This document shows positions 1 through 64,000 of a stretch of 64,000 nt of DNA, one piece after another; the first letter of the stretch is position 1; each line of letters opens with the position of its first letter. The stretch lies in the NCBI RefSeq assembly GCF_002159835.1, contig NZ_NFJL01000005.1, positions 124,001 to 188,000 of the forward strand, written 5' to 3'. The notes below the pieces were generated by a model that saw only the letters and a program-made list of their open reading frames with translations, searched no databases and was not told the DNA's origin. The translations under genes were made by a program, and so were the position numbers. This DNA is from Blautia sp. An249 (GTDB taxonomy: Bacteria; Bacillota; Clostridia; Lachnospirales; Lachnospiraceae).

Positions 1-750
1 CTGTTTCCGATTTTCAAAATCATTACTGATAAACCACTCTCCTTCCTGCCAAAACGCTCCCTCTTCGCGCTGGCAGAGAATTTGAAGCGTCTCTTCTGCT
101 TTTTCAGGCAGCCATTCCAGTTCCTTTTTCTCATCCTCCGATAAATCCGGATACTCAAACATTTGGTTCATGATAATTTGGAGTACCTTTTTCTTTTCCA
201 CAATTCCAAACAGATTTATGCAGGCACGCAAAGTCAGCCGTACTCCTGTAACAAGCCCCAGTAAATTTTTCGCTTTTTCATCTTCCAGATTTGTGAGTAT
301 TATTTCCCGTATTTCATCCGGCACAACAAAGTCGCATTCATTATCTTTACAGACCATAAAGACCCAGCCTTTGCAACAATAATTTTCCTGCAAAACCGCC
401 ATCTGTATCATTGATAACGGATGACCGTTCATTGTCCTTAACAGAATTTCTATGTCTTCCTTATCAAGAAAAATAAATTCTTTCCGGATGGATTCCAGAA
501 TCAGATCATATACACATTTCTCTTTCTTATTACGGGAAACAGACATATCTGTTTCTTCTGTCCAGTTTTCTATTATTCTGTCAAGCAGGGCCTCAGGCGC
601 CCTTTTTAACAGTTCTTTAAGATCTTTTGTCTCTTCTCCTTGTATCATAAAGTTTTCCGTATAATCTGATGCCATTTGACTTAACATGTCGTTATCAATA
701 TCCAGGCGATTTAAAAATTCATCCATCTCTTTTATTTCTGATTTTCGCAT
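1..750 (-). CDS. Unrecognised cytoplasmic protein, 3' end outside the window
   Basis: The frame opens at ATG 748-750 and stays open to base 1 (250 codons), so the C-terminus lies beyond the window. An AAGGAG site sits about 6 nt upstream of the start, and the start lies inside the last codons of the glycosyltransferase gene (19 bp overlap), which suggests translational coupling. The visible protein is acidic, helical and without signal peptide or membrane segment. It has a Cys-Cys pair near residues 125-126 and a PDEIREIIL segment near 145 that resembles the winged-helix-like part of some Firmicute SEC-C-type proteins. I do not recognise the family and assign no function. Confidence 0.75.
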   Translation of the reverse strand, partial: MRKSEIKEMDEFLNRLDIDNDMLSQMASDYTENFMIQGEETKDLKELLKRAPEALLDRIIENWTEETDMSVSRNKKEKCVYDLILESIRKEFIFLDKEDIEILLRTMNGHPLSMIQMAVLQENYCCKGWVFMVCKDNECDFVVPDEIREIILTNLEDEKAKNLLGLVTGVRLTLRACINLFGIVEKKKVLQIIMNQMFEYPDLSEDEKKELEWLPEKAEETLQILCQREEGAFWQEGEWFISNDFENRKQ

Positions 751-1874
751 AGGCAGCTCCTTTTCTGAATTCCCTCTTCTATCAAAATTGTTATTTTCTC
801 TGCTGCATCTTTTGGAATATTTAATCGCTGCGACTTTTTCATCTTTTCCATTCCTTCTTTGGACGTTAACAGTTTTTTCCCGGCTCTGGCCTGCTCCTTT
901 ATGGATTTAGGGGAAATACACATCCCCAGTCTCTTAAAAAATCTGCGGTTTTCTGTCTCACAGCCGGGAATTTCCGAGGTATGAACCAGGGGAATCTCGG
1001 AAACTGCCGCCTCTGTGGAAGTCAGTCCTCCCGGCTTAGTATAAACAATGTCGCAGGCCTTCATATATAAAGGCATCTTATTGGTTTTGCCAAGAATAAA
1101 AATATCTTCTTCTCCCCTGTATTTTTTCTCCAGTTTTTCGCAGACTTTCTCATTGCTTCCGCAAATCAGCACCATGCTGACATCTCTCTCATTTTCTTTC
1201 CAGATCCGGGCGGCCAGTTTCTGAAGGTTTCCTGCGCCCATACTTCCTCCGATAATCAGATACACCTGTTTCTCCAAAGGAAGCCCCAGCAGTTCCCTCG
1301 CTTTCTTTCTGCCTGTTTTCATAGAGAATCGACTGCTTACGGGAATTCCGGCAGGTATTAGCTTTTCCTTTGGAATTCCTCTGCGTACGCACTGGGGAAT
1401 CAAATCTTTGTGGGGAGCTATATAATAGTCGCAGCAGGTTTCTTCCCAGAAAGGAATGCAGGTATAATCGGTCATAACCGCTATGGTCAAAGGCAGGTCA
1501 AATCCTTTTCTCTTCATATAAGTTATGGTCTCTGCCGGATAGAGGTGCGGCATAACAATGGCGTCGAAGTCTTCTCTCTCCAGATAAGTTTCCAGATATT
1601 TGGCCATTTTCCCATTTATATAATATACGGGAGATTTTTTGGTAATTCTGCTTACTGCCATCCCCGCCTTATAAGCTGCACCAAAGGCATGGGGAACCTC
1701 TTTTACCACATTTACGTAAACGTCTTCTACCCTTTTGGAAACTTTTTCTCCGGCCAGAGTTAAATAATCGAAGAACACCGCCTGATGACCTCTGGCTTCC
1801 AGTTGTTCCTTTAATGCAAATCCGGCTGCATTGTGGCCGCCTCCGGTATTGCAGGATAAGATTAATACTTTCAT
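732..1874 (-). CDS. MGDG synthase/UgtP-type glycolipid glycosyltransferase (GT28-like)
   Basis: 380 aa. The N-terminus has the GGGHNAA motif of the monogalactosyldiacylglycerol synthase domain (about 1-170). The C-terminal half is MurG-like, with IIGGSMGAGN near 210 and a donor-site stretch KPGGLTSTEA near 280. Family members (UgtP, plant MGDG synthase) transfer a hexose from UDP-sugar to diacylglycerol at the cytoplasmic membrane face. The ATG follows a GGAGGAATTAG site. It lies 3 bp after a PlsY-like acyltransferase gene, which fits membrane glycolipid synthesis. Sugar specificity and processivity cannot be read from the sequence. The assignment to the superfamily is firm. Confidence 0.85.
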   Translation of the reverse strand: MKVLILSCNTGGGHNAAGFALKEQLEARGHQAVFFDYLTLAGEKVSKRVEDVYVNVVKEVPHAFGAAYKAGMAVSRITKKSPVYYINGKMAKYLETYLEREDFDAIVMPHLYPAETITYMKRKGFDLPLTIAVMTDYTCIPFWEETCCDYYIAPHKDLIPQCVRRGIPKEKLIPAGIPVSSRFSMKTGRKKARELLGLPLEKQVYLIIGGSMGAGNLQKLAARIWKENERDVSMVLICGSNEKVCEKLEKKYRGEEDIFILGKTNKMPLYMKACDIVYTKPGGLTSTEAAVSEIPLVHTSEIPGCETENRRFFKRLGMCISPKSIKEQARAGKKLLTSKEGMEKMKKSQRLNIPKDAAEKITILIEEGIQKRSCLCENQK

Positions 1875-1877
1875 ACA

Positions 1878-2486
1878 CTAATTCCTCCGGAAAACAAATC
1901 GAATCTCTCTTTCTTCTTTTTTGTCCTCTTTCCGGTGCCTCCTCCATACCAGTAAAGTAATCATGGCAGAACCCAGAAGGACTTCGGTGCTTTTAATAAA
2001 GAACAGCTCGCTGACCGCCCAGCACAAAAAGGCTGCAATGGTCCGAAAACTGTGTGGGTTCAGAACAAAAACAAGAGAAAAGAACAAATACCAGAAGGCC
2101 AGCAGCCAGATGCAGGGAAATCCCGGACAGAGCCCTAACAAAACCCCGAAAGATACGGCAATTCCCTTTCCCCCGCCTGCATATCCCCGAAACAGAGGAA
2201 CTACATGACCCAGCACCGGAGCTGCCATAACCAGGACAAATCCCGGATTTTGCACATCCAGAGTCCGGACTGCCAGATGCACCGGAATTGCCCCTTTTAA
2301 CAAATCGCAGACTAACACCAGAATACCGCAGGGAACACCCGCGTATAGAAAGGCATTCGCCGTTCCCGGATTTCCATCCCGGCTCTCTTTGCGAATATCG
2401 ATTCCTTTTACCTTTTTAGGAATAAGATAGGCAAATAAAATTCCTCCTGTTAAATATCCTAAAATTGAAAAAAATAGATAACCCAA
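1878..2486 (-). CDS. plsY: PlsY-like glycerol-3-phosphate acyltransferase (divergent)
   Basis: 202 aa integral membrane protein. It carries PlsY signatures in the right order: GNPGTANAF near 39 (family consensus SGNPGATNA), DLLKGAIP near 62, and GHVVPLF followed by GGGKGIA near 95-110. PlsY transfers an acyl group from acyl-phosphate to glycerol-3-phosphate, the first step of phospholipid synthesis. The start is TTG at 2486 with GAGGACAGAGA upstream; no ATG lies before the first helix. The usual Ser of the first motif is Asp here and the tail is basic and acidic, so this may be a second, divergent PlsY paralogue tied to the adjacent glycolipid glycosyltransferase. Confidence 0.8.
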   Translation of the reverse strand: MGYLFFSILGYLTGGILFAYLIPKKVKGIDIRKESRDGNPGTANAFLYAGVPCGILVLVCDLLKGAIPVHLAVRTLDVQNPGFVLVMAAPVLGHVVPLFRGYAGGGKGIAVSFGVLLGLCPGFPCIWLLAFWYLFFSLVFVLNPHSFRTIAAFLCWAVSELFFIKSTEVLLGSAMITLLVWRRHRKEDKKEEREIRFVFRRN

Positions 2487-2518
2487 TCTCTGTCCTCTTC
2501 CTTCTTTAAACTCTATAA

Positions 2519-3019
2519 CTATACAATTTCTATCTTCTCTGCCTGTCCGGCAAATCTCTCTCCGAATATTTCAAACATTCCTTTTGCCTCTTCATAATGC
2601 CCCTCTACGGCATCCAGAGCTACAGGCCCCAGATGAATAAAGGGTTTTCCCTGAGAGGAGCCTCCGGAATACACCATCATTCCCTTTACCAGCATATGAC
2701 CGATTAAAGTAACAATTGCAATGTCTCCGCCTCCCTGGGCGTAATGAGCGGTGGCATATACGCCTCCCAGTTTTCCGGCCAGAGAAATTCCCTGGCTGTC
2801 CTCTTCAAACCATTTCTTCATTTTCCAACAGGTGCTTGCCAGATACGTCGGCGTTCCGAAAATAACTCCCTTACAGCTATTGATATATTCCACATCCATT
2901 GGTTCTTCAATGGAGAACAGGCGAACCTGACCCCCGGCTCTGCGGATACCTTCTCCAATTACTTCTCCCATTTCCCGGGCATGTCCTGATTTACTGTAAT
3001 AAATAATTGCAAAATTCAT
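2519..3019 (-). CDS. Flavodoxin-like / NADPH-dependent FMN reductase family protein
   Basis: 166 aa from the ATG at 3019, chosen because GGAGGAAGGAG lies just upstream; longer readings have no ribosome site and add a non-homologous leader. The N-terminus IIYYSKSGHAREMGEVI is the FMN phosphate-binding loop of flavodoxin/WrbA-type proteins. GTPTYLAS near 73 and ATAHYAQGGGD near 105 are typical of WrbA-like folds. It probably binds FMN and acts as a quinone or general NAD(P)H oxidoreductase in the cytoplasm. It is divergent from aroD, sharing overlapping promoters. Confidence 0.8.
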   Translation of the reverse strand: MNFAIIYYSKSGHAREMGEVIGEGIRRAGGQVRLFSIEEPMDVEYINSCKGVIFGTPTYLASTCWKMKKWFEEDSQGISLAGKLGGVYATAHYAQGGGDIAIVTLIGHMLVKGMMVYSGGSSQGKPFIHLGPVALDAVEGHYEEAKGMFEIFGERFAGQAEKIEIV

Positions 3020-3047
3020 AAAAATTACTCCTTCCTCCAAAACTGCA

Positions 3048-3100
3048 TTGCAGTAATTCCTTCTTATTGGTATTATATAAAATATGTGATTTATTCGCAA
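3048..3100. promoter_or_regulatory. Overlapping divergent promoters of flavodoxin gene and aroD
   Basis: Plus strand: TTGCAG at 3048-3053, 17 bp, TATTAT at 3071-3076, reading into aroD. Minus strand: TTGCGA (complement of 3095-3100), 17 bp, TATAAT (complement of 3072-3077), reading into the flavodoxin-like gene. The two -10 boxes occupy the same bases, so the two polymerases should exclude each other. Read by eye. Confidence 0.6.
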
Positions 3101-3132
3101 TACGCACCGTTTTTTCAAAAAGGAGAGAGCTT

Positions 3133-3897
3133 ATGATACCAATTGAAATACGAGGAGTACGGATCGGAGCCGGACGTCCGAAAATCTGTGTTCCCATTAC
3201 AGGAAAAACATATAAGGAAATACTGGACGATGCTGCTATCATCGTAAACCGTCCCTGCGACATGGCAGAATGGAGAGCCGACTGGTTTGAAGATGTTTTT
3301 CATCTGGAACAGACCATAGAAGTGTTAAAAGAACTTCGGCAGATTTTAGATAAGAAACCTTTGTTATTTACCTTCCGCACCCTGCAGGAAGGAGGAGAAA
3401 AAGCCATCTCAGTTCAGGAATACGTTGCTCTCCTAAAGGCTGTCTCTGATTCTCATCTTGCAGATCTTGTGGATATAGAATTGTTCCCCTTTGAACAGGA
3501 ACTTCCTTCCCTGATCTCTTATGTCCATAAAACTTCGGGAAAGGTTATCCTGTCCAGTCACGATTTTCAGAAAACACCGACCTGCGGGGAACTTCTGAAG
3601 CGTCTGGAAAAAATGGAAGAGCTCGGAGCTGACATCAGTAAAATCGCAGTGATGCCCCAAAGCAGAAAGGATGTCCTCACCCTTCTTTCTGTAACAGAAG
3701 AAAGAAACCGCCATGCACTGCATCCTGTTATTACCATGTCCATGTCAGAAACCGGGCTTATCAGCCGCCTGGCAGGAGAAGTATTCGGATCTGCCGTTAC
3801 CTTCGGATCTGTCACCAATGCTTCCGCCCCGGGCCAGATTCCTGTAGAGCAGCTTTCTCAGGTACTGGATATTCTCCATGGAGGAAAAGAAGAGTAA
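3133..3897 (+). CDS. aroD: 3-dehydroquinate dehydratase, type I
   Basis: 254 aa from ATG 3133, preceded by AGGAGAGAG; a longer upstream reading lacks a ribosome site. Type I dehydroquinases form an imine with a lysine. Here the Schiff-base Lys is in KIAVMPQ near 176, the catalytic His in SSHDFQKTP near 149, and EWRADWFE near 52 carries conserved substrate-side residues. The enzyme converts 3-dehydroquinate to 3-dehydroshikimate in aromatic amino acid synthesis. It stands alone, with a strong hairpin terminator 8 bp after the stop. Length is normal for the family. Confidence 0.93.
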   Translation: MIPIEIRGVRIGAGRPKICVPITGKTYKEILDDAAIIVNRPCDMAEWRADWFEDVFHLEQTIEVLKELRQILDKKPLLFTFRTLQEGGEKAISVQEYVALLKAVSDSHLADLVDIELFPFEQELPSLISYVHKTSGKVILSSHDFQKTPTCGELLKRLEKMEELGADISKIAVMPQSRKDVLTLLSVTEERNRHALHPVITMSMSETGLISRLAGEVFGSAVTFGSVTNASAPGQIPVEQLSQVLDILHGGKEE

Positions 3898-3905
3898 AGA
3901 GAAAA

Positions 3906-3939
3906 GGCGAATATTCTGCCAGCCTGCAGAATATTCGCC
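3906..3939. terminator. Bidirectional terminator between aroD and the toxin gene
   Basis: A perfect 14-bp inverted repeat (GGCGAATATTCTGC and its complement) with a 6-nt loop. It lies between the convergent aroD and HicA-like genes. On the minus strand it is followed by TTTTCTCTTT; on the plus strand by a weaker T-rich stretch. Confidence 0.8.
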
Positions 3940-3948
3940 TCCGTCCTT

Positions 3949-4167
3949 TTATATTTTGCTGTTAAAATACTCTTGTGTAACTCTTAATTGTCTTTTTAAA
4001 ATTTCCTTCCACATTCTTGAATGAATTTCCCCGCTTCCTTTTGACACTTTCGTCATACGGACAGAACCATCCTCGTCTATTTTTCTATAAAAATAATGAT
4101 CAGTATCTTTATATAGTTCCCATCCGTCCCTCTCACAGAATCGCTTTAGTTCTTTCCATCGAGGCAT
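3949..4167 (-). CDS. HicA-like mRNA interferase toxin
   Basis: 72 aa basic protein of HicA size and layout: KELKRFCERDGWELYKDTDHYFYRK in the N-terminal part, with the expected catalytic-type His near 24 (HicA proteins have a GSH or similar turn here). A C-terminal helix, WKEILKRQLRVTQEYF, matches the usual I-L-K-Q-L-G-I-T end. HicA toxins are double-stranded-RNA-binding-fold ribonucleases that cleave mRNA. The gene overlaps the 3' end of the upstream antitoxin gene by 22 bp, the arrangement expected for a co-translated toxin-antitoxin pair. The partner is not a HicB-type protein, which is unusual. Confidence 0.65.
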   Translation of the reverse strand: MPRWKELKRFCERDGWELYKDTDHYFYRKIDEDGSVRMTKVSKGSGEIHSRMWKEILKRQLRVTQEYFNSKI

Positions 4168-4580
4168 TGCACACTCTCTCCTATCCTTTTGGGATCATCC
4201 ATTATCAACGCTTTAAAAATATACGGAATATGCTGTTTTCTATTAGGACTATGGGAATATAAAGCATAATTCTCATAATACTCCATTGCATACTCTAAGA
4301 TTGCCTCTCCTAAAGCCATTCTGGACTCCTGCTCATTTTTTCCATTTTCAATTAAATCTATTTCCATCAGGGACAGCGTAATACTTCCGTCATCTTCTAT
4401 ATACCTGACTGCCGAGAATGAATAACCTTTTAAAATTTCTTCCATGGTTTCTACACTGGAAAACCATAATCGATCTCTTGTTCTTTTAATGAATTTCGGC
4501 CTTTCATGCAATACGCTGTCACAGACAGAACTCCATTCTTTTCTTACCTGTGTGGCTTTTTCCATCAACAACTCCATCAT
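4146..4580 (-). CDS. Putative antitoxin with Phd/YefM-like N-terminus
   Basis: 144 aa. The N-terminus (EKATQVRKEWSSVCDSVLHERPKFIKRTRDRLWF) reads like a Phd/YefM DNA-binding antitoxin domain, followed by SVETMEEILKGYSF. A C-terminal extension containing DGSITLSLMEIDLIENGKN and a Tyr-rich helix is seen in a clostridial antitoxin-like family. Three ATGs compete: 4580, 4577 and 4565. The first two sit directly on AAAGGAG, and the third (MEKATQ) has TGGAG 6 nt upstream and best matches the domain start. It is encoded before the toxin, with a promoter overlapped by a palindrome, consistent with autorepression. Confidence 0.6.
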   Translation of the reverse strand: MMELLMEKATQVRKEWSSVCDSVLHERPKFIKRTRDRLWFSSVETMEEILKGYSFSAVRYIEDDGSITLSLMEIDLIENGKNEQESRMALGEAILEYAMEYYENYALYSHSPNRKQHIPYIFKALIMDDPKRIGESVQCLDGKN

Positions 4581-4594
4581 CTCCTTTGTCCTCC

Positions 4595-4634
4595 ATTATA
4601 ATAAAAAGTGTACATAACGTCAACTATGTACACT
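4595..4634 (-). promoter_or_regulatory. Promoter and palindromic operator of the toxin-antitoxin operon
   Basis: Minus strand: TTGACG (complement of 4618-4623), 17-bp spacer, consensus TATAAT (complement of 4595-4600). A perfect 10-bp inverted repeat AGTGTACATA / TATGTACACT at 4607-4616 and 4625-4634 (8-bp spacer) flanks and overlaps the -35 box and spacer. This is the position expected for autorepression by the antitoxin or toxin-antitoxin complex. Confidence 0.8.
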
Positions 4635-4677
4635 CTTTATTATAATATAATTCATTACAGAATATGCGCTTTTTTAA

Positions 4678-5505
4678 TCAATATAATTTCAGGACATTAT
4701 GCAGATATTTCTTAGAAACCATGGCTGTTTCGTAATTGCACACCCTCGGCCAGTCTACTTCCACACAGAGGATTCCGTCATACCCGGCTTCTTTTAACAC
4801 TTCCAGCACGCCGCGAAAATCCACGATTCCCTCTCCCAGAGCTCTGCAGCGTTTGATAGGAAATTCCGGATGTTCGTTTTCATCAGAACTGATGTCTTTG
4901 AAATGCACATAAGCCAGCCTTCCCACATACTTTTTGAACACTTCCACCGGATCCATCTTTCCCAGTACGCAATGACAGGTATCAATACAGTATTTTACCA
5001 GTTCCGGATCTGTATGGGCATCCAGATAGGCAATCTGATCCGCCGTCTCAAAATAGGTTCCGTAATGAGGATGTACGCAGACGGTCACTCCGTATTCCTT
5101 TGCCATCTTTGCAATCTCATTAATGTGTTCGCAGATAACGGCAAGTTTCTCTTCTGTGGCTTTTGCCCCGTTTCTTCTTGGCCCTTCCAGATTCATCAGA
5201 GATGCATTGTGAGCTTTCAGAAACTCACAGCATTGTACCGCCATTTTATAATCTGTCTCGTAATCATCTGACATGGCATGATAGATATTTACAAATTCCA
5301 CCTGGTTTTCTTCCATAATCCGGTCAAACTCTTCGGGATAATCTTTAAATAAAGTAGAAACAAAGTTAAAATTCTCTACACAGGAATACCCCAAATCAGC
5401 AACTTCCCGAACTCCCTGTTCAAACAATCCTCTCGCTTCTTCCGTACTTTCTGTTGCTCCGAACTGGGACTTCATCCAGGTCCAGACTGTATATGCGATT
5501 TTCAT
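4678..5505 (-). CDS. Sugar phosphate isomerase/epimerase (TIM barrel), paralogue 2
   Basis: 275 aa xylose-isomerase-like TIM barrel of the IolE/hexulose isomerase type. Metal-ligand-type residues are visible in CVHPHYG near 145, CIDTCHC near 174, YVHFKD near 204 and CVEVDWPR near 250. It lies 19 bp after a clearly homologous neighbour (same AYTVWTW / GYTVWTW start and the same motif order), so the pair arose by tandem duplication. It is the last gene of the rare-sugar operon. It likely isomerises, epimerises or dehydrates an oxidised sugar made by the upstream dehydrogenases; the exact reaction is not predictable. Confidence 0.8.
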   Translation of the reverse strand: MKIAYTVWTWMKSQFGATESTEEARGLFEQGVREVADLGYSCVENFNFVSTLFKDYPEEFDRIMEENQVEFVNIYHAMSDDYETDYKMAVQCCEFLKAHNASLMNLEGPRRNGAKATEEKLAVICEHINEIAKMAKEYGVTVCVHPHYGTYFETADQIAYLDAHTDPELVKYCIDTCHCVLGKMDPVEVFKKYVGRLAYVHFKDISSDENEHPEFPIKRCRALGEGIVDFRGVLEVLKEAGYDGILCVEVDWPRVCNYETAMVSKKYLHNVLKLY

Positions 5506-5524
5506 CTTCCTTCTCCTTCCTCAT

Positions 5525-6361
5525 TTAAATTCCAATGACATCCTTCAGATAGTTTCTGCTGTACTGGGCCGATTCATAATGACATACCTTCTGGTAATCC
5601 AGTTCCACACAGACTACGCCGTCAAAATGATGTTCTTCCAGTACCCGGAAAACTCCTTTAAAGTCAATATTTCCCTGTCCCAGGGCACGAAAACGCTTCA
5701 TCGGCCATTCCGGATTTAAGGTTTCATCGGGATCAATATCCTTTAAATGCACATAGGCAATCCGGTCAATATACCGTTTGAAAGCTGTCACCGGATCACC
5801 GCCGGATAGAGCAATATGAGCTGTGTCCACACAGAGGCTGACCAGACTGGGATCTGTTTTTTCCAGAAAATAGTCTATCTGCTCCATTGTAAAAACCGGT
5901 GTATTTGCATGAGGATGAACACATACGGTAAGACCCTGTTCTTTTGCAATTTCTCCGATGATATTTGCCTTTCTGGCATAATCTTCCACCTTTTCTTTAT
6001 CAAATGGACGGTTGTAAGGCCGGTCTTTCCAGGTCTGCATCTGCAGATTCATATATTTCGCTCCCACTGCTTTCCCGAATCTGGCGTACCGTCTGCCGTT
6101 TTCCACATCCGCCTCAAAATCCGGAGTCAGATAATGATAGATATTCACAAATTTCAGCCCATAACGGTTCATAATATCAGTAACTTCTCCGGGATTTTCC
6201 TCGTAAAAATCTGCAAACCAGTTAAAGTTTTCAATGGTTCTATATCCCAGATGGGATACCTCCCGGCAGGCCTGTTCAAAGGCCGCCTTGGGATCTTCCA
6301 CTCTGCACCAGTCTCTGTGCTCATCACTCAGCCAAGTCCATACTGTATAACCTAATTCCAT
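5525..6361 (-). CDS. Sugar phosphate isomerase/epimerase (TIM barrel), paralogue 1
   Basis: 278 aa, same fold and motif order as the next gene: MNLQ near 103, CVHPHAN near 147, CVDTAHIA near 176, YVHLKDID near 206, CVELDYQK near 252. Family members use a divalent metal held by Glu, Asp, His and Glu to isomerise or dehydrate keto-sugars and inososes. It starts 19 bp after the MalG-type permease stop, with a GGAGAGTG site. Two paralogues retained side by side suggest either two successive steps or a heteromer. Confidence 0.8.
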   Translation of the reverse strand: MELGYTVWTWLSDEHRDWCRVEDPKAAFEQACREVSHLGYRTIENFNWFADFYEENPGEVTDIMNRYGLKFVNIYHYLTPDFEADVENGRRYARFGKAVGAKYMNLQMQTWKDRPYNRPFDKEKVEDYARKANIIGEIAKEQGLTVCVHPHANTPVFTMEQIDYFLEKTDPSLVSLCVDTAHIALSGGDPVTAFKRYIDRIAYVHLKDIDPDETLNPEWPMKRFRALGQGNIDFKGVFRVLEEHHFDGVVCVELDYQKVCHYESAQYSRNYLKDVIGI

Positions 6362-6380
6362 ATCACACTCTCCTTTTCTC

Positions 6381-7214
6381 TTATCCTTTTGTGGCCCCTG
6401 CCGTCAGACCTTCTATAAACTGTTTCTGAGCCAGAAGGTAAATAATAATTAAAGGCATGGTCGCCGCCGTTAATGCTGCAAACATCTGGGGAAAATCCGT
6501 GCTGTATTCTCCTACGAAAGTCATAATTCCCACAGGAAGCGTCTTTGCCTCCTCGCTTCTTAACATAATGCTAGACAGAAAGTATTCGTTCCAGGTATTC
6601 AGTCCGCTGAATACCACCTGTATCATAATTCCCGGTTTAGTCAGTGGCAGAACTACTTTCACGAAGCTCTGAAAGCGGTTACAGCCGTCAATCATAGCTG
6701 CATCTTCCAGGCTTTGGGGAAGAGATACATAAAAGGAGCGCATTAAGAAAACGCCGAAACTTACCGCCTGACCTGCATATACAAACGCGATCCCCCAGAC
6801 AGAATCCACCAGTCCCAGTTTCAGAGCCACGGAATAGGTCGGCATGCCCAGGATTCCTGCCGGAATCATCATTCCCACCAAAAGAAACATATAAATCAAC
6901 TTTCGTCCCTTAAACCGGACTCTTGCCAGCACATAGGCCGCACAGCAGTTTACAGGAATAATAATCAGCAGAAACAGTCCCGTTACGAGAATACTGTTTA
7001 AATATTTTCTTCCCAGCCCTCCCCGCTCCCAGGCTTCTATGTAATTGGAAATATGAAAAGTATCCGGAATCCCCCAGATATTTGTATAGAAGTCGCCGGT
7101 TGTCTTCAGCGAACCAAAAATCATCCAGATAACCGGATAGATAGTAATCACCAGGAAAAACAGAAGAATGGCCCAGCGAAAAACAGATCCTATGGTTACT
7201 TTCTTTTTTCTCAT
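6381..7214 (-). CDS. Carbohydrate ABC transporter permease, MalG-like (CUT1)
   Basis: 277 aa with about six membrane helices. It has the EAA loop DAAMIDGCNRFQSFVKVVLPLTKP near 190, which docks the ATPase. The C-terminal ATKG ending is typical of MalG-type permeases. It pairs with the MalF-like gene 10 bp upstream. No ATP-binding gene is in the operon, which is usual for Firmicute CUT1 systems that share an MsmK-type ATPase encoded elsewhere. Confidence 0.92.
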   Translation of the reverse strand: MRKKKVTIGSVFRWAILLFFLVITIYPVIWMIFGSLKTTGDFYTNIWGIPDTFHISNYIEAWERGGLGRKYLNSILVTGLFLLIIIPVNCCAAYVLARVRFKGRKLIYMFLLVGMMIPAGILGMPTYSVALKLGLVDSVWGIAFVYAGQAVSFGVFLMRSFYVSLPQSLEDAAMIDGCNRFQSFVKVVLPLTKPGIMIQVVFSGLNTWNEYFLSSIMLRSEEAKTLPVGIMTFVGEYSTDFPQMFAALTAATMPLIIIYLLAQKQFIEGLTAGATKG

Positions 7215-7224
7215 CCCAGTCCTC

Positions 7225-8127
7225 CTATTCGTAGTTGTCTTCCTTCGTCATTACTCTGAACTGCAGGAAACCGATTACCAGTACAATGGCAAATAAAATC
7301 ATAGACATTGCATTGGCTTTTCCCACATTCCGATAATCGAAAGCAGTTCTTACAATATACGTCAGCGCTACTTCTGTAGAGCCGAAAGGCCCTCCGTCCG
7401 TCATAACGTTGATCAGATTGTAGTTGTTGACAAACGCTCCTGTAATGGCCAGTAAAACATTCACCACCAGGATCCCGTTAATCTGCGGCAGAGTAATGGA
7501 CCAGAATTTCTGAAATTTTCCTGCCCCGTCAATTTCCGCCGCTTCATAGAGTTCGTTTGGCACTCCCTGGAGGCCTGCCAGATACAAAACCATATGGAAT
7601 CCGATCCATTTCCAGATGTCAACCCAGGCTACAGAGTAAAGGGCGACATTGGGATCACTTAACCACCCCTGAATCAGACTTCCCAGCCCCACCTTTGTAA
7701 GAAAGCTATTTAATATTCCAAATGTGGGATTATAAATCCAGGTCCATAAAACGCCAATTACCACGTAGGAAAATGTTACCGGCATATAAAGAGAGGTTCT
7801 GAAAAGTCCTTTTCCGCGGACCTGTTTTACAATTAAAAGTGCCAGCGCAAGACCCAGTCCGTTTTTCAATACAGTAACTACCAACGCATATTTAAAGGTA
7901 TTTCCAAGGGCGCTCCAGTAATTTTTATCCTGAAATACAAATGAATAATTCTGAGTTCCTATATATTTCATTTCCGACAGCCCGTCCCATTGAAAGAAAC
8001 TGGTGTACAGTCCGTAAATAAACGGGGCAATTACAAATAAAACAAACAGGATAATAGCCGGAGCGGTCATACAATACGGAAAGATTTTATTTACCAGTTT
8101 CCCATTTCTTTGTCTTTCTCTTACCAT
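7225..8127 (-). CDS. Carbohydrate ABC transporter permease, MalF-like (CUT1)
   Basis: 300 aa with about six helices. The EAA loop YEAAEIDGAGKFQKFWSITLP lies near 215. The N-terminal helix follows a short basic leader, as in MalF/UgpA-type proteins. It lies between the solute-binding lipoprotein gene (58 bp upstream) and the MalG-like gene. It forms the membrane channel with MalG for uptake of an unknown sugar or glycoside. Confidence 0.92.
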   Translation of the reverse strand: MVRERQRNGKLVNKIFPYCMTAPAIILFVLFVIAPFIYGLYTSFFQWDGLSEMKYIGTQNYSFVFQDKNYWSALGNTFKYALVVTVLKNGLGLALALLIVKQVRGKGLFRTSLYMPVTFSYVVIGVLWTWIYNPTFGILNSFLTKVGLGSLIQGWLSDPNVALYSVAWVDIWKWIGFHMVLYLAGLQGVPNELYEAAEIDGAGKFQKFWSITLPQINGILVVNVLLAITGAFVNNYNLINVMTDGGPFGSTEVALTYIVRTAFDYRNVGKANAMSMILFAIVLVIGFLQFRVMTKEDNYE

Positions 8128-8185
8128 GATTTCCTCCCCTGCGCCTGTGCCGGATCAATTCTTTCATCCGGCACAGAAGCTGCTG

Positions 8186-9601
8186 TTATGCATAACTTTC
8201 CGGTATGGTGGACGGAGTAACCGTCTCCCACTGTTCATCTGTCCAGGTACTCCACCAGTCGTACTGGTATCCTTCTGTTACAAGGCGCTCATAGGTGCTC
8301 TGGATTTCCTCCACGGCGTCCTGGGCAGAAATGTTTCCCGTTCCCACTGCCGGAATGGCCTGTGCCACCACATCGTTAATTTCAGACGGCCATACCCAGT
8401 CCAGATAGGTAATAATATGCTGTGCATGATTATCATTTATATCCTGGATAAAATTACTTTCTCCTTCTGTGCTGCCCTGCGCTTCTACTCCCTTAATACT
8501 GGGGATAATCGGGCCGGCTGCCTCAATAATCGGACCGGCATATTCCGGTCTTGTTATCAGTTCCACAAATTTCATAATCAAATCCATGTTTTCCTGATTG
8601 CAGAACGTAGGAATAAATAAACTGGTTCCGCAGCCGCCTCCGTGCTGAGCCTGTACCCCTTCTACCATAGACGGAAACTCAAACACACCGATTTCAAAAC
8701 TGTCGCCGACTACTTCTTCCACATTGGTATATTCCCAGGTTCCTCCGAAGAAAATAGCTGATTTTTCCTGAGAGAAAGCGGCTCTCATACCATCTGAATC
8801 TGTATTAAGACTGTTGCTGTCAATAAGACCCTCATCAAAAAACTGCTTAATCAGTTCGAAGGCTTCCGTCTCTTCTTCTGTGTCAAAGGTTCTCTCTCCT
8901 GACAGAAAGGCCTCTACGTTTTCCACGGACTGATTGCCGGTTGTCTGTGCATATGTTTCCATAAACCACATGGGCCAGTAAGTGGCAAGACTTCCCTGCT
9001 GCAGAATCGGCGTAATATTTTTCTTCTCTTTAATCACTTTACAGACTTCTGCCAGTTCTTCAAAAGAAGCAGGTTCTTCCAGTCCCAGCTCGTCAAACAT
9101 GGTCTTATTATAATAGAAAGAACAGGTTCCGGAACTTCCGATTGGAATGGACCAGACTTTCTCTCCTACAGTTGCACTGTCCAGCATTCCCTCTACAAAC
9201 CGGTCTTCATAGGGTTTTACCAAATCGGTCATATCCATGCAGATCTGCGCCGGAGCCAACGAATTCTGAATCACACGGGCGCCGCAGGAATATAAATCAA
9301 TGGTCTCTTTTGCCAGTTTTGCTGCCTGTACGCTTTCTGCCACATCATCAAAAGATCCCTGCCAGTTAATTTCCACTTTCACACCTGGATTTTCTTCTTC
9401 AAACTGGGCTGCTGCTGCCTCCCAGGCCTCTTCTTCTCCCGGATACATCCGGGTATGTCCTCCGATATGAAGGACTCTGTCCCCACTGTTTTCTCCCTCA
9501 GACCCAGTCTCTGCTGTTTCTTCTTTGCCGCCGCATCCTGCCAGTGTTCCCACTGCAAACACAACTGCTAACCCTAAGGCTAAAATTTTTCTTATTTTCA
9601 T
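8186..9601 (-). CDS. Sugar ABC transporter solute-binding lipoprotein (family 1)
   Basis: 471 aa. Signal peptide with lipobox TLAGC (Cys 22), then a short acidic linker rich in E, T and G. The body is an SBP_bac_1 fold: GVKVEINWQGSFDD near 75, YYNKTMFDELGL near 165, and a long Trp-rich C-terminus (YDWWSTWTDEQW). It should be anchored to the outer face of the membrane and deliver a sugar to the two permeases downstream. Size is typical of CUT1 binding proteins for oligosaccharides or glycosides; the ligand is unknown. Confidence 0.9.
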   Translation of the reverse strand: MKIRKILALGLAVVFAVGTLAGCGGKEETAETGSEGENSGDRVLHIGGHTRMYPGEEEAWEAAAAQFEEENPGVKVEINWQGSFDDVAESVQAAKLAKETIDLYSCGARVIQNSLAPAQICMDMTDLVKPYEDRFVEGMLDSATVGEKVWSIPIGSSGTCSFYYNKTMFDELGLEEPASFEELAEVCKVIKEKKNITPILQQGSLATYWPMWFMETYAQTTGNQSVENVEAFLSGERTFDTEEETEAFELIKQFFDEGLIDSNSLNTDSDGMRAAFSQEKSAIFFGGTWEYTNVEEVVGDSFEIGVFEFPSMVEGVQAQHGGGCGTSLFIPTFCNQENMDLIMKFVELITRPEYAGPIIEAAGPIIPSIKGVEAQGSTEGESNFIQDINDNHAQHIITYLDWVWPSEINDVVAQAIPAVGTGNISAQDAVEEIQSTYERLVTEGYQYDWWSTWTDEQWETVTPSTIPESYA

Positions 9602-9620
9602 AAAATACCTCCCTGATACA

Positions 9621-10619
9621 TTAACTGAGAATCAGTACCCCGATAATAAAGCATATAATTCCCGTAAATAATGTAATTTTCGTTTTCCATGTTGTCTTAT
9701 TAAATTCCCCATATAAAATACCGTATACATACTGCCACAGATTAAAGGAAGTTCCCATGGGCCAGGCAATGGCGAAACTTAGTACCGGAGCGGAAACACA
9801 ATATCCCACATTTCCTCCATAATGGCAAAAAGCAGCAAACAGACTCATGAAAATCCCTTTTCTGTTTTTCCAGGAAAAACAGGTACGCCACTGTTTCTTT
9901 CTGGTAAGCCAAATTCCGGAAATTACCCAGGTTCCCAAAAAAGAGCCGATTGACAGAAGTCCCACACACAGCAGCGCCGGAATTCCATCCGGGTTTAAAT
10001 CCGTCTGTACCGTTACCGACTGGGCGATGGAATAGGCCGGATTTAAAAAGAGAGCTCCGAACAAAAGGAAGAGGGTGTTTTTCATCCGGTGTTTCATCTC
10101 CTGTTTATAGGACTCATCCTTTGCATTTTTTCCGTTGTCCATATCCCGCATCTTAGAGGCAAGCTGACAGATAATAGCCGCTGCAATCAAAATTACAGAG
10201 GCGATGGCAATCTTTGCAACGGACTGTCCCTCCCGGATTCCTCCGAAGAGACAGGAGGTAAAGGTTCCTACCAGCACGCTGCAGGTTGCGCTGATAGACG
10301 TGGATAAAATCAGCCCCACATTTTTGATCACGATCATATTAATCTGAACTCCCGCACAGAAAAACATTCCGCAGCACAGGGCAAATATGCAGTCTCCCGG
10401 CTGCCTCTGAATAATTTCCAGAAGAGGCTCTGCGATAAAAAACGGTTTAATAACCAGGATGATTCCCCAGACGATTCCCACAGAAAACGTATACATCCAT
10501 AACATAAAAGCTGCCACCGGCCATCCGTTTAACCGTTTGATACACTGATACCAGCTTCCCCAGATAATAGTGGTAAACAATAGCAGAAGCAGCGCCTGTG
10601 TCGATGATAATACTCCCAT
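9621..10619 (-). CDS. RhaT/GRP-like 10-TM sugar transporter (DMT superfamily)
   Basis: 332 aa with ten predicted helices and the IIWGSWYQCIKR start common to glucose/rhamnose-type carriers of the drug/metabolite superfamily. A basic cytoplasmic loop (SKMRDMDNGKNAKDE) divides two five-helix halves. RhaT catalyses rhamnose:proton symport. Here the gene is embedded between a Gfo/Idh dehydrogenase and the ABC importer genes with 9-19 bp spacing. So it probably moves the same or a related sugar, either as a second uptake route or as an exporter of a product. Substrate unknown. Confidence 0.75.
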   Translation of the reverse strand: MGVLSSTQALLLLLFTTIIWGSWYQCIKRLNGWPVAAFMLWMYTFSVGIVWGIILVIKPFFIAEPLLEIIQRQPGDCIFALCCGMFFCAGVQINMIVIKNVGLILSTSISATCSVLVGTFTSCLFGGIREGQSVAKIAIASVILIAAAIICQLASKMRDMDNGKNAKDESYKQEMKHRMKNTLFLLFGALFLNPAYSIAQSVTVQTDLNPDGIPALLCVGLLSIGSFLGTWVISGIWLTRKKQWRTCFSWKNRKGIFMSLFAAFCHYGGNVGYCVSAPVLSFAIAWPMGTSFNLWQYVYGILYGEFNKTTWKTKITLFTGIICFIIGVLILS

Positions 10620-10628
10620 TCCTTCTCC

Positions 10629-11699
10629 TTAGATTTCCACTTTCAGCATCATGTCATAAGCAAGCTGAATATCTTTTCTGGCATCTTCCCCGCTGGTCAG
10701 GGGCTCTTTTTTATTTACGATGCAGTCATAAAAATGTTTCCACTCATTTCTGTAGGATTCCTCATAGTTATTCACTACTGTCTTATCTGCATTTACCATG
10801 GTATTTCCTTCATTTTCATTAATCTTTACTACCGTGGGATGGTTCTTTAAATAAGGCCATGGAAAATGCAGAGAAACATTTTTCTGCGGAGCATATACCC
10901 ACAGTTTTTCATCCCAGGAACGTCTGTCCATTACCAGTCCTGATTCAAATACGCACCGAAAAGTCCCGTAATCCAATACAGAAGTAATAAAGGTATCCTG
11001 ATAAACATCGGCAAATAAAACCTTAGGTTCTCCGAATGCATGGCGCATGAGAATCGTATCATGGGTAGATAATCCCAGCATCAGGCTGTATGCCTCTCCC
11101 AGATGTTCCCGTTCCTTCCCCATTTGTTTTGCAATGGCCTGCTGAATCTCTTTTTGTCCCTTTTCAATGACTTCCTGTGGAATATCGTTCCCCCGGTGAA
11201 TGTTAAAAATAGAATTGGTAAAATCAAAAGAACCTCCAAAGTCATGGACGCGTACCAGGCTGATTCCTTTCAGATTCTGTACTGTCTCCCTGAAGTACTC
11301 ATAACCCGGATCGTAACGTTTCATGTAACCTACCATCAGAATCACCTGATTCTTCTTCGCCTCACGGATCATTTCATCTGCCTGTTCCAGATTGTAGGCC
11401 AGAGGTTTTTCAATCAGCATGTGTTTCCCGGCTCTGGCCGCCTTTACTCCCGGTTCATAGTGGTCCTTGGTACAGATAACCACTGCTTCCAGCTGTTCAT
11501 CCTTCAGCATCTCATCCATGTCCGTATAACGGCGTCCGGGACAAATCCCGTAGATTTCTCCCAGCGTTTCCACCACTTCCCTGGACAAATCACAAAGGGC
11601 ATACAGCTCAAAATCCAGCGATTCCTGCAGATACGGAAGATGTTCTATCTGGGCAATCTGTCCGCATCCAATTACTCCAACACGAATCTTTCTCCCCAT
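10629..11699 (-). CDS. Gfo/Idh/MocA family NAD(P)-dependent sugar dehydrogenase
   Basis: 356 aa. N-terminal Rossmann fold VGVIGCGQIAQIEHLPYL; the family motif EKPLAYNLEQAD near 97 carries the catalytic-type Lys. The C-terminal alpha/beta domain has the substrate-side helix LGLSTHDTILMRHAFG near 210. Members oxidise sugars, inositols or sugar lactols at a ring carbon. The start has GGAGGTGTC upstream; 12 bp separates it from the alcohol dehydrogenase gene. With the two TIM-barrel proteins it probably oxidises and then rearranges the imported sugar. Confidence 0.87.
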   Translation of the reverse strand: MGRKIRVGVIGCGQIAQIEHLPYLQESLDFELYALCDLSREVVETLGEIYGICPGRRYTDMDEMLKDEQLEAVVICTKDHYEPGVKAARAGKHMLIEKPLAYNLEQADEMIREAKKNQVILMVGYMKRYDPGYEYFRETVQNLKGISLVRVHDFGGSFDFTNSIFNIHRGNDIPQEVIEKGQKEIQQAIAKQMGKEREHLGEAYSLMLGLSTHDTILMRHAFGEPKVLFADVYQDTFITSVLDYGTFRCVFESGLVMDRRSWDEKLWVYAPQKNVSLHFPWPYLKNHPTVVKINENEGNTMVNADKTVVNNYEESYRNEWKHFYDCIVNKKEPLTSGEDARKDIQLAYDMMLKVEI

Positions 11700-11711
11700 A
11701 ATGACACCTCC

Positions 11712-12728
11712 TTACGGCTTTATAATGACTTTCACTGCCTGTCCCTTTCTTAATTTTTCCATACCTTCTTTTATCTCCTCCAGAGGATACGTATCCGTAA
11801 TCAGCGACTTCATATCAATCACTTCTTCCTCCAGAATCTTCACTGCCTGCGGGAAGGTGGCATTTGCCAGCCAGGTTCCCAGTACCCTTACTTCTTTGGT
11901 TGTAATTTCACATTGTGCGATTTCTTTTCTGGCCTGTTTGTTTACCCCAAAAAGAACAATGGTTCCGTCTTTTCTCACCAGCTCCATGCTGGCTGCAATC
12001 TGTGAACCGGTTACATCAAAAACATAATCTGCACCTATCTCTGTTTCTTTATAAATTTTCTCTGCCGCGTTTTCTTCTATGGGATTTATTACCTGTCCTA
12101 AATTTAAACCTTTCGTGAATTCCATTCGATAAGGCGCTGTCTCCAGGATAAATAATCTGCTAATTCCTGATTTTTTCAGCAGCATCGCAATAATCAGTCC
12201 GATGGGACCCGCTCCGATTACTACTGCGGAATCGGAAGGTTTTATATCCACTTTGTTCAGTCCGTTTACTGCACAGGCAAGAGGCTCCGCACAGGCAGCC
12301 ACTGACGCATCCACCTCATTGGAAATCTTATAAGCCACCTTATCGCTGACCACGCAATACCTGGCAAAAGCCCCATCATAATCAATTCCCAGAGCTTCAA
12401 TGTTTTCACACTGGTTGGGAAGATTTTTCCGGCAATAGACGCATTTCCCACAGTAATTATTGGGATTTACCACAACCCGATCCCCAATCTCAAGCTGATC
12501 CACCCTTTCTCCTTTTTCTCTGATAATTCCACAGAATTCATGGCCTAAAACGGTTCCTTCTGTGGCAATGTATCCCGGAGGATCTGCCGTAATATGTACA
12601 TCCGTTCCGCAGATACTGCAGGCCTCCACCTCGATCAGCACCTGATCCGGCTTTTTTATCTCCGGCTTTGGAACCTCTTTTACTCCCCATACTCCGACGT
12701 TTTCAAATACTGCTGCTTTCAAACCCAT
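11712..12728 (-). CDS. Zinc-dependent alcohol/polyol dehydrogenase (sorbitol/threonine DH type)
   Basis: 338 aa medium-chain dehydrogenase. Catalytic zinc residues are in SICGTDVH (Cys 39) and GHEFCG (His/Glu near 65). The structural zinc has four Cys in CGKCVYCRKNLPNQC near 93-107. The NAD-binding loop is VVIGAGPIGLI near 168. It oxidises a secondary hydroxyl of a sugar or polyol. The start has AAGAGGAGGT directly upstream. It is second in the operon after rbsD. Confidence 0.88.
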   Translation of the reverse strand: MGLKAAVFENVGVWGVKEVPKPEIKKPDQVLIEVEACSICGTDVHITADPPGYIATEGTVLGHEFCGIIREKGERVDQLEIGDRVVVNPNNYCGKCVYCRKNLPNQCENIEALGIDYDGAFARYCVVSDKVAYKISNEVDASVAACAEPLACAVNGLNKVDIKPSDSAVVIGAGPIGLIIAMLLKKSGISRLFILETAPYRMEFTKGLNLGQVINPIEENAAEKIYKETEIGADYVFDVTGSQIAASMELVRKDGTIVLFGVNKQARKEIAQCEITTKEVRVLGTWLANATFPQAVKILEEEVIDMKSLITDTYPLEEIKEGMEKLRKGQAVKVIIKP

Positions 12729-12750
12729 ACCTCCTCTTCTTGTTTTTTAA

Positions 12751-13146
12751 TTAAAAGTTCACACCGCCCACCAGAATCAGGTTGGCATAAGAAGAACATT
12801 CCCCTGTTCTGACAATGGTGTAGGAACTTTTCGTGAGCTCTTTAAATTTCTCATGTTCCACCGTCCGGTAGGAAATTCCCTTTAGCACCTCCTGTATTTC
12901 CCCCAGAAATTTAGAATTTACCATTTCCAGTTCCGATGCCACAATAAATGATTCGATTACCATTTCTTCTGAAACCGCTTTCAAGGTTTCCATCAAAGAA
13001 GGTTTCCCTTTAACTAATGACAAGTCTATCATTTTCACCCCCGTGGGAATCGGAAGACCGGCATCGCAAAGGACCAAATACTGGGTATGTCCCACGCCGG
13101 CGACTGCCTTGCTTAATTCCCCATTTAAAATATAATTTCGTTTCAT
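12751..13146 (-). CDS. rbsD: RbsD-type sugar mutarotase (D-ribose pyranase family)
   Basis: 131 aa from ATG 13146. RbsD signature GHTQYLVLCDAGLPIP near 19-34 holds the catalytic His, and the C-terminal GECSSYANLILVGGVNF matches the family end. RbsD/FucU proteins interconvert pyranose and furanose forms. The ribosome site (AGGA) is very close to this ATG; a 14-residue extension to 13188 has no better site. It is the first gene of the nine-gene operon and suggests that the substrate is a free aldose or ketose. A ribokinase-family gene sits nearby under a similar operator. Confidence 0.85.
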   Translation of the reverse strand: MKRNYILNGELSKAVAGVGHTQYLVLCDAGLPIPTGVKMIDLSLVKGKPSLMETLKAVSEEMVIESFIVASELEMVNSKFLGEIQEVLKGISYRTVEHEKFKELTKSSYTIVRTGECSSYANLILVGGVNF

Positions 13147-13203
13147 TTCCTGTACCCAACCTTTCAAATGCAAAATTATTTCTGTCAATCTTCAGAGTAA
13201 ATG

Positions 13204-13261
13204 GAAACCGGTTTCTTACTCTTGTTATTTAATTATTACCAGATTTATATTTTTGTGTCAA
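13204..13261 (-). promoter_or_regulatory. rbsD operon promoter with LacI-type operator
   Basis: Minus strand: TTGACA (complement of 13256-13261), 17-bp spacer, TAATAA (complement of 13233-13238). Downstream lies the perfect 12-bp palindrome GAAACCGGTTTC at 13204-13215. It differs by one central base from the operator in front of the lacI gene (GAAACCCGTTTC within 15963-15976), so the LacI protein encoded at 14935-15927 is the natural repressor. The position after the -10 box fits roadblock repression. Confidence 0.75.
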
Positions 13262-13405
13262 TCTTTTTTCTGAATCTTTTCTCTTTTTAGTAATTATCAC
13301 CTAAATTTGCATATAAAATATGTATATTAAATATATACTCATTTTTTACTGATTTATTTTACCCCCCCCCCTAATTTTCTGATAATTTAGCTTAGAAAGA
13401 ACACA

Positions 13406-13434
13406 TTGAGTCATACAAAAGAATCCTGTATAAT
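13406..13434 (+). promoter_or_regulatory. Promoter of the HD-domain gene
   Basis: TTGAGT at 13406-13411, 17-bp spacer, consensus TATAAT at 13429-13434, followed 45 bp later by the start codon with AGGAGG site. The ten-C run lies 35 bp upstream of the -35 box. Confidence 0.7.
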
Positions 13435-13478
13435 AAAATCATTCAAGAAATCAATTTTTATTATAGGAGGATCGGAAC

Positions 13479-14015
13479 ATGCATGATTTCATGTGTACAT
13501 TCAGTGGTTTACGGGTAAATCCCCTGAATTTAAGAAATGAGGATATTGCGATTGAAGACATTGCCCACGCCCTCAGCCTTTTATGCCGCGGCAGTGGTCA
13601 TCTGAAGTATTTTTATTCTGTGGGACAGCATTGCGTAAACTGCGCCAAAGAAGCACAGGCCAGAAACTGGTCCGATACACAGGCTCTTACCTGTCTGCTT
13701 CACGATGCAAGTGAAGCCTATATTTCAGATATTATTCGTCCTGTAAAAAAACACCTGGCTAATTACATGCAAATAGAAGATCAGATTCTGGCCGCCATTT
13801 TCCGTAAATTTGGTCTTGGCAGCCTGACAGATGAAGATTATAGAAAAATGAAAACCATAGATAATGAAATGTTGGAAAATGAGCTGTCTATCCTGATGAA
13901 TGGATACACAGCTCCCTCTCTCCCTCACTTATATTCTCAGCCGGATTTCCTTCTGAAAGAAAGCGCTGCAGTAGAACAGGAATTTCTTTCCCTGTTTAAA
14001 CAGCTTCAAAAATAA
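13479..14015 (+). CDS. HD-domain metal-dependent phosphohydrolase (YfbR-like)
   Basis: 178 aa. HD signature: His in SVGQHCVNCA near 48, then LLHDASEAYISDI near 72 with the His-Asp pair, and a distal Asp in TIDNEMLENE near 127. This layout resembles YfbR-type 5'-nucleotidases and phage-associated HD proteins; members hydrolyse nucleotide phosphates using a divalent metal. GGAGG lies 9 nt before the ATG. It is single-gene, convergent with rbsK. Substrate not predictable; nucleotide is the best guess. Confidence 0.8.
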   Translation: MHDFMCTFSGLRVNPLNLRNEDIAIEDIAHALSLLCRGSGHLKYFYSVGQHCVNCAKEAQARNWSDTQALTCLLHDASEAYISDIIRPVKKHLANYMQIEDQILAAIFRKFGLGSLTDEDYRKMKTIDNEMLENELSILMNGYTAPSLPHLYSQPDFLLKESAAVEQEFLSLFKQLQK

Positions 14016-14033
14016 AACTCTTCTGATTTAATT

Positions 14034-14918
14034 TTATTTTTCAAGTTCTTTTATTACTGCTTCGTATTCGGGCATCCCTCCCTGGGCTCCGAACTTCTCC
14101 GTGGAAAGACTGGCCGCCACATTGGCAAACCGCAGGGCTTCTTCCACGGGAACTTTATTGGCAATCTGCATGGTAAAGGCTCCGTTTAAAGTATCTCCTG
14201 CTCCGGTGGTATCCACTACTTCCGCCTTTCTGGCCGGTACCTGTACAATCTGACCGTTTTCCAGGCAGATACTGGCTCCCCTGGAGCCCTGGGTAATTAA
14301 CAGTTTTCCCGGATACAGACGCAGCATTTCTTCCAGGGGTTTTTCCCCGAATAAAATCGCTGCTTCGTGTTCGTTGGGTGTTAAATAAGACACCTTATCC
14401 AGAGTTTCCTTTGAAACCGGAGCTGCCGGCGCCGGATTTAACACCACCTTTACTCCGTGTGCATGACATAAATCCACCACATAGGAAACCGTTTCCAGGG
14501 GAATCTCATGCTGTAACAGCACAATCTCTGAATCCAGAATCGCCTCTTTTATACTATCGATATAGGCTTTGTCCACACAACCGTTGGCCCCCGCCACTAC
14601 AACAATGGTATTATCGTTTTCTCCCACAGTGATCATGGCGATTCCCGTTGGCGTTCCTTCGATTACTTTAATGTGGGAAGTCTCAATCCCTGCTTCTTTC
14701 ATATTCTGAATCAGCGCTTTTCCGGCGCTGTCATTTCCCACACAGCCGAACATTTCCACATCAGCCCCTAATCTGGCCATGGCTACTGCCTGATTGGCGC
14801 CTTTTCCTCCGGGAATGTAACGTAGATTCTCACCTTTTAAGGTTTCCCCTTTCAGCGGAATTCTCTCTGCGGTTACTGTCATGTCCATGTTAATGCTTCC
14901 CACTACTGAAATTTTCAT
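14034..14918 (-). CDS. rbsK: Ribokinase (PfkB family)
   Basis: 294 aa from ATG 14918 (GGGGAAGGAT upstream); an earlier ATG at 14942 overlaps the lacI stop and adds a non-family leader. Signature 1 is GGKGANQAVAMARLG near 37, and signature 2 is DTTGAGDTLNGAF near 238 with the catalytic Asp. Ribokinase phosphorylates ribose or related sugars at the 5-OH. It sits 16 bp after lacI. The shared operator with the rbsD operon suggests it phosphorylates the sugar processed there. Confidence 0.9.
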   Translation of the reverse strand: MKISVVGSINMDMTVTAERIPLKGETLKGENLRYIPGGKGANQAVAMARLGADVEMFGCVGNDSAGKALIQNMKEAGIETSHIKVIEGTPTGIAMITVGENDNTIVVVAGANGCVDKAYIDSIKEAILDSEIVLLQHEIPLETVSYVVDLCHAHGVKVVLNPAPAAPVSKETLDKVSYLTPNEHEAAILFGEKPLEEMLRLYPGKLLITQGSRGASICLENGQIVQVPARKAEVVDTTGAGDTLNGAFTMQIANKVPVEEALRFANVAASLSTEKFGAQGGMPEYEAVIKELEK

Positions 14919-14934
14919 ATCCTTCCCCTTTCTT

Positions 14935-15927
14935 TTACTCATATGTTCTAAGGACAGTCGTGTCCCTTTCCACCAGTTTTACCTGAAAAATATGTTCTTT
15001 TTTTACTTTTTTTCCTTCCACGTTCTGTATGATAATCCGCGCCGCCGTTTTTCCCATCTCTTTAATCGGCTGTGCAACTGTGGTGAGTTCCGGGGTAAAC
15101 AGCCAGCTCAGATTGATATTGTCAAATCCGATAATCTGGACATCCTGGGGAACCCGATACCCTTTCTTTGTCAGCACTTTATAGAGGGAGATCGCTACCA
15201 TGTCATTTGCCGCCACTACTCCGTCCACATCCGGATACTTTCTCAAAAGCTCCACCGATTTCCGAAAACCATCTTCAAAATTATACTCACATTCCACATA
15301 CTCGGGCTTTAAATTGTACTTTTTACAAATATCCATATACCCCGCAAATCGTTCCCTGGCGCTGGAATATTTCTGAAGCCCTCTCATGTTAACAATCTTT
15401 TTACACCCGCACTTTACCAGATATTCTGCCGCAATTTTCCCTCCTGTGTAGTGATCTGCCTGCAGACAGGCGATGGCGTGATCTTCGCTGCCTTTTCGGT
15501 CGATGGTAACAATGGGAATCTGAAAACCTCCCAGATTTTTCCCCTGTTCATCGCTGTTTGTCATCAGAATAATTCCATCTGCGTTCATTCTCTCCAGCAT
15601 TTGTATGCTTTCCAGCTCTTTCCTGCTGTCTTCCTCCGAATTGCACAGTGTCACACGGTATCCTTTTCTATAAGCTTCTGCCTCCACGGCTTTTGCAATT
15701 TCATTGATAAAGGGATTTTCAATATTCGGAATCACCATTCCGATAATCCGGGATGATTTTTTAAACAGGGAACGGGCTACCTCATTGGGCCGGAATCCTG
15801 TCTCACGGATTACTTTTTCCACTCTTTGTCTTTTCTCCTCATCAACTTTAGCAGTTCCGTTTATTACTCTGGAAACGGTAGCCGGAGAAACTCCCGCCAT
15901 CTGGGCGACTTCCCGGATACTTGTCAT
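14935..15927 (-). CDS. LacI-family transcriptional repressor (RbsR-like)
   Basis: 330 aa from ATG 15927, which has AAGGGGAG 7 nt upstream. HTH: SIREVAQMAGVSPATVSRVINGT at the N-terminus with the hinge helix NEVARSLFKK near 48. The periplasmic-binding-protein-like effector domain follows (IPNIENPFINEIAKAVE, GFDNINLSWLFTPELTTVAQP). It is co-transcribed with rbsK. Operators of the same type precede this gene and the rbsD operon, so it probably autoregulates and represses both until a sugar or sugar phosphate binds. Confidence 0.9.
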   Translation of the reverse strand: MTSIREVAQMAGVSPATVSRVINGTAKVDEEKRQRVEKVIRETGFRPNEVARSLFKKSSRIIGMVIPNIENPFINEIAKAVEAEAYRKGYRVTLCNSEEDSRKELESIQMLERMNADGIILMTNSDEQGKNLGGFQIPIVTIDRKGSEDHAIACLQADHYTGGKIAAEYLVKCGCKKIVNMRGLQKYSSARERFAGYMDICKKYNLKPEYVECEYNFEDGFRKSVELLRKYPDVDGVVAANDMVAISLYKVLTKKGYRVPQDVQIIGFDNINLSWLFTPELTTVAQPIKEMGKTAARIIIQNVEGKKVKKEHIFQVKLVERDTTVLRTYE

Positions 15928-15962
15928 AGAATTCTCCCCTTTCACTGTTTCATTTTTCTTCT

Positions 15963-16016
15963 TGAAACCCGTTTCATTTTTCTTTCATTATAGTGTTTCC
16001 ATCTATTATTTGTCAA
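15963..16016 (-). promoter_or_regulatory. lacI-rbsK promoter and operator
   Basis: Minus strand: TTGACA (complement of 16011-16016), 18 bp, TATAAT (complement of 15987-15992), then the palindrome TGAAACCCGTTTCA at 15963-15976. A further GTTTCA half-site sits at 15947-15952. The arrangement mirrors that of the rbsD operon. Confidence 0.75.
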
Positions 16017-16117
16017 CATTGGATTCCCGGACAAACTGCCAAAAAACACAGGGTGTTTTCAGCATTTCTACCAAGTTAAAAGCCGGAAAATAAATGGTTT
16101 TCTTTCCTGTCTTTCCC

Positions 16118-16146
16118 TTGTCAATTCTCTCCCAAAAGGTTATAAT
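16118..16146 (+). promoter_or_regulatory. degV promoter
   Basis: TTGTCA at 16118-16123, 17-bp spacer, TATAAT at 16141-16146. The degV start codon lies 55 bp downstream with a GGAG site. Confidence 0.7.
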
Positions 16147-16201
16147 ACTCTTCAACGATGTTCAATATTTTACTCAAAATTTACAAAGGAGTTTAATCTA
16201 T

Positions 16202-17101
16202 ATGAAATTTCAAATCGTCAGTGACAGTTCCTGCGATCTATCAGAAGAGTTTGCAGAAAAATCTCAGATTACTCTTGTCTCTTTCTATGTGTCATTTGAC
16301 GGTAATACCTATGAAAAGGAAGGGAAAGAACTTCAGATACCTCAGTTCTATCAGAAAATGGCCGAAAATCCCAATCTCTTTCCCAAAACCTCTATGCCGT
16401 CAGTCCAGGATTATATGGATGCGTTTCTTCCTCTCGTACAGAAACAGATTCCCGTTTTGTGCATCTGTCTGAACGCCAAATTCAGCGGTTCTATGCAGTC
16501 CGCTTTAAATGCCAGAGAGGAAATACTGGAAGAATATCCACAGGCGCAGATCCACGTTATGAATTCCCGCCTGGTTACCGTTTTGCAGGGACAGTTTGTG
16601 GAAGAGGCCATTTTACTGCGAGACAAGGGATATTCATTAAAAGAAGCCGTTTCTCTTTTAGAGGACATCCGTGATACCGGCTATATTTTCTTTACCACAA
16701 AGGATCTTTCCTACCTGGAACATGGAGGCAGAATCGGGAAAGCAGCCGCCTTAGCAGGAACGATACTTAACGTAAAGCCCATTTTAGCTTATTATCAGCA
16801 GGAACTGCTCCCTCTGGGCTTTAGCCGCGGAAGGAAAAAATCTCTGAAGAAGCTCTTTGATTTGTTTGTCAACTATCTGAAAGAGAATGCCATTACACCG
16901 AAAGAATACCGGATTGTAACTGGTTATGGCTACGATTTGTCTGAATATCATTCCTTCTCTGCACAACTGTGGGAACTTCTGAAGAAAGAGGGATTTTCCA
17001 TAGAGAAACAAGAAGATCATTTTATCGGCGCTACCATAGGGGTACATACCGGTCCCTATCCCATTGGTATTGGAGTCTTAAAGAGATGCCTGCCCGAATA
17101 A
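16202..17101 (+). CDS. DegV family fatty-acid-binding protein
   Basis: 299 aa from ATG 16202 (AAAGGAG 10 nt upstream); a longer reading from 16094 would run across the promoter. DegV marks: VSDSSCDLSEEF at the N-terminus, FPKTSMPSVQDY near 62, CLNAKFSGSMQSALNA near 90, and YLEHGGRIGKAAALAG near 166. DegV-type (FakB-like) proteins bind a fatty acid and, with FakA, present it for phosphorylation; the role of isolated paralogues is less clear. Transcribed alone, with a hairpin after the stop. Confidence 0.9.
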   Translation: MKFQIVSDSSCDLSEEFAEKSQITLVSFYVSFDGNTYEKEGKELQIPQFYQKMAENPNLFPKTSMPSVQDYMDAFLPLVQKQIPVLCICLNAKFSGSMQSALNAREEILEEYPQAQIHVMNSRLVTVLQGQFVEEAILLRDKGYSLKEAVSLLEDIRDTGYIFFTTKDLSYLEHGGRIGKAAALAGTILNVKPILAYYQQELLPLGFSRGRKKSLKKLFDLFVNYLKENAITPKEYRIVTGYGYDLSEYHSFSAQLWELLKKEGFSIEKQEDHFIGATIGVHTGPYPIGIGVLKRCLPE

Positions 17102-17110
17102 TAAAAACAA

Positions 17111-17144
17111 GGTTCAAGCTCCTCTCTCCTGAGGGGCTTGAACC
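17111..17144. terminator. Hairpin after degV
   Basis: GGTTCAAGC at 17111-17119 pairs with GCTTGAACC at 17136-17144 around a CT-rich loop that can extend the stem. T-tracts are short on both strands (CTTTGT on plus, TTGTTTTTAT on minus), so it may work better for the minus strand. Confidence 0.55.
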
Positions 17145-17273
17145 CTTTGTACTTATGAATCCTGGTTTCTTTAAACTGACGGCCAAAACAGAAGAATTCC
17201 TGCGTATGGGGTTCCGGCATTTCTTCGAAAAATCAGTTTTTTTCATTAAATTGGCATTTTCCGGCCTTTAGGT

Positions 17274-17972
17274 TCATTTTACATCCGATACTATTAAGAA
17301 ATTCAAACATACGATTAATGGAACAACACAAACCCAGATGCTATGCATCCCTATTAATTTCCAACTGATATATTCGATACTCACTCCTGCATAATAGCTA
17401 ATAAGAGTACCTCCAAAAAATTTTGCCTTTTCCGCATATTTTTTTCTCTCTTCTTTCTTTTCCCTGCAAATAAAATATTCAGTCAATGCAATCATTGTTT
17501 GTTTTACATTATTTGTGGAAAAGATTGTTGAGCTTTCATACCCCTTTGCACCTTTAAAAACACTCCACTGAAAAGCCGAAACGAAAAAGATAGGATACAA
17601 CGCAATGAGTGCATTCATGGAATCCGGAAGAGCGCCTTCAATTATAACAACTGCTGTCTCGATAAAAATAGCTATATATTTTAAATTTAGTGATGTTTTT
17701 CTTGTTAATAAGACAGACAATACGATTGAACCGGAAAAAACCAGGAAGGCGCCTATATGTAATACCGCCTCTTCCCAATTTTTTCCTAATATTTCGAAGA
17801 TCGCGTCTATTAAATTAACTGTCTGCGACGAACCAAAAATATCCATCCTTCCAAGAAGAGCATAGGCTCCCAGAAATCCGCCGCATATTGACATATTATA
17901 ATGTATACAAATATTTATATCCCATTTTTTTTCAATAGAGAAGCTCTTTTTTCTATAGCTATATTTATACAT
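17274..17972 (-). CDS. DUF1275 (YoaK-type) membrane protein
   Basis: 232 aa with six or so hydrophobic helices. The pattern GGFLGAYALLGRMDIFGSSQTVNL near 31-54, and SSTIFSTNNVKQTMIAL after the central helices, is that of DUF1275, although the usual TGN motif is replaced. The start overlaps the OtnC stop by 8 bp, making it the last gene of the aminotransferase operon. Function of the family is unknown; a small-molecule export or sensing role is only a guess. Confidence 0.65.
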   Translation of the reverse strand: MYKYSYRKKSFSIEKKWDINICIHYNMSICGGFLGAYALLGRMDIFGSSQTVNLIDAIFEILGKNWEEAVLHIGAFLVFSGSIVLSVLLTRKTSLNLKYIAIFIETAVVIIEGALPDSMNALIALYPIFFVSAFQWSVFKGAKGYESSTIFSTNNVKQTMIALTEYFICREKKEERKKYAEKAKFFGGTLISYYAGVSIEYISWKLIGMHSIWVCVVPLIVCLNFLIVSDVK

Positions 17973-18558
17973 CCAATTCCTTTTTCTGCTCTAAAAACCA
18001 TGCCAGCTTCGCGCTTTCCTCTAATTCTTCTAATCCATAAAAAGCATCCATTAACGTTTTTCCTGAAACCACAGTTCCATGTTGTTTTAAAATATATGCG
18101 TCACTGTGGATTAGCCTTTTTTCCATTGCAGAGAAAAGCTCCTCACTTCCTGGTTTTTCATAAGGTATTAATCCTACTTTTCCTACTTTCATTTTTAAGT
18201 ACGGTGTATAAGATGGAATAATGTCACTTTCATTTTCATGTTTTATACAAGAATAAAGAACCGAGTAAAAACTATGGGTATGTATCACTGCCTGCACTTC
18301 CGGTTTATTCTTATACAGCATCAAATGCAGTGGATATTCTTTACTGGGCTTTACAGAATTAATAACATTCCCTTTTAACGAAAGTCTTGAAAACTGCCCC
18401 TCTTTTATTGTTCCAAAACAGGTGCCGCTCCCTGAAATATATACATCGTTTTCATTTCTGAAACTGATATTTCCTGTAGAACCTGTCACCATACTTCTTT
18501 TAAAAAGTGTTTTCGCTATCCATATGACCTGTTCAAATTTGACTTTAAGTTCATCCAT
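17965..18558 (-). CDS. otnC: Class II aldolase, OtnC-like 3-oxo-tetronate-4-phosphate decarboxylase
   Basis: 197 aa class II aldolase/adducin fold. Visible features: GSTGNISFR near 27, SGSGTCFG near 43, the zinc pair VIHTHSFYS near 93, and KQHGTVVSG near 155. OtnC decarboxylates 3-oxo-tetronate 4-phosphate to dihydroxyacetone phosphate or a similar triose phosphate. The assignment over fuculose-phosphate aldolase rests on its position immediately after an OtnK-type kinase (no intergenic bases), the standard pairing in L-threonate and D-erythronate pathways. The usual partner dehydrogenase and OtnI isomerase are not in this window. Confidence 0.75.
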   Translation of the reverse strand: MDELKVKFEQVIWIAKTLFKRSMVTGSTGNISFRNENDVYISGSGTCFGTIKEGQFSRLSLKGNVINSVKPSKEYPLHLMLYKNKPEVQAVIHTHSFYSVLYSCIKHENESDIIPSYTPYLKMKVGKVGLIPYEKPGSEELFSAMEKRLIHSDAYILKQHGTVVSGKTLMDAFYGLEELEESAKLAWFLEQKKELDV

Positions 18559-19839
18559 TTACTGAGCTTCCTTTCTTTTTGTTTCATGCACATCAATTGT
18601 TTTAATGGCTTTAATAAAAAAATCTTGTTTTCCAAAATTTCCTGATTTTAACACTAACCTTACTTCAGGAAACTCAATTGGAGTCATTACCGGCACCCCG
18701 GGAGCTACACTTTCACCTATCCAATATGCCTGATATTTTAACGCTTTTATTACCGCACCAGACGTTTCTCCTCCGGCAACAATAATTTTTTGAATACCGT
18801 TATCTAGAGCAATTTTCGCTAAATCTGCCATTACTTTTTCAAGGATCTGAGATATTCTTTTTTTACCATAATGCTGATTTTTTCTTCTTTCCTGAACTGA
18901 GGCTGAACTATAAATAAAAATAATATTTCCCGCGCTCTCTGCAGCCTCCTTCCATATCTGTTCTGAATTTAATTCTTCTTTTATAATTTTTTCAGGTAAA
19001 ATTTTATAAGTAGGCAATCCGGCTTTTTGAAAGTATTCAATCTGGCTTAATGTTGCTTCGGAACAGCTCCCTGCCAGTATACAGGCTTTTCCGGGAGACT
19101 TAAAAAAGATTTTGCTTTTTTCCCTTTCTCCGTTATCCATAACATATTTTTTCGCAAGATGTTCCATTAATCCCGATCCGCCTGTATAGAATCCAATTTC
19201 AGGAAATGTATTTACAATCTCAGCTCCTTGCTTATCATTCTCATAATCAGGTACCAAATAACAATGACCGGACAAATCGATTTCCTTTTTTATATCTACA
19301 AAGAATTCTTCGGTAACCGGAAGAGATGTTTCTAAACATCTGTATTTTCCTTGTTTTTTCATCAAATCAGATAAGCGGGAGTGTCTCATTGGTGTAATTG
19401 GATGATCTTTCATAGAACTTTCTTCTAAAAGTTTTCCATATACATACAATTTTCCATTTTTAACTGTTCTGCCATTCACTGGAAGAGACGGGCATAAAAC
19501 CGTATACGGATAATTAAATTTTTCCAGTACAGCATCGATTACAGGGCCAATATTTCCATCATCGGTAGAATCAAATGTAGAACAATATTTGAAATATAAT
19601 ACTTTCGCACCTTTTTTTATCAGCCATTGAAATGCTTTTATACAGTCCGCCACTGCTTCCTCTGTATTCTGTGTTCTCGATTTTAATGCAATAACAACAG
19701 CTTCTGATGAGATTTCAGGCATATCATCCTCCGGAATCCCATTAACCAGAATTGTTGATACCCCTGCTTTTACCAAAAAGGAGGCTCCGTCACTTGCTCC
19801 GGTAAAATCATCTGCAACACATCCAAAGAATATACTCAT
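18559..19839 (-). CDS. otnK: OtnK-like 3-oxo-tetronate 4-kinase (DUF1537)
   Basis: 426 aa four-carbon acid sugar kinase. N-terminal DUF1537 signature ADDFTGASDGASFL near 9-22, then YFKYCSTFDSTDDGNIGPV near 98. The C-terminal nucleotide-binding part has VAGGETSGAVIKAL near 355 and PGVPVMTP near 378. OtnK phosphorylates 3-oxo-tetronates at O4 for the next gene product to decarboxylate. It follows the M20 hydrolase gene by 15 bp. Kinases of this family also act on 3-oxo-isoapionate and threonate, so the exact substrate is open. Confidence 0.83.
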   Translation of the reverse strand: MSIFFGCVADDFTGASDGASFLVKAGVSTILVNGIPEDDMPEISSEAVVIALKSRTQNTEEAVADCIKAFQWLIKKGAKVLYFKYCSTFDSTDDGNIGPVIDAVLEKFNYPYTVLCPSLPVNGRTVKNGKLYVYGKLLEESSMKDHPITPMRHSRLSDLMKKQGKYRCLETSLPVTEEFFVDIKKEIDLSGHCYLVPDYENDKQGAEIVNTFPEIGFYTGGSGLMEHLAKKYVMDNGEREKSKIFFKSPGKACILAGSCSEATLSQIEYFQKAGLPTYKILPEKIIKEELNSEQIWKEAAESAGNIIFIYSSASVQERRKNQHYGKKRISQILEKVMADLAKIALDNGIQKIIVAGGETSGAVIKALKYQAYWIGESVAPGVPVMTPIEFPEVRLVLKSGNFGKQDFFIKAIKTIDVHETKRKEAQ

Positions 19840-19854
19840 TCGTTTTCACTTCCT

Positions 19855-20979
19855 TTAGGTCAAGTATCCCAGTCTTTGTCCAACAATATTTTTCATTACC
19901 TTTACTCCATTATCCAAACACTCACTTTTTATTTTCATATCCTGATGATGAAGTCCCGGATCTGCATCTGCGCCAAGTCCCATATAAGCTGCCTTACATT
20001 TCAGATGTTGTACTAAATAGTTGAAATCGTCACCTCCGGCAAAATAGGTAAAAGGAGCGCAATGCTCTTCTCCCAGCTCTTCAATAATGGCCTGTTTTGC
20101 CACTTGTATCGCCTCTTCATGAAACTCTCCTGCCGGTACATACTCAATGGCTTCCGTTTCTACAGAAACTCCCACAGCTTCTGCAACTGACTTTATGGCT
20201 TTTACCGCCTTATTCTGCATTTCCTGATACAATTTTGTACTCAGATGTTTACAGTCAACAATCATTTCCGCACAGTCGGGCAGCTCTTCGTTTACTTTTG
20301 GACGCATTTCCAGATGTGTTGTTTTAATAGAATAGCGTATTGTAGGATCCATATGAATTGTATTAACGGCATTTATCGCTAATACAATTGCATTCACAAT
20401 ATTAGAAGATGTATTTGTATAATCTTCCTTCCCTTCAAAAAACCTTATCCGAATTCTTCCGGATGCGCTAGTAACGACTGCAGGCGACATATATCCAAAA
20501 CGGCAGGTCGTCTCTCCGATAGGACGAATATGAAGTCCGTATAATTCATTTATTCCGAGAGAATCTAATTTACCGCTTTTTATCATTGCAAGTGCGCCTA
20601 AAATCGGTTCTTCTCCTGGTTGGAATATAATAATTAATTTTCCTGATTTGAGTCCTCTTTCTGCCGCCGCCTTTGCTGCAGTTAAAGCAATAGCACAATG
20701 GGCGTCATGCCCGCATGTGTGCCTGCACTCCAGTTTTCCATCAATTTCATAAGTCAACGCATCCATATCTGCCCGTAAGGCTAATACAGTTCCCGGAATA
20801 CCACTGTCCAGAATCCCTACCACGCCTGTCACTCCCACATTTCTTTCTACAAGAAACCCAAAAGACTCTAAAGACTTTGCCAAAAATTCTGAAGTCTGAT
20901 ATTCTTCCATTGCTTTCTCAGGAATTTTATGCAAATGCCGGTATACATCGTGAACATATCCTTCCAGCTTGTCACACAT
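19855..20979 (-). CDS. M20D amidohydrolase (N-acyl-amino-acid hydrolase type)
   Basis: 374 aa. Metal-site motifs are complete: RHTCGHDAHC near 85-94, IIFQPGEEP near 117, a His in YGLHI near 148, and the C-terminal LHHQDM near 350. The dimerisation domain lies near 165-275. Relatives (hippurate, IAA-amino acid, N-acetyl-diaminopimelate hydrolases) cleave amide bonds of N-acylated amino acids. AAGGAGG precedes the ATG. Placed with an aminotransferase and a tetronate kinase-aldolase pair, it may release an amino acid or hydroxy acid from an amide conjugate. Confidence 0.85.
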   Translation of the reverse strand: MCDKLEGYVHDVYRHLHKIPEKAMEEYQTSEFLAKSLESFGFLVERNVGVTGVVGILDSGIPGTVLALRADMDALTYEIDGKLECRHTCGHDAHCAIALTAAKAAAERGLKSGKLIIIFQPGEEPILGALAMIKSGKLDSLGINELYGLHIRPIGETTCRFGYMSPAVVTSASGRIRIRFFEGKEDYTNTSSNIVNAIVLAINAVNTIHMDPTIRYSIKTTHLEMRPKVNEELPDCAEMIVDCKHLSTKLYQEMQNKAVKAIKSVAEAVGVSVETEAIEYVPAGEFHEEAIQVAKQAIIEELGEEHCAPFTYFAGGDDFNYLVQHLKCKAAYMGLGADADPGLHHQDMKIKSECLDNGVKVMKNIVGQRLGYLT

Positions 20980-20994
20980 TTAACTCCCTCCTTT

Positions 20995-21966
20995 TTAACT
21001 GCGTAAGCTTTTAACTGTTTCTAAAAAAACAGACGTGGCTGTATTTATTAACAGATTCACATTTTTCTCTCCCTTTTCAAATAGAGGCAGCCCCAGATAA
21101 CCTGCATCAGCCTGAAAAATCTGTTCGTAAAAATGAAATCTGTCGGTCCCTTTACAGTAAGTATAAGGCACTATTTGTTCTTTCTTATATCTGTTTGACA
21201 AACTCTTTTCCAATGCCAAATGCACCCGGCCGTCAGGCATTTTACCAGAAAATATGGTATTTATTTCTTCTGTTATATGCGGGATTGCCCCTATAGAACA
21301 AACTGCTTTTTCTATTGCATTTTTAGCAGTTCTGATATGGATATTCAAATTGCTTTCATCAATTCCCATTACCTCCAGAACAATATGAGCGGCATCTGGT
21401 ATTTTATTAATGGCTCCCTGTCCTGCATCAATTAAAATCGGCCGTATAGAAGCAGTTGTATCAATATTATTAATAGAAAACTGAGCTGCACTGATAGCCA
21501 GAGCAGCAGCATCTACAGCATTAATTCCTAAATGCGGAGCTGCACCATGGGCAGTCAGTCCTGTAATATCTACGCTGATTTTCGCTGCCATATTATGAAT
21601 CAGATACAAAGCTGCCATACCCGGACGTAAATCAACTGCCGCTGATAGAGAAATCCCTATAAGATACGGAGCAACTGACATTTCTATTTTCTTTGCATCT
21701 TCTTTTACCTCTTCATCTCCAAACACCACTCCAACTCCTTTATATTCAGATGGATGTTGGGAAATATAACTGCATACAGAAAGAATGATCTGACTTGTTT
21801 CAAATGCATTTTTATCTTTCTTGTTAAAATACAACAGAATCGGACAAATATCTTCTTTATCAGGCTGGAAAAATAGTACTGCCCTTTTTTCTTTACAATA
21901 AAATGGAGCAAATCCCATCTGTATTAATTCCTTCTGAAGATTTAAAGAAATACTTTTTTTCTCCAT
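20995..21966 (-). CDS. Degenerate M20-like protein (probable non-catalytic)
   Basis: 323 aa from ATG 21966, which has a GGGG-rich site upstream; the longer frame to 22083 overlaps the transporter gene. The lid/dimerisation domain is recognisable (ITGLTAHGAAPHLGINAVDAAALAI, near 129-153), and GEE-like residues remain in VVFGDEEVKED. But the CGHD-type metal motif and the C-terminal LHH motif of the neighbour are absent. It lies 15 bp before the intact M20 gene. It may form a heteromer with it or bind ligand without hydrolysis. No frameshift is visible, so it looks like a kept protein. Confidence 0.65.
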   Translation of the reverse strand: MEKKSISLNLQKELIQMGFAPFYCKEKRAVLFFQPDKEDICPILLYFNKKDKNAFETSQIILSVCSYISQHPSEYKGVGVVFGDEEVKEDAKKIEMSVAPYLIGISLSAAVDLRPGMAALYLIHNMAAKISVDITGLTAHGAAPHLGINAVDAAALAISAAQFSINNIDTTASIRPILIDAGQGAINKIPDAAHIVLEVMGIDESNLNIHIRTAKNAIEKAVCSIGAIPHITEEINTIFSGKMPDGRVHLALEKSLSNRYKKEQIVPYTYCKGTDRFHFYEQIFQADAGYLGLPLFEKGEKNVNLLINTATSVFLETVKSLRS

Positions 21967-21992
21967 AAGCATCCCCACTTTCGTTTTAATGG

Positions 21993-23417
21993 TTAAGCAA
22001 ATCCAATTAATTGTGCGACAATTACAAGTACTGCTGCTATTCCATACCATATTCCCATTAACGGAGCCACAAATTTTACCCACTCTGTATACTCTACTTT
22101 AGTTAGGGCAAGGTATCCCCATAAACTTCCGCAAGTCGGCCATAACAAGTTTGTAAATCCATCTCCAAATTGGAATGCTAATATGGCAGTCTGTGCGGTT
22201 ACTCCACAGACATCTGCCAATGGGAACATAATCGGCATAGTTAATAATGCCTGTCCGGAACCAGATGGAACAATAAAATTGAAAAGTGCCTGGAAGATTA
22301 ACATACCAAAAGCTGACAAAGTAGGCGGAAATGCCTGGATTACGTTAGCTACCGCATTTACAATTGTATCCACGATCATCGCATTTTCCATGATAACCAG
22401 TGTACCTCTTGCAAATCCTACACAAGCCGCGATAAAAACAAAGTCTTTGAGGCCCTGCAGAAAATGATCTGCTAACTCATTTAAACTTAATCCGGATACA
22501 ATGCCACTTATAAATGCAGACCACAGCAGCACATTGGCAATCATAGATAAATCCCATCCGAAGTTTATACATCCGAATATCATTAAAACGAAACCTGCAA
22601 GGAAAGTTACCGCCGCTGCTTTCTGTCTGAAATTCATAGTAACATGCTGTATTTCTTTTCCTTCTTCGACGCCATACTCTACTCTTAATTTCTTATCTCT
22701 CTCGTACATAATACTGGACTGGGGATTTTTCTTTATCTTTTTTGCATACCGCAGAACATACCATATTGCCGCTCCTGCGATCAGTACCAGCCCGATAAGT
22801 CGATACCATGCGCCCGAATAAAGCTTTAATCCTACCATATTCTGGCTTATAACTACTGTAAACGGGTTTGCCATAGCTGCTCCAAATCCTGCACAGGTTG
22901 AGAGTGCTGTAAGCGCCATAGCTGTTAAGGAATCCAGCCCTAACGACAGACAGACCGGAATCATAATCGGTATAATTGCCATAGATAACTCAGATAATCC
23001 AATAAAGTTACACATTGTGGAACAACATATCATAATAATGATAATGGCAATTTGGTACCTGGATTTAAATTTTTTTACAACCAGTGATACGCCTCCATTA
23101 ATCATCCCAGTCGCCTTCACAACAGAGAAAGCGCCACCGATTAGTAAATCTGCGAATGCAATTGAAGCACCAGCCACAAGACCTGCTAATATTGCTTCAC
23201 ATCCATCCCAGATACTTGCCGGATTTGATTCTACTTGTGTATAGGTATTCGCAACTACAACTGTTTGTCCCGCGTCATTCACAACTCTTTCATATTGACC
23301 TGCGGGTATAATCCAGGTTGCAACAACAGCAATAAAAATCATAAATGTTAATAAAACCAATCCTTTAGGAAACTGTATTTTTCGTTTTGCCCTGACTCTT
23401 CCTTCAACTGTATTCAT
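21993..23417 (-). CDS. YfcC/DcuC-type anaerobic carboxylate or amino acid carrier
   Basis: 474 aa with 12 or so helices. The family hallmark WIIPAGQYERV near 36 follows the first helix, and a re-entrant-type segment FIVPSGSGQALLTMPIM lies near 385. Relatives are annotated as basic amino acid antiporters or C4-dicarboxylate carriers. A GGGAGGG site precedes the ATG, and 37 bp separates it from the aminotransferase gene. In this operon it is the only transporter, so it likely imports the compound cleaved by the M20 enzyme. Confidence 0.82.
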   Translation of the reverse strand: MNTVEGRVRAKRKIQFPKGLVLLTFMIFIAVVATWIIPAGQYERVVNDAGQTVVVANTYTQVESNPASIWDGCEAILAGLVAGASIAFADLLIGGAFSVVKATGMINGGVSLVVKKFKSRYQIAIIIIMICCSTMCNFIGLSELSMAIIPIMIPVCLSLGLDSLTAMALTALSTCAGFGAAMANPFTVVISQNMVGLKLYSGAWYRLIGLVLIAGAAIWYVLRYAKKIKKNPQSSIMYERDKKLRVEYGVEEGKEIQHVTMNFRQKAAAVTFLAGFVLMIFGCINFGWDLSMIANVLLWSAFISGIVSGLSLNELADHFLQGLKDFVFIAACVGFARGTLVIMENAMIVDTIVNAVANVIQAFPPTLSAFGMLIFQALFNFIVPSGSGQALLTMPIMFPLADVCGVTAQTAILAFQFGDGFTNLLWPTCGSLWGYLALTKVEYTEWVKFVAPLMGIWYGIAAVLVIVAQLIGFA

Positions 23418-23454
23418 AGTATCCCTCCCTACTCACACATAGCGTTTTCTACTC

Positions 23455-24786
23455 TTATATCTCTGATTGTTCCATGGTTTTGTAAATTGCTTCTTCTAAC
23501 AGCGCAACAACGAAATCTATCTCCTCTTCCTCTATAATAAAAGGAGGAGCGATCTGAAGTGCATCACCTACTATTCCATCTGCACTTCCTGAAACTCCAC
23601 TTGTAAGTATTACCCCTTTTTCAAAGCAATATTTCACTACTTTTTCTGAGAAATTAAAATTTGTAATAGGTTCTTTCCCCTTATTATTTCTTACAAATTC
23701 AACCCCAAGCAGAAGTCCAATTCCTCGAATATCGCCTACTACCGGATATTTTTTTAATATCTGGAGCTTTTCCAAAAACAAATTTCCCATTTTTCTGCAT
23801 TTTTCAATTAATTGTTTCTTTTCAATATAATCAAGTACTTCCTTTGCTCCTGCACATGCCAAAGGATTCCCTGAAAATGTAAAACTATGGGTCAATGCTC
23901 CTGAACCGTTTGTAATTGCATCAACAATTTTTTTATGAACGATTACCCCGCCAATAGGTACATATCCGCTTCCTAATCCTTTGGCCACGCCCATCAAATC
24001 CGGAACAATCTGATAATGATCAACTGCAAAATTCAATCCTGTTCTTCCAAAGCCTGTTATCACTTCATCTACACAGAATAAAACATCATATTTTTCGCAA
24101 ATCTCTTTCACCTTTTTCATATACTTAGCAGGTGGAATAATTGCAGCAGAAGTTGTTCCGGTAATCGGTTCAATCACGAAAGCCGCTACTGTTTCCGGGC
24201 CTTCATATTTAATTATTCTTTCAAGTTCACAGGCACATTGACAATCACAGGATTCTTCCTGCAGATTATAGGGACACCGATAGCAATTACAGGGAGAAAT
24301 GTGCAGCATACTATTAGGAAAATACACCTCATATTTTTCTCTCCAAGAAGGTCTTCCACCTAAAGCAAGCGTTCCCATTGTATTTCCATGATAACTTTGC
24401 CATCTGGAAATAATCTTATATTTTTCTTTTTTCCCTTTCTCAATATAGTATTGCCTTGCAATTTTTAATAAGGATTCCATAGCTTCTGAACCACCGGAGC
24501 ACAAAAAAACTTTGTCCATTCCTTCCGGAGCCATTTCAATAATTTTTTCTGCCAGTTCTCTTCTTGCTTTACTGGTAAAAGTTCCTCCATAAACAAAGCT
24601 GACTTTTCCTGCTTGTTCCGCAATTCGTTCCGCAACTTCCTTTACTCCATGGCCGATATTTACCACTGCAATTCCTGCCGCGCAGTCCAGATATTTTTTT
24701 CCTGTGGTGTCATAAAGGTACATTCCATCTCCATAATCGACTTCCGGATACTCCTTTTCCATAACTGAATACAATACGTTTTCCAT
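23455..24786 (-). CDS. Class III PLP-dependent aminotransferase
   Basis: 443 aa fold-type I enzyme. Visible: SGGSEAMESLLKIARQ near 97, YHGNTMG near 133, CVDEVITGFGRTG near 236, and the PLP lysine in GVAKGLGSGYVPIGG near 268. An unusual Cys-rich segment (CNCYRCP ... CDCQCAC) spans about residues 166-187. It transfers an amino group between an omega- or alpha-amino acid and a keto acid such as pyruvate or 2-oxoglutarate. First gene of the operon, with AAAGGAGGAG upstream and a GntR-type operator 25 bp before the start. Substrate unknown. Confidence 0.85.
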   Translation of the reverse strand: MENVLYSVMEKEYPEVDYGDGMYLYDTTGKKYLDCAAGIAVVNIGHGVKEVAERIAEQAGKVSFVYGGTFTSKARRELAEKIIEMAPEGMDKVFLCSGGSEAMESLLKIARQYYIEKGKKEKYKIISRWQSYHGNTMGTLALGGRPSWREKYEVYFPNSMLHISPCNCYRCPYNLQEESCDCQCACELERIIKYEGPETVAAFVIEPITGTTSAAIIPPAKYMKKVKEICEKYDVLFCVDEVITGFGRTGLNFAVDHYQIVPDLMGVAKGLGSGYVPIGGVIVHKKIVDAITNGSGALTHSFTFSGNPLACAGAKEVLDYIEKKQLIEKCRKMGNLFLEKLQILKKYPVVGDIRGIGLLLGVEFVRNNKGKEPITNFNFSEKVVKYCFEKGVILTSGVSGSADGIVGDALQIAPPFIIEEEEIDFVVALLEEAIYKTMEQSEI

Positions 24787-24810
24787 TTTCTCCTCCTTTC
24801 TAAAATGTTA

Positions 24811-24825
24811 AATCTAAAATTTCAG
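24811..24825. promoter_or_regulatory. GntR-type operator in the aminotransferase operon leader
   Basis: AATCTAAAATTTCAG at 24811-24825 is identical to the first 15 bases of the longer palindrome in front of the gntR gene (25606-25623). The region is AT-rich; I could not fix a convincing -35/-10 pair. Confidence 0.6.
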
Positions 24826-24891
24826 TTTAATTAAAAACACCCCTCCTTCCCCCTGTTCCTTTCTTACCTTGTTAATTATATCTTTTTATTT

Positions 24892-25587
24892 TTACACAAG
24901 TTCCTGGTAACTCTCCAGGATTTCCTCTTTTGTTTTACAAATATCTCTTGTAATCCACTGAATGCTGCTTTCCAGTTCTTTAGCCAGCAGAGATTCTATC
25001 AGTTTAATATGTACCGTAATCTCCTCCTGGAAACATTCCCATCCGAAATTTTTCAATTTGTGGAATACGTGCAACTTTCGGATTCGTTTTGTTAAATCCA
25101 TCAGATTCATAATCTCAGTCCCGATTATCCGGGGACATGCGTTGATTAAGTATTCATGGAACTCAATTTCAATAACAAAGAAACTTTTCACCAGTTCCCG
25201 TACCTGAATATCGTTTTCTACATGAGAAATATTTAAAAGCGTCTCAAATTTATCCCGGAATTCCTGCAGTTGTTCCTGACTTAATTCCCCTATTACTTTC
25301 CGGATGATTTCACATTCCAGCACCTGCCGGAAATCAAAAATATACTCCACTTCCTTTTGCGTCAGTTCCCGCACATAACTTCCGCTGCGGGGGTGGATAA
25401 CTACATATCCGTCCTTTTGCAGAGATTTAAGGGCGTTGGTTACCGGTGTCCTGCTCACACCCATGGATGCGCTCAGATAATCAATATCTAATTTTTCGTT
25501 TGGTTTTAACTCATTATCAATAATTTTTTCTTTAATCTCTTTATAAATCAATTCATTCAGACTATTATATTTTACTTTTTGAAACAT
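24892..25587 (-). CDS. GntR-family transcriptional regulator, FadR/FCD subfamily
   Basis: 231 aa. Winged helix with YKEIKEKIIDNELKPNEKLD and LSASMGVSRTPVTNALKSLQKDGYVVIHPRSGSYV in the first 75 residues. The all-helical FCD effector domain follows; its metal-ligand-type residues are plausible in the C-terminal half (EFHEYLINACP near 147). Start at 25587 is preferred to 25593 because it stands 6 nt from AGAGG. It lies 105 bp upstream of the aminotransferase operon, same strand. The shared AATCT-AAATTT motif suggests it controls that operon and itself. Confidence 0.85.
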   Translation of the reverse strand: MFQKVKYNSLNELIYKEIKEKIIDNELKPNEKLDIDYLSASMGVSRTPVTNALKSLQKDGYVVIHPRSGSYVRELTQKEVEYIFDFRQVLECEIIRKVIGELSQEQLQEFRDKFETLLNISHVENDIQVRELVKSFFVIEIEFHEYLINACPRIIGTEIMNLMDLTKRIRKLHVFHKLKNFGWECFQEEITVHIKLIESLLAKELESSIQWITRDICKTKEEILESYQELV

Positions 25588-25605
25588 TTTCATCCTCTTT
25601 CTTAA

Positions 25606-25626
25606 AATCTAAAATTTCAGATTATA
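25606..25626 (-). promoter_or_regulatory. gntR operator overlapping its -10 box
   Basis: AATCTAAAATTTCAGATT at 25606-25623 is a near-perfect 18-bp palindrome (arms AATCT and AGATT). It overlaps a TATAAT on the minus strand (complement of 25621-25626), as expected for autorepression by the FadR-type protein just downstream. Confidence 0.65.
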
Positions 25627-25756
25627 TGGTTATAGTAGTTTATTTTTTCTGTTTTGTCAATGTAATAGTAAAAAAAGCTATGTTTTCTCTTTTTTCTAAA
25701 AATATTCTCACGAATATTTGTCAAAATTAAATAAAAATTTCACGGAAAACTTGTTC

Positions 25757-25801
25757 CGAAAATATTTTCATGGTTGTTTTATTTCTTCTTTCCATTAAAA
25801 T
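25757..25801 (+). promoter_or_regulatory. Phosphatase promoter with SorC-regulon operator
   Basis: CGAAAATATTTTCA at 25757-25770, 3 bp, TTGTTT at 25774-25779, 16-bp spacer, TAAAAT at 25796-25801. The motif and its 3-bp distance to the -35 box match three other promoters at 29865-29910, 31002-31047 and 31066-31111. Confidence 0.72.
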
Positions 25802-25858
25802 GAAGATATAAATCGGGAATGGTTTTCCGTTTCCAGGTCTTTAGAAAGTGAGGAAACT

Positions 25859-26524
25859 ATGAATTCAACAAAAATCTATATTATACGTCATGGGGAAACC
25901 CGATTAAATGCAGAAGGACGCCTTCAGGGGCATACCGATATTCCGCTGAATGAAAATGGAAAAAAGCTGGCTGAGATTACCGGAGAGGGCCTCCGGTCAA
26001 TTCCTTTTGATTGCATCATTTCCAGCCCCCTTAGTCGTGCCGTGGAAACTGCACAGATTGTAACCGCTCCTTCTTCCCGGTTGTCGCAGAGAACAATTCC
26101 CATAGTGAAAGATCCCCGTCTAATGGAAATTTCCTGGGGGCGCTGGGATGAGCTGATCTGTACCAGAGACAATTTTGAAGTTCCCTGCAAAGATTTTACC
26201 AAATTTTATACAGATCCGCTGCATTTTCCTGCTGCCCCAGAGGGAGAAAGCGTTGCAGATGTCTGTAAACGGGTGGCCAATTTCTGGGATGAGTTTACCC
26301 TTTCTCCCTCTTATCAAAACAAAACCATTTTAATTTCCGCACACGGGTGTTCTGTAAGGGCCCTTCTCTATTATATTGATGGGTCCGTCAATGACTTCTG
26401 GAGAGGCGGCGTTCCTCAGAATTGTTCCGTCAGCCTGGTAGAAATAACGGATTCAAAGCCTGTCATTCGTTTTACAGATCAGATTTATTACGATCCGTCT
26501 TTGTGCGCTAATCTTTATAAATAA
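25859..26524 (+). CDS. Histidine phosphatase (phosphoglycerate mutase-like) family protein
   Basis: 221 aa. Catalytic RHGETRLNAEGRLQGHTD near 9-26 carries the phospho-accepting His. The second basic pocket is SPLSRAVETAQI near 57, the distal acid is in EISWGRWDE near 90, and the second catalytic His is in SAHGCSVRA near 161. Such enzymes remove phosphate from sugar phosphates, phosphoglycerate or nucleotides. The promoter carries the same operator as the RLP and kinase units, so it is probably part of that regulon and may clear a phosphorylated intermediate. Single-gene unit ended by a strong hairpin. Confidence 0.85.
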   Translation: MNSTKIYIIRHGETRLNAEGRLQGHTDIPLNENGKKLAEITGEGLRSIPFDCIISSPLSRAVETAQIVTAPSSRLSQRTIPIVKDPRLMEISWGRWDELICTRDNFEVPCKDFTKFYTDPLHFPAAPEGESVADVCKRVANFWDEFTLSPSYQNKTILISAHGCSVRALLYYIDGSVNDFWRGGVPQNCSVSLVEITDSKPVIRFTDQIYYDPSLCANLYK

Positions 26525-26526
26525 TC

Positions 26527-26575
26527 AAAAACACATGCCGCAAAGTACATTATCATGGCTTGCGGCATGTGTTTT
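26527..26575. terminator. Bidirectional terminator between phosphatase gene and pdxA2
   Basis: A perfect 16-bp inverted repeat at 26527-26542 and 26560-26575, with A4 at one flank and T4 at the other as part of the stem. It serves both convergent transcripts. Confidence 0.9.
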
Positions 26576-26588
26576 ATAAACATAATTT

Positions 26589-27571
26589 TCAATTGGAACT
26601 GTTTCCTTTCAGGAATTCTTCTGCTACTTTCATTGCCTGAATCATATTGGCTCCATCTGCAATCCCCTTTCCGGCAATATCAAAGGCTGTTCCATGATCT
26701 ACAGACGTCCGGATAATCGGAAGGCCTATCGTACAGTTTACACAATCATTCATCAGATTTAACTTCGCAGCTATATGTCCCTGATCGTGATACATCGCTA
26801 TGGCTCCGTCATAGACGCCACGCAGAACTTTTCCGAACAGTGTATCTGGTGGAATCGGTCCGGATACATGAATTCCTTTCTTTTTCGCTTCTTCAATTGC
26901 CGGAATCGTTTCCTCTATTTCTTCCGTTCCAAACAATCCATTTTCTCCTGCGTGGGGGTTCAAACTGCGACAGCTATTTCAGGTGCTGCCAGACCGGTGC
27001 TTTTAAGGGCTTTATCCATCATTTCAATGCAGTCCAGGATTCTCTCTTTTTTCACCCGATTACAGGCCTCTCTGAGAGAACAGTGCGTGGACACATGCAT
27101 AATCTTTAGAGGTCCGTAAAACATCATTGCATATTTCTTTGTTCCTGTAAGTGTGGCAAAGATTTCCGTATGTCCGTCAAAATTGTGTCCGCCTTTATGA
27201 AGGGCTTCTTTATTCAGAGGCGCTGTCACGACTCCTTTGGTCTTTTTGTCCATGGCATCTTTAATAGCTCTTTCTACATACCTATAGGCCGCGTCTCCGC
27301 ATCTGGGAGACAGCTTTCCAATTTCATACTGATCCATGGTTAATCCCGCAGGATCGATAACATTAACGGCATCCTCCGTATATTCACCCACATCACTTAT
27401 CTGTTTAAAATTCAAGGATATATCCAATAAGTCTGCATAGTGTTTCATAATATCTATTGCGCCGTACACAATGTACCCTGCTTTGAAAATACTTTTATCT
27501 GCAAGCGCCCGTACAATAATTTCCGGTCCCACACCTGCGGGATCTCCCATTGTGATTCCTAAATAATTCAT
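26589..27571 (-). pseudogene. pdxA2: PdxA2-type 4-phospho-threonate/erythronate dehydrogenase, frameshifted
   Basis: Two overlapping frames make one PdxA-family protein of about 327 aa. 27571-26960 gives MNYLGITMGDPAGVGPEI, DGHTEIFA near 137 and VSTHCSLREAC near 163, ending at PEIAVAV-stop. Frame -1 continues from 26963 as NPHAGENGLFG, with YHDQGHIAAKL and IRTSVDHGTAFD. The family junction is AVAGLNPHAGE, so one base is missing near 26963-26966. The third metal His (YHDQG) lies after the break, so the first fragment alone should be inactive. YHDQGH rather than YHDQGL favours PdxA2 over vitamin B6 PdxA. PdxA2 oxidises 4-phospho-D-threonate, which then loses CO2. Could be a sequencing error. 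Confidence 0.8.
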
Positions 27572-27574
27572 TTT

Positions 27575-28798
27575 CTACACCTCTCTTATGTAATCCTTTA
27601 TAAATTTAATTGCCTCTGTCAGTGTATTCTCATCTCCAATAGAACCGCCCTTTACAACACACGGCAGTCCGGGATGATCTCCTCCATCCAGAAGAACCAG
27701 CGCAACTGTCGCCAGAACTTCTTTCTGTATCGTTGCTCCGTGCGCGTGATTATGTCTGCTTACACTGATTGCTGTGTCTCCCCCGGTCAGAAAACAACCG
27801 CTTACTTTTGCTTCTTTCAAAATCATTGACGATAGTTTTCCTATCATTTCCTGGGTATATTTTGCCACATCTGTACGCTTCATTCCCCTGGATTTTCCTT
27901 CCGTAACTGCTGCATGATAGTCCGCCAGTTCCCGGGCCGAGGTAACGATTACATCCTGTCCTGCTTTTAGTTCTGAAATTGCTTTTTCAGCAACCGTCTC
28001 CAGATTTCCTCCTTTCAGCAAATCTCCTATATCCATTTTAACCAGACTTGCTCCTTCTGCCAGCGCTTTATTCACTTGCGCCCGTGAGGTATCGCTGATA
28101 CTTCCGATTAACGACAACACAGGATATTTCGGACGAAAAGCTTTAAAAAGTGCATTTGCCATCCCTGCAGAACCTACCCAGAGAATTTTTTTATCCTTCT
28201 GCTTCAATACAAATTCAACCACATTCTCCAAATCCCGCTTATCCAGCACATCAAATGTCAGAAATCTGGATCCGTTCAGATGAAACGATTTATTTCTGAC
28301 ATCCGTCAGTGAAATATGCTGCACGGTTTCTTTCATTTCTTTTTCGATCATGGATTTCAGATTGTCGTCTTTTACAAAGCACAGGGGATCTCGCATAATT
28401 TCTGTCTCCATCACCCTTTTTCCTCCAAAATAGAGGATTCCGTCTACTACCGTCCGATCAGAATCTGGATTTGCAGGATTAAATACAATCATATCCGGAT
28501 GAATTTCTTCTAATTCTGCTTTTAATTCGGATCCAATATTCCCTCTGAGCGTTGAATCAATCTTCTTGTAATAATGTTCAAAGGAATATTTTTTTACATT
28601 CTGAAGAATATCCTTTACTTTCTGATAGGCTTCTTCTGCTGATATATTTCTGGATTCCGAATCAATTACATAGGATTTTCCCGGTTCCACATCGCTGGGG
28701 TCAAAAACGATATGGGCGTCTATCCCGTTTTTTGTCATCTGAACCCCTGCATCGCTTGCACCGGTAAAATCATCCGCAATCATTAAAATTTTTCCCAT
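27575..28798 (-). CDS. DUF1537 four-carbon acid sugar kinase (DtnK/OiaK-like)
   Basis: 407 aa from ATG 28798 (AAGGAG 9 nt upstream); an earlier in-frame start lies inside the permease gene. Signature IADDFTGASDAGVQM near 6-20, KKIDSTLRGNIGSEL near 77, and C-terminal LTGGDTAISVSRH near 337 and LPCVVKGGSIGDE near 378. DtnK phosphorylates D-threonate at O4 and is normally paired with PdxA2, which is the next gene here, 3 bp downstream. OiaK relatives phosphorylate 3-oxo-isoapionate for an RLP. Both partner types occur in this locus, so the substrate is ambiguous. Confidence 0.87.
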   Translation of the reverse strand: MGKILMIADDFTGASDAGVQMTKNGIDAHIVFDPSDVEPGKSYVIDSESRNISAEEAYQKVKDILQNVKKYSFEHYYKKIDSTLRGNIGSELKAELEEIHPDMIVFNPANPDSDRTVVDGILYFGGKRVMETEIMRDPLCFVKDDNLKSMIEKEMKETVQHISLTDVRNKSFHLNGSRFLTFDVLDKRDLENVVEFVLKQKDKKILWVGSAGMANALFKAFRPKYPVLSLIGSISDTSRAQVNKALAEGASLVKMDIGDLLKGGNLETVAEKAISELKAGQDVIVTSARELADYHAAVTEGKSRGMKRTDVAKYTQEMIGKLSSMILKEAKVSGCFLTGGDTAISVSRHNHAHGATIQKEVLATVALVLLDGGDHPGLPCVVKGGSIGDENTLTEAIKFIKDYIREV

Positions 28799-28802
28799 TT
28801 GT

Positions 28803-29762
28803 TTACTCCTTACTCTCCAGCGGATATTTGGGACATCCAAATTTCTTTGCCCACCATGCTACAATAAACGGTACAATCAATGCTGACAGCACTGTACACG
28901 CTGCAACCTGAACTGTGGCCACTGAAACATAGGGTTCCCAGGCAGTATCCGCAATCGCTATAGCCGCCGGGACGGCTACTGCATTTCCGGCCGTTGTAGC
29001 ACAAGCCCATCCGGCATAACCCGGACGCCGGCTGATAAGCCGATCACAAAGACAGATAAAGGCTCCTCCCACAAAAATAACAATTGCTGCCAGAATGATT
29101 CCGGAAATTCCGCCTTCAACAATACTGCCGAAATTGATTCCCGCCCCCAGGGCAAATCCTACGAAAGGAATTACAGCATTTCCTACCGGCCCGAAAAACT
29201 CTGTCATCTTATGATCCAGATTTCCAAGCAGCATACCTGCCAGAATCGGTATTAACGCCGCAAGCAGGCTCATATAAGGTATCTCTGCCTGTCCGGATGC
29301 TCCCAGGGCAACCAGTGTCAAAAAAGGGCCGTCATTGATGGCCAGAATAGGCATACACGCACAGTCTTTATCGTCCCCGTACTGCTGCATCAGTGCGTAA
29401 TAGACAGAACCATTGCTGTTTGTTACTGCACAGATAATAGCCATACTGGAAATCCCCAGAAAACCTGCCGGACCTAAAACCTTTCCGATAATAATTCCAA
29501 TGGCGGATCCTACTGCAAATTTAGCAAGCAGTAAAACCCCTCCTCGTTTCAGTACTGCCGGCATTTCTCTTATATGGAGCTTCGTTCCCATGCAAAAAAG
29601 CAGGATTCCCAGACAGCAAGAGGATCCGGCGCTGGAAAAAGTGGCCGTTGTAATTCCCCCGATTTGCAGAGCTTCCGGAAAAAACGTATTAACAATACAC
29701 CCCAGGATCAGCGGAACTACCATCATTCCTGCTGGTACCCGATTAAGAAATTTCATAATCAT
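28803..29762 (-). CDS. kdgT: 2-keto-3-deoxygluconate permease (KdgT)-like transporter
   Basis: 319 aa with about ten helices. Family features: NRVPAGMMVVPLILGCIVNTF at the N-terminus, TNSNGSVYYALM near 108, and the C-terminal ATTAGNAVAVPAAIA near 255. KdgT imports 2-keto-3-deoxygluconate by proton symport; relatives import other sugar acids. GGAGG lies 9 nt before the ATG. It is first of the kdgT-kinase-pdxA2 unit, with 4 bp to the kinase, so it likely imports the acid that the kinase phosphorylates. Confidence 0.88.
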   Translation of the reverse strand: MIMKFLNRVPAGMMVVPLILGCIVNTFFPEALQIGGITTATFSSAGSSCCLGILLFCMGTKLHIREMPAVLKRGGVLLLAKFAVGSAIGIIIGKVLGPAGFLGISSMAIICAVTNSNGSVYYALMQQYGDDKDCACMPILAINDGPFLTLVALGASGQAEIPYMSLLAALIPILAGMLLGNLDHKMTEFFGPVGNAVIPFVGFALGAGINFGSIVEGGISGIILAAIVIFVGGAFICLCDRLISRRPGYAGWACATTAGNAVAVPAAIAIADTAWEPYVSVATVQVAACTVLSALIVPFIVAWWAKKFGCPKYPLESKE

Positions 29763-29864
29763 TTTCTACTTCCTCCAAATCTGTAATTTACATACTTCAT
29801 CTTGAAAATTGCTTTCCTTCCTGGGATTCGTGGCCACATGGTTCAGGAATTTCTGTGTAATTTT

Positions 29865-29910
29865 AATATACCTCTGATTTTTTATGAGATACAGATTGAA
29901 AATTTTTTCA
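29865..29910 (-). promoter_or_regulatory. kdgT-kinase-pdxA2 promoter with SorC-regulon operator
   Basis: Minus strand order: operator TGAAAAAATTTTCA (complement of 29897-29910), 3 bp, TGTATC (29888-29893), 17-bp spacer, TATATT (29865-29870). The poor -35 box directly next to the operator suggests activator dependence. Confidence 0.7.
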
Positions 29911-29933
29911 GTGAAGAAAATAGAAGCCCTGCT

Positions 29934-30947
29934 TTATCTGTCTTTCTTTTCTTTATTCTTCTGATACAGTCGGATTAACTCTGTTCCCAGCTTACTGTCC
30001 ACAATCAGAACATCAATCAGTCCGGCTATCAGCGCATAATAAACCGTGTGCGCCTTATATCTGCCTGATGCGATTGCTATTTTCTGAGGTATTTTCTTAT
30101 AAGTCTCAAAATCGATGGAAATGGTCCTCTCTTTCAGATCCGTCTCACACTCCTTCCCGTTTTTGTCAAAGAAACGAAGTGCAATATCCCCCACCACTTC
30201 TTTATCTTCCAGTTGTTTTCTGAGTTTTTCCTCTATATAGCTGGGACTGGCCAGTATCGTAGTTACCTCCGGATAAAAGGAGCCGATTCCACAGATAGAA
30301 ATATCAACTTTATCAAAAATTTTATACATCTGCGCAAATCTTTTCTCTTTCTTTAAAGCAACAACTGTTTCACTGGAACTCATTAATGCATCTGAAAGAA
30401 ACGCATATTTTTTTCCGGAAAAGGCTTTTGCCAGCCGCTGCACCAGAGTTCTCACATCCCACTCATCTTTGCAGGCCGCCAGACTTCCATGCAAAGTGAC
30501 AAATGTAGCGTCCACTCTTTGTGCAGGGTTCAGATAATTAATCATTTCATATACCGTACTTCCCCAGGTTATTCCCAGCGTATCCCCCGGGCGAATGATT
30601 CTCTGCAAATATCTTGCCGCTTCCAATGCCACCAGTTTCTTATCGGACTCCGGATCTTCATTTTCTCCGTCTTCTTCCGGATAGAAAGAAGACGGGGCAA
30701 TAATTACATTTTGCAGCTGAAAAGCTTCTTTTAATTCTGCCTCCAGTTCAATACACTCTATATAATTATCGCGGATTACAAATTGTACGATTCTTTCTTC
30801 CTTAGCCCTTTTTAACAGTCTGGATACTGTGGTAATTGATATATTTAATTCTTCTGCTATTACATTTTGTGGTTTTTCTTTTATGTAATAAAGATATGCT
30901 GCTTTAATGACTAAAAAAGAGGATTGATTGTATTTATCAAAATTCAT
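29934..30947 (-). CDS. SorC/DeoR-type sugar-binding transcriptional regulator
   Basis: 337 aa. N-terminal HTH (KAAYLYYIKEKPQNVIAEELNISITTVSRLLKRAKEERIV) in the first 55 residues. The SorC effector domain follows: GDTLGITWGSTVYEMI near 116, CGIGSF near 208, IASGRYKAHTVYYALIAGLIDVLIVDS near 290. Such regulators sense phosphorylated sugars and form tetramers on palindromic sites. AAAGGAG precedes the ATG. It sits between the kdgT unit and the divergent RLP gene; four promoters around it carry the same palindrome, the best one in front of this gene. Confidence 0.87.
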   Translation of the reverse strand: MNFDKYNQSSFLVIKAAYLYYIKEKPQNVIAEELNISITTVSRLLKRAKEERIVQFVIRDNYIECIELEAELKEAFQLQNVIIAPSSFYPEEDGENEDPESDKKLVALEAARYLQRIIRPGDTLGITWGSTVYEMINYLNPAQRVDATFVTLHGSLAACKDEWDVRTLVQRLAKAFSGKKYAFLSDALMSSSETVVALKKEKRFAQMYKIFDKVDISICGIGSFYPEVTTILASPSYIEEKLRKQLEDKEVVGDIALRFFDKNGKECETDLKERTISIDFETYKKIPQKIAIASGRYKAHTVYYALIAGLIDVLIVDSKLGTELIRLYQKNKEKKDR

Positions 30948-31001
30948 TGCTGCTCATTCTCCTTTGTGTGATCTTTACATCCGAAACCATTTGTTATTAT
31001 T

Positions 31002-31047
31002 AGTATAATGAAATCCAGAAATATTTTCCATTATGAAAATATTTTCA
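31002..31047 (-). promoter_or_regulatory. sorC promoter with perfect TGAAAATATTTTCA operator
   Basis: The perfect 14-bp palindrome at 31034-31047 is followed on the minus strand by 3 bp, TGGAAA (complement of 31025-31030), 17-bp spacer and TATACT (complement of 31002-31007). An extra imperfect copy (CAGAAATATTTTCC, 31016-31029) covers the -35 box and spacer, which could give autorepression. Confidence 0.7.
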
Positions 31048-31065
31048 GCATATATTCTCAGGTAT

Positions 31066-31111
31066 TGCAAATATTTTCATAGTTGTGGGGTTCTGTTTCT
31101 CTGGTTATAGT
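31066..31111 (+). promoter_or_regulatory. RLP promoter with SorC-regulon operator
   Basis: TGCAAATATTTTCA at 31066-31079, 3 bp, TTGTGG at 31083-31088, 17-bp spacer, TATAGT at 31106-31111. The 18 bases ATATTTTCATNGTTGT-like around operator and -35 are nearly the same as in the phosphatase promoter at 25760. Confidence 0.75.
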
Positions 31112-31165
31112 AAAGGCACAAAGATACAGACAAACAAATTATGAAAACAAACAGGAGGAATAAAA

Positions 31166-32512
31166 ATGATTGAACAGAACAGATTTTACAGTCCCCTTTT
31201 AAACCCGCTTTATGAAGGATGTGACATTGACGATCTCTGCGTGGCAACTTACCTGATTGGCGCCGAGAAAGAAGAAGGAGCTATTTTAAAAGCCGTTAGT
31301 ATTGGTATCGAGCAGACAACCGGATCCTGGGTGGACGTGCCGGAAGAAACAAATGAAATGCGTCAGTCCTATGCTTCGAAAATTATTGGTGTATACGAAG
31401 TACCCCATAATTATGAAAATCAGACCGATGTGAATATAAATGTAGCTCCCGGCGGTATGCGCTTCTATGTAATCCGTATCGGTTACCCTGTTGCAAATAT
31501 CGAGAATAATATCCCTCTGTTAATTGGATCCATCTGTGGAAATATTATGTCCATGCCTTATTTAAAATTACTGGATATTGATTTCCCGAGAAAATATGTA
31601 GAGCCTTTCCAGGGCCCGAAATTCGGTATTCAGGGAATCCGTGATATGCTGCAGGCATATGATCGTCCTATTTTAAACAATATGATTAAGCCCTGTACCG
31701 GATATACCCCTGAAGTGGGAACGAAGCTCTTCTTCGAGGCTGCTGCCGGCGGCGTAGACATTATTAAAGACGACGAACTTATCGGCGGCGACCGTTCCTT
31801 TAACAAACTTGCCGATCGTGTAAAACTGAATATGGAAGCGGTAGAACGTGCAAAGGAAATCAAGGGAGAAACAACTTTATATGCATGTAATATTACCGAT
31901 GAGGTATGCCGTCTGAAAGACAATGCAATGACCGTCATTAACAACGGCGGAAACTGTATCATGGTAGATATTCACGGTACCGGATATACCGCTGTAAGAA
32001 TGTTGGCTGAAGATCCGGAAATTACAGTTCCGATTCTGGCACATTCCTGCTTTAACGGCGCATTTACCTGTTCTCCGAATCAGGGTATCAGCTCTAAGGT
32101 AGTAAATAAGTTAGTGCGTATGAGCGGCGCCGATATTTATCTGACTCAGCCTCCGTATGGAAAATTTGATAATACCTTTGATAATTACATTACCAATGTC
32201 AATACTTCCAAAGCGAAATTCTACGACTTGAAACCTATGCTTCCCTTTGTTGGCGGTGGAGTTGTTCCTGGTCTTGTGGCTAAATTTATGGATGACTGCG
32301 GTCCTGACCTGCTTCTGGGCGTGGGAGCCGGTATTCATGCACATCCAATGGGACCAAGAGCCGGAGCCATTGCTTTCCGTAATGCTATTGACGCAGTTAT
32401 GAATAACATTCCGTTACGTGAAAAAGCCAAATCCTGCAAGGAACTGGACGCTGCTATTCAGAAATGGGGAATTTACGGAGAGGATCACAGCAAGGATCTC
32501 TATGCCATTTAA
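31166..32512 (+). CDS. RuBisCO-like protein (RuBisCO large-subunit family, form IV type)
   Basis: 448 aa, full-length RuBisCO large-subunit fold. GSWVDVPEET near 53 and GNIMSMPYLKLLD near 125 belong to the N-terminal domain. The barrel has NNMIKPCTGY (Lys 175) and GGVDIIKDDE with the carbamylation-type Lys 201, Asp 203 and Glu 204. It also has His 293 (ILAHSCF), a loop-6-type Lys 333 (YGKFDN) and GVGAGIHAHPMGPRAGA near 385. By eye the second Lys of KPK is Cys and the PVASGG serine is Gly, so true CO2 fixation is unlikely. Known RLPs enolise or decarboxylate, including on 3-oxo-isoapionate 4-phosphate. AGGAGG lies 7 nt upstream. Regulated with an acid-sugar kinase and PdxA2. Confidence 0.9.
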   Translation: MIEQNRFYSPLLNPLYEGCDIDDLCVATYLIGAEKEEGAILKAVSIGIEQTTGSWVDVPEETNEMRQSYASKIIGVYEVPHNYENQTDVNINVAPGGMRFYVIRIGYPVANIENNIPLLIGSICGNIMSMPYLKLLDIDFPRKYVEPFQGPKFGIQGIRDMLQAYDRPILNNMIKPCTGYTPEVGTKLFFEAAAGGVDIIKDDELIGGDRSFNKLADRVKLNMEAVERAKEIKGETTLYACNITDEVCRLKDNAMTVINNGGNCIMVDIHGTGYTAVRMLAEDPEITVPILAHSCFNGAFTCSPNQGISSKVVNKLVRMSGADIYLTQPPYGKFDNTFDNYITNVNTSKAKFYDLKPMLPFVGGGVVPGLVAKFMDDCGPDLLLGVGAGIHAHPMGPRAGAIAFRNAIDAVMNNIPLREKAKSCKELDAAIQKWGIYGEDHSKDLYAI

Positions 32513-32525
32513 ATCTGCTTATAAA

Positions 32526-32560
32526 AGTGCCGTCGGAGTTTATATCCGACGGCGCTTTTT
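32526..32560. terminator. Bidirectional terminator between RLP and MATE genes
   Basis: AGTGCCGTCGGA at 32526-32537 pairs with TCCGACGGCGCT at 32545-32556, followed by TTTTT on the plus strand and TTTTAT on the minus strand. Confidence 0.9.
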
Positions 32561-32564
32561 GTTG

Positions 32565-33959
32565 TTATATTGTCTGCACTGCTTTTTCCATCTGCCGTAT
32601 CTGCTTCATCTGGCGGGATATAAAAATTGTGGTAATTAAAAACGCAATTCCGTCTGCAAACGGCCCTGCAAAGAGAATCCCGTCAATCCCCAGGAAAAGA
32701 GGGAGTATCAGAATCAGCGGAATCAGACAGAGCACCTGACGTGTTAAGGACAGGAGCGCACCTTTCATAGGCTTTCCAATGGCTGCGAAAAAGTTGGAGG
32801 ACAGCATCTGAACTCCATTGATAATTACCATAAACAGGAATATACGCATAAACTTGATGGCAAATTCGTAGTACAGGGCATCGTCCACGCTTCCGAAAAC
32901 AGCTACAATCTGGCCGGGACATAACTGAAATAACAGGAATCCCACAGCAGAAATCACCAGATCGCAGGTAATGGCAAGTTTATAAATTCCTCTGACCCTT
33001 TCATATTGTTTCGCTCCGTAATTAAATCCGATGATGGGCTGGGAGCCCTGGGAAATTCCGATAATTACCGCCAGTAAGATGGCGTTGGTTTTCATTACGA
33101 TTCCGCAGCTTGCCAGAGGAATTTCACTTCCATAAATGGATTGAGCCCCGTAATATTTCAGGGAATTATTCAGCACAATCTGCACGAAGGTAAGCGCAAG
33201 CTGGGTTAAACTGTTGCTCATACCCAGGGATGCAATGATCAGTCCTTCTTTCCATTTAAGACGGAAGTATTCCTTTTTCAGGCGGACATGTTTAAATTTC
33301 CGTATGTAATTCAAAGCCATGGCAAAGGATGCAACCTGCCCCAGGACGGTAGCCCAGGCCGCTCCCGCTACTCCCATATCAAATACAAAGATAAAGATGG
33401 GATCTAAAATGGTATTGATAAGCGCCCCTGTCAGCATACAGGCCATGGAATATTTGGGACTTCCGTCTGCCCTGGCAAGGTTGCTCATACCGTTCATTAC
33501 GATTAAAAGAGGCATTCCCACAGCCGTAATTCTGGTATAACTCTCCGCATAAGGGATAACGTCTGCCGTGGCGCCGAAAATATTTAACAGTGGATGAAGA
33601 AAAATCTCAATCAGTATAAAATACAAAATACCGGATGCAATCATCATAGCCACTGCTGTTCCAACGGTACGCGCTGCATTTTCCTCTTCTTTTGCCCCGA
33701 GCTGCAGGGAGAACTGAGAAGCGCTTCCGATTCCAATTAGCAGGGCGATGGAAAGACATATGGTTGTCAGGGGATAAGATACATTTGTCGCCGCGTTACC
33801 CAGATAACCCACTCCCTGTCCGATAAATATCTGATCCACAATATTATAAAGAGAACTAACTAACATGGCCACCACGCTGGGGATGGCATATCCTTTCAGA
33901 AGTCTGGAAAGTTTTTCGTATCCCAGTGGATTCGCCTGCTCTACGGTTCTTTCTCCCAT
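32565..33959 (-). CDS. MATE family multidrug/sodium antiporter
   Basis: 464 aa with twelve helices in two homologous halves. Typical patterns: GYAIPSVVAMLVSSLYNIVDQIFIGQ near 22, and NGMSNLARADGSPKYSM near 160, with the duplicated counterpart ISQGSQPIIGFNYGAKQYERV near 305. MATE proteins export cationic drugs or metabolites in exchange for sodium or protons. The start overlaps the end of the marR reading frame by 19 bp, so the two are co-transcribed. GAGGAGG site upstream. Confidence 0.9.
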   Translation of the reverse strand: MGERTVEQANPLGYEKLSRLLKGYAIPSVVAMLVSSLYNIVDQIFIGQGVGYLGNAATNVSYPLTTICLSIALLIGIGSASQFSLQLGAKEEENAARTVGTAVAMMIASGILYFILIEIFLHPLLNIFGATADVIPYAESYTRITAVGMPLLIVMNGMSNLARADGSPKYSMACMLTGALINTILDPIFIFVFDMGVAGAAWATVLGQVASFAMALNYIRKFKHVRLKKEYFRLKWKEGLIIASLGMSNSLTQLALTFVQIVLNNSLKYYGAQSIYGSEIPLASCGIVMKTNAILLAVIIGISQGSQPIIGFNYGAKQYERVRGIYKLAITCDLVISAVGFLLFQLCPGQIVAVFGSVDDALYYEFAIKFMRIFLFMVIINGVQMLSSNFFAAIGKPMKGALLSLTRQVLCLIPLILILPLFLGIDGILFAGPFADGIAFLITTIFISRQMKQIRQMEKAVQTI

Positions 33960-34395
33960 GTATTTTCCTCCTCGTTTTCTTTTTGCATGGAAACTGCGGA
34001 AAGGGCTATTTTTTTTATTAATCTCTGAAATTCTTCCTGTTCCTCTTCATTAAAATCTCTCAGCAGCCGCTCATTTCCGTATCGGATTATTTCCCGGATT
34101 TTAGGATAAGCTTCTTTTGCCTTGTCCGTTGGGTAAAGACGACAGGTTCTCTTATCCGTTTTACTTCTCTGGCGGATTAGAAATCCTTTTTTTCCAAATG
34201 AGCAATGGCTCGTGTGACATTGCTGGGATTCTTGTAAAAAAAGCTGAAAAACTGATCCTGTGTAATACCTGGATTTTCGCATATTTTTACCACATACATA
34301 TGATGGCTGCTATTTAAATGAAATGGAGACAGTTGGTGATCCAGATACATCTTTGCATGTCTGTCTGCAACAGACAGCCACTTAATTAATTCCAT
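33941..34395 (-). pseudogene. MarR-family regulator broken by a poly-A frameshift
   Basis: The first frame (34395-34177) gives MELIKWLSVADRHAKMYLD and the wing helix YKNPSNVTRAIAHLEKK, then stops at DF. With one more A in the A7 run (T7 at 34187-34193 on the plus strand) the frame reads KKGFLIRQRSKTDKRT and on through GNERLLRDFNEEEQEEFQRLI to 33941, a complete MarR protein of about 151 aa. MarR proteins repress exporters such as the MATE gene that overlaps its end. The single-base loss in a homopolymer may be a sequencing error, a real mutation, or slippage-controlled expression. Confidence 0.82.
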
Positions 34396-34431
34396 ATTTT
34401 TCCCTCCGGCAGCTTCAATTTCACTTTTTCC

Positions 34432-34468
34432 GTATAATTATTATACTATTGTCTATTTGCGTCCGCAA
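34432..34468 (-). promoter_or_regulatory. marR-MATE promoter with palindromic operator
   Basis: Minus strand: TTGCGG (complement of 34463-34468), 17 bp, TATAAT (complement of 34440-34445). The 15-bp palindrome GTATAATTATTATAC at 34432-34446 covers the -10 box, and a second small palindrome TTGCG-GA-CGCAA covers the -35. This is a normal place for MarR autorepression. Confidence 0.7.
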
Positions 34469-34494
34469 TAATATTTTTTTCCTATTACCATAAA

Positions 34495-34524
34495 AGAGGA
34501 TACTACCTTCTGGTAATATCCTCT
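34495..34524 (-). terminator. Terminator of the transglutaminase-like gene
   Basis: Minus strand: GAGGATATTACC, short loop, GGTAGTATCCTC with one mismatch, then TTTTATGG. It ends the gene whose stop is at 34533. Confidence 0.8.
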
Positions 34525-34532
34525 CCTGCCGC

Positions 34533-35750
34533 CTATAAGTAAATATTCATCATATACAGATTCCTGAAGTCAAGTATATTCTTTTCTTCATACTCTACGG
34601 TTTCACGCACCACCCCTAATTCCTGCAGGATTGTATGAATTTCTCCATTATCAATCAGACTGGCAAATCCTGCTTCGTAATCTTCCTGGTTTGTCCAGCG
34701 CAGGGTCAGTACATTGTTTCCTTCCTGAATCTGTTTCTGGAATGCATTTTTAGCTGCTTCCGTCTGATATCCCTGTAATACATATCCATTGCGAACGTAA
34801 TAATTGCAGTCTTCCTGGAATTCTCCGGCGTCGTCTCCTTCATATCCTTCCATGTCGCTCAGACGCTCTGCTTTCTCCATATCTTCCGGCATGACTCCAA
34901 ACCAGTTATTGACGATATAATCCTTCCCCTGTGCATCTTTTTTATCCCGGTCATCCCAGGTCACATCCACATAGAAACTTTTTTTCTGACCGTTTTCTTC
35001 AATGGTCACCACATTCCAGGCGTGACTTGACATCATGGAATAGATAGAGCTGTCATTGATCTCTTTCGCCAGTTCAGAAGTATAGCCCACTATGGTGTCG
35101 CAGGGAATCTCCAGTTCATTCATGAGATATTCATAGGCCATACAGTACCCGTTGCACACACATTTTCTCAGAACCAGCGCTCCGTACAGATTTCCGTTGT
35201 CTTCTTCTTCGTTTTCTTCATAAGTAATCCAGGTAATCAGTTTGTCATGAACCCATTTCGCCTTTTCCCAGTCACTTAAGTTCGCCGGAAGGTCGGATAA
35301 AAATTCCTGTGCTGCTTTATCAATTTCTTCCTGTTTTCTCTGAACTTCACTCTCGTCCTGATAACTCAGAGAAAAAGTAATCTCATCTTTGTATTTCTCA
35401 TCCTGCTCCTCTTTAGTTCCTCCCAGAAAGTTATATCCGGTTCTGATTTCCGCCCAGAACAGCTCCGGTTCTTCCAGCACTGCATTATGTGCAATCTTGC
35501 GTACCTGATCCCACACCTGAGAATCCTGATACCATTCCTTATTGACGATCGTTACTTCTTCTTCTCTGTTTTTTACTGCCTTGTGGATTTTCTCTTCGAT
35601 ATCCTTCTGAGGCGTATAGGTGGGATCTCTTTCTTCTTTTTTCATATTAAGAACATCCTCTACCGTATACCCCGTTATAAAATGTGCTCCCAACAGCCCG
35701 ATAACCGCCGTGCCTGCTAAAAATTTCAAGAATTTTCCTGCTTTCCCCAT
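34533..35750 (-). CDS. Transglutaminase-like domain protein, membrane-anchored
   Basis: 405 aa. An N-terminal hydrophobic segment (FLAGTAVIGLLGAHFITGY, about 10-28) acts as signal or anchor, with no lipobox. The transglutaminase-core triad is visible: Cys in KCVCNGYCMAYEYL near 199, His in MSSHAWNVV near 243, Asp in FYVDVTWDD near 263. The last 100 residues hold repeats of the type seen in Lachnospiraceae transglutaminase-like proteins (YYVRNGYVLQGY). These proteins act outside the membrane as proteases or cross-linkers of uncertain substrate. A clear paralogue is at 44203-45423. Own transcription unit. Confidence 0.82.
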   Translation of the reverse strand: MGKAGKFLKFLAGTAVIGLLGAHFITGYTVEDVLNMKKEERDPTYTPQKDIEEKIHKAVKNREEEVTIVNKEWYQDSQVWDQVRKIAHNAVLEEPELFWAEIRTGYNFLGGTKEEQDEKYKDEITFSLSYQDESEVQRKQEEIDKAAQEFLSDLPANLSDWEKAKWVHDKLITWITYEENEEEDNGNLYGALVLRKCVCNGYCMAYEYLMNELEIPCDTIVGYTSELAKEINDSSIYSMMSSHAWNVVTIEENGQKKSFYVDVTWDDRDKKDAQGKDYIVNNWFGVMPEDMEKAERLSDMEGYEGDDAGEFQEDCNYYVRNGYVLQGYQTEAAKNAFQKQIQEGNNVLTLRWTNQEDYEAGFASLIDNGEIHTILQELGVVRETVEYEEKNILDFRNLYMMNIYL

Positions 35751-35841
35751 AATGTCTCTCCTTCTTTTTCATTTGTTTTTATTTCTTTTGTTCTTTTTCA
35801 TATCATAACAGACCCCGACTGTAAATTTGTTTTTCGTTTAT

Positions 35842-35884
35842 AAAAACTCCCGGGCAGTAAAGAGTTTTTTGGCTGCCCGGGAGT
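35842..35884 (-). terminator. Terminator of the PFOR gene
   Basis: ACTCCCGGGCAG at 35846-35857 pairs perfectly with CTGCCCGGGAGT at 35873-35884. On the minus strand the stem is followed by TTTTTATAAA. Confidence 0.92.
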
Positions 35885-35915
35885 CTTTTATGATTCAGAA
35901 CTTTTCGTTCTTTTT

Positions 35916-38900
35916 TTATTTCTCTTCTCCACCATACAGTGTGATGAGTTTCTTCAGGTAATCGTATCTTGCTTTTGCCTGAGCTTCGTTTACAGCAAAC
36001 AGTTTTTCTGCTTTTTCCGGATTAGAACGTTTCAGAGAGTTGTAACGTACTTCGCCGTCCAGGAATTCCTGGTATCCGGACATATCCGGTTCCTTGCTGT
36101 CCAGAGTAAAGGCAGGTTTTCCTTCTTCAGCCAGTGCCGGGTTGAAGCGGAAGTTATGCCAGTATCCGCACTTAACAGCTAATTCTTCTTCTGTCTGTGC
36201 TTTGCTCATGCCCTTCTTAATACCATGGTTGATACATGGAGCGTAAGCAATGATCAGAGACGGTCCCGGATATGCTTCTGCTTCTGCCAGAGCTTTTACT
36301 GTCTGGTTGAAGTCTGCACCCATAGCGATCTGTGCAACATATACGTAGCCATAGCTCATAGCGATGGAAGCAAGGTCTTTCTTCTTCACATCTTTACCGC
36401 CTGCTGCGAACTGAGCGATTGCTCCGGTAGGTGTAGCCTTGGAAGACTGTCCGCCTGTGTTGGAGTAAACTTCAGTATCGAATACCATAATGTTGATGTC
36501 TTTTCCGCTGGCAAGTACATGGTCAACACCACCGAATCCGATGTCGTATGCCCATCCGTCACCACCGAATACCCACTGGGATTTCTTGCTTAAGAAATCT
36601 TTCTGTTTCAGGATTTCTTTTGCTTTGTCGCATCCGCATGCTTCCAGAGCTGCAACTAATTTGTCAGTTGCTGTGCCGTTGGTTGCGCCGCATCCGTAGG
36701 AATCCAACCATTCCTGTCCTGCTGCTTTCACATCTGCGTTCTCTCCGTTTGCTACCAGATCTTCCACTTTCTCTTTCAGACCTTCACGGATTGCATTGTT
36801 TGCCAACAGCATACCATAACCGAACTCTGCGTTGTCTTCAAACAGAGAGTTGTCCCATGCAGGTCCTCTGCCTTTTGCATTTACGGTGTATGGTGTGGAT
36901 GGTGAAGAGTTACCCCAGATAGAGGAGCATCCTGTTGCGTTTGCAATGTACATTCTGTCACCGAATAACTGAGTGATCAGTTTTGCGTAAGGTGTTTCAC
37001 CACATCCTGCACAAGCGCCTGAGAACTCAAGCAGAGGCTGCTTGAACTGGCTGCCTTTTACAGTTGTTTCTTTGAATTTTGCGATAACGTCTGCTTTTTC
37101 TTCCAGTTTCGCAGCGTAATCGAAGTATTTCTGGCAGTCTGCGTTTGCTTCCATGTTCTGCATTACAAGGGCTTTTGCACCTTTCTTTCCTGGGCAGACA
37201 TTTGCACAGGAACCGCAGCCTGTACAGTCGTAAGCAGAAACTACCATAGCGAATTTATATTCTTTCATACCGGTCATCGGCAGAGTAGCCAGTCCTTCCG
37301 GAGCTGCAGCAGCTTCTTCTTCGGTTAAGGCAACCGGACGGATAACTGCGTGCGGACATACGTAAGAACAACGGTTACACTGGATACAGTTTTCTGGCTG
37401 CCATACCGGAATATCTACAGCAATACCACGTTTTTCATATGCGGAAGAACCGGATGGAGTAGTACCGTCTACATAATCTTTGAAAGCAGATACCGGAAGT
37501 GAATTACCTTCCTGAGCGCTTACTTTTGCCTGTACGTTGTTTACAAAGTCAATAACTTCCTGACGTCCTTCTTCTGCATGGGTTAATGCAAGGCCTTCGT
37601 CCTGTGCATCTTTCCAGCTTTCCGGAACCTGAATTTCCACGATCTGTTTTGCACCGGCGTCGATTGCATCGTAGTTCATCTGTACGATCTTATCGCCTTT
37701 TCTTCCGTAAGTAGCTTTGGCAGCGGCTTTCATCAGGTCGATTGCCTGCTCTTCCGGAATGATGTTTGCCAGAGTAAAGAATGCAGACTGAAGTACGGTG
37801 TTGATACGTCCGCCCAGACCGATTTCTTTACCAATCTTGATACCGTCGATTACATAGAATTTAATGTTGTGGTTAGCGATAAATGCTTTTACCTGTCCCG
37901 GAAGATGTTTTTCCAGACCTTCCATATCCCATGGGCAGTTCAGAAGGAATGTACCGCCGTCTACCAGTTCCTGTACCATGTTATATTTATTCACATAAGA
38001 AGGATTGTGGCAGGCAACAAAGTTTGCTTTATGGATCAGGTAAGTGGATTTGATCGGTTTCTTACCAAAACGCAGGTGGGACATGGTAACGCCGCCTGAT
38101 TTTTTGGAGTCATAATCAAAGTATGCCTGTGCATACATATCTGTATTATCACCGATGATCTTGATGGAGTTTTTGTTAGCGCCTACCGTACCGTCTGCGC
38201 CCAGACCCCAGAACTTACAGTTGATGGTTCCTTCCGGTGTAGTTACCAGCGGAGCGCCCAGTTCCAGTGAAAGGTTGGTAACATCATCCACAATACCGAT
38301 GGTGAATTTTTCTTTTTCTGTGTTTTCGTATACAGCAACAATCTGTGCCGGTGTTGTATCTTTGGAACCTAATCCGTAGCGTCCGGAGAATACAGGAACT
38401 GCGTCGAATTTTGTTCCTTTCAGAGCTGCTACAACATCCAGATACAGAGGCTCGCCAAGAGCGCCCGGCTCTTTGGTTCTGTCAAGAACAGAAATCTGTT
38501 TTACAGATTCCGGGATTGCGTCTACTAAAGCTTCTGCGCAGAATGGTCTGTACAGACGAACTTTTACAACGCCGACTTTTTTGCCTGCTGCCATCAGGTA
38601 ATCGATGGTTTCTTCAATCGTATCGTTTACAGAACCCATTGCTACGATTACATGTTCTGCATCTTCTGCTCCATAGTAGTTGAACAGTTTATAGTTTGTA
38701 CCGATCTTTGCGTTTACTTTGTCCATGTATTCCTGTACCACTGCCGGAAGAGCATCGTAGTATGGGTTACATGCTTCTCTTGCCTGGAAGAAAATATCCG
38801 GGTTCTGTGCGGAACCTCTCTGACATGGATGATTCGGATTTAACGCATTGTTGCGGAATTCTTCCACTGCATCCATATCTACCATTTCTTTCAGATCTTC

Positions 38901-39464
38901 GTAATCCCATGTTTCAATTTTCTGAATTTCATGAGAAGTACGGAATCCGTCGAAGAAATTGATAAACGGAACTTTTCCTTTGATTGCTGCGCAGTGTGCA
39001 ACCGGAGTTAAGTCCATAACTTCCTGAACGGAAGATTCACACAGAAGCGCGCATCCTGTCTGACGACAGGCCATAACGTCAGAATGATCACCAAAAATAG
39101 ATAATGCATGGCTTGCCAGCGCACGTGCAGAAACATTGAATACGCCCGGAAGCTGCTCGCCTGCAACTTTATACAGGTTCGGGATCATCAGAAGAAGACC
39201 CTGAGATGCTGTGTAAGTGGTGGTCAGAGCGCCTGCTGCCAGAGAGCCGTGTACAGCACCTGCTGCGCCTGCCTCAGACTGCATTTCTGTAACCTGTACT
39301 TCCCTTCCAAAGATGTTCTTTCTTCCCTGGGTTGCCCATTCGTCTGTAGCTTCTGCCATTACAGAAGAAGGGGTAATGGGGTAAATTGCAGCTACATCAG
39401 AGAATGCGTAGGAAGCATGAGCGGCTGCATGGTTACCATCCATGGTTTTCATCTTTCTTGCCAT
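35916..39464 (-). CDS. nifJ: Pyruvate:ferredoxin (flavodoxin) oxidoreductase
   Basis: 1182 aa from ATG 39464, preceded by AAGGAGG; longer readings have no ribosome site. Single-chain PFOR. The pyrimidine-binding domain starts with GNHAAAHASYAFSDVAAIYPITPSS. A gamma-type domain follows (VGVVKVRLYRPF), then two 4Fe-4S motifs (CIQCNRCSYVCPH and CTGCGSCANVCPG near 690 and 745). The third cluster and TPP region has SGACAGCGETPY near 815 and GGDGWAYDIGFGGVD near 960. It converts pyruvate and CoA to acetyl-CoA, CO2 and reduced ferredoxin in the cytoplasm, central to anaerobic fermentation. An Rrf2 regulator gene lies upstream. Confidence 0.97.
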   Translation of the reverse strand: MARKMKTMDGNHAAAHASYAFSDVAAIYPITPSSVMAEATDEWATQGRKNIFGREVQVTEMQSEAGAAGAVHGSLAAGALTTTYTASQGLLLMIPNLYKVAGEQLPGVFNVSARALASHALSIFGDHSDVMACRQTGCALLCESSVQEVMDLTPVAHCAAIKGKVPFINFFDGFRTSHEIQKIETWDYEDLKEMVDMDAVEEFRNNALNPNHPCQRGSAQNPDIFFQAREACNPYYDALPAVVQEYMDKVNAKIGTNYKLFNYYGAEDAEHVIVAMGSVNDTIEETIDYLMAAGKKVGVVKVRLYRPFCAEALVDAIPESVKQISVLDRTKEPGALGEPLYLDVVAALKGTKFDAVPVFSGRYGLGSKDTTPAQIVAVYENTEKEKFTIGIVDDVTNLSLELGAPLVTTPEGTINCKFWGLGADGTVGANKNSIKIIGDNTDMYAQAYFDYDSKKSGGVTMSHLRFGKKPIKSTYLIHKANFVACHNPSYVNKYNMVQELVDGGTFLLNCPWDMEGLEKHLPGQVKAFIANHNIKFYVIDGIKIGKEIGLGGRINTVLQSAFFTLANIIPEEQAIDLMKAAAKATYGRKGDKIVQMNYDAIDAGAKQIVEIQVPESWKDAQDEGLALTHAEEGRQEVIDFVNNVQAKVSAQEGNSLPVSAFKDYVDGTTPSGSSAYEKRGIAVDIPVWQPENCIQCNRCSYVCPHAVIRPVALTEEEAAAAPEGLATLPMTGMKEYKFAMVVSAYDCTGCGSCANVCPGKKGAKALVMQNMEANADCQKYFDYAAKLEEKADVIAKFKETTVKGSQFKQPLLEFSGACAGCGETPYAKLITQLFGDRMYIANATGCSSIWGNSSPSTPYTVNAKGRGPAWDNSLFEDNAEFGYGMLLANNAIREGLKEKVEDLVANGENADVKAAGQEWLDSYGCGATNGTATDKLVAALEACGCDKAKEILKQKDFLSKKSQWVFGGDGWAYDIGFGGVDHVLASGKDINIMVFDTEVYSNTGGQSSKATPTGAIAQFAAGGKDVKKKDLASIAMSYGYVYVAQIAMGADFNQTVKALAEAEAYPGPSLIIAYAPCINHGIKKGMSKAQTEEELAVKCGYWHNFRFNPALAEEGKPAFTLDSKEPDMSGYQEFLDGEVRYNSLKRSNPEKAEKLFAVNEAQAKARYDYLKKLITLYGGEEK

Positions 39465-39548
39465 AGTTTTTTCCTCCTTAAAGGTTTCATGAATTATAAT
39501 GAAAAATCTTATTTTTAAGGGTCTTTTTCCCCTAAAAGTCCATTGATA

Positions 39549-39578
39549 ATTATAGCATACTATCCAGTAAATGTCCAA
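39549..39578 (-). promoter_or_regulatory. PFOR promoter
   Basis: Minus strand: TTGGAC (complement of 39573-39578), 18 bp, TATAAT (complement of 39549-39554). The leader to the start codon is 84 bp. Confidence 0.7.
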
Positions 39579-39654
39579 CGGCTTTCCCGGGTTTTTTATG
39601 TATCTATTTTCGTACATTCCTGATATTGAAAAAGACGGCTTTCCCGTAAAAAAA

Positions 39655-39702
39655 GAAGATGCGCAAACTTCGTCTCTTCGGACACTTCTTTGCCTCATCT
39701 TC
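39655..39702 (-). terminator. Terminator of the Rrf2 gene
   Basis: On the minus strand GAAGATGAGGCAAA pairs with TTTGCGCATCTTC (one bulge) and is followed by seven T residues. Confidence 0.65.
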
Positions 39703-39708
39703 CTTTTC

Positions 39709-40134
39709 CTAATCTGTCTCTGTTTCCTCTTCTCCGTCGAGAATCTCTTTTAAGGATTTTTCCGACAGCAGTTTCCATAACTGTTCCTGAATTTTGTACA
39801 GTTCCTGATGTACTTTGCACAGACCTCCTTTTGCACTGTGTCTGCTGCAGGAGTATGCCGGATCCAGACATTCCACAATCAGCATATTGGGATCGATGGC
39901 CTGATAAATTCCTAAAAGGGTAATCTCTTCCAGGCTCTTATCCAGTGCATATCCCCCGTGTACACCCCGGTATCCGCATACAATTTTCGCCTTCTGCAGT
40001 TTTTTCAATATTTTATAAGCAAAAGGGGCTGTTATATCTTCTTTTTCGCATATTTCGCTCACACTCAGCCGCTCTTCTCCGGCCAGCGCCCGAATCACCC
40101 GAACTGCATAATCGCATTCCCTCGTAATAAACAT
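39709..40134 (-). CDS. Rrf2 family transcriptional regulator, putative Fe-S sensor
   Basis: 141 aa. Winged helix with YAVRVIRALAGEERLSVSEICEKEDIT and the wing GYRGVHGGYAL near 55. Three cysteines in CLDPAYSCSRHSAKGGLC (near 89, 96 and 106) are spaced like the cluster ligands of IscR/RsrR-type proteins. Such regulators sense iron-sulfur status, nitric oxide or redox state. The neighbour downstream is the Fe-S-rich PFOR, under a separate promoter; control of that gene is a reasonable guess. AAAGG lies 11 nt before the ATG. Confidence 0.85.
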   Translation of the reverse strand: MFITRECDYAVRVIRALAGEERLSVSEICEKEDITAPFAYKILKKLQKAKIVCGYRGVHGGYALDKSLEEITLLGIYQAIDPNMLIVECLDPAYSCSRHSAKGGLCKVHQELYKIQEQLWKLLSEKSLKEILDGEEETETD

Positions 40135-40168
40135 GGTATGTCTTACCTTTCTTTCTGATTACTTTAAA

Positions 40169-40197
40169 ATTATACTTGTTTCCTCAAATTTCGTCAA
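40169..40197 (-). promoter_or_regulatory. Rrf2 gene promoter
   Basis: Minus strand: TTGACG (complement of 40192-40197), 17 bp, TATAAT (complement of 40169-40174). Confidence 0.8.
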
Positions 40198-40284
40198 GTT
40201 TTCTGACTCTTAAATGATTGGCAAATTTTCCCTTTTTTGACGAATCCGGGGCTTCAGAACTTCTAACTCAGAAAGAAAGCCGGG

Positions 40285-40316
40285 CTTTTTCCGTGGTTAG
40301 CTTTTTCCGTGGTTAG
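40285..40316. repeat. 16-bp tandem duplication at the ccdA-like stop codon
   Basis: CTTTTTCCGTGGTTAG occurs twice head to tail at 40285-40300 and 40301-40316. The second copy contains the TAA stop of the CcdA-like gene; the first lies just beyond it. Looks like a recent slippage duplication. Confidence 0.9.
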
Positions 40317-41017
40317 CTTTCTCCCAGGAGCATGACCAGCCCCACTGCTAAAATAATCACACCCAGAATAATCCGCAGCCACTTGTTCACTGCTCCCAGC
40401 CGGGGATCTTTCATCATCTGTTCCACATAGCCGTATCCGGTTCCTGCAAGCAAAAGCAAAATACTGTGCCCCACTGCATAACACACCATCAGCAGGATTC
40501 CCCAGCCGATTCCTCTGGATACTTCCGCCGCCAGCGCCAGAAGGGCCACCATCACCGGCACTGCGCAGTGAGAAGCAAACAGCCCGCTTAAGGCGCCGGT
40601 TAAAAATGCACCGGTATAACCTCTGCGGCTTACTTTTTCTGTCATATGGATATGAGGGATGATATGAATCACCTCCCAGATCTGCAGAGCCATAAGAATC
40701 ATTAAAATCCCCATGACTGCTTTCCACCAGTGTCCTGCCTCGTGCATCATATGACCGATGACGGAGGCCACCGATCCGAAAACGCCGAAGGTAACTGCCA
40801 TCCCCAGAGCCATGGCCAGGGACAGACGAAAGGCCTTCTTCGGCGTGGCGGACGTTGCCCCCACATAAGCCAGAATCATTGGAATGGATGCCAGGGAACA
40901 GGGGGTGAGAGAGGAAATAATTCCCGCCGCCAGACTTAAAAGAGGAGCCACCCACAGATTCTGACGCATGATTTCTTCTAATATATGAATCCAATCACTC
41001 ACGATGTTTTTATTCAC
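40313..41017 (-). CDS. CcdA/DsbD-like thiol-disulfide membrane transporter
   Basis: 234 aa with six helices. Two helices carry single cysteines in the right context: SSLTPCSLASIP near 36-47 and FASHCAVPVMVA near 147-158. These are the redox pair that CcdA/DsbD-type proteins use to move electrons from cytoplasmic thioredoxin to the outside. Helix 3 is His-rich (GHMMHEAGHW, HIIPHIHM). The start is uncertain: GTG 41017 sits on its ribosome site; GTG 41002 or ATG 40969 are alternatives. No redox partner protein is encoded nearby. Confidence 0.8.
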   Translation of the reverse strand: MNKNIVSDWIHILEEIMRQNLWVAPLLSLAAGIISSLTPCSLASIPMILAYVGATSATPKKAFRLSLAMALGMAVTFGVFGSVASVIGHMMHEAGHWWKAVMGILMILMALQIWEVIHIIPHIHMTEKVSRRGYTGAFLTGALSGLFASHCAVPVMVALLALAAEVSRGIGWGILLMVCYAVGHSILLLLAGTGYGYVEQMMKDPRLGAVNKWLRIILGVIILAVGLVMLLGES

Positions 41018-41142
41018 CCTTTCTTTTTACCGGTTTTTCGTTTTTTACAAAAACCTTTCTGTAAATAGTATCTGTCTTGATGTTATAACATGCTTTCTTC
41101 TTCCTGTCAAAAAGATTTCTTCTTCCTCCCTGCAAAATTCCC

Positions 41143-41170
41143 TTGCAAAATCCCAGAATTCAGGTAAAAT
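41143..41170 (+). promoter_or_regulatory. Putative promoter of the ABC-F gene
   Basis: TTGCAA at 41143-41148, 16 bp, TAAAAT at 41165-41170, 46 bp before the start codon. Confidence 0.5.
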
Positions 41171-41216
41171 GGAAACGACTATAAACTTTATTATTTAGAA
41201 GAAAGGCAGTTTGTAT

Positions 41217-42848
41217 ATGATTGCAGCAAATAATGTAACCCTGCGCGTTGGAAAAAAGGCCTTGTTTGAAGATGTTAATATTAAATTCACAGAGGGCAAC
41301 TGTTACGGCCTCATCGGAGCCAACGGCGCTGGCAAATCTACTTTTTTGAAAATTTTATCCGGACAGCTTGAGCCCACCAAGGGAGACGTTACCATCACTC
41401 CCGGACAGAGACTTTCTTTCCTTCAGCAGGACCATTTCAAATATGACGACTACCTGGTTCTGGATACCGTGATTATGGGAAACGCCCGCTTATATGAAAT
41501 CATGAAGGAGAAAGAGGCCATCTATGCCAAAGAAGATTTCACTGACGAGGATGGAATTCGTGCCAGTGAACTGGAAGCTGAGTTTGCAGAGATGAACGGA
41601 TGGGAAGCCGAATCTGACGCCGCTACTTTATTAAATGGTCTTGGTGTGGAGACGGATCTTCACTATGCGCCTATGAAAGACTTAAACGGAAGTATCAAGG
41701 TAAAGGTGCTTCTTGCCCAGGCGCTTTTCGGAAATCCTGATATTCTTCTTCTGGACGAGCCTACCAACCATTTGGATCTTCCGGCGATTGAATGGCTGGA
41801 AGAGTTTTTAATTAACTTTGACAACACGGTGATTGTGGTTTCTCACGACCGTTATTTTCTAAATAAGGTATGTACCCAGACCGCCGATATTGACTACGGA
41901 AAAATCCAGTTATATGCCGGCAACTACGACTTCTGGTTTGAATCCAGCCAGCTTCTTATCAAACAGATGAAAGAGGCCAATAAGAAGAAAGAAGAAAAAA
42001 TCAAGGAACTTCAGGAATTCATCTCCCGGTTCAGCGCCAACGCGTCCAAATCCAGACAGGCCACTTCCCGTAAGCGCGCCCTGGAGAAAATCCAGTTGGA
42101 TGAAATGCGTCCTTCCAGTCGTAAATATCCTTATATCGATTTCCGTCCCAACCGGGAAATCGGAAATGAGGTATTAATGGTAGAAGGTCTTTCCAAGACC
42201 ATCGACGGAGAGAAAGTACTGGATAATATCACTTTCACTCTGGGCCATGACGATAAGGTTGCCTTTGTGGGGGCAAACGAGCTTGCCAAGACCACTTTCT
42301 TTAAGATTCTGATGGGTGAGATGGAACCGGATGAGGGGACCTATAAATGGGGCGTTACCACTTCCCAGGCTTATTTCCCCAAAGACAGCACCCAGGAATT
42401 TGATAACGATCTGACCATTGCAGACTGGCTGACCCAGTATTCTGAGATTAAGGATGCCACCTATGTAAGAGGCTTCCTGGGACGTATGCTTTTCGCCGGA
42501 GAAGACGGTGTGAAGAAGGTGCGGGTTTTATCCGGAGGAGAGAAGGTGCGCTGCCTGTTATCTAAAATGATGATCTCAGGAGCCAACTGCTTAATCCTGG
42601 ACGAACCTACTAACCATCTGGATATGGAGGCGATTACCGCCCTGAATAACGGATTAATTAAATTCCCGGGCGTCCTTTTATTCGCTTCCCATGATCATCA
42701 GTTTGTACAGACAACTGCCAACCGGATTATGGAAATCCTTCCCAACGGAACTCTGGTAGACAAGATTACCACCTACGACGAATATCTGGCCAGTGATGAA
42801 ATGGCTAAGAAACGTCATGTGTATACGATGTCTGAGGAAGATAATTAA
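41217..42848 (+). CDS. ABC-F family ATPase (YbiT-like)
   Basis: 543 aa from ATG 41217 with AGAAAGG upstream. Two ATP-binding domains and no membrane part. Domain 1 has GANGAGKSTFL near 35, the signature LNGSIKVKVLLAQALF near 160, and LLLDEPTNHLDLPAIEW. Domain 2 has the LSGGEKVRCLLSKMM signature near 445 and LILDEPTNHLDMEA, but its Walker A reads GANELAKTTFF, without the second Gly. The charged interdomain linker (KQMKEANKKKEEKIKELQ) is present. ABC-F proteins act on ribosomes, some protecting from antibiotics; this YbiT-like branch is mostly of unknown function. Confidence 0.9.
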   Translation: MIAANNVTLRVGKKALFEDVNIKFTEGNCYGLIGANGAGKSTFLKILSGQLEPTKGDVTITPGQRLSFLQQDHFKYDDYLVLDTVIMGNARLYEIMKEKEAIYAKEDFTDEDGIRASELEAEFAEMNGWEAESDAATLLNGLGVETDLHYAPMKDLNGSIKVKVLLAQALFGNPDILLLDEPTNHLDLPAIEWLEEFLINFDNTVIVVSHDRYFLNKVCTQTADIDYGKIQLYAGNYDFWFESSQLLIKQMKEANKKKEEKIKELQEFISRFSANASKSRQATSRKRALEKIQLDEMRPSSRKYPYIDFRPNREIGNEVLMVEGLSKTIDGEKVLDNITFTLGHDDKVAFVGANELAKTTFFKILMGEMEPDEGTYKWGVTTSQAYFPKDSTQEFDNDLTIADWLTQYSEIKDATYVRGFLGRMLFAGEDGVKKVRVLSGGEKVRCLLSKMMISGANCLILDEPTNHLDMEAITALNNGLIKFPGVLLFASHDHQFVQTTANRIMEILPNGTLVDKITTYDEYLASDEMAKKRHVYTMSEEDN

Positions 42849-42853
42849 GAACC

Positions 42854-43021
42854 ATGGAATATACAGAAACTTATCAGTCCTATTGTCCCAAACACAATAC
42901 CCGGGTGGTTCATACGGTGATATTTAAAAAAAGAACCTGTTCCCGGATTCAGGAAACCGTTCTGCATTTTACCTGCAGCCAGGACTCCCGCTGCAAGGAA
43001 TGCCAGAAAGACTATCCCTGA
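42854..43021 (+). CDS. Small cysteine-rich, zinc-ribbon-like protein
   Basis: 55 aa open frame, starting 5 bp after the ABC-F stop and ending just before the terminator. It reads MEYTETYQSYCPKHNTRVV, then RTCSR, HFTCSQDS and RCKECQKDYP, giving six Cys and several His that could hold a metal. There is no strong ribosome site (the nearest GAGGAAG is 15 nt upstream, inside the ABC-F end), so translation would depend on coupling. Too short for confident identification; it could also be a remnant. Confidence 0.5.
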   Translation: MEYTETYQSYCPKHNTRVVHTVIFKKRTCSRIQETVLHFTCSQDSRCKECQKDYP

Positions 43022-43030
43022 GATTATGAA

Positions 43031-43066
43031 AACGGCCTTAACAAAATTTTCTCTGTTAAGGCCGTT
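43031..43066. terminator. Bidirectional terminator, ABC-F unit and ybaK operon
   Basis: A perfect 13-bp stem, AACGGCCTTAACA at 43031-43043 with its complement at 43054-43066, followed by CTTTATTT on plus and TTTTCAT on minus. It lies between convergent units. Confidence 0.9.
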
Positions 43067-43068
43067 CT

Positions 43069-43548
43069 TTATTTGGCTGTAATGTCTCCGGTCTTTCCCC
43101 GGGTGACTTTTAGGAGTCCTTCCACAGGTACTTTTAAGGTCAGTCCCAGTCTTCCTCCGCTGACATAAATTTCACTGAAATTTTCTGCGGATTGATCGAA
43201 CACCGTCTGATAGTTCTTTTTCATTCCTATGGGACTGCATCCGCCCCGGATATAGCCGGTGATTTTATTGATGTCTTTCACAGGAATCATATCCACTGTC
43301 TTTTCTCCCACTGCTTTCGCCGCCGCTTTCCGATCCACTTCTTTTTCAATGGGAACTACAAAGACATAATAGTTTCCGCTTTTTCCTTCCATCACCAGAG
43401 TTTTAAAGGACTGCTCTTTGGGCGCTCCTGTCTTCTCTGCCGTATGTATCCCGTCAATAAATTCATCGCACTCATAGACGATGGCTTCGTAGGGGACTTT
43501 CTGTCGTTCCAGAATCCGCATGGCATTACTTTTTGCTTCTTTGCTCAT
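43069..43548 (-). CDS. ybaK: YbaK/EbsC-type Cys-tRNA(Pro) deacylase
   Basis: 159 aa. Conserved YbaK parts: AMRILERQKVPYE at the N-terminus, EQSFKTLVMEGKSGNYYVFVVPIEKEVDRKAAAKA near 44-78 with the catalytic-type Lys, and YIRGGCSPIGMKK near 107. The enzyme removes cysteine from misacylated tRNA-Pro in the cytoplasm. Its start overlaps the DUF4203 gene by 23 bp, making it the last gene of the six-gene operon, though no functional link is evident. Confidence 0.9.
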   Translation of the reverse strand: MSKEAKSNAMRILERQKVPYEAIVYECDEFIDGIHTAEKTGAPKEQSFKTLVMEGKSGNYYVFVVPIEKEVDRKAAAKAVGEKTVDMIPVKDINKITGYIRGGCSPIGMKKNYQTVFDQSAENFSEIYVSGGRLGLTLKVPVEGLLKVTRGKTGDITAK

Positions 43549-44185
43549 TGTAGGTCACCTTCTTTCTCTCTGTCTCTGGCTCCTCTTCCTCCTCGTCTTC
43601 CTTTTCCCGGTTTGTGGCTGCCTGCACCAGTATGCCTAAAACTGCCGTCCCGATTCCAATCAGAAGTCCATAGGGCATCTCTTCCAGCTGAACCAGATGG
43701 GCGCCCGCAATTCCGGCAAAAGCGCCGCCCTGTATGGCTGTTCCTGCTATAATAATAGGTTTTGCAAAATGAACGCCCAGAATCCCCAGGCCCACTCCCG
43801 CCAGAATACACAGGAAAAATGTTAATGAAGTTGTAGGATGGACGGCGTAAATGGTTAAAGCCCATCCGATTCCGGCACAGAGAATGAAGATCCCGGCCTT
43901 ATAGATAAAAAAGGCAAGGGCAGCCAGCAAAAGGGCAGCCGCCAGAGCAATTCCCAATATGGCTGTTTTACTCAGATTCATTGTATGAGCCCCCATGGCT
44001 CCTGCCACTGCGCCTGTTGCAAAGCCTACCAGCATCACCCAGAAACGAAGCAGGCGGTATCCCAGAAAGCAGTTTAAAAGTCCTATCACCAGAACCATCA
44101 GAAAGAAAATCTGGGACAGACGGGTCAGTTCTTCCATCCCCTTTACCTGATCCATGAGTTCACCAATTCTTATAATAAATTCCAT
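43526..44185 (-). CDS. DUF4203-type multi-pass membrane protein
   Basis: 219 aa with seven or so Gly/Ala-rich helices (VLVIGLLNCFLGYRLLRFW, GFATGAVAGAMGAH, GILGVHFAKPIIIAGTAIQGG) and a highly charged tail (KEDEEEEEPETERKK). This is the pattern of DUF4203/TMEM198-like proteins. Function is not known. Downstream of the transglutaminase lipoprotein by 17 bp. The acidic-basic tail would be cytoplasmic. Confidence 0.65.
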   Translation of the reverse strand: MEFIIRIGELMDQVKGMEELTRLSQIFFLMVLVIGLLNCFLGYRLLRFWVMLVGFATGAVAGAMGAHTMNLSKTAILGIALAAALLLAALAFFIYKAGIFILCAGIGWALTIYAVHPTTSLTFFLCILAGVGLGILGVHFAKPIIIAGTAIQGGAFAGIAGAHLVQLEEMPYGLLIGIGTAVLGILVQAATNREKEDEEEEEPETERKKVTYNEQRSKK

Positions 44186-44202
44186 CTTCTCTCCACTCCC
44201 GT

Positions 44203-45423
44203 CTAAAACTTCAAATAAATGGTCTTCAGATTATCCATGAAGCCATAATAGTACTGTACCTGCCCCAGACCGTTTATGTTCATGTAATACTGGGCAATCT
44301 CCTCTACCTGCCCCTGATCCAGCAGGGCGCTTTTTGCCTGCTGGTATCCCTCTTCATCTGTATACTTAAAGCGGATAAGCGAATTTCCTCCGTCCAGGAT
44401 ACTGCAGGCAAATCCGTAAACCTGATCCCAGTCATAACCGGTAAAACAGCTTCCGTTTCTCACATAAAAGTTTTCATCCACAGATGTACAGGATGGGACG
44501 GAAAATTCGCCGTCGTTCTGATAAGAAACTTCGTATTCCCATGGAAACGGGCAGAGATAATCATACAGAATGGTTTCCTGACTCATCTGCTCGGCGTTTC
44601 CTTCCATAAACTCCGGCTGATCTCCGTTGGTTGCATCTACATAATAATACATACCATCCATATTTACAATGTTCCAGGCATGGCCTTCTTCTGTCCCTTC
44701 GGCGTCTCCCGACACATAGATGCATTCTGCTCCCAGACGTTCCAGAAGGTACTGGACGGCGGCGGCGTAGCCTGCGCAGACCGCTTTCCCGTCTCCGAAA
44801 GCCCCCGCAAGGCTCTGATCGTTTTCGCCGGCCTGGTATTCCACATGATTAATTACATACTCATATACAATCCGCGCCTGGTTATAGACATCCTGTCCTG
44901 AAGCAGCCTGCGCCACTTCCTGATAGGCGCTTTCCATCTGCGCCTGAACGCTCTGCGCTTCTTCAGGCGTGCCTGTATACCCCGGCTGAAAGACTGTATA
45001 CGTATCGTAAATCGTCTTATAAGTCAGCTCCCGGTTCCGAATCCAGAACAGTTCCGGATGATCCAACATCATTGCATGATAGGCCCGGTCAATGCCATCG
45101 CTGTCTGCTGTGGAAAGATAAATATCTGTTTCCCAGTTTTTTGTCCCCTCCAGAATCTCCCGGTAGGTTCTCTGCTCCTCCTGAGAAAGCTGCCGGAAAT
45201 AATACTCCAGATGCTCTCCGTCCGAAGCTGCCACTTCCTGTTCTCTTAACCTCTGGACTTCCTCCGGCTCTGAGGATACCGTTTCCGGTACATGATCCAG
45301 GAGCATTTCCGCCTTTTCTTTCAGATTTTCTTCTTTCAGACATCCACTGCACAGCAGGATTCCCAGAAGCATAACTGCGAAGGCCAGAAGTCTCTTTTGC
45401 GGTTTCCCTGTTCTTTTTTTCAT
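44203..45423 (-). CDS. Transglutaminase-like lipoprotein
   Basis: 406 aa. Signal peptide with lipobox LLCSGC (Cys 28). The transglutaminase triad: Cys in KAVCAGYAAAVQYLLERLG near 215, His in EEGHAWNIV near 247, Asp in YYYVDATNGD near 261. The C-terminal YVRNGSCFTGYDW matches the paralogue at 34533-35750. The ATG overlaps the MoxR stop (ATGA). Genes for MoxR ATPase, VWA protein and transglutaminase often travel together; the lipoprotein would act outside the membrane while the ATPase works inside. Confidence 0.85.
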   Translation of the reverse strand: MKKRTGKPQKRLLAFAVMLLGILLCSGCLKEENLKEKAEMLLDHVPETVSSEPEEVQRLREQEVAASDGEHLEYYFRQLSQEEQRTYREILEGTKNWETDIYLSTADSDGIDRAYHAMMLDHPELFWIRNRELTYKTIYDTYTVFQPGYTGTPEEAQSVQAQMESAYQEVAQAASGQDVYNQARIVYEYVINHVEYQAGENDQSLAGAFGDGKAVCAGYAAAVQYLLERLGAECIYVSGDAEGTEEGHAWNIVNMDGMYYYVDATNGDQPEFMEGNAEQMSQETILYDYLCPFPWEYEVSYQNDGEFSVPSCTSVDENFYVRNGSCFTGYDWDQVYGFACSILDGGNSLIRFKYTDEEGYQQAKSALLDQGQVEEIAQYYMNINGLGQVQYYYGFMDNLKTIYLKF

Positions 45424-46934
45424 ATTTGTAACTCCTCAATTCTTCTGAGAATTTCTCTTCGGTTCTCCCGGTATAAAAGCTCCCGGTTATACTGTTCATA
45501 CCGTTTGCAGGAATACTCACTTAAAAACTGCAGGGAGTAGAATCCGGTATTTAGTTCCGTAAGGAAAATCACCATTTCCTGACCCCCTAAAAAAGCGGCT
45601 TCCATAAAGTCAAAGGCGTGTTCCAGCGTTTCCCCTGCCTTTCTTTCTGCTTCCAGAGCCTCCTGCTTCTCTTTTGCAAATTCCTCTTTTAACAGAGCAA
45701 ATGCAGCAGCCCCGTCAGTAACTGCCTCTTTTTTCATTTTCTGAAGGAAGGATTCCAGTCTGCCAGTCACATACAGACAGCAGTGCAGTTCCTTTCTGCT
45801 TAAAAGCTCTGCCTTTTTCTGCCTTTCCCACCGGGCCTGGTATTCAGAAATCACCGTTTCCATAAATTCCACAGGCGGTTCCTTCCCCTCTCCTAAAAGA
45901 ACCTCTTTGCAGGAAAGAAGAATCGGGTACAAAACTTTTAGCTGTTCTTTTTTCCTGCAGGATTTTTCAAATTCCCGGCTGCATCCTGACAGAATCAGAC
46001 CGGTTACGCTCAGTCTCTCATCAAAGGCAGCATGGGAAAGTTTCTTTAACAGAATTTCTTCTGTTTTTCCTTCCAGAACAGCTTCTATCTGATAGTCTGC
46101 CTGATATTTTTCATATAATTCCAGATAGTTTGCAAAGTCCCTGGCAATTTTGGGATATTGAAGATATTGGACGATAACTTCCCGATCTGCTTTTTTCTGT
46201 ATTTTTTCGTAGACCTGAAGAAGCCTGGATAAATCTTCCCAGCCTCTGGGAGTAACAAACCGTTTCCCGTCCACGGTACTTTCCATCTTATAAAAGCTGG
46301 CCGGCCGCAGATTCAAATACGACAGAACTGCCGGATGGATTCCTTCTTTATAGGCATATTCCTTCCAGGCGGCAAAATCCGGCTCCACCTGGATTTTCTT
46401 TACACGGTCCATGGTAACCACATCGAACTCCCGGACAGAACGGTTGTACTCCGGAGGATTTCCCGCCGCCACAATCAGCCAGCCCTGGGGAATCTGATGG
46501 CTTCCAAAGGTCTTATACTGGAGAAACTGAAGCATGGCCGGGGCCAGTGTCTCAGATACACAGTTAATTTCATCTATGAAAAGAATTCCCTCTTTCATAC
46601 CGCTGTCCTCTATTTTATCGTAAACTGCGGCCACAATTTCACTCATAGTATATTCGGTCACCTTATGAGGAACCCTGTTGTATTCTTTTTCCGATATAAA
46701 CGGAAGTCCGATGGCGCTCTGTCTGGTATGGTGGGTAATGGTATAGGATACCAGCCCTATTCTGCATTCTTTGGAAATCTGTTCCATAATCTGGGTTTTT
46801 CCGATTCCGGGAGCCCCCAGAAGGAAAATCGGACGCTGATGGACGGGGAGAATTTCGTATTCTCCAAACTCATTTTTCAGTAAATAGGCTTCTATGGTGT
46901 TTTTAATCTCTTCTTTCGCCCGTTTAATATTCAT
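45420..46934 (-). CDS. MoxR-type AAA+ ATPase
   Basis: 504 aa. Walker A GAPGIGKTQIM near 41, Walker B GILFIDEINCVSE near 117, sensor-1 type IVAAAGNPPEYN near 152, and arginine-finger/sensor-2 region VTPRGWEDLSRLLQ near 226. MoxR ATPases work as chaperones with VWA proteins to insert metals or remodel complexes. The start overlaps the VWA gene by 11 bp. The long C-terminal half (270-504) is helical and Glu/Lys-rich, not recognised. Confidence 0.88.
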   Translation of the reverse strand: MNIKRAKEEIKNTIEAYLLKNEFGEYEILPVHQRPIFLLGAPGIGKTQIMEQISKECRIGLVSYTITHHTRQSAIGLPFISEKEYNRVPHKVTEYTMSEIVAAVYDKIEDSGMKEGILFIDEINCVSETLAPAMLQFLQYKTFGSHQIPQGWLIVAAGNPPEYNRSVREFDVVTMDRVKKIQVEPDFAAWKEYAYKEGIHPAVLSYLNLRPASFYKMESTVDGKRFVTPRGWEDLSRLLQVYEKIQKKADREVIVQYLQYPKIARDFANYLELYEKYQADYQIEAVLEGKTEEILLKKLSHAAFDERLSVTGLILSGCSREFEKSCRKKEQLKVLYPILLSCKEVLLGEGKEPPVEFMETVISEYQARWERQKKAELLSRKELHCCLYVTGRLESFLQKMKKEAVTDGAAAFALLKEEFAKEKQEALEAERKAGETLEHAFDFMEAAFLGGQEMVIFLTELNTGFYSLQFLSEYSCKRYEQYNRELLYRENRREILRRIEELQI

Positions 46935-48246
46935 TTCCCTTTATTCCTTCCTCATCTATAATCAGTTTTATGGCCCAGGGAGGCACATCTATGTCCTGGT
47001 AGTCGCTTTTCATAAATATAAAGGCCGTCTCATAAGACGGCTTTTTCGCCGGGAATGTCCCGTAGCCGTCGGTAAAATAGAGAAGCCCCCGCAGGTGTGA
47101 CAACTGTCCCCTGGCCCGAAGCTGTTCCACATAGGCAAAGGGCGGTCTGAAATCTGTCCCTCCCAGTCCTGTTACCTGGAACTTCCTGAGATATTCTTCC
47201 ATCTCATCGAAACTGGTAATTTTTCGATCGCTCTGGATTTTATCATCGCATTGAATGATATGAACCTGAATTTTCCTGTGGAAACTCTGGGTCTGGTTTA
47301 ATATGGAATAGGTCTCTTCCAGGAATTTCTTTATCAGGCTTTCTTTGCAGGACATGGAGGTATCGATCACAATGACAAACTCCTCCACTTTACGCACTTC
47401 ACTGGTTTCCAGAGGTTCTATCAAGGGCATATTCCCATATCGCTCCATTCCATAATAGTAATAGATATAGTCGAAGGTGTCCATATCCACCTGCATGACT
47501 TCTTTTAAGACTGCAAATTTTCTCAGAAATTCCCGGTAATCGTACCGCTCCCGGTTTTCAGCATGGAGCAGATCTTTCATTGCCTCTCTGCCCTCAGATG
47601 CTTCTTTTGAAAACAGTTCCATCTCTGTTTCCATCTTCTCTCTGTTATCCTCCCATTTTTCCCGGTTGGGATTGGGAGTGGGCTTTTCCTCCTGTTTCCC
47701 TTCCCATCTGGAGTGATCGTCCACATAGAATTCCCGTTCCCAGTTCTCCCATTCCTCCGTGGAAAAGACTCTTGCCTGAAGCTGCCTGTAAATTCCCTGG
47801 GCGGTAACCACCTTTAATTCCTTCTCCAGCCAGCCGTAAATCTGTCTTCTGAGTGAACTTTTTCTCCGATAGATGCAGGAGTCATTCTGCATGTCCAATA
47901 AATATTCTGCCGCAATATCGCAGGCCAGATCCCATACCTTTTCTTTTTTTCCTCTTTCATAGATATGGGCAAACAGACAATGAAACAGGCAGTGCAGATA
48001 GCCCCGGTTTACCTGGTTTTTCCCTTCCCGGTACAGCCCGGTCAGCCCCTGGGGATGATAATAAAGATTTTCTCCGTCTGTACCCAGAGGATTTATCTGA
48101 TCATCCCGCACAAACCGCAGACTGCTTAACGCCACATCCAGAAAACGCATTTGTAAATATAGCTGATTTCTGGACTGAATCAGAATCTCTGTGCAGATAT
48201 GTTCTATTTTCAGTTCCTGTTCCTGCTGCTGCCATATGGGATTCAT
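46924..48246 (-). CDS. DUF2201-type VWA domain protein
   Basis: 440 aa from ATG 48246 (AGGAGG 7 nt upstream). The N-terminal half resembles the putative metallopeptidase domain of DUF2201 proteins, but the HExxH-type motif reads HCLFHCLFAH near 84-93, lacking the Glu. The C-terminal half is a von Willebrand A domain: FVIVIDTSMSCKESL near 290 is the MIDAS DxSxS, GLGGTDFRPPF near 370 gives the distal ligands, and YFTDGYG follows. It probably is the substrate-binding partner of the MoxR ATPase encoded next. Confidence 0.82.
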   Translation of the reverse strand: MNPIWQQQEQELKIEHICTEILIQSRNQLYLQMRFLDVALSSLRFVRDDQINPLGTDGENLYYHPQGLTGLYREGKNQVNRGYLHCLFHCLFAHIYERGKKEKVWDLACDIAAEYLLDMQNDSCIYRRKSSLRRQIYGWLEKELKVVTAQGIYRQLQARVFSTEEWENWEREFYVDDHSRWEGKQEEKPTPNPNREKWEDNREKMETEMELFSKEASEGREAMKDLLHAENRERYDYREFLRKFAVLKEVMQVDMDTFDYIYYYYGMERYGNMPLIEPLETSEVRKVEEFVIVIDTSMSCKESLIKKFLEETYSILNQTQSFHRKIQVHIIQCDDKIQSDRKITSFDEMEEYLRKFQVTGLGGTDFRPPFAYVEQLRARGQLSHLRGLLYFTDGYGTFPAKKPSYETAFIFMKSDYQDIDVPPWAIKLIIDEEGIKGNEY

Positions 48247-48259
48247 ATTTTCCTCCTGT

Positions 48260-49168
48260 TTACAGTTCCATATCTTCAATGGAACTTCGTCTGCTTCCAT
48301 AACGCCCCTGATATTCCATCAGACAGGCACAGATACGGGCGTCGCCCTTTCTCTGGGCAAACTGCAGCGCTTCCTGCAGTTCCTCTTCCCCCAGCCGCTT
48401 CTTACGGCTGACATCTTCCAGAAACCACATTAACAATTCCGGTTCCTGTCTTTCAATCAGGCTTCTGACCACCAAAGTCTGGCGTTCCAGCAGATAATTT
48501 TTATATTCTTCTTTTGCATTTCCACTTAGCTGACAGGGAAAGGACAGTCTTCCCAAAGCCAGTTTTATGGAAAACTCCTGACTCTCCCGGGCCTTCGCCA
48601 TAGGAAAACGGGCATCGTATTCCTGAAAGTGAAACCGGGCTCCCTGAAAACAGTTTCGATAATGAATTCCGCTTCCATGAACCTCCGTCATTAAAATTCT
48701 GGCCGGTGTATTTTCCACACCTTCTTCATAAAATTCAGGGAACATCAGACGCGCTTCTTCCTCACCGTGATAAATCACATATAATTCTTCCGAAAATTCT
48801 GAGAGAATTTCCCGAAAGCAGGAAAATGTGTCATCCGTCATGGTGACCTCCAGGGTTTTTACTTTATGGCATCCGGTAAAACATCCGCTCCCCACATCTT
48901 CTATGTTACTGTGAAAAGATAAGAAATTCAGCTCCCTGCAGTTGTAAAACCCGTACCTGCCAATCCTTCGTATGGTTCCCGGCAGATAGACCTCTCTGTG
49001 TGCATTTCCAGCAAATACATAAGGTTTCAGCTCCTTTACCGGAATATTATCCACAAAATCCGGTATCTGCACTGCCTTCACATCGGAAACATACGATTCA
49101 ATGCTCACATAGGGACCCCGGGCATCTTCTTCTATACAATACGTAAATAATCTGTCTTTGCTTTCCAA
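48260..49168 (-). CDS. LRR_5 (BspA-type) leucine-rich repeat protein
   Basis: 302 aa without signal peptide. About 25-115 carries BspA-type repeats (VKELKPYVFAGNAHREVYLPGTIRRIGRYGFYNCRELNFLSF, then GSGCFTGCHKVKTLEV). The rest is charged and helical (SIKLALGRLSFP, EELQEALQFAQRKGDARICACLMEYQ, the latter ankyrin-like). First gene of the operon with the VWA and MoxR genes. A cytoplasmic adaptor or substrate of that ATPase complex is possible but only inferred. Confidence 0.75.
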   Translation of the reverse strand: MESKDRLFTYCIEEDARGPYVSIESYVSDVKAVQIPDFVDNIPVKELKPYVFAGNAHREVYLPGTIRRIGRYGFYNCRELNFLSFHSNIEDVGSGCFTGCHKVKTLEVTMTDDTFSCFREILSEFSEELYVIYHGEEEARLMFPEFYEEGVENTPARILMTEVHGSGIHYRNCFQGARFHFQEYDARFPMAKARESQEFSIKLALGRLSFPCQLSGNAKEEYKNYLLERQTLVVRSLIERQEPELLMWFLEDVSRKKRLGEEELQEALQFAQRKGDARICACLMEYQGRYGSRRSSIEDMEL

Positions 49169-49217
49169 TTTTCTGACTGCCTTTCTTTGTTCTCCGGAAC
49201 TTCACTGATATTTTTCT

Positions 49218-49245
49218 ATTATACAACCAATCCTGCAGAAATCAA
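49218..49245 (-). promoter_or_regulatory. Promoter of the LRR-VWA-MoxR operon
   Basis: Minus strand: TTGATT (complement of 49240-49245), 16 bp, TATAAT (complement of 49218-49223), 50 bp before the LRR start codon. Confidence 0.65.
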
Positions 49246-49270
49246 CCTGCACCTTCTCCTATTACGAAAG

Positions 49271-49312
49271 CACCGTATGATATAAGAGTATTTCTCTCTA
49301 TACCATACGGTG
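49271..49312 (-). terminator. Terminator of the egsA-ispF unit
   Basis: A 14-bp inverted repeat, CACCGTATGATATA at 49271-49284 with TATACCATACGGTG at 49299-49312 (one wobble). It lies 16 bp after the ispF stop, with CTTTCG behind the stem on the minus strand; the T-run is short. Confidence 0.7.
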
Positions 49313-49327
49313 TTATTTAGCGGTTCT

Positions 49328-49816
49328 TTACTTCTTTTCTATCAGGCAGATGGCCTGAGAACTGATCCCCTGACCGTTTCCGGTAAAGCCCAGTCCCTCT
49401 TCTGTAGTGGCTTTAATATTCACCTGCGCTTGGGAAATCCCCAGACATTTTGCCAGGTTCTCTCTCATTTGGGGGATATGGGGAGCCATCTTCGGCCGCT
49501 GGGCAATAATCGTTGCGTCAATATTACCAATCGCGTACCCCTGTTCTTTCAGTAAACGGGCTGTTTCTTCCAGCAGCAGCATACTGGAAATCCCTTTGTA
49601 CTTGGGATCCGTATCCGGAAAGTGTTTTCCAATGTCCCCGAGGGCCGCTGCTCCCAGGAGAGCATCCATTACGGCGTGAATAAGTACATCCGCATCCGAA
49701 TGCCCCAGTAATCCTTTTTCATAGGGAATCGGTACACCGCCGAGAATCAGGTCTCTGCCTTCTGTCAGCTTATGTACGTCATATCCCATTCCTACTCGTA
49801 TCATACTCTGTATCAT
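49328..49816 (-). CDS. ispF: 2-C-methyl-D-erythritol 2,4-cyclodiphosphate synthase
   Basis: 162 aa. GMGYDVHKL near 9-17 and [34 protein letters not shown] near 38-71 give the zinc and substrate residues. The end [19 protein letters not shown] is the family signature. It makes the cyclic diphosphate intermediate of the MEP isoprenoid pathway. Two starts (49816 and 49804) are close; the second, MIRVGMGYD, is the more usual N-terminus. It follows egsA by 10 bp, with no evident functional link. Confidence 0.95.
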
Positions 49817-49826
49817 AACCTTTCTG

Positions 49827-51098
49827 TCAGGGTTCTATATTCAGCATTTTTCTCACTCGCATAAAGCTCAGACGATTTCTCACATAGGGAGAAAGTTCCA
49901 TAGTTAAAGGGATGATGTCTTCCGTCAGCCCGATGTCCTGTACGGTTCTGACACAGCCGCCGTTTTTCAGGATTTTATCCAGTTCTTCCACTTCCGGAAT
50001 CTCATCAATAATGTCTGCTATCTTATACAGGCTGGCATTGAGCCGGTCTGCGGATACCATTTCCATCGGATCCGGAGTATTCTCCTCAATCGTCTTCTCA
50101 TACAGACCTTTCTTTCCGAAAGTATCCCGTATCAGTTTTTCTTCCATTCCCTGGTACGGATCGGCGTAACATTTTCCGTCGCGGACAGCTTCTGCGATCC
50201 TCTTATATTCTCTCGCCGCAAGCATGGTCCCCACGGAAACTTTTTCTCCATGGAGGGCGTCCAGTGGCCCGTTGATTACTTCCATTTCCCACAAATGGGA
50301 CATATGATGTTCCGCACAGGATGCGGGTCTGGAATTCCCGATCATCTGCATCGCAAGACCCGAGAGGATCAGTGCATACATCAGTTCCTCACAGGCTTCC
50401 TCATCTCCCGCCGCTACGCCTTTTATACAGGAGCGCACCGTCTTCAGAGCCTGTTCTTCCATACGGATTACCCGTTTACAGATATATTCTCCGGTCAGCA
50501 GATGGGCAATCTTCCAGTCCGCCAGGCAGATATATTTTCCGAACAAATCAGAAGCTCCGGAGGCGTTCAGCCTTTTGGGCGCTTTTGCAAATATATTGGT
50601 ATCAGCAATCACACAGATAGGGGGTGCAGCCGGGATTGTCTTCTTCATTCCATCCCAGGTCATAGCTGCAACCGTTGATACGAATCCGTCTACGCTGGCC
50701 GCCGTAGGAACCGATACAAAGGGAATTCTGTACTGATATGCCACATACCGGCTTATATCGTGGATTGTTCCGGATCCTACCGCTAAAATAAGGTCAATAT
50801 CTTCTTCCATATTTTTCTCTACGATCTCTACTCCATGATTATCTGCATGAAGTCCTTCCGCCTCCAGAATCACAACCTGACAGCGGTCGTAAATGTCTTC
50901 CATAATATCATAAGTGGCTTCGTAGGTATTGGTATCGCAAATCAGCAGCGGAGAAATATATTCTTTCAGAAATCCATCCGACATCATCTCTTCCAGTTTC
51001 TCCACAGCACCGGCTTCAATCAAAATTTCCTGTACATCGATTTTGTGCTTTTTCCCACAGCTACAAGGTCGGGCAAAATCGTCCGTATCAACTCGCAT
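49827..51098 (-). CDS. egsA: sn-Glycerol-1-phosphate dehydrogenase (AraM/EgsA)
   Basis: 423 aa. NAD-binding [13 protein letters not shown] near 103, [10 protein letters not shown] near 126. Metal ligands: Asp in [10 protein letters not shown] near 180, His in [10 protein letters not shown] near 263, His in [13 protein letters not shown] near 282. The B. subtilis homologue AraM reduces dihydroxyacetone phosphate to glycerol-1-phosphate and lies in the arabinose operon; here too it lies beside an arabinose locus. The N-terminal CSCGKKH is common in firmicute homologues. GGAGG site upstream, own promoter. Confidence 0.9.
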
Positions 51099-51175
51099 GT
51101 ATTACATCCTCCTATTCTTCCTGACGAGTAAATTTCTATTTTTTAATTCATTAAATCTCTGTCATTTGCTTTCCT

Positions 51176-51204
51176 ATTATACATGATCCGGTAAAAAAAA
51201 TCAA
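51176..51204 (-). promoter_or_regulatory. egsA-ispF promoter
   Basis: Minus strand: TTGATT (complement of 51199-51204), 17 bp, TATAAT (complement of 51176-51181). Confidence 0.7.
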
Positions 51205-51237
51205 CGCGCTTTCCTATGTCGCATCCATAGCGGAGCG

Positions 51238-51285
51238 TTTTTTGTGTAATAGGAAATCCAGGGGAATTTCCTATTACACAAAAAA
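51238..51285. repeat. 20-bp perfect inverted repeat between egsA and the ABC operon
   Basis: The left arm at 51238-51257 (T6 then GTGTAATAGGAAAT) and the right arm at 51266-51285 are perfect complements with an 8-nt loop. The A6/T6 ends mean it could act as a terminator in either direction. It abuts, and shares its A-tract with, a second hairpin at 51284-51319. Confidence 0.9.
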
Positions 51286-51319
51286 CCGGCCGCCACAATT
51301 TTACCTGTGACAGCCGGTT
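51284..51319 (-). terminator. Terminator of the galactofuranose/arabinose-type ABC operon
   Basis: On the minus strand AACCGGC ... GCCGGTT encloses a partly paired CTGTCACA / TGTGGCG stem and is followed by TTTTTTGTG. It lies 19 bp after the permease stop at 51339. Confidence 0.85.
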
Positions 51320-51338
51320 CTTAATATCATTTCTTATA

Positions 51339-52385
51339 TTATTTTTTCTTTTTCAGAGTACCGATTACAGACTGCAGTACGATGAAGAAGCAAAGTAATG
51401 CAGAAAGGGTAATACGTACCCACCAGCTTGAAAGTGTTCCCTGTGTGGTGATTAAGCTGGTAATCGTACCTTTAATCAGTACGCCGAATAAGGTACCGAT
51501 TGGTGTACCAACACCACCGCTTAACAGAGTACCGCCGATAACGGATGCGGAAATTGCGTCCATTTCAAAACCTTTCGCCTGCTCTACGAAACCTGCACAA
51601 CTGTTCAGACAGAATAAGAATCCGCCCAGACCTGCCAGGAATCCATCCAGGATATAAGCCTGGAATTTGGTTCTCTTAACGTTCAGACCCATCATCATAG
51701 CGCTCTGCTGGTTACCGCCGATTGCGTACAGTTTACGTCCGAACTTGGAGTATTTCAGTAATACTGCAATGATGATTAATACAATAATCGCAATTACAAC
51801 GGTTGGATATATGTATGCGGCAATAAAATCACCTCTTCGGTTAACTGTACCGAACGGCATATTGATTTTGAATTTTGCCCATTTCATAAAGGTTTCATTG
51901 GTAATGGCAATCATGTCTGTGCTGACAATGGCTGTCATACCACGGCCGAAGAACATACCGGCCAGAGTAACGATAAATGGCTGAATCTCTAAGTAGGATA
52001 CTAAGAATCCCTGTACAACACCGAATAACAGACCGATTACTAATGCCATAAGAAGAGCTACATATGCGTTAGCCCCTTTATTCTCCATTAAATCAGCAAC
52101 TGTCATACATACAAGTGCTACTACAGAACCAACGGAAATATCAATTCCGCCGGTAATCATTACGATGGTCAGACCACACGCAATAACAATCAGACCTGCG
52201 TTGGATACAAACAGGTTTAAGAACATCTGTGCATTTGCAAAACCTTTGTCTGCAAACACGATCATACCTGCGATGTACATAACGAAGAACAACGCTATGG
52301 TAACAATCAAAAGGAATCCTGTACCGGTCAGTTTTTTCTTTGCCATTGGATTAGCTGCAACAGCTTTTTCGTTTGATGCTTTCAT
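51339..52385 (-). CDS. Sugar ABC transporter permease, YjfF-like
   Basis: 348 aa, about nine helices of the BPD_transp_2 (ribose-type) permease family. GGIDISVGSVVALVCM near 78 is the family hallmark, and GRKLYAIGGNQQSAMMMGL near 227 and GGTLLSGGVGTPIGTLFG near 293 are typical. The start overlaps the previous stop by one base (TAATG). The YtfT/YjfF two-permease layout is that of the E. coli galactofuranose importer; in this locus L-arabinose or an arabinose-containing sugar is likely. Confidence 0.88.
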   Translation of the reverse strand: MKASNEKAVAANPMAKKKLTGTGFLLIVTIALFFVMYIAGMIVFADKGFANAQMFLNLFVSNAGLIVIACGLTIVMITGGIDISVGSVVALVCMTVADLMENKGANAYVALLMALVIGLLFGVVQGFLVSYLEIQPFIVTLAGMFFGRGMTAIVSTDMIAITNETFMKWAKFKINMPFGTVNRRGDFIAAYIYPTVVIAIIVLIIIAVLLKYSKFGRKLYAIGGNQQSAMMMGLNVKRTKFQAYILDGFLAGLGGFLFCLNSCAGFVEQAKGFEMDAISASVIGGTLLSGGVGTPIGTLFGVLIKGTITSLITTQGTLSSWWVRITLSALLCFFIVLQSVIGTLKKKK

Positions 52386-53458
52386 TATTTCTGACCTCCT
52401 TCCACTGCAACGGCTTTTTTCGCTTTACGCTCTGCCAGGAATTTCTGGAATACAGGGCTCTGCAGTACAACGATAACGATTACGACGATTGCCTTATATA
52501 CAGGCAGCTGGTCAGCAGATACGTTCATTGCGTACAGAGTTGTTGTCAGGGCCTGAATGGTGTAAGCACCGATTACAGAGCCCATCAGGCTGAATTTACC
52601 ACCGCCGAGAGCGTTACCGCCAAGAGCAACTGCAAGGATGGCATCCATTTCCAGGTTCAGACCAATGTTGTTTGCATCTGCGGAATAGATACGTCCGGAA
52701 GCTGCAATACCTGCAATACCTGCCAGAACACCGCAGATAACGTAGGTAAGGAATTTGATCATTTTGGAATTCAGACCTACCAGACGGGAGGCGCTTCCGT
52801 TAATACCTACACATTCGATGTACAGACCTAAGGCTGTATGTTTTAATACCAGATATACGACAACTACGGTGATAATTGCCAGGAAAATCGGTGTGGAAAC
52901 CGGTGAACCGCCAATGTATCCACCAATTGCCTGATAAGTACCAACACGAACATAAGTAATCTGTCCGCCTGTTACTAACTGTGCAATACCACGTCCTGCA
53001 GTATACAGGATCAGGGTAGCAACCATCGGCTGGATGTTAAAGTAGGAAACCAGCAGACCGTTAAATGCTCCGCAGATTCCTGCTACGATTAATGCTACAA
53101 CAATTGCCAGTACTAATGGATTGGCAAATTCATTGACACTTACTTCACCGCCGGAAAGAATCTGGCAGCAAACGGCGCCGGCAACTGCCATAACAGCACC
53201 AACACTGATGTCCTGTCCGCCGGAAGCTGCGGTTACAAGAGTCATACCTACAGCTAAGATTACCAGCTCAGATGCACGGTTGATAACGTCAATGATATAT
53301 CCGTAGAGAACACCGTTGTTAATAGAAATTGCGAAGAAAGTCGGTGTCTTAATCAGGTTGATTAAAAGTACAACAACCAGACATACGATAGGAAGAAACA
53401 GTCTGTTGCCTGTTAACTTCTTAATAAAACTTGTATCTTTTTCAGAAGTCTTACTCAT
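52385..53458 (-). CDS. Sugar ABC transporter permease, YtfT-like
   Basis: 357 aa from ATG 53458, about 10 nt after GGAGG; the GTG at 53470 sits directly on the ribosome site. BPD_transp_2 hallmark ASGGQDISVGAVMAVAGAV near 64-82; GSASRLVGLNSKMIKF near 223 and LGGNALGGGKFSLMGSVIG near 283 are conserved. It overlaps the ATPase gene by 8 bp. Works with the next gene product as a heterodimeric channel. Confidence 0.88.
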   Translation of the reverse strand: MSKTSEKDTSFIKKLTGNRLFLPIVCLVVVLLINLIKTPTFFAISINNGVLYGYIIDVINRASELVILAVGMTLVTAASGGQDISVGAVMAVAGAVCCQILSGGEVSVNEFANPLVLAIVVALIVAGICGAFNGLLVSYFNIQPMVATLILYTAGRGIAQLVTGGQITYVRVGTYQAIGGYIGGSPVSTPIFLAIITVVVVYLVLKHTALGLYIECVGINGSASRLVGLNSKMIKFLTYVICGVLAGIAGIAASGRIYSADANNIGLNLEMDAILAVALGGNALGGGKFSLMGSVIGAYTIQALTTTLYAMNVSADQLPVYKAIVVIVIVVLQSPVFQKFLAERKAKKAVAVEGGQK

Positions 53459-54968
53459 TGTTCTCTTCACCTCCTGCGATGGTCTTCATGATTGTATTCT
53501 GATTCAGCTCATCTCCGGAGAGTTCTCCGACTTTCTTGCCGTCTCTTAATACAGCCATGCGGGAACAGGTACGAAGCATCTCTTCTACTTCGGAAGAAAT
53601 AAAGGTAACTGCCATTCCCTGATCCGCTAAATCAAGTACCAGTTTCTGAATTTCTGTTTTGGTACCGATGTCAATACCACGGGTCGGTTCGTCCAGAATC
53701 AGATATTCCGGCTCTGTCAGCAGCCAGCGTCCCAGAATAACTTTCTGCTGGTTACCACCGGAAAGACTCTTAATCGGAGTTTCACGGCTTGCGGTCTTAA
53801 TCTGCAGCATCTTGATGTATTTATCTGCAGCTTCTTCCATTTCTTTTCTGCTCATCAGTTTAAACATACCGCGTTTTGCCTGAAGAGCGATAATGATATT
53901 TTCACGTACAGACAGATCGGCAATAATACCGTCGCGCTTTCTGTCTTCCGGAAGATACGCCATACCGAGCTTCATTGCATCCAGAGGTTTGTTGATCTTT
54001 ACTTCTTTTCCATTTACTTTCAGCTTACCGCTGTCTGCCTTGTCAGCACCATAGATGGCACGTACCAGTTCAGAACGTCCGGAACCCAGAAGACCTGTAA
54101 GACCGATAACTTCACCTTTGTTAATAGCAATATTGAAAGGACGGATGGTTCCTTTATGTCCAAGACCTTCTGCCTCAATTACCGGAGCTCCTTCGAATTT
54201 CTTCTCCAGATGTCCGCTCTTAATATCAGCCAGGTCATCGAAGTCTTTACCCATCATCTTAGCAACCAACATAACTCGCGGAAGATCTTTTGTCTCGTAC
54301 TCTCCTACAAGTTCACCGTTTCTCAAGACTGTAATTCTGTCACATACTGCGTATACCTGCTCCAGGAAGTGAGTTACGAATATGATTCCAACTCCCTTCT
54401 CACGAAGGCGGCGCATCAGCACGAACAGTTTCTCTACCTCATCATCATCCAGAGAAGAGGTAGGTTCATCCAGAATCAAAACTTTACATTCCATATCTAC
54501 CGCACGGGCGATAGCAATCATCTGCTGAATTGCGATAGAGCAGTCTTCCAGCATCTGTGTGGGCGGTACCGCAATATCCAGACTCTTTAACAACTCTGCA
54601 GATTTCTTATTCATGGTTCTCCAGTCGATTAATCCCATTTTTCTCGGCTCACGTCCGATGAACAGATTCTCCGCAACCGTCAGGTTCGGACAAAGGTTAA
54701 CCTCCTGATACACCGTACTGATTCCGTTATTCTGTGCATCCTGAGGAGAATGGTTCACGATCTTCTTTCCGTCCATTTCCACAGTTCCGGCACTCAATTC
54801 ATGCACACCGGTAAGCACTTTGATCAATGTAGATTTACCAGCTCCGTTTTCTCCCATCAGAGCGTGAATTTCCCCGCTTCGAAGCGTAAAATCAACATTT
54901 TGCAGGGCGCGAACACCAGGGAATGTTTTACTAATACCTCTCATTTTCAAAATGACATTATGTTCCAC
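53451..54968 (-). CDS. Sugar ABC transporter ATP-binding protein, YtfR/RbsA-like
   Basis: 505 aa, two fused ATP-binding domains. Domain 1: Walker A GENGAGKSTLIK near 38, LILDEPTSSLDDDEVEK near 162. Domain 2: LLGSGRSELVRAIYGA near 291 (degenerate Walker A, normal for RbsA-type), LSGGNQQKVILGRWL near 404, LILDEPTRGIDIGTK. Start is GTG 54968 with AGGTGAAAG upstream. It powers the YtfT/YjfF-like channel. Confidence 0.92.
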   Translation of the reverse strand: MEHNVILKMRGISKTFPGVRALQNVDFTLRSGEIHALMGENGAGKSTLIKVLTGVHELSAGTVEMDGKKIVNHSPQDAQNNGISTVYQEVNLCPNLTVAENLFIGREPRKMGLIDWRTMNKKSAELLKSLDIAVPPTQMLEDCSIAIQQMIAIARAVDMECKVLILDEPTSSLDDDEVEKLFVLMRRLREKGVGIIFVTHFLEQVYAVCDRITVLRNGELVGEYETKDLPRVMLVAKMMGKDFDDLADIKSGHLEKKFEGAPVIEAEGLGHKGTIRPFNIAINKGEVIGLTGLLGSGRSELVRAIYGADKADSGKLKVNGKEVKINKPLDAMKLGMAYLPEDRKRDGIIADLSVRENIIIALQAKRGMFKLMSRKEMEEAADKYIKMLQIKTASRETPIKSLSGGNQQKVILGRWLLTEPEYLILDEPTRGIDIGTKTEIQKLVLDLADQGMAVTFISSEVEEMLRTCSRMAVLRDGKKVGELSGDELNQNTIMKTIAGGEENNE

Positions 54969-55094
54969 TATCTTTCACCTGCTTTCCTCATTTTAAGCAT
55001 AAACGAGGCGTGGCACGAAGATGCTTGTATCCTTTTCTCCGACTTCACATACCACGCCTCGACATTCAAGTCACTCTATCTCTATGACTTCTAA

Positions 55095-56231
55095 TTAATA
55101 TGCACGTCCGTCAATAACTTCCTGAGTAACTGCTGTTACTTCATAAGATTCTCCGTCAACATCTACAGTTGCAACGGTATCGTCTGTTGCAAACATTGTT
55201 TCGTCAACGAATGTTTCTTTTTCAACTTCTTCTCCGGCTTCCAGAGCTTTGATGATTTCATCTACACGAGGACCATGTAATGGGTTACACTCTGTAGCAA
55301 GAGCAATTTCTCCGCTCATTGTCATGTTCAGAGCTGCAGTAGCTGCGTCGAAGGACATAACCATAATCTGGCCGTCTTCTGTTCCGATTTCGTAACCAGC
55401 AGCTTTGATAGCGTCGATAGCACCGAATGCTTCGTTATCGTTCTCGCAGTATACAACGTCTACATCGTCACCGCTCTGTTTCAGGATAGATTCCATAACT
55501 TCCTGACCTTTAGCCTGTGTAAATTCACCAGACTGCTGAGCTAACATGTTCCAGTTTTCGTTTGCTTCGATTGCTTCTTCCAGAGCTTCTGTACGTCCGA
55601 TCTGAGCGGATGCACCGATGGTTCCCTGAATATCAACGATGTTGATTTCTTCTTCTCCACGTCCTTTAGCTTCCAGGAATGCTTTCAGCCATGCACATGC
55701 TTTCTGGCCTTCCAGTTTGAAGTTAGAACCTACCCATGCTGTAACCAGGTTTTCATCAGAGATGTCAACCATACGGTCTACAGTGATTACAGGGATTCCT
55801 GCATCATATGCTTCCTGAAGAACGGTATCCCAACCTGTTTCTGTAACAGGTGCAAGAAGTATGTAATCTACACCCTGCTGGATGAAGTTACGGATTGCAG
55901 TAATCTGGTTTTCCTGTTTCTGCTGAGCATCGTCAAAGATTAATTCGTATCCGTTTTCTTCAGTGAAAGTACCTTTCATGGACTCTGTGTTTGCAGTACG
56001 CCAGTCAGATTCAGCACCTACCTGTGAGAAACCAACAGTAAGAACATCGCCTGAACCAGAAGCGTCGTCTGCTGCTGCATCATCTTCTGCTGCTGCATCG
56101 TCGTCTGCTGCTGCGGTATCCTCTGTTGCTGCGCTGTCATCGGATGCTGTGTCGCTGGATCCGCCACAGCCTGCAAGCATAGTACCAACTACAGCTACGC
56201 TTAAAAGTGTTGCTAATACTTTCTTCTTCAT
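55095..56231 (-). CDS. Sugar ABC transporter substrate-binding lipoprotein, YtfQ-like
   Basis: 378 aa. Lipobox MLAGC (Cys 22), then a low-complexity linker of Ala and Asp (about 28-60) that spans the wall-side gap. The binding domain follows: VGFSQVGAESDWRTANTESMK near 67, DDAQQKQENQITAIRNFIQQGVDYILLAPVTETGW near 100, and SFDAATAALNMTMSGEIALATECNPLHGPR, matching galactofuranose/arabinose-type YtfQ proteins. AAGGAGG before ATG. 126 bp separates it from the ATPase gene, room for partial termination. Confidence 0.9.
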   Translation of the reverse strand: MKKKVLATLLSVAVVGTMLAGCGGSSDTASDDSAATEDTAAADDDAAAEDDAAADDASGSGDVLTVGFSQVGAESDWRTANTESMKGTFTEENGYELIFDDAQQKQENQITAIRNFIQQGVDYILLAPVTETGWDTVLQEAYDAGIPVITVDRMVDISDENLVTAWVGSNFKLEGQKACAWLKAFLEAKGRGEEEINIVDIQGTIGASAQIGRTEALEEAIEANENWNMLAQQSGEFTQAKGQEVMESILKQSGDDVDVVYCENDNEAFGAIDAIKAAGYEIGTEDGQIMVMSFDAATAALNMTMSGEIALATECNPLHGPRVDEIIKALEAGEEVEKETFVDETMFATDDTVATVDVDGESYEVTAVTQEVIDGRAY

Positions 56232-56358
56232 GATAAATCCTCCTTAACTTTCTGCGGCTGTTCTTTACTCTTGCCGCAACTGATAATTCTATTTTAAACT
56301 TTTTTTTTAAAAAATCTACGGAAAAAACCCTTAAATTAGTAATTTATTTTACTAAATT

Positions 56359-57885
56359 TTAATTTTCTTCTATTCTTTGTGTGTTTTCTTTCGATAAAGG
56401 TACGTTTTCTTTCGGAATCCGGACTGTTACCCTGGTTCCTTTTCCATAAAAACTTTCAAAAGCCAGTCCATATTGTTTTCCGTAGTTCATCTGAATCCGT
56501 TCTTCCACATTCAGAAGTCCGAAACCACCCCTGGCCGAAGTCTGCGGATTTTCTTTTCCTTTAATCTTCTCCCGAAGCTCAGCCAGCTGATCCTCTGTCA
56601 TTCCAATTCCATTATCTTCCACCTCCAGCACAATGATACCTGCGCTGGCATATCCTCTCACCCAGATCTTGCCCTTTCCTCTTTTGTTCTTAATTCCGTG
56701 ATACAGGGCATTTTCCACCAGTGGCTGCAGAACCATTTTCAGAATCCGATACTGATATAGCTCTTTATCTATGGAAATTTCATATTCCATTATATCCTGA
56801 TAGCGGAACTGCTGAATGCTCAGATAACTGTGTACATGGGTTTCTTCTTCTTTAATGGTAATATAATCTTTCCCCTGGCTCAGTACCGTCCGGAAGAACT
56901 CAGATAAAGAGGTGGTCATATTTACCACCTTCCGGTTCTGGCCGTCCTCTGCCAGCCACACAATGGCGTCCAGGGTATTATAAAGAAAGTGGGGATTGAT
57001 CTGAGCCTGCAGAAGTTTCAGCTCCGTATCCCTTAATTTTCTCTGTTCCCCCTTAATATCTTCAATCAGACGGGAAATTTCCGAACGCATTCCGTTAAAA
57101 CTGTCTGTCAGAACAGAAATTTCATCCACTGCTTCGATATTGGTCTCCTCCGTGAAGTCACCGTGCTCCATCCTTTTCGCAGCCTTACACAGGGCGTCAA
57201 TGGGCTTTGTTACACTTCCGATAATCCGTTTGGTAGACATTACGCTTATGAATAAAATAAGTGCCAGCATTCCGGCCGTCATTAAAATAATGGTATTGGT
57301 TCTGGCCTCCATCTTAATCCTCAAATCGATCAGCGTCTGGGTTTCGTAATAAATATACTCCTGGGTGTAATCCCGGATCATTGCCGTCAGCCCCTGAATG
57401 TCGTTTTCCCAGATACTGTAATTTTCGCTGTAGGTTCCTGACGTTTTAATGTTTGTTTCGATCTGTCCGATTACATTTTCCAGACTGTCCAGACAGGAAA
57501 GAGAACCGCGGATTCTGGAAACACTGGCTGTATTGGTACATTCCCTCAGCAGATGACGGAAGGTTTTTCTGGCCTTCTCAATCAGCTTATAGGGATTTTG
57601 TATCACTCTGGAATATTTAGAATCTCCCTCTGTCAGTACATCCTTATCCTTGTCCAGCTCTATCTGTCCGATAATGGTACTGTACATACTGTAATTAATG
57701 TTTTCCTCAAACTCCACATTATATGGATTCACTTCTGTAATATTGTTAACAACCTTAGAATAGGACTGATTATAATCCATCAGAATCACAAGCAGGGCAA
57801 TGGTCAGCGCTGCAAGAGGGATAATAATTAAGGCTGACAAAGAGGCCAGCCTGTTTCTTAAAGATAGCGGTTTTCTGGATGTCAT
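56359..57885 (-). CDS. YesM/LytS-type sensor histidine kinase
   Basis: 508 aa. Membrane helix near 16-34, extracellular sensor about 35-192, second helix near 195-213, then a HAMP domain (KRIIGSVTKPIDALCKAAKRMEHGDF). The phospho-accepting His is in QINPHFLYNTLDAIVWLAED near 296. The ATPase domain has VENALYHGIKNKRGKGK near 395 and ARGGFGLLNVEERI. The start overlaps the regulator gene by 4 bp (ATGA). It lies directly upstream of the importer genes, same strand, so it probably senses extracellular sugar and activates them. Confidence 0.92.
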   Translation of the reverse strand: MTSRKPLSLRNRLASLSALIIIPLAALTIALLVILMDYNQSYSKVVNNITEVNPYNVEFEENINYSMYSTIIGQIELDKDKDVLTEGDSKYSRVIQNPYKLIEKARKTFRHLLRECTNTASVSRIRGSLSCLDSLENVIGQIETNIKTSGTYSENYSIWENDIQGLTAMIRDYTQEYIYYETQTLIDLRIKMEARTNTIILMTAGMLALILFISVMSTKRIIGSVTKPIDALCKAAKRMEHGDFTEETNIEAVDEISVLTDSFNGMRSEISRLIEDIKGEQRKLRDTELKLLQAQINPHFLYNTLDAIVWLAEDGQNRKVVNMTTSLSEFFRTVLSQGKDYITIKEEETHVHSYLSIQQFRYQDIMEYEISIDKELYQYRILKMVLQPLVENALYHGIKNKRGKGKIWVRGYASAGIIVLEVEDNGIGMTEDQLAELREKIKGKENPQTSARGGFGLLNVEERIQMNYGKQYGLAFESFYGKGTRVTVRIPKENVPLSKENTQRIEEN

Positions 57886-59510
57886 TTCCCTGGCCCCTCC
57901 TTCCTGCGGGCCCGGTACTCCTTAGGAGTACATCCCTGTGTCTTTTTAAATATGTAGCTAAAGTAATGGGAATCTTTATACCCGATGGAGAATCCTATCT
58001 CAGAAGTCTTCCGGTTGGTACACATCAGAAGCTCTTTCGCCCTGTCCATTCTGAGTTTGGTCAGATACTCAATAAAGGTCTCTCCCAGTTCCTGACGAAA
58101 CAGGGTGCTGAAATAACTGGGGCTGATTCCCACCTGAGAGGCCACTACGTTTAAAGATATATCATTGTTCTGGAAATTTTCCTGAATATATTTTTTAGCA
58201 TCTTCAAACAGAGAATTGTAGTGATCCATGGAGGAATTATCCCGTAGATCCAGCGCCTCGCTAAATAAATCGGTCAAATACTGCTTCATTCCGCTGACAG
58301 ATGTTACCTGAGCTGCAATTACACTGGCGTCCCGGTAATGCTCCGGCAGATCCTCGGCGCTTAATCCCAGGCTTTCCAGAACCCCCGCCACACAGAAATA
58401 CATGTCCATCATCAGATACTGGCGGAACATTACAGAATTATAAGTTCCGCTTCCCACCTTACGGAAATAATTTTCTATGAAGTTCTCCACCTCTTCCTTG
58501 GCTCCCACTTTCAGGAAGTCTTCCACCAGTTTCCGGTCAATTTTAGAAACATCAATGGTTTTCAGATCCACCGATTTTTCTGCCGGGGTGTTCCACAGCC
58601 TTACTTCCTCATTGGTGACAATCTGATTTCTTTCCATAAAGAAACGGCTGGCGAAAGCGCTGTTGGCCTCATTGTAAGAAATCCCCACATCTCTGAGTCT
58701 CTGTACTGTCTTTCCGATCCCTCCAAAATACTGCAGGGTATCTTCTTCCGGTATCAGGCTCTGAACCTTTTCCTTAAGGGCTGAAAGAATTTCCTGAAAC
58801 TCTTCCCCGTCTTCGCTTCGTACCAAAAGAAACCATCCGTCCTCCGGCCGCTTAAAACAAAGGATCCGTTCCTCCGACTCCAGGTATTCCTCCACCTGCT
58901 CCGTGACTTTAACCAGATGTTCCATATAATCATGTCCCTCGGAAATAACTTTAAACATGACTACCGTATAATAGGAAGCAGTAAAATCCATCCCCATCTG
59001 TCCGCCTTTATTCAGGATCTCACTGATGGAAATGGTATTATGTACTAAGGCATAAAAGAGCTTGATTTTTTCTGCCCGAAGGTTTTCCTTCATTTCCTCC
59101 TGATACTGAGTCATCAGTTTCTGCTGCTCCTGTTCTTCCCGGATAACTTCTGCCACCCGTTTGATAGCTTCCAGAAGTTTTTCCCGGCTTACCGGTTTCA
59201 GCAGATAATCAGTGATACCAATGCTGATGGCTCTTTTGGCATAATCAAATTCATTATACCCGCTCAAAATAATGATTTTTGTATTGGGAAACTCCTTTTT
59301 TACCAGACTGCTTAGTTCCAGTCCATCCATAAAAGGCATCTTAATGTCTGTAATCAGAATGTCAGGCTTTGTTTTCTTAATCAGAGGATAAGCAAGCTCT
59401 CCGTCGCTGGCCTCTCCTACAAATTCCAGCCCTTCCTTTTCCCAGGGAATATGATTCTTAATCCCCTTTCGCATTATAACCTCGTCTTCTACTAAGAATA
59501 CCTTAATCAT
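57882..59510 (-). CDS. YesN-type response regulator with AraC DNA-binding domain
   Basis: 542 aa from ATG 59510 (GAAGGAGAAG upstream); an upstream GTG lacks a site. Receiver domain 1-120 with LVEDEVIMRKG, phospho-Asp in ILITDIKMPFMDG near 54, and Lys in YLLKPVSREKL. A coiled region and middle domain follow. The AraC-type double HTH lies at about 445-540 (NVVASQVGISPSYFSTLFRQELG; EIGFSIGYKDSHYFSYIFKK). Pairs with the histidine kinase and likely binds upstream of the SBP gene at 56232-56358. Confidence 0.92.
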   Translation of the reverse strand: MIKVFLVEDEVIMRKGIKNHIPWEKEGLEFVGEASDGELAYPLIKKTKPDILITDIKMPFMDGLELSSLVKKEFPNTKIIILSGYNEFDYAKRAISIGITDYLLKPVSREKLLEAIKRVAEVIREEQEQQKLMTQYQEEMKENLRAEKIKLFYALVHNTISISEILNKGGQMGMDFTASYYTVVMFKVISEGHDYMEHLVKVTEQVEEYLESEERILCFKRPEDGWFLLVRSEDGEEFQEILSALKEKVQSLIPEEDTLQYFGGIGKTVQRLRDVGISYNEANSAFASRFFMERNQIVTNEEVRLWNTPAEKSVDLKTIDVSKIDRKLVEDFLKVGAKEEVENFIENYFRKVGSGTYNSVMFRQYLMMDMYFCVAGVLESLGLSAEDLPEHYRDASVIAAQVTSVSGMKQYLTDLFSEALDLRDNSSMDHYNSLFEDAKKYIQENFQNNDISLNVVASQVGISPSYFSTLFRQELGETFIEYLTKLRMDRAKELLMCTNRKTSEIGFSIGYKDSHYFSYIFKKTQGCTPKEYRARRKEGPGK

Positions 59511-59598
59511 CTCTTCTCCTTCACCTTCCACAAAACATGCTGTCTTTCTATTCTAACATAAAAATCGGAAAAGAGGTATCCCCAAGTAAAAAAAAGAA

Positions 59599-59646
59599 GA
59601 GGCAGCGGCTGACTTTCAGATTCCTCCTCTGGCCTGCCGCAACCTC
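59599..59646 (-). terminator. Terminator of the araABD operon
   Basis: On the minus strand GAGGTTGCGG pairs with CCGCTGCCTC (two central imperfections) around a long loop and is followed by TTCTTTTTTTT. It lies 22 bp after the araD stop. Confidence 0.6.
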
Positions 59647-59668
59647 CTTTTTCTTTATTTCCTGTTTT

Positions 59669-60364
59669 TTATTTCTTTCCCTGTCCGTAATATGCGTTCG
59701 CACCGTGTTTCCGGTAATAATGTTTGTCCTGAATTTCCTGAGGAGCCGGCTGAACCTGCGGATTAATCATCTCGCAGCGGGCAGCCATCTTGGCTACTTC
59801 TTCCAGTACAACTGCATTGTGCACGGCTTCATGTCCGTCTTTTCCCCAGGTAAAAGGTCCGTGATTTTTGCACAGAACACAGGGTACTGCTTCGTAGTCT
59901 CTGTTTTTAAACTCTTCTGCAATTAAAAGTCCCGTATTCTTTTCGTATCCTGCATCAATCTCTTCTTTGGTCAGGCAGCGGGCGCATGGGATTTCTCCAT
60001 ACATATAGTCTGCATGTGTGGTTCCGTAGCAGGGGATTCCTCTGCCTGCCTGTGCCCAGCTTGTAGCCCAGGGAGAATGCGTATGTACCACGCCGCCAAT
60101 CTTTGGAAACGCTTTGTACAGTTCCAGATGGGTGGGGGTATCGGAAGAAGGATTATATTCTCCTTCTACCACATTGCCTTCCAGGTCTACCAAAACCATA
60201 TCTTCCGGTTTCAGAATGTCATAGTCCACACCGCTTGGTTTGATAGCAAAAATGCCTGCCTCACGGTCAATTTCACTGACATTTCCCCAGGTAAAGGTTA
60301 CCATTTTATATTTTGGCAGAAGCATATTGGCTTCATATACCCGTTTTTTTAATTCTTCTAACAT
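59669..60364 (-). CDS. araD: L-ribulose-5-phosphate 4-epimerase
   Basis: 231 aa class II aldolase fold. [11 protein letters not shown] near 25, KPSGVDYD near 43, zinc His pair in [15 protein letters not shown] near 94, [10 protein letters not shown] near 115, and the third His near 171 in [11 protein letters not shown]. Converts L-ribulose 5-phosphate to D-xylulose 5-phosphate. 22 bp after araB, last gene of the operon. Length equals E. coli AraD. Confidence 0.94.
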
Positions 60365-60386
60365 TTATAAAAACCTCTTTTCTCTC

Positions 60387-61994
60387 TTAATCCAGAGCAT
60401 CCACAGCAGCTCTCTCAATAGCAAGACCTTTCTTATAACGTTCGATAAACGCTTCAAATCCTGCCACATCCTCTGCTACAGGTTCCATGGTTACGCCTTC
60501 CTGTCCGGCAAATACTTTGTTGTTCAGATAGTCGTCCAGAGTTTCTCCTTCTTCTTTATTACGCATATAAGAAGCCAGAAGAGCAATACCCCAGGCGCCG
60601 CCCTCTCCTGCTGTTTCCATTACAGAAACCGGTACGTTCATAGCGGCTGCCATGATTCTCTGTCCTACGCCTTTTGTCTTAAACAGACCGCCGTGGCCCA
60701 GAATCTTATCCAGTTTCACCCCTTCTTCTTTGAACAGGATGTCTGCTCCCACTTTCAAAGCGCCCAGAGCGGTATACAAATGAGTTCTCATAAAGTTAGC
60801 CAGGTTAAATTTACAGTTGGAAGAACGTACAAACAGCGGACGTCCCTCTTCAAATCCTGTAATATGCTCTCCTGAGAAGTAGCAGTAGGATAACAGACCG
60901 CCGCAGTCTGCATCTCCTTCCAGAGCCTTGTTGTACAGGGTTCCGAATAATTTATTCATATCCACTTCCACACCCATTGCCTCTGAGTACTCTTTGAAGA
61001 TATTTACCCAGGCATTTAAGTCAGAAGTACAGTTGTTGGAATGAACCATGGCAACCAGATTTCCCGTTGGAGTTGTTACCATATCCAGTTCCTCGTAAGC
61101 TTTGCTTAAGTCTTTTTCCAGAACGATCATGGCAAATACGGAAGTTCCGGCAGATACGTTACCGGTGCATTTTGCCACACTGTTGGTAGCCACCATACCG
61201 GTTCCTGCATCACCTTCCGGAGGACACAGCGGAATTCCTGCTTTCAGATTTCCGGATATGTCCAGAAGTTTAGCGCCTTCTTCTGTTAAAGTTCCGGCGT
61301 CTTCTCCTGCCAGAAGAACTTCAGGAAGAATGTCTGCCAGTTTCCAGGGCAGATTCTTATCTGCTACCAGTTCATCGAACTGTGCAATCATTCTTTCATT
61401 GTAGTTTTTCTTTTCAATATCAATGGGGAACATACCGGATCCTTCTCCGATTCCCAGAACTTTCCGGCCGGTCAGTTTCCAGTGGATGAATCCTTCCAGG
61501 GTGGTCAGGAAATCAATCTGAGAAACATGTTCCTCCCCTTTTAAGATTGCCTGGTACAGATGGGCAATGCTCCATCTCTGAGGAATGTGGTAGTTAAACA
61601 GCTTCGTCAGTTTCTCAGAAGCTTCTCCTGTGATATTGTTTCTCCAGGTACGGAAAGGTACCAGGATCTCGCCGTCTTTATCAAAGGCCATATATCCGTG
61701 CATCATGGCACTGAATCCAATGGCTCCGATAGTGGTCAGAGTCAGATCATATTTATCTTTTACATCTGCCGCCATTTTTGCATAGGCATCCTGCAGTCCT
61801 GTCCAAATGTCTTCCAGACTGTATGTCCAGATTCCATTTTCCAGTCTGTTTTCCCAGTCATGGGCGCCGGCTGCAATCGGCGCATTGTCTGCGCCGACCA
61901 GAACCGCTTTAATACGGGTTGAGCCGAATTCAATTCCCAGTGCTGTATTTCCATTTTCAATTTCACTTTTAATACGATTTACATCAACAGCCAT
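60387..61994 (-). CDS. araB: FGGY-family carbohydrate kinase, probable L-ribulokinase
   Basis: 535 aa. [15 protein letters not shown] near 20 is the first phosphate motif, [12 protein letters not shown] near 94 and [24 protein letters not shown] near 430 frame the two lobes, and [14 protein letters not shown] near 470 closes the ATP site. It is shorter and diverged from E. coli AraB, belonging to the FGGY branch often labelled ribulokinase or xylulokinase. Its position between araA and araD makes L-ribulose the likely substrate. AGGAGG site before ATG. Confidence 0.85.
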
Positions 61995-62031
61995 CCGGAA
62001 CTCCTCCTATTCTATTCTTTTACCGTTCGAC

Positions 62032-63528
62032 TTATTTGTAAGCGATTGCATTCCATCTTAATTCATTTTTGAAGTTACGGATTGTTGTGTCTTTATCAAT
62101 ATATACAGCTTCGATACCCATAGCTGCTGCCCAGTCTCCCATCTGCTCTGCAGTTAAGTCGTAGGAGAATGCCGTATGATGAGCGCCGCCTGCCAGGATC
62201 CATGCTTCTGCTCCGGTTGCCAGGCTTGGTTCCGGTGTCCAGAATGCAGTTGCAACCGGAAGTTTCGGCATATCTTTTTCTGTCTTCTTGCACTCTACAT
62301 CGTTGATGATCAGACGGAAACGATTTCCTAAGTCTACTAAAGAAGTTGCTACGCCATGGCCTTCTTTGCAGGTGTATACCAGTCTTGCAGGATCTTCTCT
62401 GTCGCCCATGCTTAATGGGTTCACTTTGATGCTGATTGGGCCGTCTGCTACAGTCGGGCACACTTCCAGCATATGAGCCTGAAGGATACCTTCTTTTCCC
62501 GGTACCAGATTGTAGGTATAGTCTTCAAAGAAGGAAGTTCCTTTTGCATTTGGTGTATTGGCTGCCATAATCTTCATCAGACGTACCATTGCTGCTGTTT
62601 TCCAGTCGCCTTCTGCACCGAATCCGTATCCTTTTTCCATCAGTCTCTGGATTGCCAGACCCGGAAGCTGTTTCAGGGAACCTAAATCACCAAAGTGTGT
62701 TACCAGTGCCTGATAGTTCTTCTCTTCTAAGAATTTTTCAAATCCGATTTCGATACCAGCCTGTACAGCCACATGTTTTTTGAATTCTTCCGGATCTCTT
62801 CCTTCCAGTAAGATTTCGTATTTGTCATAGTACTCTTCTACTAAAGCATTGATGTCGCCTTCGCTTACAGCATCTACGTATTCTGCAATTTCATTAACCG
62901 GATATGCGTCGATTTCCCATCCGAATTTGATCTGTGCTTCTACTTTATCGCCTTCTGTTACGGCTACGTTTCTCATGTTGTCAGCGATACGGCATACGCG
63001 GATGTGGCTGCTTTCCATGATACCGATAGCAGTTCTCATCCAGGAAGCCAGTCTTTCCTGAACTTTCTTATCAGCCCAGTGTCCAACGATAACTTTTCTT
63101 TCAATTCCCATACGGCTTACAATGTGTCCGTATTCTCTGTCGCCATGTGCAGACTGGTTTTCATTCATGAAGTCCATATCGATGGTATCGTAAGGAATTT
63201 CTTCGTTAAACTGTGTATGTAAATGACATAAAGGTTTTCTGTATTCCTGTAAACCTAAAATCCAGGATTTTGCAGGAGAGAAGGTATGCATCCAGGTAAT
63301 AACACCGGCACAGTTTTCATCTGCATTTGCTTCGTTGAAGGTTTTTCTGATTACTTCATTGGTGATCAGGGTTGGTTTCCATACAACTTCAAAAGGAAGA
63401 ACACCTGATTTGTTTAATTCTTCTACAATGATTTTAGAATGTTCAGCAACCTTTCTTAAGCATTCGTCACCATACAGATCCTGTGAACCTGTACAAAACC
63501 AAAATTTGTAATCTTTTCCTGTTCTCAT
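62032..63528 (-). CDS. araA: L-arabinose isomerase
   Basis: 498 aa, normal family size. FWFCTGSQDLYGDE near 9, GVITWMHTFSPAKSWI near 78, HLHTQFNEEIPYD near 102. The metal site has Glu in FGAEGDWKTAAMVRLMK near 303 and EDYTYNL near 330, and His near 350 and 450 (QAHMLEVCP; GGAHHTAFSYDL). Converts L-arabinose to L-ribulose with Mn. AAGGAGG site upstream; 34 bp after the araR-like gene, so all four genes may be one transcript. Confidence 0.97.
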   Translation of the reverse strand: MRTGKDYKFWFCTGSQDLYGDECLRKVAEHSKIIVEELNKSGVLPFEVVWKPTLITNEVIRKTFNEANADENCAGVITWMHTFSPAKSWILGLQEYRKPLCHLHTQFNEEIPYDTIDMDFMNENQSAHGDREYGHIVSRMGIERKVIVGHWADKKVQERLASWMRTAIGIMESSHIRVCRIADNMRNVAVTEGDKVEAQIKFGWEIDAYPVNEIAEYVDAVSEGDINALVEEYYDKYEILLEGRDPEEFKKHVAVQAGIEIGFEKFLEEKNYQALVTHFGDLGSLKQLPGLAIQRLMEKGYGFGAEGDWKTAAMVRLMKIMAANTPNAKGTSFFEDYTYNLVPGKEGILQAHMLEVCPTVADGPISIKVNPLSMGDREDPARLVYTCKEGHGVATSLVDLGNRFRLIINDVECKKTEKDMPKLPVATAFWTPEPSLATGAEAWILAGGAHHTAFSYDLTAEQMGDWAAAMGIEAVYIDKDTTIRNFKNELRWNAIAYK

Positions 63529-63562
63529 GTTTAAATCCTCCTTAAAATTTATATACTTTTAA

Positions 63563-64000
63563 TTAGTATCTCACTCTTTCGCTGCAGGAGTTTCTGACTA
63601 TCAGCTCCGGCGCGATCAGACAGGTTACTTTGCTTTCCTCTTCCGGAACCCGGCGGATTTTCTCCAACAGCAGCTCCGCTGCCATCTCTCCCAGTTTCTC
63701 CTGGGGATGGGCAATGGTGGTCAGGCCGACCCCGTTCTCTCCCTGAGAAAACAAAGAATTGTCATATCCGGTGACTGAGATGTCTCCCGGCACCTTCTTT
63801 CCCATTTTTTCCAACGCGCTCATAACCTGAACAGCAATCTGATCGTTATAGCAGACAATCCCTTCCACCAAAAGCCCTTCTTCCAGTTTCATTTTCACTG
63901 CCATGGCAGGCATGGATTTACGGTCTTCTGTATGGAACCAGATAACCATATCCGGATTGTACAAAATCCCTGCCTCCTGCAAAGCCTGCACATATCCTTT
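63563..64000 (-). CDS. araR: AraR-like LacI/GalR-fold repressor, N-terminus outside the window
   Basis: The frame is open to base 64000 (146 codons visible, beginning KGYVQALQEAGI), so the 5' end lies beyond. The visible part is the C-terminal half of a LacI-type effector domain: EGIVCYNDQIAVQVMSALEKMG, DISVTGYDNSLFSQGENGVGLTTIAHPQEKLGEMAAELLLEKI. In Firmicutes the repressor beside araA is usually AraR (GntR-type HTH plus this domain); the HTH cannot be seen here, so AraR is inferred from position. Confidence 0.82.
   Translation of the reverse strand, partial: KGYVQALQEAGILYNPDMVIWFHTEDRKSMPAMAVKMKLEEGLLVEGIVCYNDQIAVQVMSALEKMGKKVPGDISVTGYDNSLFSQGENGVGLTTIAHPQEKLGEMAAELLLEKIRRVPEEESKVTCLIAPELIVRNSCSERVRY

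Follow-up and report, generated by a model that had tools for sequence, protein, structure and literature searches.

The question raised by this locus is which reaction a RuBisCO-like protein (RLP) carries out beside genes of acid-sugar catabolism. Only a handful of RLPs are characterised, according to an excerpt of PMC10176493. In the 64,000-nucleotide stretch of Blautia sp. An249 DNA analysed here (the window), profile searches found each gene named in an earlier sequence-only reading where it had been placed: a phosphatase, PdxA, a DUF1537 kinase, KdgT, SorC and a full-length RLP. The locus comprises the following features (loci of relatives are given below by L numbers and genomes by G numbers):

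25757-25770: operator-like palindrome, one mismatch to TGAAAATATTTTCA, ~95 bp upstream of the phosphatase gene
25859-26524, plus strand: histidine phosphatase family protein, 221 aa (profile match)
26589-26963, minus strand: PdxA family, C-terminal part (one base missing, reading frame interrupted)
26960-27571, minus strand: PdxA family, N-terminal part (profile match, alignment to relatives)
27575-28798, minus strand: DUF1537 acid-sugar kinase (profile and curated-model match)
28803-29762, minus strand: KdgT-type sugar-acid permease (profile and curated-model match)
29897-29910: operator-like palindrome, one mismatch, ~142 bp upstream of kdgT-DUF1537-pdxA2
29934-30947, minus strand: SorC/DeoR-type regulator with sugar-binding domain PF04198 (profile match)
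31034-31047: operator-like palindrome, exact, between the SorC and RLP genes
31066-31079: operator-like palindrome, one mismatch, ~93 bp upstream of the RLP gene
31166-32512, plus strand: RLP, 448 aa (profile, residue alignment, AF2 model)

The PdxA2-type dehydrogenase claimed for the locus was confirmed as to family and not as an intact gene: relative to L047, L048 and L055 the window copy lacks one base at the 'AVAGLNPHAGE' point, which splits it into two frames (27571-26960 and 26963-26589). The gene is unbroken in seven relatives (L047, L048, L049, L055, L056, L058 and L059), and a genome search found no second PdxA-family gene in the strain's own genome. The intact L048 PdxA scored 358.7 bits against the general PdxA model (cut-off 290) and 358.6 bits against the D-threonate-4-phosphate dehydrogenase model, below its cut-off of 583. 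For the DUF1537 kinase the best curated model was D-threonate kinase, with 269.9 bits against a cut-off of 450; the ORF list starts this gene at TTG 28840, and homology to L048 begins at residue 15, corresponding to ATG 28798. Homologues of the histidine phosphatase adjoin pdxA in L047, L048 (42% identity) and L089.

The window RLP matched PF00016 (165 bits) and PF02788 (31 bits) in a profile search, and a Foldseek search with its AF2 model (pLDDT 91.9) returned RLPs and RuBisCOs, with TM-scores of 0.79-0.94 among the 50 matches listed. The fold and the retained Lys-Asp-Asp-Glu (KDDE) metal site place it in the RuBisCO superfamily as an RLP (form IV). Specifically, in RuBisCO numbering, it keeps the equivalents of K175, K201, D203, E204, H294, K334, E60 and N123, and departs from RuBisCO forms I-III by K177C, R295S, H327L, S379G and T173M relative to C. 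necator RbcL. The suggestion that the protein might lie outside the characterised clades was supported by curated-model scores that all fell below cut-off: 264.8 for type III (cut-off 497), 180.3 bits for OiaX NF042437 (700), and 310.5 and 265.1 for the MtnW models PRK09549 (409) and TIGR03332 (513.6).

The analysis was extended to the best 80 of 472 relatives, which gives sparse coverage of the deeper RLPs. The tree and residue counts come from an alignment that omits the partial L089 as well as L003 and L004, which duplicate L048 and L058. Within the resulting 43-member clade, the carbamylation-type residues noted earlier (K201, D203 and E204) are present in 43/43 RLPs, the lysine presumably being carbamylated. 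The enolisation residues are likewise kept throughout (43/43), R295, H327 and S379 are lost in all 43, and K177 is replaced by Cys in every member, while the equivalents of E60, N123 and K334 are retained in 43/43 clade and 37/37 outer RLP rows. A monophosphate substrate fits this pattern, since the second phosphate site is lost and the enolisation residues are kept together with E60, N123 and K334. The latter three matter for the CO2 step of RuBisCO; their retention may point to CO2-type chemistry and so counts against the isomerase or epimerase reading proposed below.

The neighbourhoods of the clade RLPs fell into three types: eight loci with PdxA and DUF1537, 28 with GlpK-like and/or GlpO/GlpA-like genes and six with a PTS. 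Exactly one of these front ends was found in 42/43 loci and two in none, by bit-score thresholds that we set for raw ORFs (GlpK 400, GlpO/GlpA 300, PTS 300, PdxA and DUF1537 60). Several clade loci end close to a contig edge, and L050, the sole locus without a module, has ~1.5 kb upstream; L056, of the PdxA type, also carries two short GlpO-like fragments of 114 and 199 bits, under the 300 threshold. None of the three front ends occurred at the 37 outer-clade loci, a control for RLPs in general and not for random genes. The order PdxA-DUF1537-KdgT-SorC-RLP is the same in L047, L048 and L055, with the phosphatase there on the other strand, and the set is rearranged in L049 and L058; this conservation in relatives rules out a chance neighbourhood. 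An RLP close to both DUF1537 and PdxA is thus a recurrent unit, which also shares the palindrome. Pseudoramibacter alactolyticus has two clade RLPs, one by PdxA and DUF1537 (L056) and one by GlpK/GlpO-like genes (L060). The clade also includes the acetogens Acetobacterium, Sporomusa and Clostridium drakei, as well as three Propionibacteriaceae (L082, L083 and L088) in which the RLP lies with GlpK-like genes. The RLP tree was built by a quick search, has long outgroup branches and was not used to place MtnW and OiaX-type rows. All members of its 10-row basal branch (support 100) are GlpK-linked, and the PdxA2 rows belong to a 16-row set (support 100), whereas the innermost 10-row group that holds them has a support of only 84; the PdxA2 front end therefore looks derived.

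Allowing up to one mismatch, the palindrome TGAAAATATTTTCA occurs four times in the window, each time 5' of a unit of the RLP locus; these sites give eight strand matches to the core against 0.41 expected, a number reached in 0/100 shuffles. Position 25757, at which the region described in the sequence-only reading starts, is the first base of one of these sites. Across the clade, 40 sites were found in 21/43 loci (mean of 20 mononucleotide shuffles, 0.25), associated with 7/8 PdxA and DUF1537 loci and 13/28 loci with GlpK-like and/or GlpO/GlpA-like genes. They are located upstream of RLP, SorC, KdgT, phosphatase, GlpO-like and FGGY genes and, when two mismatches are allowed, also of DUF1537 and GlpK-like genes. 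SorC may bind this site. Among the 43 clade loci scanned, no site with up to one mismatch was found in the 10 basal loci, the six PTS loci or L059, and no SorC gene was found near the RLP in 19, so that a single regulator for the whole clade is unsupported. Genome-wide at the same stringency, G350 has five sites, three at the RLP locus (reversed-pattern control, one), and G239 seven, one at the RLP locus (control, none). A wider regulon in the strain's own genome was rejected: four of its nine sites are at the RLP locus, and the other five are close to the reversed-pattern control of four.

The clade is a new RLP subfamily with a modular logic, whose reaction is putative. The interchangeable upstream enzyme sets suggest that the RLP handles a small sugar phosphate that all of them can make. 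Set beside the observed gene modules, palindrome sharing and active-site residues, the substrate, direction and reaction that we infer would be those of an isomerase or 3-epimerase of a ketose-1-phosphate (erythrulose-1-phosphate or DHAP) behind swappable front ends, a tentative reading with somewhat less than an even chance of being right. A catabolic module would have the RLP as its fixed downstream enzyme and be fed by sugar acids (KdgT, DUF1537 kinase and PdxA2), by polyols (a GlpK-like kinase with a GlpO/GlpABC-like dehydrogenase) or through a PTS plus dehydrogenase, with SorC as the likely regulator in the window and many relatives. Judged by family, each front end would yield a ketose phosphate CH2OP-CO-R, the 1-phosphate from the PTS and from FGGY plus SDR being putative. 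The substrate's one phosphate group would sit in the P1 site known from RuBisCO, and the carbamylated Lys-Mg2+ site and Lys175 would enolise C3, reprotonation giving the isomerase or 3-epimerase step. The favoured substrate would be erythrulose-1-phosphate, at the step of EryC in known tetritol pathways, and the product could pass to erythrose-4-phosphate via TIM/RpiB-type isomerases. Were the window acid D-threonate, the RLP substrate would be DHAP, which speaks against this reading: epimerising DHAP would make no sense, and TpiA is there already. A role as the only triosephosphate isomerase is ruled out by TpiA-family genes in G000, G350 and G239. No description of such a role for the RLP family was found in the open-licence literature searched. 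What class of substrate the RLP takes can be worked out from its three alternative upstream modules, which did not occur together and two of which have a palindromic site in common. This coherent subfamily, found in cultured acetogens and anaerobes of the gut, offers a candidate for a missing step of sugar-acid and polyol catabolism in Lachnospiraceae, and a small panel of C3/C4 ketose phosphates would make it possible to test what other roles the RuBisCO active site has in anaerobes.

F270 of GlpK, the glycerol-packing Phe, is replaced in 26/26 RLP-linked kinases and kept in 18/20 other kinases fetched; its loss in the RLP-linked homologues therefore indicates a C4 polyol. In 18/20 genomes the best GlpK (729-777 bits) is a further copy and the RLP-linked copy scores lower, the identity of the latter having been checked by sequence for L064 and L072; all 13 of the 18 best-scoring copies that were fetched have F270. 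The plain glycerol to DHAP reading is thus weakened. Glycerol retains some plausibility, since G793 and G782 have a single GlpK match at that limit and GlpP genes lie near 5/43 clade and 6/37 outer RLPs; C3 metabolism also fits because of the GlpP genes, the GlpK and GlpA of Sporomusa L079, which exceed the curated glycerol cut-offs, and DhaKL in L066.

Comparison with known systems showed partial likenesses. The D-threonate pathway of Salmonella (DtnK and PdxA2, with a KdgT-type permease) has the same KdgT, DUF1537 and PdxA families in one operon, whereas the window adds the RLP and SorC, its kinase and the PdxA of its relative fall under the curated D-threonate cut-offs, and the PdxA2-type loci L055 and L058 also hold both TIM and RpiB genes (near only 3/43 and 2/43 clade RLPs, respectively, which counts against the isomerase or 3-epimerase reading). 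The tetritol/erythritol pathway (EryA, EryB, EryC, EryH/TIM and EryI/RpiB) resembles the 28/43 loci with a GlpK-like kinase and/or GlpD/GlpA-type dehydrogenase; the RLP is proposed in place of the EryC epimerase, and the window would feed in via DUF1537/PdxA2. The roles of EryC and the TIM/RpiB homologues in tetritol breakdown are described in passages of PMC10733421 and PMC5992420. Ketose 1-phosphates are also the substrates of MtnW and of the DeepYkr RLP of R. rubrum, the latter being, according to the excerpt consulted, a 5-methylthioribulose-1-phosphate 1,3-isomerase. MtnW (L145) lacks R295 and H327, as do the clade RLPs, but has lost E60, N123 and K334, which the clade keeps.

The sequence-only reading had the RLP decarboxylate or cleave the phosphorylated 3-oxo acid of PdxA2, as OiaX does in apionate breakdown. 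The gene set and common palindrome are consistent with this, as is K334, kept in the clade and in the annotated OiaX L146, and the PdxA2 intermediate equals the OiaX substrate minus its hydroxymethyl branch. However, 34/43 clade loci are polyol-type or PTS loci without PdxA, whose front ends make, by family, ketose phosphates and no 3-oxo acid; the PdxA2 front end looks derived, and the OiaX model score is far below cut-off. The comparison set L146-L150 comprises RLPs near DUF1537 kinases on proteobacterial plasmids or fetched alongside, L146 alone being annotated OiaX and L147 being unannotated. Like OiaK/OiaX (D-apionate) loci, four annotated loci of this set have a four-carbon acid sugar kinase, and L150 a KdgT-type permease as in the window, but their RLPs are 28-29% identical, no PdxA is among the annotated neighbours listed, and the P2-side residue R295, lost in the clade, is kept in 5/5. 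The residue argument is only moderate because L146 has Q/C at H327/S379. An unusual RLP in a recurrent unit was therefore upheld, whereas the proposed hand-over of the 3-oxo acid is unlikely and probably wrong.

A carboxylase/hydrolase, adding CO2 and water to the ketose-1-phosphate enediol to give 3-phosphoglycerate and glycolate (from erythrulose-1-phosphate) or formate (from DHAP), would accord with the retained E60, N123 and K334, and the clade acetogens could use formate. It is rather improbable, given Cys at K177, a K334 that may serve phosphate binding only, a bypass costing an ATP, and a reaction not met in the open-licence literature, which was searched under terms other than its name. 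The full version, a catabolic carboxylase behind swappable front ends turning ketose-1-phosphate and CO2 into 3-phosphoglycerate and glycolate (C4) or formate (C3), is a long shot; if true, anaerobes including acetogens would dispose of electrons by a RuBisCO reaction without RuBP, outside a CO2-fixing cycle. No better placed than the carboxylase/hydrolase is a ketotetrose-phosphate aldolase splitting erythrulose-1-phosphate into DHAP and formaldehyde, which would leave a Mg-bound enediolate of the kind RuBisCO chemistry handles. The three Propionibacteriaceae loci favour it, and a passage of PMC10733421 states that erythrulose-1-phosphate cleavage has been proposed as part of erythritol catabolism in Propionibacterium pentosaceum, but it would be of no use after D-threonate, where PdxA2 already yields DHAP.

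Elimination of phosphate from DHAP to give methylglyoxal, a side-reaction type known for RuBisCO, is very improbable: the front ends include oxidation, for which a redox sink might help, and a glyoxalase-family gene adjoins the RLP in L066, but the F270 loss speaks against glycerol as front-end substrate and MgsA-family matches occur in 20/24 RLP genomes. Replacement of methylglyoxal synthase by the RLP found no support in the same matches, 17 of which score above cut-off and that of the strain's own genome, at 127.9 bits, below it.

The gene set named in the sequence-only reading was present in the window (G000:C45:124001-188000), and the combination of a RuBisCO-like protein (RLP) with DUF1537 and PdxA recurred in related loci. 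No description of RLP, DUF1537 and PdxA2 together was found in the searchable open-licence literature. The RLP is the sole PF00016 match in the 3.94 Mb genome. The locus comprises:

minus strand, SorC/DeoR-type regulator
minus strand, KdgT permease
minus strand, DUF1537 kinase
26589-27571, minus strand, PdxA-family gene (pdxA2)
plus strand, histidine phosphatase
plus strand, RLP of 448 residues

The AlphaFold2 model of the RLP (pLDDT 91.9, pTM 0.91) matched RLPs and RuBisCOs across most of its length in a structure comparison. The pdxA2 gene is broken into two overlapping frames, with one base fewer than in the related loci L047, L048 and L055, and is intact in seven related loci. As the two halves still share 70% and 82% identity with the intact PdxA of L048, the break would be either recent or an assembly error; no further PdxA-family gene was found in the genome. 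A separate carbohydrate cluster at 49827-61994 in the window carries an iron-alcohol-dehydrogenase-family gene, sugar ABC transporter parts, a response regulator with an AraC domain and an FGGY kinase.

Across GTDB species, each represented by a single genome, a scan gave 472 stretches encoding RLP relatives, the best 80 of which were kept. In the window's family, an RLP at E ≤1e-30 occurred in 22/397 genomes and the window's RLP subfamily in three, its own, G350 (87%) and G239 (76%), the next best match being 45% identical. G239 also holds a second, C-terminal RLP fragment (L046, G239:C17, about 9921-10238; 73% identical over about 105-115 residues), apparently a remnant. A class-level draw of 391 genomes gave a match at E ≤1e-90 in 10, all except the window's own at ≤47% identity. 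The subfamily is thus rare yet widespread, being found among the best 80 of 472 loci in Lachnospiraceae, Eubacteriaceae, Acetobacterium, Clostridium, Sporomusa, Desulfosporosinus and Propionibacteriaceae, as well as in one Treponema and one Eggerthellaceae member. In a quick-search tree of 101 rows, the window RLP fell inside a 43-row clade (SH-aLRT 98). Its ten-row basal branch is GlpK-linked throughout, so that the window's PdxA + DUF1537 arrangement looks derived.

Across the 43 clade loci the RLP adjoins one of three upstream gene sets, or front ends: PdxA + DUF1537 (8/43), GlpK-like and/or GlpO/GlpA-like (28/43) or PTS (6/43); the one locus with none, L050, has a short upstream flank. By the bit-score thresholds used, no clade locus (0/43) held two together, and none of the three occurred at the 37 outer-clade RLP loci (both among the best 80 of 472). 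The GlpK type in Clostridia reads SorC, GlpK-like, GlpA/GlpO-like FAD enzyme, second FAD enzyme, DUF1667 and RLP; that of Sporomusa sp. KB1 (L079) reads GlpA, RLP, GlpK, MIP channel, GlpB-like, GlpC and GlpP. Pseudoramibacter alactolyticus has two RLPs, one per setting (L056, PdxA type; L060, GlpK/GlpO type). Two short GlpO-like fragments in L056 (5037-5453 and nearby; 114 and 199 bits, below threshold) adjoin PdxA/DUF1537 and may be remnants of a polyol front end. The L056 DUF1537 kinase shares 26% identity with that of the window, and the PdxAs of L056 and L059 share 39-52% with the window's PdxA halves; given this distant relationship, there may have been more than one recruitment of the sugar-acid front end. 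The RLP module is at its richest in Clostridium thailandense (L066, 4057-15223), where it runs SorC, phosphatase, RLP, glyoxalase-family, FGGY, SDR, MIP, GlpK-like, DhaK, DhaL and a small gene.

The earlier proposal that the RLP is fed by a phosphorylated 3-oxo acid made by PdxA2 is disfavoured, since most clade RLPs adjoin front ends expected never to make such an acid. On the most economical reading, the swappable front ends would converge on a ketose phosphate, and the RLP would act on it.

The active site was compared by alignment to C. necator RbcL, in spinach RuBisCO numbering. E60, W66, N123, K175, K201, D203, E204, H294, K334, G381 and G403 were kept in 43/43 clade RLPs, with T65S, T173M, K177C, S379G and G404A in all 43, and neither R295 nor H327 in any (0/43 each). 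In RuBisCO the second phosphate is held by R295, H327 and S379. Loss of these residues fits a substrate with a monophosphate at P1 and a ketone next to the phosphomethyl group, that is, DHAP or erythrulose-1-phosphate. In contrast, five proteobacterial plasmid RLPs (L146-L150; in four, annotation places a four-carbon acid sugar kinase adjacent or close by, the fifth lacking annotation) have R295 in 5/5, H327 in 4/5 and S379 in 4/5, and F in place of W66 in 5/5. The sole annotated OiaX among them (L146), the RLP of D-apionate catabolism, lacks H327, S379, E60 and N123. MtnW lacks E60, N123 and K334; because the clade strictly keeps all three, CO2 chemistry may be possible. Carboxylase, aldolase or decarboxylase activity would be an alternative to the isomerase or epimerase chemistry that we prefer with modest confidence.

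As to the substrate, a glycerol-to-DHAP front end, our first reading, was weakened by two observations. A further GlpK scoring 729-777 bits, above the RLP-linked copy, was present in 18/20 genomes. The residue F270 of E. coli GlpK, against which glycerol packs, is replaced by V, T or C in 26/26 RLP-linked kinases and is kept in 18/20 others (22 rows, less two later recognised as RLP-linked; the two others without F carry S and V). Together these make it likely that the front-end substrate is a polyol larger than glycerol, for example a tetritol. Some features count against it and fit C3 metabolism: L066 has DhaK and DhaL, GlpP genes lie near clade RLPs, and GlpK and GlpA of L079 score at glycerol level; in D-threonate breakdown, moreover, PdxA2 would yield DHAP. 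For the tetritol reading, TIM and RpiB homologues occur in the PdxA2-type loci L055 and L058. In known tetritol pathways, such homologues convert erythrulose phosphates to erythrose-4-phosphate, and EryC epimerises erythrulose-1-phosphate at C3 (PMC10733421, PMC5992420). An enolising RuBisCO-type site could carry out the EryC reaction.

The 64 kb window contains four sites matching the palindrome TGAAAATATTTTCA (≤1 mismatch), each upstream of a unit of the RLP locus: before the phosphatase, before kdgT-DUF1537-pdxA2, and twice in the SorC/RLP divergent region. Its 13-base core gave 8 strand matches against 0.41 expected, equalled in 0/100 shuffles. At ≤1 mismatch, 40 sites were found in 21/43 clade loci (mean 0.25 in 20 mononucleotide shuffles), covering 7/8 PdxA loci, 13/28 GlpK/GlpO loci and L050; none was found in the 10 basal loci (Sporomusa, Desulfosporosinus, Propionibacteriaceae and kin), the 6 PTS loci or L059. 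The sites lie upstream of RLP, SorC, KdgT, phosphatase, GlpO-like and FGGY genes and, with two mismatches allowed, also of DUF1537 and GlpK-like genes. Of the 43 clade loci, 24 hold a SorC homologue scoring 200 bits or more. From these distributions, related regulators appear to control both the sugar-acid and the clostridial polyol front ends; such control does not have to extend to the basal and PTS types. Exact TGAAAATATTTTCA also precedes the outer-clade RLPs in L106, L120 and L126, so the site may predate the front ends of the clade.

Outer-clade RLPs (L095, L104, L107, L109, L113, L116 and others) recur in a unit with two PEP_hydrolase-like (PF09370) genes, UPF0261 and mostly a ComB-type phosphatase, with a GlpP antiterminator in the six loci named; this unit is a candidate for a further RLP pathway. 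In a separate group (L010-L012, L015, L017-L021, L025, L135), E60 and K334 are both replaced by G in 11/11, with TIM and RpiB genes both near the RLP in five genomes; this group is a possible enolase/isomerase-only branch.
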